Positions 1 through 39,017 of a stretch of 39,017 nucleotides of DNA are shown in pieces. The notes beneath the pieces were generated by a model that worked only from the letters and a program-made list of their open reading frames with translations, was not told where the DNA came from and ran no database searches. The translations under genes and the position numbers were made by a program. The stretch is from positions 1 to 39,017 of the forward strand of contig JAJDEG010000359.1 of NCBI GenBank assembly GCA_029259895.1, read 5' to 3'. Every line of letters starts with the position of its first letter. Positions within the stretch are counted from its first letter, which is position 1. This DNA comes from Planctomycetota bacterium. GTDB taxonomy: Bacteria; Planctomycetota; Planctomycetia; Pirellulales; PLA5.

Positions 1-1
1 A

Positions 2-388
2 CGGCTGGGTGGTCGCCCGGTGGTAATGGTGTTCGCTCGGAACAACACCGCCGACTTGGCCGGTCTGGTCAAGAAGCTCGACAAGCTCGTCGCGGAAAAG
101 AAAGACAGCAAGCTGACCTCGGTCGTAAACGTCATTACGGAGGAAGCCGACAAGACGAAGGAAGAGATCGTGAAGTTCGCCGAGAAGAACGAAGTCTCGA
201 ACGTCGCCCTCGCGGTGGCGAACGAGAAGGGTTCCAAGAACTTCAAAATCAATCCCGACGCCGCCGTGACCGTAATGGTTTATCGCGACAAGAAGGTGAC
301 GGCCAATCACGCGGTCAAGGCCGGCGGATTGGACGAGAAGACGATCGCCGCGATCATCGCCGACGCCACGAAGGCCACGGAAGACTAG
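2..388 (+). CDS. C-terminal part of a redoxin-like/hypothetical protein (5' end truncated by window)
   Basis: Open frame continues upstream to the window edge (RLGGRPVVMVFARNNTADLAGLVKKLDKLV...). Resembles small secreted planctomycete proteins with a CxxCRxGxRPVVMVFAR-type pattern; stop at 386-388. Confidence 0.6.
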   Translation, partial: RLGGRPVVMVFARNNTADLAGLVKKLDKLVAEKKDSKLTSVVNVITEEADKTKEEIVKFAEKNEVSNVALAVANEKGSKNFKINPDAAVTVMVYRDKKVTANHAVKAGGLDEKTIAAIIADATKATED

Positions 389-476
389 GCGAATTGGACA
401 AGGCATTGATGGTCTCGCATTGACGAGTTGTCGATTCCTTCCAGGACGGCCCGTTGGGGCCCGACGGAAAACTACT

Positions 477-516
477 AAAAGCGCGGTCCTTGCTCCGGCG
501 GGGACCGCGCTTTTTT
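477..516 (+). terminator. Rho-independent terminator
   Basis: Perfect 13-bp inverted repeat AAAAGCGCGGTCC (477-489) / GGACCGCGCTTTT (502-514) with a 12-nt loop and T-tract, downstream of the first CDS. Confidence 0.85.
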
Positions 517-770
517 CTTGCGCCGCGAATTACCCGGCAACCACTCTCGTGGGTATGGCATCGCGTCTCTGCCACAGGCGAACCGCGGTCCGCATCCGAC
601 ACCAGGTCGGACATCCGGCCGTGGTCGGATTTCGACCGGCGTATTACAATGCAGGGCCGCGGCGCGAGGCCGCTCGTGCGCCTCGTTATTGGTAGTCGTT
701 CGTGATTCTCGCGAACCGACCCGCCGCTCGGGCAGAAAATCCGTTCGCATCCTAACAGCCGAATTGCGCG

Positions 771-2069
771 ATGCCTCAGACCAACTCCGTTTCAACCGAT
801 ATTCGCCGCGCCGCTTTGTTGTTTTCGGGCGGACCGGCGCCGAGCGCGAACGCCGTGATATCGACGTGCGCCGGCTCGTTTCTGCGCAACGACATCGACG
901 TCGTCGGCATGATGTATGGCTACTCGAACTTGGTGAATTACTCGGCCGAGAAGCCGATGGTGCTAGGCCAGCACTACACGGCGATCGACGAGACGTCGCT
1001 CAAGCGGACGCGCAACACGCAGGGAATATTGATCGGCACGGCGCGGGCCAACCCAGGCAAGCACGTCGAAGCGCCGGAACACCTCGACGACGCCGAGCGC
1101 GTCAAGCCGCTACGAACTGTGTACGAAGCGTTGTGCTCGCTCGAAGTCGATGCGCTGGTTTCGATCGGCGGCGACGACACGCTGAAGACGGCCAACAAGT
1201 TTAAGTTGTTTCAGGACCGCTGTCTGCCTGCGGGAAGCCGGCGGATTCGCGTGGTTCACGTGCCAAAGACGATCGACAACGATTACCACGGCATCGACTT
1301 CACGTTCGGCTACTTCACGGCGGTCGAGACGCTGGCCAGTGAGATTCGCAATTTGCTGGCCGATGCCGAGGCGTCGCGGAGCTATTTTCTGGCCGAGACG
1401 ATGGGCCGCAGCGCGGGGTGGCTGGCATACGGGGCGGCCATCGCCGGCGAGGCGTCGCTGGTGATCAGCGTCGAGGACGTCGTCGACGAATACCTTTCGC
1501 AGGAGGACGTCGAGGAGAGCGGTCGCATGTCGCGGCACGCGATCATGAACGTCGAAAAGGTCGTGGAACGGATCGTCAAGATGATGCGCGTTCGCGAGGA
1601 GAAACACGGCAAGAGCTACGGTGTGATCGTGATGGCCGAAGGCTTGGCCGAGATGCTGCCCACGGAGATGCTCAAAGGCGTCCCTCGCGACGATCACGGT
1701 CACATCTCCGTGGCGCACGTGAACCTCGGCAAGATGTTCGCCGATCTGGTCGCCCGCGAGTACAAGAAGCAAACGAACCGCTCGCGAAAAGTGACGGGCC
1801 TGCAATTGGGATACGAGGCACGCTGCGCCCGACCGCATGCCTTCGACGTGATGCTGGGTAGCCAACTCGGCGTGGGGGCATATCGGGCGCTCGTCGAGGA
1901 GAAGCTCGACGGCGTGATGGTGTCGGTCAGCGGCCAGTTAGACTTGCACTACGAGCCGTTCGAGAAGTTGATCGACCCGAATAATTTGGTGACGGTGGTA
2001 CGATTCGTTAGGCCGGAGTCGGACTTTCACAAATTGGCGCGGTTTTTGGAGACGGATGTGAACGACTGA
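771..2069 (+). CDS. 6-phosphofructokinase, probably pyrophosphate-dependent type
   Basis: PFK family motifs: SGGPAPSANAVI, SIGGDDT (1167-1181), PKTIDNDYHGIDFTFGYFTA, FLAETMGRSAGWLAYG. Confidence 0.9.
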   Translation: MPQTNSVSTDIRRAALLFSGGPAPSANAVISTCAGSFLRNDIDVVGMMYGYSNLVNYSAEKPMVLGQHYTAIDETSLKRTRNTQGILIGTARANPGKHVEAPEHLDDAERVKPLRTVYEALCSLEVDALVSIGGDDTLKTANKFKLFQDRCLPAGSRRIRVVHVPKTIDNDYHGIDFTFGYFTAVETLASEIRNLLADAEASRSYFLAETMGRSAGWLAYGAAIAGEASLVISVEDVVDEYLSQEDVEESGRMSRHAIMNVEKVVERIVKMMRVREEKHGKSYGVIVMAEGLAEMLPTEMLKGVPRDDHGHISVAHVNLGKMFADLVAREYKKQTNRSRKVTGLQLGYEARCARPHAFDVMLGSQLGVGAYRALVEEKLDGVMVSVSGQLDLHYEPFEKLIDPNNLVTVVRFVRPESDFHKLARFLETDVND

Positions 2070-2125
2070 CGCGGCGAGGCAATTGAACCATGTGGCGGTT
2101 TATCGCGCATGGGGAGGAAAATACG

Positions 2126-3175
2126 ATGTCACGCACGTTGCGATCATCATTCCTATTAGCGGCGCTCATCGCCGCCTTTGTCGGATGCAACTCGGAACAG
2201 GATGCCGCCGCTCCTGTTTCTTTAGGCGAGCAAGAAGAGACGATCGTTCCCAAGCAGGTGCCCGCCGAACGCCCTTCGACGCAGCCGGACGACGGTGAAC
2301 TGAAGACACCGAGCAGGGAAGCAGCCCGGCTGGCTGTAACTTGGCCGCTCGTGAATGGTTACAGCGATCCCAACCAAATCGTCTACGACAGGGAGCACTT
2401 CGAGGGCTATCGAGCCTACTACGCGAACAGGACTACCATCTGCGGAATAGGTCCGCTAGCTGAAATCACGATCGGCGATGCCCCGGTCGCATTCCGCTTT
2501 TCGCTTGACTGGTATGAAATCGGCACGCGATTTCATATCGATCATCTACGGCGTTTTCTTCGCGCACGCATTGTTGGGACGACGCAGGCGTACTCACCTG
2601 CCAAATTCCCTGATATGCACCCCTATGAACGCGACGTGCACGTGGCCATGAGGCTCGTTGCAAGTGCGAGGGTCAAGGATGCGTTACCCGAAGTGATCGA
2701 GTTGCTTTCCGACCGTAGCAGAGACGTAAAACGGTCCGCGATTGAAGCAATAGGAATTGGTGGCTTCGGCGACGATGCAGTGGAATCAATTCCCAAACTC
2801 GTCGAGTTGCTGGAATCCGACTTGGCACATGATGCGGCATGGGCATTGGCAAGCATTGGCGAGGAAGCTGTTTCCGCATTGTCGGAGAAAGTGAACAAGG
2901 GGAGTACCGACGCGAGGTTCTACAGCATCGAAGCACTAGGGAACATCGGTCCACCGGCGAAACCTGCCGTCGACGAACTCATCAAGGCCCTTTACGAGAA
3001 GAAGGACGATCATTCCTATATTAGCCCCTATGCTGCACAGGCCCTCGGTCGAATTCAAGATGAGCGAGCTTTGCCGCATCTACGAAAGATGAGTGACGCA
3101 AAGAATCACGACGTTAGGACGCTTAGTCAACGTGCTATCGCCGAAATCGAAGGCCAGCCTTCGTCAGCCATGTAG
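2126..3175 (+). CDS. HEAT-repeat lipoprotein
   Basis: Start MSRTLRSSFLLAALIAAFVGCNSEQ (signal peptide with Cys). HEAT-like repeats: LPEVIELLSDRSRDVKRSAIEAIG, IPKLVELLESDLAHDAAWALASIG, VDELIKALYEKK. Confidence 0.7.
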   Translation: MSRTLRSSFLLAALIAAFVGCNSEQDAAAPVSLGEQEETIVPKQVPAERPSTQPDDGELKTPSREAARLAVTWPLVNGYSDPNQIVYDREHFEGYRAYYANRTTICGIGPLAEITIGDAPVAFRFSLDWYEIGTRFHIDHLRRFLRARIVGTTQAYSPAKFPDMHPYERDVHVAMRLVASARVKDALPEVIELLSDRSRDVKRSAIEAIGIGGFGDDAVESIPKLVELLESDLAHDAAWALASIGEEAVSALSEKVNKGSTDARFYSIEALGNIGPPAKPAVDELIKALYEKKDDHSYISPYAAQALGRIQDERALPHLRKMSDAKNHDVRTLSQRAIAEIEGQPSSAM

Positions 3176-3176
3176 G

Positions 3177-3596
3177 TCATGCGGGCGGTGGCGTTAGGCT
3201 GTCGATGAGGGTTTGTACCTTGTCGCGAATCGAATCGCGAATGGCGCGAAACTCGTCGTCGCTTAGGTGCTTCGGGTCCGGTATGTTCCACTCCTCCCGG
3301 CGTCCGGCCTTGACGGCCGGACAGGCGTCGCCGCAGCCCATCGTGACGGCCACGTCGATCTGCTGGCCGTTGAATTCGTCGAGCGATTTGGATTCGTGGG
3401 TCGAGAGATTGTAATCCAACTCTCGCATGAACTGAATGGCTCGCGGATTAACCTGACCGGACGGCCGCGAGCCGGCGCTGAATGCGTCGACGGCCCCTTG
3501 GCTCAGCAACGTGGCGAACGCCTGGGCCATTTGGCTGCGGTTGGCGTTTTCGACGCAGACGAATAACAAACTTGGCTTGCGTGTCGGTTCGGTCAT
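3177..3596 (-). CDS. Arsenate reductase / low-molecular-weight protein tyrosine phosphatase family (ArsC, thioredoxin-coupled type)
   Basis: LLFVCVENANRSQMAQAFA P-loop-like motif, FSAGSRPSGQVNPRAIQFMRELDY, VAVTMGCGDACPAVKAGRREEWNIPDP. Start at MTEPTRKPS is more likely than the longer ORF start at 3740. Confidence 0.85.
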   Translation of the reverse strand: MTEPTRKPSLLFVCVENANRSQMAQAFATLLSQGAVDAFSAGSRPSGQVNPRAIQFMRELDYNLSTHESKSLDEFNGQQIDVAVTMGCGDACPAVKAGRREEWNIPDPKHLSDDEFRAIRDSIRDKVQTLIDSLTPPPA

Positions 3597-3809
3597 CGTG
3601 TCTTTTTGCTCTGTTGTCGTGTGAATCGTTTTCGCCTGAATCGTTATCGCCATCGCGACTCTGCATCGTAACATGGTCGCCGCGCCGAGTGCATGGCGCG
3701 GGGCCCGCGATCGGTTAGACTCCACCGCGTAACTCGCCAAGTCACCGGCGGAACGCTGCTGCCGCGAGCGAAGAATCGCTAAAGGCCATCGTTTCTAAAG
3801 GCCATCGCC

Positions 3810-4073
3810 ATGCCCCGCGTGTTCCTGCAACCTCAGCTTCGCGACCTGACGGCCGGCGCGTCGGAAGTCGATGCCGAGGGCAGTACGCTGCGGCAGGTGA
3901 TCGCCTCGCTCGATCGGGCCCATCCGGGCATCGCCACGAGGCTGGTGCAGAACGGCGAACTCGCCGCGGGAATTGCCGTTTCCATCGACGGGGTCGTCAC
4001 GGCCCGCGGCATGTTGGCCAAGCTGAACGACGACAGCGAGGTTCACTTTCTGCCGGCGATTGGCGGCGGTTAA
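3810..4073 (+). CDS. MoaD/ThiS family sulfur carrier-like protein
   Basis: ~87 aa with the beta-grasp pattern GSTLRQVIASLDRAHPG...ISIDG-like...LNDDSEVHFLPAIGGG and C-terminal GG. Confidence 0.8.
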   Translation: MPRVFLQPQLRDLTAGASEVDAEGSTLRQVIASLDRAHPGIATRLVQNGELAAGIAVSIDGVVTARGMLAKLNDDSEVHFLPAIGGG

Positions 4074-4210
4074 GGGGCGTTCGAGCATTGACGACTTCCG
4101 AACGGCCGTACCGCTGCGGCGAATCCATGCGGCCGACCTTTACGGCAGGCGCTATTTTTGCGACGATTCGGCCATCGACAATTTCGACCCTCTTGCCGGT
4201 ACGTACCCCT

Positions 4211-4471
4211 ATGGCCAAACGCAGCGCGTATCAAGAACGGATCATCAAGAATTACTACCAGAATGCGGAAGCTATTTCGCTGCAAAAGCTGAGCGAACTG
4301 GTGACCGACCTGTATTTGGCCGAAGGTAAGAAGCGGACGAAACTTTGGGAACGAATCGCGGCGGCTTTGGAGAAGCTCAAGGTCACTCCGTCGCGGATCG
4401 AACATCTCGTCAAGCAGGATAACCCGGCGCTGGTGGCCAAGCTCGTTACAGAGTTGATGGGCCAGTCGTAG
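4211..4471 (+). CDS. Small conserved hypothetical protein
   Basis: MAKRSAYQERIIKNYYQNAEAISLQKLSELVTDLYLAEGKKRTKLWERIAAALEKLKV...; start at internal ATG 4211. Confidence 0.7.
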   Translation: MAKRSAYQERIIKNYYQNAEAISLQKLSELVTDLYLAEGKKRTKLWERIAAALEKLKVTPSRIEHLVKQDNPALVAKLVTELMGQS

Positions 4472-4487
4472 CCATCGCCCACCCGCC

Positions 4488-5270
4488 ATGAGCGACACGA
4501 ACCTTGCATCCAACGCCGTCGCCGACGACTACTTTCAGCAATCGCGGCGACCGCTGGCGAGTTTGCTGTTCGTGCTGCCGCTGTTGGCGGTTTACGAGTT
4601 GGGCGTTGCGGTGCTCGGCCCGCAGGCGATTCTAAATGGGGCCGACGTGTGGCTCCGGCAGCTACTGATGGCGATCGGCGTCGGGTCGTCGCTGGCGCTG
4701 CCGGCGTTGATCGTGGTCATTCTCGTGGCCTGGCATCACACGACCGCCCAACCCTGGCGCGTGCGATCGTCGGTACTCGGCGGGATGGCCATCGAATGCG
4801 CGGCGCTTGCCGTTGTGCTGCTGGCTTGCGTGCAGATTCAGCGGTGGACATTCGACCAACTCAACTTGCCGCTGTTGCGTCTTGGCGGCGGCGACGAAGC
4901 GGCGAGTTTCACGCTCGCGGCAAGTTCGCTGCGCGTTTCTTTCGCCCGTTTCGTCAGCTATTTCGGTGCTGGCGTCTACGAGGAGACGTTGTTCCGGTTG
5001 ATGCTGTTGCCGCTGTGCACGGCGGCGCTGCGCGCGGCGAACCTCAAACCGCGGACGGCCGTTGTAATCGCCGTGATCGTCACGAGCCTGCTGTTTTCCG
5101 CGGCGCACCACGTGGGGGCGTCGGGCGAGCCGCTCGATCCGTTTCCGCTGTTTCGGATTACATTTCGATTTGCGGCGGGCGTGTTGTTTTGCGCGGTTTT
5201 TCTGGTGCGGGGATTTGGAATCGCCGTCGGTGCGCACGCCGTGTACGACGTATTGGCGGGATGGTGGTAG
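4488..5270 (+). CDS. CPBP family intramembrane glutamic endopeptidase
   Basis: Multi-TM protein with the EETLFR motif (YEETLFRLMLLPL), AAHHVG and C-terminal GIAVGAHAVYDVL. Confidence 0.85.
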   Translation: MSDTNLASNAVADDYFQQSRRPLASLLFVLPLLAVYELGVAVLGPQAILNGADVWLRQLLMAIGVGSSLALPALIVVILVAWHHTTAQPWRVRSSVLGGMAIECAALAVVLLACVQIQRWTFDQLNLPLLRLGGGDEAASFTLAASSLRVSFARFVSYFGAGVYEETLFRLMLLPLCTAALRAANLKPRTAVVIAVIVTSLLFSAAHHVGASGEPLDPFPLFRITFRFAAGVLFCAVFLVRGFGIAVGAHAVYDVLAGWW

Positions 5271-5621
5271 CTGACGCTGCGCCGCGTCGCACGGAACTGA
5301 GCGTGCAATGCGAAGTCGCGTGCTCGGTCGATGCACTCCGGCGATCGCATGCTGCACGGCACGTTCTTTGCATCGCACATGCATCGTGGCCCACGGCACG
5401 GGCGTGACGTCGGCTGCATTGTCAAGCCCTAATCTCAGGCACCGAAATTGCAGTGCGTGAATTTGGCTTTGTCGCCGGTCGGACACGACCTATAATCGAC
5501 GGCAGAAGCGCGGGACATCACCGCGAACCAGACTACGAACTGGTATGATGAAACCAATCAATTCCGTTGCAGCTTTGCACCGACCATCGTCGCGCCGACG
5601 ACATTGCCAGGAAACACTCGC

Positions 5622-6161
5622 GTGCTCTCCGTTCGCCCGAAAATCGCCGAGTTAGTGTTTCACCTATTCAATCGGTCGTTGCACCCTGAGTTGTTTGAAG
5701 TCTATCAAGCTCGCAAGTTCTCGCGCAGCGGATTCGAGGCGGACGTCGCGATCACGAGCGCGGGCCACGTCATCAAGTGGCGGCACCAGGGCGTCACGCT
5801 GACCGAAGTGGCCGCCGCGGCGCATCACCCGCTGCCCGCGAAACGGCGTCTGTTCGGCCATCCGCTCAAAGGGCAGGGGCGCGAGCGCGTCGAATGCCGC
5901 GGCGGCGTCACCTACGAAAGCGACTTTCAACTCGAGCGGGTCGAGCCGGTTCAGTTCTGGAGTTATCAGCACGACCTTTCTTGGGAATCGAGCGCGAATG
6001 GCATGTTGCACCGCTTCGACGCTAGCGGTCGCATCGCGCTCGGGGCACTATCGTTCGTACACGTCGAAACGCGGCTGCGCAGCCTGACGATCAAAGCGTT
6101 TCATACGTTCCCCGACGACTACGCCGTGGTGCGTACGATTTCGCGGTTTCAGTTGCCGTAG
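5622..6161 (+). CDS. DUF2617 family protein
   Basis: LSVRPKIAELVFHLFNRSLHPELFEVYQARKFSRSGFEADVAITSAGHVIKW...; GTG start at 5622 preferred over ATG at 5604. Confidence 0.75.
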   Translation: MLSVRPKIAELVFHLFNRSLHPELFEVYQARKFSRSGFEADVAITSAGHVIKWRHQGVTLTEVAAAAHHPLPAKRRLFGHPLKGQGRERVECRGGVTYESDFQLERVEPVQFWSYQHDLSWESSANGMLHRFDASGRIALGALSFVHVETRLRSLTIKAFHTFPDDYAVVRTISRFQLP

Positions 6162-6220
6162 GCAATTGAAGGAATCGGCAATCGCAGGCCACGATTCGAT
6201 GAACCGCGGACGCGGCGCAT

Positions 6221-7015
6221 CTACGTGCCGCCGCCGGACTTTTCTAGATGAAACAACCGCCGTGCGTTGGCGGTCGTCAGAGCGGCGAATTCCTCGGCCG
6301 ATTCTCCCCGCGCCGCCGCCAGACAGGCCGCCGTATGCAGCACGTGGGCCGGCTCGTTTCGTTTGCCGCGAAATGGCTCGGGAGCAAGGTACGGACTGTC
6401 GGTCTCGACGAGAATCCGGTCCGCGGGCACGGCTGCAGCCACCGCACGCAGCTCGGTCGATTTCTTGAACGTCACCATGCCGGCGAAGCTGATAAACAGC
6501 CCTAGATCGATGCACGCCGCGGCCAACGTGGCGTCGCCCGTGAAAGAGTGCATCACGCCGTGCAGCGTTCCGTGGTGGTCGTGCGCGGCTTGCAGCGCAG
6601 CCAAGATATCGTCGCCGCAGTCGCGCATGTGGACTACGAATGGAAGTCTTAGACGCGCGGCGAGCGCTATGTGACGATCGAAGTATTTCTGCTGAAGGTC
6701 GAATGGGGCGTGATCCCAATAACGATCCAAGCCCGTCTCGCCAATCGCTACGACGCAAGGCGACGCCGCAAGTTCGACGATCCGCTCCCAATCGCCGTCG
6801 GCGGCCTCGGCGCAGAGGTTCGGCTGGATGCCGACAGCCGCAAAGACGATTGGGTTTTCCTCGGCCAAGCGGACGGCCGCCGCGCTCGACTGGGCGGTCG
6901 TGCCGATCGCGACGATGGCCGCGACGCCGGCCGCCTCGGCGCGGGCGATCGTCTCGGCTCGGTCCGCATCGAATTCCTCTTGGTCGAGATGCGCGTGCGT
7001 ATCGATGAGGTTCAT
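6221..7015 (-). CDS. TatD family metal-dependent hydrolase
   Basis: MNLIDTHAHLDQEEFD, GETGLDRYWD, FVVHMRDCGDD, LHGVMHSFTGD, LVETDSPYLAPEPFRGKRNEPAHV. Confidence 0.93.
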   Translation of the reverse strand: MNLIDTHAHLDQEEFDADRAETIARAEAAGVAAIVAIGTTAQSSAAAVRLAEENPIVFAAVGIQPNLCAEAADGDWERIVELAASPCVVAIGETGLDRYWDHAPFDLQQKYFDRHIALAARLRLPFVVHMRDCGDDILAALQAAHDHHGTLHGVMHSFTGDATLAAACIDLGLFISFAGMVTFKKSTELRAVAAAVPADRILVETDSPYLAPEPFRGKRNEPAHVLHTAACLAAARGESAEEFAALTTANARRLFHLEKSGGGT

Positions 7016-7152
7016 GGCGAGGTTCATGACTTAACGCTGGCTGGCCGTGCGCATGGAAAGGGCGATCAGAAATGTCCGGCGGCATGCGCGATGCGATTTA
7101 GTGGCCACCGCCCGCGAACGATTGCCAGCCAAACCGCGGCGATCCGCGCCGC

Positions 7153-8478
7153 TCACGCGAGGATTCCTTCGACGACTTTGCCTGGCGAAAGCCGCACGGG
7201 CCGACTTTGCCGATCCATTAGCTCGTGCGCCGGATCGACGCCCATCATGTGCCACAGCGTCGCGAGAAAATCGGCCGGGCTGACGGGATTATCTTTTACG
7301 CTGCCGCCCTTGCTGTCGGAGCTACCGTAGACCGTTCCGCCGCGCGTTCCGCCGCCGGCCATGACGGTCGTGTAGACTTCCGGCCAATGATCGCGGCCGC
7401 GGCCCTGGTTGATCGTTGGCGTGCGGCCGAACTCGCCGGTGTTCACAACCAGCGTCGAATCGAGCAAGTCCCGCTCGCGCAAGTCCTCGACCAGCGCGGC
7501 GAACGCCTGCTCCATCGGCGGCGCGCGGTGCTTGAGCGTGTTCGTGATGTCGCCGTGGTGATCCCACGATTGATTGAACTCGTTGTAGCCGACGAACCGC
7601 ACGCCGATCTCGACCAGCCGCCGCGCAAGCAACAGCGACTGCCCCATCTTCGTGCGGCCGTAGCGATCGCGGACCTTGTCCGATTCGCGGGTGAGGTCGA
7701 GCGCCTCGCGCACTCGCGGATCGGTGAGCAGTTCGTAAGCCGTATGGCTGAACAGTCCGCGGCTGCGGACTTGGGCCGTATCCATGTCCTTGCGCAGAGC
7801 GTCCAGGTTCTTGAGCAGTGCGTAGCGCGAACCGACGCGCTCCGGCGACATCGACTCCGGCAGCGACATCGCCGGCGGGCGGAAGTCGGCCTTTTGCGGC
7901 TCGCCGGAGATGAGCAGCGGATCGAACAACGAACCGAGAAACCCGCCGTACTGCCCCGGCATACGGTTCGATGGCCCCGGTATGCTCAGCCACGTAGGCA
8001 GCGAAATGCTCGTCGGCAGCCCGGCCTGCGGCGGCTCGAGGTAGTTCAGCACGGCGCCGGGGCCAGGAAAATCTTTTGCGTGCGCCTCGCGGTCCTGATT
8101 CGGCTGGTCGACGGATCCGGTCAGGGTGATGTACGTGCCGGCGATGTGATTGTTGAAGCCATGCGTCATCGAGCGGACGAGCACCAGGTCGCCGGCCACT
8201 TTCGCACACTCGGCCATCGTTTCGCCCAGGCGAATCCCGGCGACGGCCGTGTCGATTGGCTTGAACTCGCCGCGAACTTCGGCGGGGGCATCGGGCTTCG
8301 GATCCCACAGATCGATGTGGCTCGGCCCGCCTTGCAACAGCATGAAGATGCAACTCTTGGCCGAACCGCTGCGTCGCGCTGCGCTGTCGTCGCCGGCCGC
8401 CAACGCCGAAGGAACTGCACCAACGCCGCCGAGAACGCTCAAAGCACCTACGCGCAAAACGTCTCGGCGGTTAAGCAT
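7153..8478 (-). CDS. DUF1501 domain-containing (sulfatase-like) protein
   Basis: Tat-like N-terminus MLNRRDVLRVGALS; KSCIFMLLQGGPSHIDLWDPKPDAPAEVRGEF; TGEFGRTPTINQGRGRDHWPEVYTTVMAGGG. Confidence 0.93.
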   Translation of the reverse strand: MLNRRDVLRVGALSVLGGVGAVPSALAAGDDSAARRSGSAKSCIFMLLQGGPSHIDLWDPKPDAPAEVRGEFKPIDTAVAGIRLGETMAECAKVAGDLVLVRSMTHGFNNHIAGTYITLTGSVDQPNQDREAHAKDFPGPGAVLNYLEPPQAGLPTSISLPTWLSIPGPSNRMPGQYGGFLGSLFDPLLISGEPQKADFRPPAMSLPESMSPERVGSRYALLKNLDALRKDMDTAQVRSRGLFSHTAYELLTDPRVREALDLTRESDKVRDRYGRTKMGQSLLLARRLVEIGVRFVGYNEFNQSWDHHGDITNTLKHRAPPMEQAFAALVEDLRERDLLDSTLVVNTGEFGRTPTINQGRGRDHWPEVYTTVMAGGGTRGGTVYGSSDSKGGSVKDNPVSPADFLATLWHMMGVDPAHELMDRQSRPVRLSPGKVVEGILA

Positions 8479-8652
8479 CGGTTATTCCTTCGGGCGGGAG
8501 TGATTGCGGGGGCAGGCGACGCGTCCGGCAGGACGCATCGGCGAGCATTGATTTTAGCGGAGATTCCGGCCCGCAGGCAAGTCAGCCGTCCGTGGGTGTT
8601 GGTTTACTTTGACCGTTGGAATTCTCCGGGCCGGTTCTGCTAAAATAGCAGC

Positions 8653-9003
8653 ATGCCGTATTCAACGTGCCCGAAGTGCGGTGCTTCTAGCATTATCAGC
8701 GTTAGCGCCGACTGGTACAAACGCAATCACCCTTCAAGCGTCGTCGAGTGCCTTTGCTTCAACTGCAATAATACCGGTATGACCCGCGACCAGCAGCACA
8801 GCCCGGACCCGAACGAGAACGCCGCCCGGATCGTCGGCGAGGCGACGGCAGACTCTGCTGCCCCGCCGATCGATCTAGAAGCGGCCTGGGCGGCGTGGTC
8901 CGCTCATAATATCCAGAAGGTCGATGAACGGAGCACGGCGCTGCTGCGGGCGGCGTTTGAGGCGGGGTGGGAAGCTGGGAATCGCGTCGGGCAGCGAGAC
9001 TGA
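8653..9003 (+). CDS. Hypothetical protein with zinc-ribbon-like N-terminus
   Basis: CPKCGAS...CLCFNCNNTG paired Cys motifs; intact ORF in an otherwise empty interval. Confidence 0.6.
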   Translation: MPYSTCPKCGASSIISVSADWYKRNHPSSVVECLCFNCNNTGMTRDQQHSPDPNENAARIVGEATADSAAPPIDLEAAWAAWSAHNIQKVDERSTALLRAAFEAGWEAGNRVGQRD

Positions 9004-9075
9004 TCCGTTTTTCTGTTGAAAAAACCATGTGCCGAACACTTGGGCATTGGTTCACTTTGATTCGCCGGTGACGCC

Positions 9076-9573
9076 GTGGATCTCCTCGATCGACTCCTTG
9101 GGCACGATTGCTGGACGACGCGGCAGTTCCTGAAAATTGCGGCGACGCTGGGCGAGGTCCAGCTCGATCGCCAGTTCGACATTGGGCATCGATCGATTCG
9201 TGCTACGCTCGATCATATCGTTCGCAACGTCGAGGCGTGGTCGTCGCTGATGGCCGGCGAAGCTTGGCGGCGGAAAACGGACGCGAGTGTGCCCGCGATG
9301 GCGGAGCGGTTGGACGTCGCATACGACCGGCTGCGCAGGGTCGCTCGGCAGGTCGCCGACCGGGGCGCGTGGGACGAAAAGTGGACCGACCATCTCGACG
9401 ATCCGCCGCGAGAAAAATCGTACGGCGCTAGCATCGCCCACATTATCACGCACAGCATGCACCACCGTGCGCAAGTGCTGTACATGCTGCGGCTTTCCGG
9501 TGTGGCCGACCTGCCCGAAGGGGACGTATTCAGTTGGGACGAACGGCGGCAACCGGGCGATGCTCGTTCGTGA
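9076..9573 (+). CDS. DinB family protein
   Basis: MDLLDRLLGHDCWTTRQFLKIA..., RATLDHIVRNVEAWSSLMAGE, IITHSMHHRAQVLYMLR (DinB HxxxH-type motif). Confidence 0.85.
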   Translation: MDLLDRLLGHDCWTTRQFLKIAATLGEVQLDRQFDIGHRSIRATLDHIVRNVEAWSSLMAGEAWRRKTDASVPAMAERLDVAYDRLRRVARQVADRGAWDEKWTDHLDDPPREKSYGASIAHIITHSMHHRAQVLYMLRLSGVADLPEGDVFSWDERRQPGDARS

Positions 9574-9589
9574 TTGAAGCGGAATCGCT

Positions 9590-9721
9590 TTGACCGAATC
9601 GGAATTGATTCGCAGATTGCACGAACACCGGATGTGCGTCAACGGCTCGCTCATGCATGCCATGCGGACGCGACCAGCACTAGATTCCGGCACCGCGGCA
9701 TGTGAAGGAACAGGCTGTTAG
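9590..9721 (+). pseudogene. Truncated N-terminal fragment of a second DinB-like protein
   Basis: TTG-start frame LTESELIRRLHEHRMCVNGSLMHAMRTRPALDSG... resembles DinB N-termini (LIRRLHEHRxWVNRxLL); stops after 43 aa. Confidence 0.45.
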
Positions 9722-9751
9722 GGAACAGTTAACGGGGTCGCCTCGCCGCAT

Positions 9752-9935
9752 GTGCGGCTGCGGGCTGACCGTGGCGAACTCTCTGTCGGTGAGCGTGGAT
9801 CGGGTATTAGCCCTAGATAGGCGAGCGAATCCCCTGCGGGTGAGACGCCCAAAGCAACCGTCCCTGCGAAAGGACCACGATTCGGCCCTGCCACACGTCA
9901 CGCAGCCAGATCAGATTGGATCGGTGACTTCTCCT
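9752..9935 (+). mobile_element. Possible group II intron 5' fragment (no reverse transcriptase present)
   Basis: Begins GTGCG (group II 5' consensus GUGYG), followed by non-coding structured-looking sequence ...GGCGAGCGAATCCCCTGCGGGTGAGACGCCCAAAGC.... Boundaries uncertain. Confidence 0.35.
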
Positions 9936-9997
9936 GCACGTCATATAGCTTCAAGGCGGCCATATTCTTCGCGTGAAACATCTTCTGCACGAGGCAT

Positions 9998-11353
9998 TCA
10001 AACAGCACTTGGCAACTCGTACGGTTTGCGTCGAGATCGCACGACCGACGGATGTCGATTCGCTTCTTCGTCGTCAATGAAGCGATCGTCGATCGCGTCG
10101 TACCGCATCTTGCGGCCTAATTCTCGGACCACCGTGATTATGTGGCAGTTGACGGATTGCCGGTGCGCGATTTCAACCGGGCAGCGCGTCACCTCACGAG
10201 TGCGGATGCAATCGATCCAGTTTTGGACATGGTTGATCCCCCCTTCGTGCCCGCTCGTCCGCGCCGGCATTTTTTCGACGATCTCAACGGGATTGGTTCT
10301 GATCACGTCGCGGTTGATTTCCATCTTGCCTTCGGTACCGACAAAGATTCCGCCGAAGGCCGGTCCCTTGTAGGGCTCATCCAACACTTCGATTTCTAGT
10401 CCGTCGGCAAACCGCATCGTGACGCCGGTTTTCTTGTCGCCGGGCTTGTTCGGCCAGGCCTCGACGGGGCTTTCCGTATCTTTTCCCAAGGCCCATAGGA
10501 TCTGGTCGAACGCGTGCGTACCGAATCCCGTCATGCCCCAGCGGTCGCCGCCGCCGTCGAATTCCCGGTAGGGCGCCCAACCCTTCTCCAAGCCAGCCGA
10601 TATGGTCGAATCGTACGTAAACAGCGGCGCCTGGTTGCACCATAGGTCCCAGTTCATGTTGGCCGGCGCCGCGATTGTAGAATCTGCCGGCCGGTAGTCG
10701 ACAGGACCGTCGAAGTTCGGCGCAAGGACTTTCGTTAGCTTGCCTAAGGCCCCGCTACGAATCTGCTGAACCGCCCAACTGTTTCGGGCGATCGACCGGG
10801 CTTGCGTGCCCGCTTGAAAGACGCGATCGTGTTTCTTCACCGCTTTCATCAAAGCTTGGCCTTCAGCGATCGTCAACGTGACGGGTTTCTCGGCATAAAT
10901 ATCGATGTTGGCCTGGCAGGCATGGATGCACGGCAGAACGCGACCATGCGTCGGCGTTGTGATGGAAACGCCGTCGAGCTTTTCCTTGTCGAGCATCTCG
11001 CGATATTGCACGTACTTCGAGCACGTTTCGACCTCCGGAAATCGATTCTTGGTGGCGTTGACGAACGCATCGAGCTTGGCGGCGTTGCAATCCGCGAGCG
11101 CAACGAACTACGCTAGTTTCGGGTCACACCATTCGGCTACTAAAGCCGCCGCGCGATTACCCGTGCCGATCACGCCAAGCCGAACGCGATCGTTCGCGCC
11201 GGGCTTGCCGGGTGACGCCAAAACGTGACTGGGAATTACATACGGCGCGAGAACGCCCGTCGCGGCGGTCGAAATGAACCGGCGACGATTCACGCCCAAT
11301 GGGCCGGGACCAATCGACACGGCGTCACAGTTGGCTTTTCGTTTGTCGGGCAT
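9998..11353 (-). pseudogene. Gfo/Idh/MocA family oxidoreductase interrupted by an in-frame TAG
   Basis: N-terminal part (11108-11353): Tat signal NRRRFISTAATG and RLGVIGTGNRAAALVAEW. C-terminal part (9998-11107): VSITTPTHGRV...AEKPVTLTIAEGQALMKA...FQAGTQARS. Both are in the same frame, separated only by TAG at 11110-11108. Confidence 0.85.
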
Positions 11354-11370
11354 CGCTCGTCTCGAACAGG

Positions 11371-12246
11371 TTAAACGAAAGTTTCTTGGGGAATCTCCAG
11401 CTCGGCCAGCGCCGCGCGCAGCCAGGCAATTGACCGTTCAATCATCGGCCCTCCGTCTCCTTCGCATTCCACGCTAAGAACACCGTCGAATCCCGCATCT
11501 CGAAGGATCTCTAGGACACGTTTGATATTCGTGGCGTTGACCCCGTCTCCAACCGCGCAATGGCTCACTGCGATCCCGGTATGTTCGCCGCGCGCGGCTG
11601 CCGCGAGCGAATCGCTGACGTCTTTAATGTGAACGTGAGCGATCTTGTCTCGAAAACGTTCGCAGAATTCCACGGGATCTTGGCCAGCAATAAATGCGTT
11701 GCCCGTATCCATGTTCAAGCGCAGAAATGGGCTATCGCAGAACTCGAGCATCCGACCAACCATGTCGGGATTCGTCGTAAAATACCCATGCACTTCGATG
11801 TTCACGCAGATCTCGTACGCCGCGGCAACTTCAATGATGCGCGAGTAACTCCGCTTCATCATTTGCATGGCCTCTTCGTCCGTGAGGTCATTCGGCTGGT
11901 GCAGCCCATCCGTCGTGGCAATGCACGGGCAGCCGGCGTGCTTTGCCCACGGGATCGCTTTGAGTACGTAAGGCACGCCAAAAAACGGTCCATCCCTGCC
12001 GGAAAGCGGAAAGGCGGCGTCGACCTGCGAAAACCGCACGCCATACGTCTCCATCTTGCGACGTAACAGCAGCGGGTCTTCGTAAAGCGCCACGTGCGGC
12101 TGATAGCCCAGTCCGTGAATCCAACTCGCTCCATCGATCAGACCGCACTCAATGCGACGAATGTCGTTATCCTGGGCCCATTGAAGGCATCGCTCGAAGT
12201 CCCAGTAGCTCGAATTGAACGCGTCGGCATGAAAGCCAATGATAAT
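11371..12246 (-). CDS. Sugar phosphate isomerase/epimerase (xylose isomerase-like TIM barrel); start unclear
   Basis: Coding continues upstream of the listed 12093 start: IIIGFHADAFNSSYWDFERCLQWAQDNDIRRIECGLIDGASWIHGLGYQPHVALYEDP.... Also HGYFTT, LNMDTGNAFIAGQDPVEF, VHIKDVSDS, LSVECEGDGGPMIERS. Confidence 0.8.
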   Translation of the reverse strand: MIIGFHADAFNSSYWDFERCLQWAQDNDIRRIECGLIDGASWIHGLGYQPHVALYEDPLLLRRKMETYGVRFSQVDAAFPLSGRDGPFFGVPYVLKAIPWAKHAGCPCIATTDGLHQPNDLTDEEAMQMMKRSYSRIIEVAAAYEICVNIEVHGYFTTNPDMVGRMLEFCDSPFLRLNMDTGNAFIAGQDPVEFCERFRDKIAHVHIKDVSDSLAAAARGEHTGIAVSHCAVGDGVNATNIKRVLEILRDAGFDGVLSVECEGDGGPMIERSIAWLRAALAELEIPQETFV

Positions 12247-12281
12247 TTGGTTCGTCGTCTCGCTGCGAATAAACGTTCGTT

Positions 12282-13117
12282 CTACTTTTTGCCAGGGCGC
12301 GCCGGCGTGAGTTCCTTTTCGACCTTAGTAGCCACGTCTAGCCCGGCCGTCCAAGCCGCGCCACGGCGAATAAGTTCTCCGGTGCCGGACGACGCGACCG
12401 CCGCGGCGTCGTGTCCCAGCGGCGTGTGAAAGACGCGTCCTTTGCCGTAGTCAAGCACACACGCCATTGGGTAGAGCTTCTTGTCGGCCGTCGATCGCGC
12501 CTCGGCAAGGACGGTGATCTTGGTCTCGCCGTCGAGACACGTATAAACTCATCGGTGGTCTTGAAATCGCGAAGTCCTTTCGTAATCGGATGGTCCGTCG
12601 CAACAATTTCCACCGCAAACGGTCCGTATGCGTCGTGGCCTCGCGCTTCTGGATTCCAAACGCGTCCCGCGAGTTTCACGAAATCGCCTTTGAATTCTTG
12701 GAATGCGCCGCTGGCAAAATGGACCAATACCAGCCCACCTCCCGCTTCGACGAATTTGGTCAGGTTGTCGTAGCCGCGACGCCCTGGGACCGCGGGATCG
12801 TGATTCTTGAAATGGAGAACGATCACCTGGTAGTCGTGCAGCTTGGGGGAGCGAAGGAAGAACAAGTCCTCGGTCGTCTCGACCTCGAATCGCGGGTCTT
12901 TCGCAAGTTGCGACTTAAGTTTCGGAGTCGCCTTCTTCCAGTGATGCCCTCGATAGTCCTCGCCGGTGACAATCATCACACGCTGGCGCGCTTCCTCGTC
13001 TTCCCGAGCGACCTCATCCCCAGCATGCAGCCGACCCCCAATGGCGACCAACGACGAGACGAAAGCCGTAGCGGCAAAGAGGCCTATGCAACACCACTCA
13101 CGCGAATTCCTGCTCAT
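12282..13117 (-). pseudogene. ThuA-like domain protein with an apparent single-nucleotide frameshift
   Basis: N-terminal frame: RVMIVTGEDYRGHHWKKATPKLKSQL...LVHFASGAFQEF...DHPITKGLRDFKTTDEF. Homologous continuation CLDGETKITVLAEARSTADKKLYPMACVLDYGKGRVFHTPLGHD lies in another frame from ~12545 down to 12282. Confidence 0.75.
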
Positions 13118-13737
13118 GACGTCGCTTTCTCCGGTCTCGTTGAGTTGGACGATTTCAATAACACGATGCTTAGGAGTCCGTCAACGATTGCTTGCTGCTC
13201 GTCCTCGTCAGCGATATGCGGCTCAAATCCGGCGCGCAATTTCACTCCTTCGATTGCGGCCAGCATCATGTCGACCGCGCCGCGCGGATTAGCAATGTCG
13301 GTGTACCCCGCCGCTTGAGCCGACATTACGAGGCCCACGTACATTTCTCGCACGGAGTCATAGAACTGGGCCCATCCGTTGCGCACCTGTTCGTCTTTCA
13401 GCGACAGCGCGAAGATCTCCGCCGTGAACATTCGGTTACGCTTGTCGACGATGCATGTGCGAACCGAAGTCTCCACCACTCGCCGCAATCGCTCGGCCGG
13501 ATTGGTCAGCGGCGCGATTTCTTCATGAATGCGCTGTTGGTAGCTGCGGTAGTAGTACGAACATGCCGCCAGAATAAGCTCGTGCTTCGACCGGAAGTGG
13601 CTATAAAAACTACCCTTGGTGACGCCCACATGAGCGGCGATATCGTCGATGGCCACTTTGCCGAAGCCTCGTTCAGCAAAGAGATCAAACGCGCTTTGAG
13701 CCAGCATCGCGGGTCGATTTGCAGCAGTCCTCGGCAC
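13114..13737 (-). CDS. TetR/AcrR family transcriptional regulator
   Basis: AQSAFDLFAERGFGKVAIDDIAAHVGVTKGSFYSHFRSKHELILAA. Stop overlaps the ThuA start (ATGA at 13117-13114). Confidence 0.93.
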   Translation of the reverse strand: MPRTAANRPAMLAQSAFDLFAERGFGKVAIDDIAAHVGVTKGSFYSHFRSKHELILAACSYYYRSYQQRIHEEIAPLTNPAERLRRVVETSVRTCIVDKRNRMFTAEIFALSLKDEQVRNGWAQFYDSVREMYVGLVMSAQAAGYTDIANPRGAVDMMLAAIEGVKLRAGFEPHIADEDEQQAIVDGLLSIVLLKSSNSTRPEKATS

Positions 13738-13851
13738 GTAACCACTCCCTCCAGGAAGAGCCAGGATAAGCGAGAAGGATCCTCCAACCGCTGCCCTTAG
13801 ATCAAGGATACCCTCCGGTATGTAACGTGTCGACTCGCGCCGCGGCGCAAT

Positions 13852-13884
13852 GCAAAAGGCCGACTCATCGAGGCGGCCTTTTGC
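13852..13884 (-). terminator. Hairpin terminator downstream of the PEP-CTERM gene
   Basis: GCAAAAGGCCG (13852-13862) / CGGCCTTTTGC (13874-13884) inverted repeat just past the 13912 end. Confidence 0.6.
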
Positions 13885-13911
13885 GCGATTCTATTTGCAG
13901 AGCCACATGGG

Positions 13912-15108
13912 TTAACGCCGCCGGCGACGGCAAAAACACGCTGCGGCGAACCCACATGCCGCCAGCGCCCAAGTCGATGGCTCCGGCACCGGAGTGAAGG
14001 CGAACGTCCCCGCGGCATACCGGTTGGCTGGCCCCGCGTCGGCGGTCAACGGATACGACGTGCAATCACCGCCGTCGAAGCAAAACCGCGAACGGCCGAC
14101 GAACGACAGTGCGCCGCCACCGTCGTTTATGCGTTTTGCAATCGCATCGGCCGCATTGGCGAATAACTCTCCCTCGCCGTAACCGTGGGCGTTGATCGTG
14201 TAGGCCCCGGGTTCGAGCCGGACGTTTCCGATCGATGCGAAGCGGCTACCACCCACGAGCGCATCGGCGCTGCCCGACAACACGTGGCTGGCCAGGATTG
14301 CACCGCCGGTATCGTCGGCAAAATCTTCCGGCGTTCCGTTATCGTTGCGGGCGTAGATTTCGACGGTGATCGGTCTGTTGAGACCATCTTGGCCCGTGTC
14401 AAAAGCGCCAAGCGCCGAAACGAAAATCGGTTCGTTGACGACGAAGTCCATTCCAGCGGAACCGTTGAAATTTTGAGTCCCCGATCCCGGCGCGCCGGAT
14501 TCGTAGGCGATCACATCGCCATTGAAAGTGGCTGGCGGCAACGGATTTGAAATGAACTCGAATGTGCCGCCGCCGTAGAATCCCCCCGCATCGTCACCGT
14601 TCGGGAAGTCTCCCGGCGTGGCATTGAACGCGCGTCCGCCCGTGAAAGAGATCGAACCGGCACCGTCGTCCGTCGTCGTGTTTGTCGCAGGATTGTAGAG
14701 CAGGTCAATCGCCGAGTGCCCGGACGAAGCGATCCTATAAGAGCCGGGGGAAAGCGTAATCGTCGGTATTGTCTTCAGCCGAGCCGAGCCGATGAGCGTT
14801 CCAGGGTCGGCGTTAGTAAACGTTGCTTCGGCCAGGGACGTGCCAGTACCGACATCCCAAACCTTCGACGTCAGCGTGCCGCTGATGCCGTCGCCCAAAT
14901 GGTCGAATACGCCGAGCGACGTAACTTGGATCGGTTGATTGACCACGAACGTCATGCCGACCGATCCGGCAAAGTTTTGGTTTCCGGCCTGGCCTGCGGG
15001 CCAAATATAGGCGATCTCAGCGCGTGCGGCTGGGCACATGAGCGAGAGCAACCCGAATGTTGCCAACCCAACGTACACAGCACACTTCTTCAAATGTCGC
15101 ATTAGCAT
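13912..15108 (-). CDS. PEP-CTERM sorting domain protein with two tandem copies of a ~160-aa beta-rich domain
   Basis: C-terminus VPEPSTWALAACGFAAACFCRRRRR. Repeats: NQNFAGSVGMTFVVNQPIQVTSLGVFD... and TQNFNGSAGMDFVVNEPIFVSALGAFD.... Confidence 0.85.
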   Translation of the reverse strand: MLMRHLKKCAVYVGLATFGLLSLMCPAARAEIAYIWPAGQAGNQNFAGSVGMTFVVNQPIQVTSLGVFDHLGDGISGTLTSKVWDVGTGTSLAEATFTNADPGTLIGSARLKTIPTITLSPGSYRIASSGHSAIDLLYNPATNTTTDDGAGSISFTGGRAFNATPGDFPNGDDAGGFYGGGTFEFISNPLPPATFNGDVIAYESGAPGSGTQNFNGSAGMDFVVNEPIFVSALGAFDTGQDGLNRPITVEIYARNDNGTPEDFADDTGGAILASHVLSGSADALVGGSRFASIGNVRLEPGAYTINAHGYGEGELFANAADAIAKRINDGGGALSFVGRSRFCFDGGDCTSYPLTADAGPANRYAAGTFAFTPVPEPSTWALAACGFAAACFCRRRRR

Positions 15109-15321
15109 GCCCTCCGGTTCCAGCGTGAAACGGCTTTCCATACCGAAAGGTCTGGAAAGAACAACGCCGCTAGAATAACTTCACGCTTTGGCATTTGCAA
15201 CCGTTTTTGCCGTACAAAATACGGAGTCGTCGCGTCGCGCGGCTCCCGTGGCAAATCGCTTGACGTACCGCACAGTTCGATTAGGATGGCGCTGCCGTGC
15301 GGCAAGTAAATTCTTTCCAGT

Positions 15322-18300
15322 ATGAACTTTTATCTAGCGGGGCGATGCATGCCTCCGCCGAGGCCTCTCAAAATGGTGTGCCGAGCAAGATCGCGTCGTC
15401 CCCGCCTCGTTTTTGAACGGCTCGAAGCTCGGCAGGTTCTAGCGGCGAGCCTCGTAATCAGCGAATTCTTGGCCGCTAACGACAACGGCATCGTCGATGA
15501 AGACGGCGACAGTTCGGACTGGATTGAGCTCTACAACGGCGGGGCCGATGCCGTCGATTTGGCCGGCTACCACCTGACCGATGACGCCACGCTGCTCAAT
15601 AAGTGGGCATTCCCGAGCGTTAATCTAGAAAGCGGCGGCTACCTCGTCGTCTTCGCCTCGGACAAGGATCGGGCCGTTGCCGGCAGCCAATTGCATACGA
15701 ACTTCAAGCTGAACGATAACGGTGAGTACCTGGGCCTGATCGCGCCCGACCTCGCCGTCGTCGACGACTACGACCCGACGTTTCCAAATCAACGCAGCGA
15801 TGTTTCCTACGGTCAACTTATTTCGGAAACCGTGCTCGTCGGGGCCGGAACCGCGGCGCGAACGCTGATTCCCAGCGGGCCGGTCGCCGGCGATTGGACC
15901 GGCGGAGCCGAACCGTTCGACGACTCGACGTGGACCGCCGGCGATCTCGGCGTTGGATATCCCGTGACCACGCCGATTTCTCTGCCCGTCTCGGGATCGG
16001 GGACGGCCTATACGGTTTCGCCGGGCGCGATTGGAAACCAGACGTTCGGCGGATCCTTGGGAATGGACTTCGAGGTGGCGGCACCGATCACGGTGACGCA
16101 ACTTGGCGTGTTCGATAGCGGCGCGGACGGACTCGCGCGGACAATTACTGGCGAGTTGTGGTCGCGCGTGGGCAACACCGGAACGCGGCTGGCGCAGCTC
16201 TCATTCACGAACGCCGACCCTGGTACGCTTGCCAATGGAAGTCGATTCAAGCCGCTGGCGACGCCGCTGGTAATTCAGCCCGGCTCGTACACGATCGTCG
16301 CACACGGTTATGGCGCCGGCGAACCGAACGGCAATTCAAGCGGCGCGGCGGGTGGCTTCGGCTCGACCGACGCGGGCGGTGGAGTGATCTCGTTCGTCGG
16401 TGCGGGGCGATTCGGGACGGCTGGGCAGTTCCCCGCGACGCCCGACGGCGGGCCCTCGAATCGATACGGCGCTGGGACGTTTCAATACTCGTTTTCGTTC
16501 ACGCCGACGGCCGGTTTAGTGAATCCTTCGTTTGAAGCCATCGCGCTGGGCGACGACGGTTTCGTCGACGGATCCGTGCCAGGTTGGTCGCAGTCGGGCG
16601 GCGTGGCCGGCACTTGGAACCCGAACGAGCCGCGTTACGCCGGTGCGAATGACCAAACACCCGACCTCGACACAACGATTCCGGACGGCCGCAACGTCGC
16701 ATACATCAACGGTGCGGGCATCCTCTCGCAAACGCTGGCCGACCTGCTGCAGACGAATGCCACGTACACCCTGTCGGCTTTGGCGGGGCAACGCAGCGAC
16801 ACGCTCGTCAACCTGAGCTACACGTTGCGATTGTCGGCCGGCGGCGTCGAGTTGGGTTCGGTGTCGGGTATTACGCCCGGGCCGAATTCATGGACGCCGG
16901 CTGAGCTGACCGTTTCGACCGGAAGTAGCCATCCGCAGTCAGGTCAGCCAATCGTGGTCGAACTGATCAATACGAGCGGCGCGCAGGTGAGCTTCGACAA
17001 CGTGCAATTCACGACACTGCCGGCGATTCGCACGAATGTCGAAGCGACGATGAAGGACGTGAACGCGACGGCGCTGGTGCGTTCGACGTTCGACGTTGCC
17101 GATCTCGCGGCGATCGATTCGCTTGCGCTGCGGATGCGATACGACGACGGCTTCGTGGCGTCTCTCAACGGCGTCGAAGTCGCCCACCGCAACGCTCCGG
17201 GCACACTGTCGCACGACGCAGCGGCCGCGACGGCCCGGCCAGATGGCGCGAGCGACGTCGCCGAAGTGATTCCACTGACCGCTTTCCTGGGCACGCTGCA
17301 AGCCGGCTCAAACGTACTGGCGATTCACGGCTTGAATGCATCGGCCGGCGACGACGACTTCTTGATCTTCAGTGAGTTGATCGCCACGACCATCGGCGAA
17401 AACGAACTGCGGTACTTTACGACGCCGACGCCCGGCTTCGGCAACGTGGGCGGATTCTTAGGCTTCGTCGCGGATACGCAGTTTTCCGGCGATCCGGGTG
17501 TGTTTCACGGTCGCGGCTATTACGACGCGGCGTTCGACGTGACGATCTCGACGGCCACGGCGGATGCGACGATTCGCTATACGACCGACGGCACGCCGCC
17601 GACGGCGGCCAACGGTCTCGACTACACCGCGCCAATTCATATCGACGGCACGACGACGCTGCGGACGGCGGCATTCAAGGACGGCTTTGAACCGACGAAC
17701 GTCGACACGCAGACGTATCTGTTCATCGCCGACGTTCTTTCGCAAACGGGCGCGGGGCAGCCGGCAAGCTGGGGCGGATTCCCCGGCGACTATGCAATGG
17801 ACCCCAACGTCGTCAACGTGCCGGCCTATATGGCGGAGTTGCCCGACGATCTCAAGTCGCTGCCGGTCGTGTCGTTGGTGATGCCGACAGACGATATGTT
17901 CGGCCCCGGCAGTTTGCACGCCAATCCGTTCGCCGATGGGCTTGGCTCCGAGAAACCGGTTTCGGTCGAGTTCTTCGATCCGCTGGGTCGCGAACCGGGT
18001 TTTCACGTCAACGCCGGCTTGCGAATTCAAGGCGACGCCAGCCGTTCGCACACGGAATCGCCGAAGAAGGGTTTTCGTATCGCGTTTCGCGACGTCTACG
18101 GCCCCGGCAAGCTGCGTTACAACCTGTTCGAGAATTCGCCCGTCGAGGAATTCGACACGCTGCGGCTGAAGATGGGCTTTGGCGATAGCTGGACCGTGCC
18201 GCGCGAGCATCCGAAGGATTCTTCGTTTGTGCGCGACGCTTGGACGCACCAGACGTTTCGCGACATGGGCAATACGTCGCCGTACGGCCGCAAAGTCCAC

Positions 18301-20889
18301 GTCTACATCAACGGCCTGTACTGGGGTATGTACGACTTGATGGAGCGGCCCGACGCCGATTGGGCGTCGTCGCACTTTGGCGGCGCGGAAGAAGATTGGG
18401 ACGTGATCCACGACGGGGCGGCGATCGACGGCGATGCGACGGCGTGGAACGCGATGTTCGCGCTGGCCAATGCCGGGCTTTCGTCGCCCGCCGCGTATGC
18501 ACAGATGGAGCAATTGCTCGATGTCGACGAGTTCATCGACTACATGATCGTGAACCTCGTGGCGTACAACCAGGACTGGTTCGGCGGATCGAAGAATTAC
18601 TACGCGGTTCGACAACGCGATCCGGCGGGTAAGTTTCAGTTCATCCCGTGGGATAATGAACACGTGCTGTCGATTATCGGCATCAACCGGCCGGTGGACA
18701 CCGACATGGTGAACGATTTCAACCAGGATCGCACCGCGTCGCGACTGTTCCAACAACTGCGGGCGAATCCCGAATTTCGTCAGCGTTTTGCCGACCGCGC
18801 CCAGCAGCACCTGCTGGGCGATGGAGCGTTGACCGGCGAGGCGATGCGCGAGCGTTGGGAGCCGCTGGCCGCTGAGATCCTCGGGGCCGTGGTGGCGGAG
18901 TCGGCTCGCTGGGGCGACGCCTTCACACCCTACAACAGTCCAATTCTGCCGACGCCGCCCTGGCCGCGGCCGTTGTGGGCGTCGCCGCTGGGCCGGGCGG
19001 ACGTGCTCACGGAACAAGCCCGGCTATTCGATACCGTGTTTCCATTTCGCGCGGAAACGGCCTTACAGCAGTTCCGCACGAACAGCCTTTATCCGTCGCT
19101 CGATGCGCCGACATTCACCGTCAATGGCACGCCGAGCACGGGTGGCGTCGTTGCCGCTGGATCGCAACTGGCGATGCTCTCCGGCGGCACAATTACCACG
19201 ACGACGACGCTCGTCGCCACGAACGCGACGATTTCCGCGTTCGTGCCGGCCAACGACGACTTGGACGACGATTGGCTGTCGCCGACGTACGTGCAGGGCA
19301 CACATAGCGAAATCTGGCTCATTGGGCCGAGCGGCGTCGGCTACGACACGGGTGCGGGCGGCGACTACCTTCCGGCCGTCGGCATCAACGTGGAATCGCA
19401 GATGTTTGGGGCCAGCGGTAATTCGTCGGTCTACGTCCGCGCTACGTTCGAGATCGCGGATCAAGCCGCTCTCGACGCGCTGCTGGCCGCCGATACATCG
19501 CTCGTGATGCGGATGCTCGCGGACGATGGGTTTGTTGGCTACCTAAACGGCGTCGAAGTCGCTAGCGCCAACGCGCCTGGCCGCGACGGTCAGCCCGGCG
19601 TACTCGATTGGAATTCCGATGCGCCGACGTTTGTCGAGGTCGCCATCGGTTCGCCGCAGGAGATCGATCTTTCGCCGTTCCGCTCCTCGTTGCAAGTCGG
19701 CACGAACGTGTTGGCGATTCACGGTCTCAACGACGCCAACACGTCGAGCGATCTATTGATTCGTCCGGAGCTGGTCGCGATCACCACGTCGCCGCCGCCC
19801 GTGCCGCCGACGATCTTCTACACGACCGACGGGACCGATCCGCGCGGGCCCGGCGCGATTACCTACGCGGGACCAATCCCGCTCAACGCGACGCTGCACG
19901 TCACGGCCCGTTCGTTCCAAGGAGGCACGTGGAGCGCCGAGGCTGATTCGCTATTCGCCGTGCCGCCGCGGCTGCGCGTTTCGGAGCTTTACTACAACCC
20001 GCCGGGATCGCGAGACGACGAAGAGTTCGTGGAACTGTTGAATATCGGCTCGACGACGATCGACTTGACGGGCGTGCGGCTCAAACTGAGTCCGGTCGAC
20101 GGCGAATATAACTACGAGTTTCTCGCCGGCGAAGCGAATCTGCTGCTGCCGGCCGGTGGGCGGATTGTCGTCGCCGGCAATCGCGGCGGTTTCTTATTTG
20201 CGTACCCAAATTTGCCAGCCGCGGCATTGGCCGATCGCGAGTTCACGGGAAATCTCGACAACGGCGGCGAGCCGATCGGTGTAATCGATGCCGATGGTGG
20301 CGTCATCCAGTCGTTCACTTACGACGATGTATGGCATCCGACGACCGACGGCGATGGCTATTCCCTCGTGATCGCCGACGCGACCGCGCCACTCGCGGCG
20401 TGGAATCAGGCGTCCGGTTGGCGCGCGAGCTTTCAGACCGGAGGGTCGCCAGGTGAGGAAGATCGATTAAGCGGCGACGTCAACGGCGACCTGCGCGTCG
20501 ATCTCGTCGACCTTGCGATTTTGCAATCCAACTATGGAGTCGTTTCGGGTGCGTTGCGGTCGCAAGGCGACCTCGACGGGGACGGCACGGTCGGCAGATC
20601 GGATGTCGCCCAACTGGCGCGGAATTTCGGCCGACACGTCGCTGCGCCCCCTTCCGCCGCTGCCTCCGTAATCGCCAAGCGAAGCGACGCTGGCGTATCG
20701 CGTACGAACGCCGCCGTCGACCCGCGTGCGAGCGCTCGCCGCGGCTCGACGCGGCGATTGGCTCGCAACGATCGCGCGGTCGACCGCTTCTACGCGGATG
20801 GCGCGAGCATCAAGCCATTGACCGCCCGCCGATCGTCCGCCAATTCACGGACATCGCCAGCGGTCCTCGAATCAAGCCAAGCCGAATGA
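15322..20889 (+). CDS. Large secreted protein: lamin-tail domains, CotH kinase-like domain, chitobiase C-terminal-like domains, dockerin
   Basis: LVFERLEARQVLAAS (LEPR-like); LVISEFLAANDN...DWIELYN and LRVSELYYNP...EEFVELLN (LTD); GDASRSHTESPKKGFRIAFR, YGMYDLMERPDADW, FQFIPWDNEHVL (CotH); IRYTTDGTPPT and IFYTTDGTDPR (CHB_HEX_C); GDVNGDLRVDLVDLAILQSNYG...GDLDGDGTVGRSDVAQLARNFG (dockerin). Confidence 0.88.
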   Translation: MNFYLAGRCMPPPRPLKMVCRARSRRPRLVFERLEARQVLAASLVISEFLAANDNGIVDEDGDSSDWIELYNGGADAVDLAGYHLTDDATLLNKWAFPSVNLESGGYLVVFASDKDRAVAGSQLHTNFKLNDNGEYLGLIAPDLAVVDDYDPTFPNQRSDVSYGQLISETVLVGAGTAARTLIPSGPVAGDWTGGAEPFDDSTWTAGDLGVGYPVTTPISLPVSGSGTAYTVSPGAIGNQTFGGSLGMDFEVAAPITVTQLGVFDSGADGLARTITGELWSRVGNTGTRLAQLSFTNADPGTLANGSRFKPLATPLVIQPGSYTIVAHGYGAGEPNGNSSGAAGGFGSTDAGGGVISFVGAGRFGTAGQFPATPDGGPSNRYGAGTFQYSFSFTPTAGLVNPSFEAIALGDDGFVDGSVPGWSQSGGVAGTWNPNEPRYAGANDQTPDLDTTIPDGRNVAYINGAGILSQTLADLLQTNATYTLSALAGQRSDTLVNLSYTLRLSAGGVELGSVSGITPGPNSWTPAELTVSTGSSHPQSGQPIVVELINTSGAQVSFDNVQFTTLPAIRTNVEATMKDVNATALVRSTFDVADLAAIDSLALRMRYDDGFVASLNGVEVAHRNAPGTLSHDAAAATARPDGASDVAEVIPLTAFLGTLQAGSNVLAIHGLNASAGDDDFLIFSELIATTIGENELRYFTTPTPGFGNVGGFLGFVADTQFSGDPGVFHGRGYYDAAFDVTISTATADATIRYTTDGTPPTAANGLDYTAPIHIDGTTTLRTAAFKDGFEPTNVDTQTYLFIADVLSQTGAGQPASWGGFPGDYAMDPNVVNVPAYMAELPDDLKSLPVVSLVMPTDDMFGPGSLHANPFADGLGSEKPVSVEFFDPLGREPGFHVNAGLRIQGDASRSHTESPKKGFRIAFRDVYGPGKLRYNLFENSPVEEFDTLRLKMGFGDSWTVPREHPKDSSFVRDAWTHQTFRDMGNTSPYGRKVHVYINGLYWGMYDLMERPDADWASSHFGGAEEDWDVIHDGAAIDGDATAWNAMFALANAGLSSPAAYAQMEQLLDVDEFIDYMIVNLVAYNQDWFGGSKNYYAVRQRDPAGKFQFIPWDNEHVLSIIGINRPVDTDMVNDFNQDRTASRLFQQLRANPEFRQRFADRAQQHLLGDGALTGEAMRERWEPLAAEILGAVVAESARWGDAFTPYNSPILPTPPWPRPLWASPLGRADVLTEQARLFDTVFPFRAETALQQFRTNSLYPSLDAPTFTVNGTPSTGGVVAAGSQLAMLSGGTITTTTTLVATNATISAFVPANDDLDDDWLSPTYVQGTHSEIWLIGPSGVGYDTGAGGDYLPAVGINVESQMFGASGNSSVYVRATFEIADQAALDALLAADTSLVMRMLADDGFVGYLNGVEVASANAPGRDGQPGVLDWNSDAPTFVEVAIGSPQEIDLSPFRSSLQVGTNVLAIHGLNDANTSSDLLIRPELVAITTSPPPVPPTIFYTTDGTDPRGPGAITYAGPIPLNATLHVTARSFQGGTWSAEADSLFAVPPRLRVSELYYNPPGSRDDEEFVELLNIGSTTIDLTGVRLKLSPVDGEYNYEFLAGEANLLLPAGGRIVVAGNRGGFLFAYPNLPAAALADREFTGNLDNGGEPIGVIDADGGVIQSFTYDDVWHPTTDGDGYSLVIADATAPLAAWNQASGWRASFQTGGSPGEEDRLSGDVNGDLRVDLVDLAILQSNYGVVSGALRSQGDLDGDGTVGRSDVAQLARNFGRHVAAPPSAAASVIAKRSDAGVSRTNAAVDPRASARRGSTRRLARNDRAVDRFYADGASIKPLTARRSSANSRTSPAVLESSQAE

Positions 20890-21068
20890 TGTTGGCATGG
20901 ATTGCCTCAAACGAAGTCGATGGAGTTCGATTGGTGCGGCGCATCCCGTGTCGTCGAAAAGGTGTGATGGCTCGCCCGGAGAGACATTCGCACTCAGATA
21001 TCGCTTTCAGGAATTGCTGTGTCATGGCCACGAGGACACTCTGATTTCCACGGCGATTGCACCATAAC

Positions 21069-21194
21069 TCATGCTTCCAGCCGGTAGTCGTCGCTGGCAG
21101 AGGCGATGAGGCGTTTGTTTTAGACGCCGGCTTTCTTGCTGTGGTTGTTTTTCAGCAGACTCAGCGCCGCGCGGCGGACCAGGCTGAAGTTGGC
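21069..21194 (-). mobile_element. Degenerate ISAs1-like transposase C-terminal remnant
   Basis: Minus-strand translation ANFSLVRRAALSLLKNNHSKKAGV*NKRLIASASDDYRLEA* resembles DDE transposase C-termini of the ISAs1 family, with an internal TAA (21122-21120). Confidence 0.55.
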
Positions 21195-21643
21195 GTGGGC
21201 GTGCGCAACCGGTTACCCGGCACCACATTTCCAGTGTGCTCTGCGAACGGCGTAAACGTTTGTGGCGTGTGGCGTTGCGGCGGGTGGTTTTTGCGGGGTG
21301 CCGATATTGGTGCCGGCGAGTTTGCAGCGATTTGCACCTTGTTGCAGCTAACGGCCGAGGCGAATTAAACGAGTCCGATTGAATGCACCCGGCCGACGCT
21401 CAACGGCTCGTGAAATCGCGTCGTCAATTCTGCCCGCAATCAACTCGACGACGGACAAGTACGGTACTTCGTTCGCGCAACGGCAATCGACAACAACGGG
21501 CTCGCCGTTGAACACCTCCTGTTAACCAAGGTATGCAAGCTACGGCCAAGTCAGTTCGTCGCCACGTTGCGGCGTCGCAAACGTCGCTTGCGAATGGCCG
21601 TGTCGCTTCTAATGTCGATCGAACATCATGCGCTGTTTCATCG

Positions 21644-24600
21644 TCACTTTATCGCGACGCGCTGTTCGGCCTCGCGGCGCAGAATGCGAAACGTGAGCGG
21701 ATCCCACCAACCATCGCTCAAGTCGTTGGGATGTCTCTGGCTCGCCCACTCGGTCTCGGTGGCATCGGCCTCGGCCAGAAGTTGCCTTACTTCTTCGGTT
21801 CGTCCTTGGCGTTGGCGCACCATCGCCAAGACGACCTGACACGTCGACTTGCAGACTCTCGTTGCGGCTGTATCGTCCAGTGCCGCTTGCAACGCCGCCG
21901 CGGCTCGATCGTCGTCGCCGGCGCGGTACTCGGCTAATCCGTGGCACAGGTAAAACCACGGCATCAGATGGTTGGGCCTATCGTTGCGCGCCGACTCGGC
22001 AAGCGCGATGTCCACGGATTTCTTCGCCAGAACGCGGACCGCTTCGGCATCGTCGACGGCATCGCCGATCAACAAACACGACTTGGCGACGGCGTCGGCG
22101 ATCATCGGATCCTCTGAGGCGGCGAATCGCGTCAACATTTCCTGACACAAGCGGCGATACGCGTCCTTGTCGTCGACCTGCGCCAAGGCGGCAGCGAGCA
22201 CTTGATGGGCGCGATGATCGGTCGCATCCAGTCTGATCGTGTGTCGAATCGCGGTCACGGCCTCTGGCCAGCGCCCCCACCGACCCAAATACCGCCCCCG
22301 CGCCATCCACAACGTTCGGTCGTCCGGCCGCAGCTTTGAAACCGCGCTGAATAGCCTGCCGCTGCCAGCCACTTCTTCGACGAGATCCCCGGACTTGTTG
22401 TGCCAATTGGCATCGACCTGTTCCTCGTCCGCCGCCAAGGCAGCCGCGATGTCGGGCGCCGCTTCGGCGAACCGTCCGAGACGGTGCAGCAATTGCGCAC
22501 GCTTTCGCCGCGTTGTCGTCAGGCTCGGGTTCGCGTCGACCAGAGAATTCAATTCATCGAGAACTTGCCCGGCTTGCGACGACGTATAGAGTCCGACATC
22601 GCAGAAAGCAGCGCTGAAGTTGTTCTTGCCATGCACCGCAATCACATTTTTGCCCGGCTTGAGCGTGGCGGCGGCGGCCGTGTTACACCCGACAATACCG
22701 TATTCCGCTGTACCCTTCAGATCCGCCGCTAGGTCACCGTTCAAATAGACGCGCGCTTCGTCGTCGCAGCGAAAGCGAAACAACAGTACGTCCGTTGGAG
22801 CCGCATCGAGATTGAATTCCCGCCGCAGCCATACCTCCGGCTCCGACCATTGCGTCCGACCCGTCTCGTCGCCAGTTTCGCCCGACAGTCGATCGGCAAA
22901 CGGAGCATTGCCCGTCAGCCATTCCGCGTCGTCAAACGTTGGGCTGGCCCAATCGTTGGCCGGCTTGTCGGTCGTGTAGCGCCATTCGACCCCAGCGGCT
23001 TGCGCGTCGCCAGCCAGCGGCGTCAATCCCGCTTCGCCGGCCAAACGGTCGAGACGGTCGAGTACACGAGAATCGTCCGGCTTATGCCGAGCCGCGGCCA
23101 GAAAATCTGCGGCGGCGCGATCCCAGTCGCCTTGCGTGGCCCACAAATCACCGCGGCGGGCGAGAATCGCCGCGTCGTTCGGGTCCACGGCAAGCATGCG
23201 ATTCCAATCCTCGAGCGCCTCGGCGAGCTTGCCCGTGTGAGCGAAAATTTCGGCCCGCTCCGCAAGAAGCTTCACGTTCTCCGGATCGGCTTGAAGCGCC
23301 AGCGTCACGTCGGCCAGCGGCCGCTCGACGATGATGTCATTCGCTTCCCGCTGCCAGACGAAAACTCGCGCCCAGTCGTAATAGAGACCATTGCTCGGCC
23401 TCCAATCTCCGCCCGATTTGGCAAGTTGTTCGCGCAAGCGGTCGTTCGCTCTGACCAATGCCGCGCGGGCCTCGGAAACATCGCCTAACCGATATAGTGC
23501 AAGAGCGCGCACGAAACGGTATTCCTCATAGTTAAAGGTTGTGTCGTCGATGGCATCGAGGGCTTCCTGGAAACGTCCGAGACGGTAGAGCGCGCCAGCC
23601 CGTACGCCTTGGCCTTCGATTTGCGGATAAGTGAGGTACTCCTCGACCGCGGCCGCTTCGTTTGCGGCCAAGGGCATGAGAATGATTTTTCGCAGGTTGG
23701 GATAACCTTGTCTTCCGGCGTCAACAACCTTGAGAAGCAACCGGCGGGCTCGAAGGTACTCTTGTGGTTGCCCGGCGGCAGCGAAAACCACCGCGGCAGT
23801 ACGCAGATACCAGGCATCCGAAGAATCGGGCACTTCATCGAGCCCGGCGGCGCAATCTTCCGCGGCTTTCTCGAATTCACCTTGCTCGGCCCAGCATCGG
23901 CCGCGATTAATAAGAGTATTGGCGCGTTGGACTCCCGGTGTGGCGACGGCCAAGCCTTCCGTCAATGCCGCACGGGCTTCGGGCCAGCGCTGAAGATTGG
24001 CGAGGCACGAGTAACGTCGCCAGTAATGACTGTGCCGCCGCGGCTCAAAGCGTTTGCTCAATCGCTCGTAGTCCGCGAGCGCCTCGGCCCAACGATCGTT
24101 GTCGTAAAGCATCTGCGCGCGATCCATTAGCGGCTGAGCCTCGTCGGGAGCGCGCTCGACCAGCGTCGTGTAATCCGCCAGCGCCCTGTCGATTTGTCCG
24201 AGTTGCACGAACTGCTCCGCGCGGGCCGCGAGCGCCTCGGGATCGTCGAGCGACGTTTCCTCAGACTCCGTCCGCGAACCGAGCAGCGTGACGCCGGCCA
24301 GCACCAGGTCGCTGCTGTCCGTGCCGACATTGTGCAGCGAAATCGCCAACACGTGCTCGCCCGGCTGCAGCGACATGGGTAGCGCGACCGCCAGCGGCCG
24401 CGGTCCCGATCTCGTCGAGCTCGCCATCAGGCGATACGCATCTTCGCCTGCTCGCACATTCTCGCGCACCACTTCCTCGCCGTCCAAATAGATGATCACG
24501 CCGTCGTCGTAAAACAAGTTGAGCTGAAGGGCATCGTACGCGGCATCCGTGGAGAACTTGTGCCGGAAGTAGGCTGTGCGGCGATTGCCCACGGGAGGCT

Positions 24601-27600
24601 CGCCGATGTCGACGGCGTTTGGCTTGCCATAGCCGAAGCCACCGCCGATGCCCGGCTGACTCCTGCCAACCGTCCATGTCGAGTCATCAAAGTCGGCATG
24701 TGCGAACGATGTATGAAAATCGGGCACCGAATCCGCCGGATCGACGCCGTCGATCGGGTGTAACCACTTCCAGCTTGCCGCAGGCGAAACGATGACATTG
24801 CTGTCGAGCAATGCGTATAGCTGGCCCTGCTGCCGGCGAAACTGCGCGTCGTCGGGTCGCAGCCGCGTGGCCGCGGTCAGATCGGCCAACGCCGCCGCGC
24901 GGGCGCCGAGCCGGCCGTGAATCAACGCCCGCTCGACCAACAATGCGGCGTCCTCCGGCCGTTCGCGCGCGGCAACGTCGAAATCGGCGATCGCCTCGCG
25001 CCAACGGCTTTGTGATACCCACAACCGAGCGCGGCGCAACGCCACCTCGGCGGTATCTGGCTGCGCGGCGAGCGCCGCGGTGTAGTCGGCCTCGGCGTTT
25101 CGCAGATCGCCCTGCTGTTGATAATAAAGCCCGCGATCGGCGAGTTGTCCGGGATCAACGACGTCGTACGTTTTTGCCGCCCCGCGCCGCGCTCGCAGCT
25201 CGATGTGCTCGATTCGCAAGTCGCCGCTTCCTGGCGCGCGGTTGTGAAGCGATATTGCCAGCACGTGCGTTCCCGACGAAAGCGAATCCACGAGCGACAC
25301 GTTCACCGTTCGCCGCTCGACTTCGCCGGTCGTGATATTTTCGTCGGCCAACAGATCGTACGCTTCGGGCCCAGGCCGCATGTTATCGCGGGCCACTTCG
25401 ACACCGTCGAGGTACACAATGATGCCGTCATCGCGCTGCAACGAAAGCACGAGATCCTTAAGCGGCTGTTCGGTAACGAATCGATGACGAAAATAGGCCG
25501 TCCAGCGCTGGCCGACAGGCGGCGCGCCGATATTAACGGCGACACGGTCCCCATATCCCATTCCGCCTGCGCCATCGCGGCTCATTCGCCATTCGGAGTC
25601 GTCGTAGTCGGCCGTGAAGAATGATCGCTGGAAGGCGGGTTCGCGCGCGGCGGGATCGACGCCGTCGGTGGGGTGCAGCCATTTCCACATCGAACCGGCG
25701 GGCACGACGACCGACATGTCGCCTTCCGCGAGCATTTTCCCCCGCTCGATGCGCAGCGCGTCGTCGTCCGGTGTGAGCCGGATGGCGGCGGCGTAACTGG
25801 CGTCGGCTTCGGCGATTTCTCCTTGCCTGGCCAGTAGCTTGGCGCGGGCGATCGAGAGCTCGGGTCGATCCGGCAAGCGTTCGATCGCACGGCTCAGTTC
25901 GGCCAATGCATCGTCGCCGCGAAGGAATTGTTGGAGCAATTCGGCCCGCTTGAGAGAAGGCAGCGGACTCGACGGATCGAGCGTCTCGGTCTGTTGCACC
26001 GGCCAAAAGCCGTCGCTCTTCACCTCGAGTAACCGCGAATGGATTTCGGTGACCGGCTTGGCTAGCGAAACCTTCCAGTCGACGGTTCGCCCGTCGTCAA
26101 CGAAGATAGCCGCATAGCGACGCTGTCCGTCGGCGACGTAGGCTTCGATCCAGGCGGGATGCACGTTTTCAGAGAGCGCGTCCAATTTCGCCCGCAGGGT
26201 ATCGACGTCGAGTCGCAGGTGCGTCTGGCTCGTGCCGCCATCCTGGACCCATACGGCGAGAAATCGCAAGCGATCGTCCAGGTCGTGATAGGTGTTGATG
26301 AGCGTCGGTCGAAACTGCTCGCCGGCCAATTCGGCGATCTTTTGTTCGAGCGCGGCGAGGTCCATGTCGATATGCACTTGCCACGGCGTGGCAACTTCCT
26401 CGCGCGTCCACACGGCCGACCAGCGAAGTTCGTTTCCACGGCGAAAGGCGTCCACGGATGTGGGGCGAAAGCCTTCCGGCAACTCGCGGCGACGTTTCTC
26501 GATCGTCGCCCAATCTACGTCCCAGTCGAGGCGAAACGGCTTGCCATCATTGACGGCCGCCATGGAATACCGCCGGTCGCTGCCTCGTTGATCGATCGTG
26601 AGGAACCGCGGCCGGACCGATGCAAGTCTCTCGTCCCCAGCAAAATCGCGCAACGTCTGCATCGACTGATCGGCCGCCCAATAGGCGTTGCTGCCGGGAA
26701 GGTCGCCGAACCGGTAATAAATTGCGTCCGAAATGTTGCCCACGTCGACGATTTCAAGGACAAGCTCCTGGAATTCACGGCGGTCGTGGAGAAGTTGCAA
26801 GCGCGCCTCGGCGAAAATCGAGTCAGCGGTAAATGCGCGGTGTATTCCCGCGTCAACGGCCTGACGCAGCGTATCGAGGGCCTGGTCTTCAAGTTCCTTT
26901 CGTCGCCGATCCGTATCGGCCTCTTTCGGATCGCTTCTCTCGAGCGCACGCGACTGCTCACTGAACGTGCAGGCCAATTCAAATCGACTCGTCGGATCGT
27001 AAGGCCGCAGCGCCGCCGCTTTCTCGAAGTCTGCCGCCGCGTCCGCGAATCGTTCAAGCCGCAAGGCGACGCGGCCGCGGGCCATTAGCGGTGCGTAGTC
27101 GTCCTCCGTAACTTCGATCGCCTTGGTCCATTCGGCGTAGGCCTCCTCGTCCCGTTTGTGCGTCTCGTACAGCGACGCCAGGGCCGACGAATCGGATTGC
27201 CATCGGGCGACGAGGTTGTGCTGTCGGGGTACGACAAGCCGCGCCACGAGGACATTCCACCCCGTTCGCAGCGTCACGCGAACGAGCGGTGCCAGGCCGG
27301 GCACTTGCTTCGTGCCTTCGCGGATCAATTCGCCGTTGAGGTACATCCGCAATGCCGGATCGCGGGCCGTTTGCAACACGGCGTCGTGTTCGTGAGCCGC
27401 ATAGATGTGCTGCCGCGCGAAGTACACGCCAGGTGCTCCGGAAAACCGCAGGTCGAGGTTAACGTTTTCGCTGGCAACGGGACTGAGTCGCCGCCAGACC
27501 TCCGGCTCCGGCGCACGGATGGTGGACGCCACGTTCGTCTCATCGTCGGCCGACGTGTCGCGCCAGTACGACTCATCCGTGCCGGGCGGCCACGGCCCTT

Positions 27601-30600
27601 CGGCTTCGTGCGCGTACGGACCGGCAATCCACCAACCGAAGACGATTGCGGCATCGCCGAGCCGGCCATCGACGTCGTCGTCGGCAAGTTCGTCGGTGCT
27701 CGTCGGCTGATCGACGCCGGGCCCGGCCGTTTCCTCCGCCCCACGCTTCGGACGTCGCAGAAACGACTCCGAAAGTATGCCGGCGGCGGCGTTCCATTTA
27801 CCGAGCATGATGTAAGCATCGGCCAGATCGCGTGCGGTGCGTTGCTCGTTGGGAGACTGCTGAAACGCTAGTGACAGCGCTTCGCTGGCTCGTCGCCAAT
27901 CACCGACGCGGGCCAATTCGCGCCCCCGCTCGGCCGCTTGCGCGATCGCCGACGGTCTTTCGGCCATCGGCGGGGCATCTAGGAAACTGGCCTGCAACAG
28001 AAGCCGGTCGTGCGAAGCTCGATCGAAGTGAATCTGTCTGGCCCACGCCGGAACGTCGATATCGAGTCGCCAGCGCGTAATCGACGAGTCTTCAACAAAA
28101 ACGGCGTTGAAGTATCGACGCCCGTCTTCGCGGTAGGCGGCGATCCAGTCGGGCCGCCAGTTTTCGGCGAGGCCGGCGATTCGCGCGCGCAACTGCGCTT
28201 CGTCCAAGTGAACGACCGCCTCGTGTTGACTGTCGTCCTCGATCCACGTCGCCGCATATCGCGCCTTACCTTCGAGCGAGGCACATCCGCAGATGGCCGT
28301 AGGTCGCAGACCAACGGCGCGGTATTCGCTCATGCGGTCGGCGAGCGTCGCCAAGTCAAGCTCTTCCTCCTGCCGCCAAGCACGGTTATCTGCGTCCTTC
28401 GTCCAAATGGCGGACCATCGCTGTCGATCACCGACACCGGCAACGTGCGTCCACGCCGGACGATAATCGGCCGGCAAAGTCTCGACGAAAGAGCGCATGT
28501 CGTCGTAGTCCACACCCACCCGATAAGAGGTCGGCTTGTTGTCGCCGACCAGGCCGTATGAATAATCGGCGTCCGAGGCCGCTAGATAAAGCGGCCGAAA
28601 GCCAGCCGGGAAACTCGTTGCGACGCGCGGCCCAGAACGATTCTGCCAACCCATGTTGCCGGCTACGACCGGCGCGTTGACGTTGGCCACGATCGCGCCC
28701 CTGCGGACGCGCACCGCAACTGTTTGTCCCGGTTCCTTCCGTTGCAGAACGGCTGTCAATTGGCCCTGGTTCGCGGTCGGCGTTCCGTCGACGTGCGTAA
28801 TCAAGTCCAAGACCTGAAGGCCTCCCTCCTGGGCGTCGCCGTCGTTCGAGAAACCGAGGACGCGGATTCCTCCGTTCTCTGCCTCGTTTCGAACGTTGAT
28901 GCCAAGCACGTTTTGACGCGATGGTTCAAGTCCGATTTTCTCCGGATGAGCCTGGACCTGATCGCGGTCGTACCATAGATAAACGTAGCGCGGCGCATCG
29001 TCCGACAGTTTGTCGAGCAGTTTTTGCGGATCATCGCCAACGGCCAAGGGTGTGCCCAACGTGCGAGCGATCGAGGACAGCAGCGGGTAGTCGTAGTCGA
29101 TGCGAGCAAGGTCGACGGCCCGCCGGTAAGCCGCAACGCATTCTTCCCACCGGCCGTCGTCCTGATGAACGACGGCCTCGGCTTTGGCGGCTTGAGCTTG
29201 TTTGCGCCGCGCCAAGCGTCGGGCATCGGACGCCATCGAATCGCGCCACGCAGCATGTTGCGCCGGACTTGCCGCGACATCGTCTCGAAACGATAGCGGT
29301 AAGCTCTGCCACGCGGATTGAAGCGACTGGACGGTGGCCGGCAGTGCGGTGCCTGCCCCCTCGACGCTCGTTCCCGACAATATCCGGCTCACCGCCCGCC
29401 AATCGGCAACGCCGCGGTCGTCTCCGCTTAGATCCCAGATTTGCACACGGCCGTCGACGGTCGCCGCGGCTAGTCGTTCGCCGCTGGGATGAAACGCGAC
29501 GCTGGTCAACAGATTCTGGTGCTCCAGCGGCGGTGCGATGGCGATTCCCGTCGCCGCGTCAAAGACCCGCGCCTTGCCGTCGTGGCTGGCCGTTGCGACG
29601 CGACGGCCGTCGGGACTCAACGCGACTGCAACGACATGATCGCCGTGAACAAGCGGCGGCGTAATCGCCACGCCGGTTTCCGCATTCCAAACGCGCGCCG
29701 TAGAGTCGTTGCTCGCCGTCGCAATAACCACGCCACGAACGGGTTGGTCGTCGCTGGCCAATACCGCGCCCGTCGAAACCGCGTCGGTCACGCCATCGGC
29801 GTGGGCCAGCGGCGGACCCAAGGGGCGTCCCGTCGCCGCATCCCACAGCCGCGCCTGCTGAGGAGTAAGCGACGTTCCAGCGCAGGACGTTACGACGCCT
29901 TTTCCATCGGAGGTAAACGCCGCCACGGTAACCGGCGCCGCGTGCCATATTTCGTCGGATCGCGGTTGGCCCGTTTCCGCGTTCCAAACGCGAGCTTTCT
30001 TATCGTTGCCGGCCGTGACGATCCACTTTCCGTCCGGGCTGAAACGTGCCTGGTGAACCGCGCTTTGATGCTTGATCGCCTGGCCGCGCGTTTCGCCGCT
30101 GCCGACGTCCCAAACGCGGGCTCGTCCGTCGTCGCAAGCCGTGACGAGCCATTTTCCATCCGGACTGAAACTGGCGAAATTGACGCCGCCTTCGTGGAGT
30201 AGTGGAGCTTCAAGGTGTGGCTGCCCGGTGGCGACGTCCCAGAGCCGAGTCGTTTTGTCGTCGCTCGACGTGGCGACGATTTGTCCGTCGGCGCTGAACG
30301 CGACGTGAACGACCGGTCCATCGTGCATTAACGGAGCGCCATGAGGATGACCCGTCCGCGCATCCCATAAGCGAGCGGTGCCGTCGGCGCTCGCGGTTGC
30401 CACGATTTGGCCGTCCGAGCTGAACACCGTGTGATAGACGTAGGCTTCGTGGCGCATCGTCGGCAACGTTGGCTCCAGTCCCGCCAAATCCCACAGTCGG
30501 ACCATGCCCTCGACGTCGTGCGTTGCCACCGTCCATCCATCGGCGGCAAACGCGGCAGACATGACGCCCGCCGAATGCCGCAGCACCGCCAATGGCCTGC

Positions 30601-33502
30601 CGCTGTCGGCAACCCACACGCGAGCGGCGCGATCGCGCCCCGTCGAGACGACAAGCCGGCCGTCCACGCTGAATTGCACGTCGGTGATTTCAAGGTCGTG
30701 CTCGAGCGGGCGGGTTATCGGTTCGCCAGTCGCCAGATCCCAAATCTGTAATGCGTTTCCCTTCCGTGTGATCGACGCCGCACGGCCGCCATCGGGCGAT
30801 ACCGACCGAAACAATGCGTCCGGAGCATTGGGATGAACGAGTTGCTCGCCGGAATGGACATCCCATACGCGAAGATTGCCATCCAACTCCGTGCCGATGA
30901 TTCTTTGGGCATCCGAAGAAAACGCCACGCTAACGATCTTTCCCGATCCGCGCAGCGGCTGTCCCGCGGTGGCGCCATTGATTGCATCCCACTGGTGGAT
31001 CGAAGATCCCGAGGCAATAGCGATGCGCTTGCCGTCGCGACTATACGCCCCGGCAACGACGCTATAAGGATGCGTAAACTCATGGAGCCGAACGCGCTTC
31101 TGCCAATCCCATAGCTGGGCACGTAGGTCGGTCTGAGCGGACGACACACTCCCGCCCGTAAGCAATCGCGTACCGTCCGGGCTGAACGCTACGAACACGA
31201 CGGACGGGCTGGTGTGTTCGAGCGATGCAGCCTGCTCACCGCTTTGGGCGTCCCAGACGCGCACAACTTCGTCAAGTCCGGCCGTCGCCAACCGCTTGCC
31301 GTCGGCGCTGAAGGCCATCGAAAGCACCGAGCGATCATGCGATAACGGCGGCAAGGCGGCGCCGGTCGCGATATCCCACACATACACGGGCGAACTGCGC
31401 CAGGGAACGTCACCTCGGAGAAGCCAGCTTTCCAGCCGCGAACTACTGGCCGCCAACCGCTCGCCGCCGGGACTAAACGTAACCCGGCCGGCGCCAGGAC
31501 GAACCAGCCAGCTGCCGATCAGTTTGGGCGCGTTGCGGAGCGCCGTCGCCAGTTGGACACGATGGATATGCGCCTCCGTTGGATCCGATTCGAGAGCCAG
31601 CGCTTCGGCCAACCGCGGCAATGCGCTAAACGGATCACCTTGTTCGAGCAACTCGGCGCCCGTCGAGGCATTGAAGCGAACCAGTCCGCGTCGGTTGTCG
31701 TCGGCCAATTTCTGGGCTTCTGTTTCCGCTCGCTTGGCGTTCACCAATGCCGCCTGCTTAGCCGCGCTTTCGGCGACGACACTCGCCAGCGCCACTTGCT
31801 TCGCCTGACCTTCTATCATCGCAACATCCAGGGCATCCTGTCGGTCGTCCGCCAACCGATTGAGGTGCGCCGCGGCGATGCTCGACACGACGGCCGCCAC
31901 GACCAAAAGTATCGCGATGGCGGAAATCAAGCTCGCGACCGCGCGATTATGCCGCGCCCATCGAACGACCCGTTCGATGGGCGAAAGTCGTCTGGCACGG
32001 ATTGGTTCGTCGTGGATAAAGCGATCTAGATCGTCGGCTAACTCGGATGCTGTTTGATAGCGACGGCTCGGTTCGCGATCGACTGCCTTATGAATGATCG
32101 TGACCAGATCCCTCGGCGCGTCGGGACGGACACGCGACAGTCGGGCCGGCTCGCCAGTCGTTACCTGCTTGATGAGCTTGTTGCGCTCCGACTCGTCAAA
32201 CGCCGGCTGCAAGGCGATTAGTTCGTAAAGCGTCAGCCCGAGGGAATACACGTCGCTGCGGGCGTCGCTATTACCCTCGAAAGCCTCAGGCGGCATGTAC
32301 CGAAGCGTCCCGAGAATGTCGCCGGTGTGAGTGAGGTTTTGTTGGTCGTCTGCCTTGGCTAGGCCGAAATCGGTCACCCATACGGTGCCACGCGTGTCGA
32401 GCAACAGGTTCGACGGCTTGATATCCCGGTGCAGGACGCCCTGATCGTGCGCATAGTGCAACGCGCTGGCGACTTGCATACCGATGTTGGACAAGCTGTG
32501 CCAATAAGATTTCTTGGGGCGTCCGCGCTCGCCGGACTCGCTGCCGCCTAGCAACGACGCCGATGAACTCGACAACGAATCGGACAGCGAAAACGTGTCC
32601 GAAAGACGGCTGTTCGCCGTGGAACGGTCGCGACCCTTAGCGCCCTTGGACCTTCCGTTGGACGAATCGAGTTGAACCGTCGGATCGAATCGCGTGTTTG
32701 GCGAGGAACCGGCTGCGGGGTCCGCGGCAGCCTTCATCGCCGACTTGGCTGAGTGCGCGACCGTAGCCGCGATCGTGCCTTCGGCCGTGGCCGGCTGTGA
32801 CGTTCGCTGGGCCATCGGACCAAGCTCGTCTTCAGCGGCCGCGTGCGCAAAGCTTCCCGTCATCAGCGAATGGGCGACCATTGTCGCCGAAACGTCTTTT
32901 CGCGACACGCGTAGCTCGCCCGGCTGTGTCGGATTAGCCCCCGTCGTTCCGCTTTCGCGAAGGCGTTTCAATTCCTCCAGGACTTCGTCCAGACCTAGCC
33001 CTTGGATGAATTGCATTACATAGTAGTGCCAGCCGTCCTGCTCGCCAACGCCGAAGATCGGTACGATGTTCGTATGGTGCAGGCGAGCCGCGGACCGCGC
33101 CTCACGCTCGAAGCGATAGCGCTGCTTGGCATTGAGCAGGCTCTGTTGAGGAAGAACTTTCAGCGCCACGCGGCGACCGAGCGAAACTTGTTCCGCCTCG
33201 TACACCACGCCCATGCCGCCCCGCCCGACTTCGCGGAGAATGCGATAATCGCCCAACTCACGAAGCCGCTTCCCGTCGGTGTCCTTGAGCCCTTCGTCGA
33301 GCGACCCGTTGCCCGATTCGGAAACGGGCTTGAAGTCTTCGATGACGACAAGCGCCGGAAACAGGTCGCGGATGTCGGCGGCCAGATCGGGATACTTTTC
33401 TTCATACTCGCGCATCGTCGGGTTTTCACCGCGGCGCTTGCGCTCCATGAATTCTTCGGCCAAGACCTCAATTGGGTCGCGGTCGGAGCTTACGTCGTTC
33501 AT
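21644..33502 (-). CDS. Giant membrane Ser/Thr protein kinase (3952 aa) with WD40, PDZ-like, BTRD-like, TPR and beta-sandwich modules
   Basis: YRILREVGRGGMGVVYEAEQ...VALKVLP, HRDIKPSNLLL, VTDFGLA, YMPPEAF. TM segment LISAIAILLVVAAVVSSIAA. Many FSPDGKxxxTxxxDxxxRVWD repeats, and TPR-like repeats throughout the C-terminal half. Confidence 0.93.
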   Translation of the reverse strand: MNDVSSDRDPIEVLAEEFMERKRRGENPTMREYEEKYPDLAADIRDLFPALVVIEDFKPVSESGNGSLDEGLKDTDGKRLRELGDYRILREVGRGGMGVVYEAEQVSLGRRVALKVLPQQSLLNAKQRYRFEREARSAARLHHTNIVPIFGVGEQDGWHYYVMQFIQGLGLDEVLEELKRLRESGTTGANPTQPGELRVSRKDVSATMVAHSLMTGSFAHAAAEDELGPMAQRTSQPATAEGTIAATVAHSAKSAMKAAADPAAGSSPNTRFDPTVQLDSSNGRSKGAKGRDRSTANSRLSDTFSLSDSLSSSSASLLGGSESGERGRPKKSYWHSLSNIGMQVASALHYAHDQGVLHRDIKPSNLLLDTRGTVWVTDFGLAKADDQQNLTHTGDILGTLRYMPPEAFEGNSDARSDVYSLGLTLYELIALQPAFDESERNKLIKQVTTGEPARLSRVRPDAPRDLVTIIHKAVDREPSRRYQTASELADDLDRFIHDEPIRARRLSPIERVVRWARHNRAVASLISAIAILLVVAAVVSSIAAAHLNRLADDRQDALDVAMIEGQAKQVALASVVAESAAKQAALVNAKRAETEAQKLADDNRRGLVRFNASTGAELLEQGDPFSALPRLAEALALESDPTEAHIHRVQLATALRNAPKLIGSWLVRPGAGRVTFSPGGERLAASSSRLESWLLRGDVPWRSSPVYVWDIATGAALPPLSHDRSVLSMAFSADGKRLATAGLDEVVRVWDAQSGEQAASLEHTSPSVVFVAFSPDGTRLLTGGSVSSAQTDLRAQLWDWQKRVRLHEFTHPYSVVAGAYSRDGKRIAIASGSSIHQWDAINGATAGQPLRGSGKIVSVAFSSDAQRIIGTELDGNLRVWDVHSGEQLVHPNAPDALFRSVSPDGGRAASITRKGNALQIWDLATGEPITRPLEHDLEITDVQFSVDGRLVVSTGRDRAARVWVADSGRPLAVLRHSAGVMSAAFAADGWTVATHDVEGMVRLWDLAGLEPTLPTMRHEAYVYHTVFSSDGQIVATASADGTARLWDARTGHPHGAPLMHDGPVVHVAFSADGQIVATSSDDKTTRLWDVATGQPHLEAPLLHEGGVNFASFSPDGKWLVTACDDGRARVWDVGSGETRGQAIKHQSAVHQARFSPDGKWIVTAGNDKKARVWNAETGQPRSDEIWHAAPVTVAAFTSDGKGVVTSCAGTSLTPQQARLWDAATGRPLGPPLAHADGVTDAVSTGAVLASDDQPVRGVVIATASNDSTARVWNAETGVAITPPLVHGDHVVAVALSPDGRRVATASHDGKARVFDAATGIAIAPPLEHQNLLTSVAFHPSGERLAAATVDGRVQIWDLSGDDRGVADWRAVSRILSGTSVEGAGTALPATVQSLQSAWQSLPLSFRDDVAASPAQHAAWRDSMASDARRLARRKQAQAAKAEAVVHQDDGRWEECVAAYRRAVDLARIDYDYPLLSSIARTLGTPLAVGDDPQKLLDKLSDDAPRYVYLWYDRDQVQAHPEKIGLEPSRQNVLGINVRNEAENGGIRVLGFSNDGDAQEGGLQVLDLITHVDGTPTANQGQLTAVLQRKEPGQTVAVRVRRGAIVANVNAPVVAGNMGWQNRSGPRVATSFPAGFRPLYLAASDADYSYGLVGDNKPTSYRVGVDYDDMRSFVETLPADYRPAWTHVAGVGDRQRWSAIWTKDADNRAWRQEEELDLATLADRMSEYRAVGLRPTAICGCASLEGKARYAATWIEDDSQHEAVVHLDEAQLRARIAGLAENWRPDWIAAYREDGRRYFNAVFVEDSSITRWRLDIDVPAWARQIHFDRASHDRLLLQASFLDAPPMAERPSAIAQAAERGRELARVGDWRRASEALSLAFQQSPNEQRTARDLADAYIMLGKWNAAAGILSESFLRRPKRGAEETAGPGVDQPTSTDELADDDVDGRLGDAAIVFGWWIAGPYAHEAEGPWPPGTDESYWRDTSADDETNVASTIRAPEPEVWRRLSPVASENVNLDLRFSGAPGVYFARQHIYAAHEHDAVLQTARDPALRMYLNGELIREGTKQVPGLAPLVRVTLRTGWNVLVARLVVPRQHNLVARWQSDSSALASLYETHKRDEEAYAEWTKAIEVTEDDYAPLMARGRVALRLERFADAAADFEKAAALRPYDPTSRFELACTFSEQSRALERSDPKEADTDRRRKELEDQALDTLRQAVDAGIHRAFTADSIFAEARLQLLHDRREFQELVLEIVDVGNISDAIYYRFGDLPGSNAYWAADQSMQTLRDFAGDERLASVRPRFLTIDQRGSDRRYSMAAVNDGKPFRLDWDVDWATIEKRRRELPEGFRPTSVDAFRRGNELRWSAVWTREEVATPWQVHIDMDLAALEQKIAELAGEQFRPTLINTYHDLDDRLRFLAVWVQDGGTSQTHLRLDVDTLRAKLDALSENVHPAWIEAYVADGQRRYAAIFVDDGRTVDWKVSLAKPVTEIHSRLLEVKSDGFWPVQQTETLDPSSPLPSLKRAELLQQFLRGDDALAELSRAIERLPDRPELSIARAKLLARQGEIAEADASYAAAIRLTPDDDALRIERGKMLAEGDMSVVVPAGSMWKWLHPTDGVDPAAREPAFQRSFFTADYDDSEWRMSRDGAGGMGYGDRVAVNIGAPPVGQRWTAYFRHRFVTEQPLKDLVLSLQRDDGIIVYLDGVEVARDNMRPGPEAYDLLADENITTGEVERRTVNVSLVDSLSSGTHVLAISLHNRAPGSGDLRIEHIELRARRGAAKTYDVVDPGQLADRGLYYQQQGDLRNAEADYTAALAAQPDTAEVALRRARLWVSQSRWREAIADFDVAARERPEDAALLVERALIHGRLGARAAALADLTAATRLRPDDAQFRRQQGQLYALLDSNVIVSPAASWKWLHPIDGVDPADSVPDFHTSFAHADFDDSTWTVGRSQPGIGGGFGYGKPNAVDIGEPPVGNRRTAYFRHKFSTDAAYDALQLNLFYDDGVIIYLDGEEVVRENVRAGEDAYRLMASSTRSGPRPLAVALPMSLQPGEHVLAISLHNVGTDSSDLVLAGVTLLGSRTESEETSLDDPEALAARAEQFVQLGQIDRALADYTTLVERAPDEAQPLMDRAQMLYDNDRWAEALADYERLSKRFEPRRHSHYWRRYSCLANLQRWPEARAALTEGLAVATPGVQRANTLINRGRCWAEQGEFEKAAEDCAAGLDEVPDSSDAWYLRTAAVVFAAAGQPQEYLRARRLLLKVVDAGRQGYPNLRKIILMPLAANEAAAVEEYLTYPQIEGQGVRAGALYRLGRFQEALDAIDDTTFNYEEYRFVRALALYRLGDVSEARAALVRANDRLREQLAKSGGDWRPSNGLYYDWARVFVWQREANDIIVERPLADVTLALQADPENVKLLAERAEIFAHTGKLAEALEDWNRMLAVDPNDAAILARRGDLWATQGDWDRAAADFLAAARHKPDDSRVLDRLDRLAGEAGLTPLAGDAQAAGVEWRYTTDKPANDWASPTFDDAEWLTGNAPFADRLSGETGDETGRTQWSEPEVWLRREFNLDAAPTDVLLFRFRCDDEARVYLNGDLAADLKGTAEYGIVGCNTAAAATLKPGKNVIAVHGKNNFSAAFCDVGLYTSSQAGQVLDELNSLVDANPSLTTTRRKRAQLLHRLGRFAEAAPDIAAALAADEEQVDANWHNKSGDLVEEVAGSGRLFSAVSKLRPDDRTLWMARGRYLGRWGRWPEAVTAIRHTIRLDATDHRAHQVLAAALAQVDDKDAYRRLCQEMLTRFAASEDPMIADAVAKSCLLIGDAVDDAEAVRVLAKKSVDIALAESARNDRPNHLMPWFYLCHGLAEYRAGDDDRAAAALQAALDDTAATRVCKSTCQVVLAMVRQRQGRTEEVRQLLAEADATETEWASQRHPNDLSDGWWDPLTFRILRREAEQRVAIK
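29420..31540 (-). repeat. WD40 repeat array within the giant kinase
   Basis: Repeated units such as MAFSADGKRLATAGLDEVVRVWDAQSGEQ, VAFSADGQIVATSSDDKTTRLWDVATGQP, ARFSPDGKWIVTAGNDKKARVWNAETGQP. Confidence 0.9.
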
Positions 33503-33683
33503 GACTTGCTTTCAGATTAGTACGACATCCGCGCAGAATGCACTGGTCGATTTGGCAAACGTCCGGTGCCTTGAGCGATCGAATTGTCAACTATGGCATT
33601 CGCAACTCGTTTTGAACTGTGTTGCCCCTGCTCCGTCTACCGAATTTCGATGAATTCGCGCGCTAGCGCGACCTTGAATGATC

Positions 33684-34319
33684 TTAGTTACCGAAGATGC
33701 CCGGAAAGCTCGACAACGCGTCCTTCATCCGTCGCAGGGCGCGAATATAACGCTTGCTGGCCGCCGCTGCACTAATCTCCAGGATCTGGGCCGTCTCGTT
33801 GTTGTTCAATTCCTCGAAGTGCCTCAGCGCGAGTATTTCGCGGTCCGTGGCGTCCATCGAATTGAGCACTTCCTGCAACTTGACCTGGACTTCGGCCTTC
33901 GCGACTTTTTCGCTTACCGATGTAAACCGGCCGAGCAACTGGGAAGCGAGGAACATCGTGCTCGCTTGCGGCAGCGCGCCCCGATAGATCGACACTTCCA
34001 TGTCGGCGTTGCGCATCGCCGTTCCTAAATGCCGTCGATGCACCTCGGCCAGCCGCTGGCCGGTGATCAGACGCAACCACAAGAAGAACGGATAGTCGCG
34101 ATGCGTCGCAAACTCGGCTAGCCGCTGGGCCAGGTCGAGGTACGCTTCCTGAACCACGTCCGAAGCGTCGACGCGACCACTCAGCCGACGGTCCATACGC
34201 AGGCGAATCATCCGCTTCAGGCGCGGCCGGTAGTGCGCAAACACGTCCGCCAACGCCTGCGGATCGCCGCCCAGCGCATTTTCAATGAGCTTTCCTGATT
34301 CCGTCGCTTCATCGGTCAT
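33684..34319 (-). CDS. ECF-type RNA polymerase sigma factor
   Basis: VFAHYRPRLKRMIRLRMDRRLSGRVDASDVVQEAYLDL, NSMDATDREILALRHFEELNNNETAQILEISAAAASKRYIRALRRMKDAL. Immediately upstream of and co-oriented with the giant kinase. Confidence 0.92.
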   Translation of the reverse strand: MTDEATESGKLIENALGGDPQALADVFAHYRPRLKRMIRLRMDRRLSGRVDASDVVQEAYLDLAQRLAEFATHRDYPFFLWLRLITGQRLAEVHRRHLGTAMRNADMEVSIYRGALPQASTMFLASQLLGRFTSVSEKVAKAEVQVKLQEVLNSMDATDREILALRHFEELNNNETAQILEISAAAASKRYIRALRRMKDALSSFPGIFGN

Positions 34320-34511
34320 AGCTATTAAGGATAAATGCGAGCACGCGCGCTTTCGAGACAGGTATTCGGGCGAAAATCTGGGAAAACTATGAAAAGACGC
34401 TTTTTCAAAGGATTTGGCAACCTATGACGGAAGCCAGGCCAGATTCGGCAGGTAGGTAAACGACCGGGAATGACCACGCTGCCTTAGCGAAGGGCATTTG
34501 ACCGGCGGAAA

Positions 34512-35126
34512 TCACCGTCCTGAAGAGTGTCTCCCACGTCGACTTGACGTGGAGTCTTGGCCAGTTTGACCCCGGAAACGGAGTTTCGCGGCTGCCGCGG
34601 CGTCACTCGCCCTCACCCCAAAATCCACCACCACCGCCCCGCGCCGCCCCGCGACCACATTCCCCGGATGCAAGTCCCGCAGCCCCGGAAACCTCGCCAA
34701 CAGCCGATTGCACGCTTCGTGTGTCGCCGGTTCGCCGACGACCCACGGGGCCACTGTCCAATGCAGCCACGGCACGTACCACATCCGATTGCAGACCGGC
34801 ACGTCGCGCGAAATGCGGCACCGGAGGCGGACTTCGGCGGGCGAAACGTCCGGTGACCAGCGTTTGATGCAGATCGGCCCGAGCCCCCAGATGTCGCGGC
34901 TTTCACCGCCACCGGGAAGGCGGGCGACGCGGACGAAGTCCCACGTTCGCGAAGCGATGCTTGGTCGAACGACCTCCGTTGACGTCTCGACGAACTCAAA
35001 GTCGATGACCTTCGGTCCGGCCGACGTCGCAACAACGTTCGATGGGTTGAGGTCACGCGCCCACGGGTGACGGAAGGCGCCGCCGTGGCGATAGGCACAT
35101 GCGCAACCGATGATTTCGCGGACCAC
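34512..35126 (-). CDS. Kinase-like/phosphotransferase-like protein with two catalytic-loop-type motifs; possibly a degenerate gene
   Basis: RDLNPSNVVATSAGPKVIDFEFVE and RDLHPGNVVAGRRGAVVVDFGV. The open frame extends upstream of the GTG start with similar-looking coding sequence. Confidence 0.5.
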   Translation of the reverse strand: MVREIIGCACAYRHGGAFRHPWARDLNPSNVVATSAGPKVIDFEFVETSTEVVRPSIASRTWDFVRVARLPGGGESRDIWGLGPICIKRWSPDVSPAEVRLRCRISRDVPVCNRMWYVPWLHWTVAPWVVGEPATHEACNRLLARFPGLRDLHPGNVVAGRRGAVVVDFGVRASDAAAAAKLRFRGQTGQDSTSSRRGRHSSGR

Positions 35127-35202
35127 GATTGAACTTATGTCGCCGCGACTGCCACTCTCAATTAGAAGGGTGGCGATCGAACCTTTAGCCGCGACATCGT
35201 GA

Positions 35203-35751
35203 ATGCCGGAGCCTGCTGATCCGCTCTACGAGGAGATTCTCGTTGCCCGCTGCCAGGCAGGCGATGAATTGGCGTTTGCCGAGCTCGTTGCCAGCTATGC
35301 GCCGCGGATTCGGTATTTTCTGACGAAGATGTGCGGCAACGGCGAAGATGTCGCCCAGGAGGTGTGGCTTGAGGTGTGGAGGTCGATTTCGCGGCTTAAT
35401 TCTGCCGGAGCGTTTGCGACTTGGCTCTATACCATCGCTCGCCGCTGTGCGATGCGGCACGTTTCGCGCCGCACGAGACGAGACGAACAATGGGAAATCG
35501 ACCAGCTTGCCGAGATTCCCGAAGCGAGCGTCGACGATGGCTTCACCGCCGACGATGCCCGGCGGCTCCACGCGGCACTCGACGGCTTACCGCACGTACA
35601 ACGCGAGTCAATCGTAATGCGATTTCTCGAAGACATGTCCTACGATGATATTGCCCGCGTCGTGGGCTGCTCCGTGGGAACGGTTCGCTCGCGCCTGTTT
35701 TATGCGAAGGCCAACCTGCGTAACGTGCTCGACGACGATCGGCCGCATTGA
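35203..35751 (+). CDS. RpoE-like ECF sigma factor
   Basis: GDELAFAELVASYAPRIRYFLTKMCGNGEDVAQEVWLEVWRSI...; LDGLPHVQRESIVMRFLEDMSYDDIARVVGCSVGTVRSRLFYAKANLR. Confidence 0.93.
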   Translation: MPEPADPLYEEILVARCQAGDELAFAELVASYAPRIRYFLTKMCGNGEDVAQEVWLEVWRSISRLNSAGAFATWLYTIARRCAMRHVSRRTRRDEQWEIDQLAEIPEASVDDGFTADDARRLHAALDGLPHVQRESIVMRFLEDMSYDDIARVVGCSVGTVRSRLFYAKANLRNVLDDDRPH

Positions 35752-35779
35752 CCGCCCGACGCTATCGAAAGGACAAAGT

Positions 35780-36274
35780 ATGGCAACCCATAAAGAATTG
35801 AAAGACGCTTTGCTGCGGCTCGACGCGACGCAATTTCGCGGCGCGACCGACGACCGCGAACTTACTTGGCGCGTGCTCGATGCCGACCGGCGTTCCATTC
35901 GCCGTTGGACGTTCGTAACCGTTGCGCTGTGGCTCGTGGCGGCGTTTATCGTGTTGGCGGTGATTGTCTTGTTCGGCTTGTTTATGCCCGCCCACGCGAA
36001 GACGATGGTCGAATCGGGCGTGCAGATTCCCGTCGCGAACGAAAAGCCCACGCCGGAGCAAATGCACCTCATCCTCACGGCGTTTTTGGGAAAGCTCGGC
36101 CTTTTCGTCACGCTGGGCGTTGCGGCCTTAGGATTAGCAACGATCGCCAGCGTCTGCCTCGTCACCGCCGGCCGCCGCGCCACACTCCGCCAGGTGAACG
36201 CGAGCTTGCTGGAAATCTCCGACCAACTCAAACGCCTGGCAACGCTCCCGGTGAAACCGGCGGAGAACGGCTAG
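35780..36274 (+). CDS. Two-TM membrane protein, likely sigma-factor partner
   Basis: MATHKELKDALLRLD...; TM segments VTVALWLVAAFIVLAVIVLFGLF and LGLFVTLGVAALGLATIASVCLV. Starts 29 nt after the sigma factor stop. Confidence 0.75.
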   Translation: MATHKELKDALLRLDATQFRGATDDRELTWRVLDADRRSIRRWTFVTVALWLVAAFIVLAVIVLFGLFMPAHAKTMVESGVQIPVANEKPTPEQMHLILTAFLGKLGLFVTLGVAALGLATIASVCLVTAGRRATLRQVNASLLEISDQLKRLATLPVKPAENG

Positions 36275-36475
36275 CCAATCTCGAAGGTCAGGATTCGGAG
36301 CATATTCGAGCTAAGCAAAACTTGTCGCGATTGGACGAAAATATTCTGCCGATTCTCGGCCCACCGCGCTTGCTCTCCTCCCGCCCGCATGGCTCTGTGT
36401 GTCGTGTCGCAACGCCGCTGATCCGCCGAGTCTCGACGGGCGGTGCTGCGAAACGCCAAGCACGGGAGAACGACC

Positions 36476-36805
36476 ATGCCCGCGAAGAAGACCATGAAGA
36501 CGACCGCTGCGAAGAAGCCCGCCCACAAGGGAACGGCCAGGTCGCCGGTCAGGACCAAGAAGCCAAAGCCCGACGGCAAGTTGAGCGCGCTGGACGCCGC
36601 CGCGAAAGTGCTGGCCGAGTCGGGCGAGCCGATGACGACCCGCGAGATGATCGAGGCGATGGCGACGAAAGGGTTGTGGACGAGCCCCGGCGGCGCCACG
36701 CCGGACCGGACTTTGTATTCCGCCATACTCAGGGAGCTCATTCTCAAGGGCACCGACGCCCGGTTCGTCAAAACGGAACGCGGCAAATTCACGACCAAGA
36801 AATAG
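36476..36805 (+). CDS. HARE-HTH domain protein with Lys/Ala/Pro-rich basic N-terminus
   Basis: MPAKKTMKTTAAKKPAHKGTARSPVRTKKPKPDGK tail, then SALDAAAKVLAESGEPMTTREMIEAMATKGLWTSPGGATPDRTLYSAILREL. Confidence 0.8.
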   Translation: MPAKKTMKTTAAKKPAHKGTARSPVRTKKPKPDGKLSALDAAAKVLAESGEPMTTREMIEAMATKGLWTSPGGATPDRTLYSAILRELILKGTDARFVKTERGKFTTKK

Positions 36806-36816
36806 GGGATGCATCG

Positions 36817-37300
36817 ATGAACCCAACGCAACAAACCGCCGATGCCATTCGCAAAAGTGACGGCCGCCGTGCAGAACGCCATCGACGGTGGCCGCCGTTC
36901 GCGGATGGTCGACGCGTACGATTTGGTCGACGTGCTCCTGGCCGTGGCCGACGATCTCGATCCGGAGTATCCATTGGCCAAATCGAAAAGCCGTAAACCC
37001 CGACGTGGCCGGAAACCCGGTTCGCGCCCACGACGCCCCACGTTTTGCACGTGCGGGCGTCTCTTCGTTGGCGGATGTCGTGGCCATTTGTTCGTTAGAA
37101 TCCACGTCGCGCTGTGTGTCGTGCCGAGGTGCCGCGGATGCACGGAACGCGGGCGTTTAGACAGGGATCGCAGCCGCCGCGCAATCCGCGGGATGCCGAC
37201 GCCGATCATGATCGCCGCATCGGCTAGCGCGACCAGGAAATCGTCGCCATTCCCAACACTCCGGGATCGATGCCGATCTCGTCGCGTCGATCGCGGGTGA
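36817..37300 (+). CDS. Small hypothetical protein, start/frame uncertain
   Basis: 36842 frame: KVTAAVQNAIDGGRRSRMVDAYDLVDVLLAVADDLDPE; the better-placed start at 36817 (MNPTQQTADAIRK) is in a different frame. Confidence 0.4.
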
Positions 37301-38315
37301 AACTTTCTGCTTGAAATAGTTGCCGATCAAAGACATACGCGGCCGTGAACTCCAAGCGCAGGCCCAGTGCGAGGCTTCGCTCCAGACCCATCGTGAGTCG
37401 TTGATCGAAGATATAGAATCGCTCGTCGTCGTCGGCGCGGTCGGCAAGCCAATACGTGTCGTTGGTAATCGCGTATCCGCCGTAGACGCTCCAGGCGTCG
37501 CTCAGCTTTTGGCGTGCGATCAGTTTGACGTTCGTCAGCGGCGTATAGGACACCGCTAGGCTGAACGCCGCCGTTGGTCGATAATCCAAGGAGAAGGGAA
37601 TGCCAATCTGCGCGGACATCGTTTCGTCCGGGCGCCACAAGTAAGCCATGCCCGGGACGGGAAATGGCAATTGCGATGTAGGCGAATAGAACAGGCTAAA
37701 ACTCCAGCCGTCGCGTTCGCCATAAGGAACGTTCACGAATCCGATTGCATTGGCCGTCGTTTCCCGCCAAGAGGCGAAGGGATCATCGCTCGCGGAGCCA
37801 ACGTTGAGAATTCCGCCAACCTGATAGCCGTTGTCGAGATCGCGGAAGTGCATCACGCCCGCCGTGACTCGCCATAGCTCGTCGGGAATTTCCGCGAGGG
37901 TATCGGGCAACCGCCCGTTACTGCCCAGCCGCAGCGAGTGAATGCCTGCGGTCGCCAGCCATACCCTGCCCGGCTCGATCCGCAACGGCACCGCGAGGTC
38001 GAGCGATTCGCCACTCATCGTCAACTCGCCCGGCTGCGTCGACAGGTCCTGAGCTGGCGACCAAAAGAGCTGCAGCTTCAATGGCGAACGCGCCGTGCCG
38101 TCCATCCGTCCGCCCAAACGCGACGGTGCAGACGTCGCCTCGGAATCGAGCATCGCCTCAGCCTCACGGGCAGCGTAGGGCTCGACGGGCGGCAAACGAA
38201 GAACCGCCCTATCCGAAGCGGCGATCGCGACTGTCGGTTCTTCGGCCGCTCCAATGCACGGACCATAGGTCAACAACAAGACGCCCATCGTAAGCAACGG
38301 CCAACGGAGTGACAT
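37224..38315 (-). CDS. DUF6268 family outer-membrane beta-barrel-like protein
   Basis: Signal peptide MSLRWPLLTMGVLLLTYGPCIGAAEE; alternating beta pattern ending ELGIDPG-like EIGIDPGVLGMATISWSR; WRVTAGVMHFRDLDNGYQVGGILNVG. Confidence 0.65.
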   Translation of the reverse strand: MSLRWPLLTMGVLLLTYGPCIGAAEEPTVAIAASDRAVLRLPPVEPYAAREAEAMLDSEATSAPSRLGGRMDGTARSPLKLQLFWSPAQDLSTQPGELTMSGESLDLAVPLRIEPGRVWLATAGIHSLRLGSNGRLPDTLAEIPDELWRVTAGVMHFRDLDNGYQVGGILNVGSASDDPFASWRETTANAIGFVNVPYGERDGWSFSLFYSPTSQLPFPVPGMAYLWRPDETMSAQIGIPFSLDYRPTAAFSLAVSYTPLTNVKLIARQKLSDAWSVYGGYAITNDTYWLADRADDDERFYIFDQRLTMGLERSLALGLRLEFTAAYVFDRQLFQAESFTRDRRDEIGIDPGVLGMATISWSR

Positions 38316-38539
38316 GGGCAAGCAAGAGCATTGTGGTTGTGTAGGGCCGACGCACGGTATGAAACAACGTCGCTACCAGTCAAGCCCTTTCTGGTCCTTG
38401 AACCGTCGATATACGTTCGAGTTAACGCAAATCAAACGCAGTCAGTTAAAACGGCGTTGGCTGCCGGCAGCCGGCTAGTCGGGCATTGACCCATTACTCC
38501 ATCGGATTCCGCAACGGCGGCGCGTTGAAATCGTAATCG

Positions 38540-38998
38540 TCAGGCATTCATTCGCCAAATGGCGTAATTCAACAACACAGCGAAGGATGTCCAGGCAAGA
38601 TAGGGTGCCAAGAGCATTGCGGCGACCGTGGACCGCCTCCAAAATGCGCTGGTGGCCACAACGATCGCCAGCCAGAGGACGAGAATCTCGCCAAACGCCA
38701 GGCCGGGCATCCGCATTCCAAAAAAGATGACGGACCATCCGACGTTGAGTGCGAGTTGCACGCCAAACCAACCGAGCGGTATTCGTGCCTGATGCATTCC
38801 TTCGCGTCGCCAAACGAGCCACGCGGCGACGGCCATGAGAAAGTACAACGCGGTCCACACGGGACCGAAGAGCCAGCTCGGAGGTGTCCAGCTGGGCTTG
38901 GCAAGCGCCTGATACCAATCACCAACCGACGCCGCCGTCGCCAGAGAGCCGAGCCCCGCCGCGCCGAAGCAGATCGCGATCGAGCCGATCAAACCCAC
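38540..38998 (-). CDS. tspO: TspO/MBR family protein
   Basis: WYQALAKPSWTPPSWLFGPVWTALYFLMAVAAWLVWR, LGWFGVQLALNVGWSVIFFGMRMPGLAFGEIL, APYLAWTSFAVLLNYAIWRMN. Confidence 0.93.
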   Translation of the reverse strand: MGLIGSIAICFGAAGLGSLATAASVGDWYQALAKPSWTPPSWLFGPVWTALYFLMAVAAWLVWRREGMHQARIPLGWFGVQLALNVGWSVIFFGMRMPGLAFGEILVLWLAIVVATSAFWRRSTVAAMLLAPYLAWTSFAVLLNYAIWRMNA

Positions 38999-39017
38999 GG
39001 CTTGGCGGGTGACGGAC

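Follow-up and report, generated by a model that had tools for sequence, protein, structure and literature searches.

A loop of the jelly-roll module in CotH surface proteins recurrently holds varied, replaceable inserted domains

CotH proteins of Planctomycetota and other phyla can carry, after a lamin tail domain (LTD), a jelly-roll module in which one loop is a slot for recurrent, varied and replaceable domain cargo. The existence of this slot is well supported by the comparisons described below. The loop probably serves as a permissive display position for domains of putatively adhesive or glycan-binding type, which have been exchanged over evolutionary time. The case analyzed here lies in a 39,017-nt stretch of contig JAJDEG010000359.1 from a Planctomycetota bacterium (assembly GCA_029259895.1), referred to as the window, in which a single gene encodes one filled and one empty copy of the module (Table 1).

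Pfam searches of the 1855-aa product of this gene detected two LTDs, DUF4082, an HpiC1-like domain, two Fn3_assoc/CHB_HEX_C_1 matches, a CotH domain that passes its gathering score (110 bits, cut-off 23.8) and a dockerin. Together with comparison of the module copies, this gives the order LTD, split module, Fn3_assoc/CHB_HEX repeats, CotH, module copy 2, second LTD and dockerin. Elsewhere in the window, the minus strand encodes a 3952-aa chain combining a protein kinase with many WD40 and many TPR repeats (21644-33502) and a DUF1501 protein (7153-8478) with more than 50 homologues within the same genome.

Table 1. Features of the CotH surface protein gene, in window coordinates.
Feature	Position	Strand	Evidence
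CotH surface protein ORF, 1855 aa	15322..20889	+	ORF list and Pfam domains
LTD, directly 5' of the split module	15445..15774	+	Pfam PF00932, best stretch 42-151
Jelly-roll module copy 1, N-terminal half, ends GVGY (residues ~162-213)	15805..15960	+	Module HMM columns up to 177; high-pLDDT strands
Inserted cargo, residues 214-565 (HMM edges 219-564 = nt 15976-17013)	15961..17016	+	Copy 2 and uninterrupted relatives as references
Cargo domain 1, DUF4082	15988..16500	+	Pfam PF13313, residues 245-372; model strands 223-393
Cargo domain 2, HpiC1-like (Stig-cyclase/CBM-like beta sandwich)	16519..17010	+	Pfam PF22825, residues 400-563; PDB 6a8x
Jelly-roll module copy 1, C-terminal half (residues ~566-699)	17017..17418	+	Module HMM columns 178 onward; pLDDT mostly >90
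CotH kinase-like domain	18019..18924	+	Pfam PF08757, E 2.2e-31
Jelly-roll module copy 2, uninterrupted	19192..19791	+	AlphaFold mean pLDDT 86.6; Foldseek matches among GH2 sugar-binding domains
Empty slot of copy 2, 13-aa loop DTGAGGDYLPAVG	19345..19383	+	Comparison of copies

The original prediction held that one copy of a duplicated module in this protein is split by an in-phase insertion, and both the reading frame and the two copies were found as it described. When the flanks of copy 1 are joined and the loops removed, they align with copy 2 over 143 columns at 45% identity (E 2e-25). This match, together with the recurrence of the break in dozens of relatives, shows that the split is not a product of chance. 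The break had been placed after position 15960, which is exact, residue 213 (nt 15960) being the last of GVGY. The module had been said to resume at 17032, about 15-18 nt too late: the HMM match resumes at residue 565, and LPAI (residues 566-569) is part of the native loop, with YLPAVG as its counterpart in copy 2. The C-terminal half of copy 1 thus restarts at about residue 565/566 (nt 17014-17017), and the foreign stretch runs from about 15961/15976 to 17013/17016, or 346-352 aa. The predicted insert of 357 aa (1071 nt) had native loop residues counted into it; the loop spans 357 residues in copy 1 versus 13 in copy 2, a net excess of 344 aa. That 1071 is divisible by three is true, but as evidence it is trivial within an open frame. 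Near the insert edges, at 15934 and 17016, lies a 12-nt repeat (11/12), but it was not accepted as a target-site duplication, as seven such short repeat families occur in 1.2 kb. GC content is the same in the insert (0.62-0.65) as in the gene, so composition gives no sign of a recent foreign origin.

AlphaFold models were made of residues 41-731, covering the split copy and the LTD, and of copy 2 separately; alignments A2, A4 and A6, in which one or the other module half is misplaced, were kept out of the structure work. In the first model the LTD and both module halves are mostly at pLDDT 90 or more and DUF4082 is modelled well, while the HpiC1-like domain is modelled poorly (pLDDT mostly 27-44). 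In the second, copy 2 has a mean pLDDT of 86.6, is uninterrupted as predicted, and has its strands and short helices ordered as in the split copy. Model confidence and strand order support the predicted packing of the two halves of copy 1 as one domain. Among solved structures, copy 2 is most similar to the sugar-binding jelly rolls found in GH2 beta-glucuronidases and in LacZ, with a Foldseek probability of 1.00, E values from about 1e-06 to 6e-05 and TM by query of 0.37-0.42. A PDB profile search with the module gave no credible sequence match, the solved GH2 members included, and we therefore describe the module as having a GH2-like fold rather than as a member of the GH2 family.

The reading of the split as a domain-into-loop insertion is supported both by these models and by relatives in which the loop is empty. 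Neither outcome named beforehand as refuting this reading occurred. Many uninterrupted forms of the module were found, two of them within the genome that carries copy 1, which is accordingly a nested-domain arrangement: a host interrupted by complete foreign domains, with uninterrupted homologues. The sister species (G001) yielded no one-to-one orthologue of the CotH gene, its best CotH identity being 44%, so the empty site is known from paralogues and more distant relatives. In a synteny comparison with this species, just one neighbour gene (DUF1501, 80% DNA identity) matched its contig, and no orthologous locus was recovered. Three CotH paralogues (L238, L239 and L241, at G000:C43, C585 and C257) have no jelly-roll module, their LTD joining the following linker, and the module itself is therefore optional.

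To place copy 1 among its relatives, modules were gathered from 98 genomes and from a second set of named genomes. Both sets show a recurring alternative between a short loop and, in the same position, an insert of about 145-510 aa; this position lies between the GVGY strand and the motif TDV...M.G.N.S.Y.R. Inserts of 50 aa or more were counted against an HMM of 352 columns built from empty modules; 78 of 83 fall at columns 165-198, three at columns 250-257 and two elsewhere. The binomial probability of such clustering under uniform sites is below 1e-60, a figure that treats related modules as independent trials, which they are not. About 60 other modules have short loops of 3-21 aa. Of the LTD-adjacent modules in the genome that the window comes from, 17 carry an insert and 2 have an empty loop; in this genome the C-terminal copies are uninterrupted, and a C-terminal-type copy in another genome (L058 in G014) is filled. 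The named set spans Planctomycetota, Verrucomicrobiota, Sumerlaeota and further groups. Among its members are the isolates Rubripirellula obstinata (L167), Haloferula (L160) and Aeoliella (L145), so mis-assembly of MAGs is not the cause of the inserts. Filled and empty modules are both present in a single-contig genome (G007).

It could be argued that a tandem module duplication left the split as a scar, the C-terminal half of a first module and the N-terminal half of a second having been deleted around DUF4082 and HpiC1. These proteins do have several module copies, which makes a deletion between copies possible in a single case, but the same break column is found in dozens of modules with unrelated cargo, and the two halves of copy 1 are complementary, nearly non-overlapping and both modelled at high confidence. 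We consider such a scar very improbable. Two further observations concern the surroundings of the slot. A second insertion loop occurs in the C-terminal half of the module, after NAP..W.S.A, and holds legume-type lectins (L051:2741-3409, L059:1917-2579) or LamG plus NPCBM (L072, G027:C158). In five modules (L117, L118, L145, L148 and L154) a second LTD lies a few residues 5' of the usual slot, sometimes followed by additional cargo, for instance F5/8C or PA14.

The insert in the window's protein had been predicted to comprise two domains, and Pfam identified both above their cut-offs. DUF4082 (PF13313) was detected with E 3.6e-07 on the whole protein and 3.4e-08 on the insert alone (30.7 bits against a gathering cut-off of 28.4), and the HpiC1-like domain (PF22825) with E 3.5e-30 (105.8 bits against 27). 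The latter also matches PDB 6a8x (E 7e-05), and together with the PF22825 match this might suggest a small-molecule cyclase like the Stig cyclases. Stig cyclases have a conserved Tyr89/Asp214 dyad, and the structures nearest to them are non-catalytic CBMs (PMC9063808). In the 6a8x alignment, the first Asp of VDFDNV aligns with the Ser of VSFDNV, assuming a 2-residue shift in numbering, which also brings the Tyr into place. With the dyad apparently missing and the closest structures non-catalytic, a cyclase is extremely improbable, and a binding role is the more likely one for the HpiC1-like cargo, as judged from sequence.

As slot cargo, the DUF4082 and HpiC1-like pair occurs only in the window's protein among the inserts examined. 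A similar arrangement is present outside the slot in G189:C158, a free-standing protein that matches PEP-CTERM weakly and has the order DUF4082-DUF4082-HpiC1-HpiC1; G084:C61 also combines the two domains, with DUF4082 first. The pair filling the slot would thus have counterparts in free-standing secreted proteins. An independent capture of the DUF4082 in the CotH insert was considered and set aside: in the DUF4082 tree, this domain is neither united with nor separated from the C6/C75 cargo (AU p 0.14). The divergent neighbour of the CotH gene (13912-15141, minus strand) also codes for DUF4082, in two copies, along with a PEP-CTERM motif; its DUF4082 domains are no closer to the window's cargo than other DUF4082s and are not its closest relative.

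Cargo was typed in 89 inserts with local profiles seeded from Pfam results. PA14-like domains account for 26, F5/8C for 19 (one to three copies), LamG for 17, an unnamed family for 8, DUF4082 for 5, a malectin-like family for 3, another unnamed family for 2 and CBM96 for 1, where "malectin-like" and the unnamed families are our own labels and not Pfam's. Eight of the 89 have no family assignment, several of these carrying a second LTD. At least nine families are represented, in one to three copies (F5/8C x1/2/3, LamG x1/2, DUF4082 x1/2), and part of the cargo is not lectin-like or is without assignment (L160 and others). One cargo family, seen in L128, L134, L146, L147, L184 and L193, has a conserved YND motif and matches every Pfam model poorly.

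Turnover of cargo was followed on an unrooted tree of 133 modules, 79 of them filled, from which the inserts had been cut out. At least 29 changes of cargo type are needed among the filled modules (30 under a mixture model), a minimum obtained on trees with many weak nodes and with gains and losses pooled, as the root is not fixed. Shuffled cargo labels need 46 changes on average and never fewer than 41, indicating that cargo is inherited yet often replaced. Individual clades illustrate this. In one (L156/L158/L172, support 100/99), PA14, an empty loop and PA14 occur within relatives carrying another cargo, and L134, L147, L158 and L172 are all modules of one MAG. A clade of ten modules (support 100/97) holds three named cargo types, one unassigned cargo and one empty loop. 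L133 carries LamG and L134 an unnamed family, with flanks 83% and 80% identical in DNA. Cargo is kept in the putative orthologue pairs C6/C75, C660/C169 and C171/C242, while paralogues differ.

These data bear on the possibility that the filled slot is ancestral, with cargo only ever lost and its diversity arising by divergence of one old insert. The unrooted tree gives no polarity, the filled or empty state alone needs just 9-10 changes, and L158 resembles a loss within a filled clade. Such a history is nevertheless quite unlikely, since the cargo comes from separate Pfam families (PA14, LamG, F5/8C, CBM96 and DUF4082) that are hard to derive from one another, and replacements are required within clades. 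Alternatively, the insertions may be neutral, in a loop that tolerates extra domains with no selected function. Many relatives have an empty loop, and one survey records inserts in 20% of the multidomain proteins it covers (PMC13114784). However, the cargo remains open and recognizable, is kept between putative orthologues and is skewed to binding-type families, and 17/19 modules are filled in one genome; we regard neutrality as unlikely.

We found no description of this slot in the literature, in a search with thin coverage of subscription journals. A close parallel is in GH3 beta-glucosidases of K. marxianus and S. venezuelae, where PA14 sits within a loop of the (alpha/beta)6 sandwich (PMC5104943). 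There too a PA14-type domain occupies one site in one host loop in part of a family, but the cargo is a single family and the host an enzyme, whereas the module described here is a jelly roll without known catalytic function that has received at least nine families with many replacements. A carbohydrate-related enzyme with a nested domain is likewise similar, but its ancillary domain is fixed, and the available part of its source reports no swapping of unrelated cargo. The GH2 jelly roll of LacZ and beta-glucuronidases shares the fold of the host module (Foldseek probability 1.00 to many GH2 enzymes); the module here differs in having no sequence match, no GH2 barrel and whole-domain cargo in its loop. 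Polymorphic toxin systems, as presented in the available part of PMC3482391, also combine a conserved scaffold with variable domains drawn from standalone cassettes, though here the variable part is internal, in a loop, and not a toxin. Lamin tail domains and CotH are combined as well in Cthe_0239 of Clostridium thermocellum, a cellulosomal secreted LTD-LTD-Fn3-CotH protein (PMC6083626).

Taken together, the data suggest a model in which the jelly-roll module after the LTD of CotH proteins acts as a host whose first slot is permissive, and whole folded domains, mostly lectin- or CBM-type beta sandwiches, have been inserted there many times. Recombination between paralogues and illegitimate insertion are candidate routes of cargo movement. 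The module may hold out its cargo as the binding head of a scaffold that is secreted or anchored at the surface, and each paralogue would then recognize a different ligand through its own cargo. A more far-reaching version, in which the slot is an evolved plug-in port through which Planctomycetota and Verrucomicrobiota surface scaffolds vary ligand recognition by swapping lectin-like domains, the second slot included, with free-standing domain genes and paralogue recombination as sources, is conceivable but somewhat doubtful. Nested-domain proteins usually hold one fixed cargo family, while this slot takes many across several phyla; it thus offers a natural experiment on loop permissiveness, and the module is a possible scaffold for displaying domains. 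The surface proteins of planctomycetes form large families that are poorly understood, and here the cargo found in a given paralogue suggests what the protein may bind, offering ligand assignments that can be tested.
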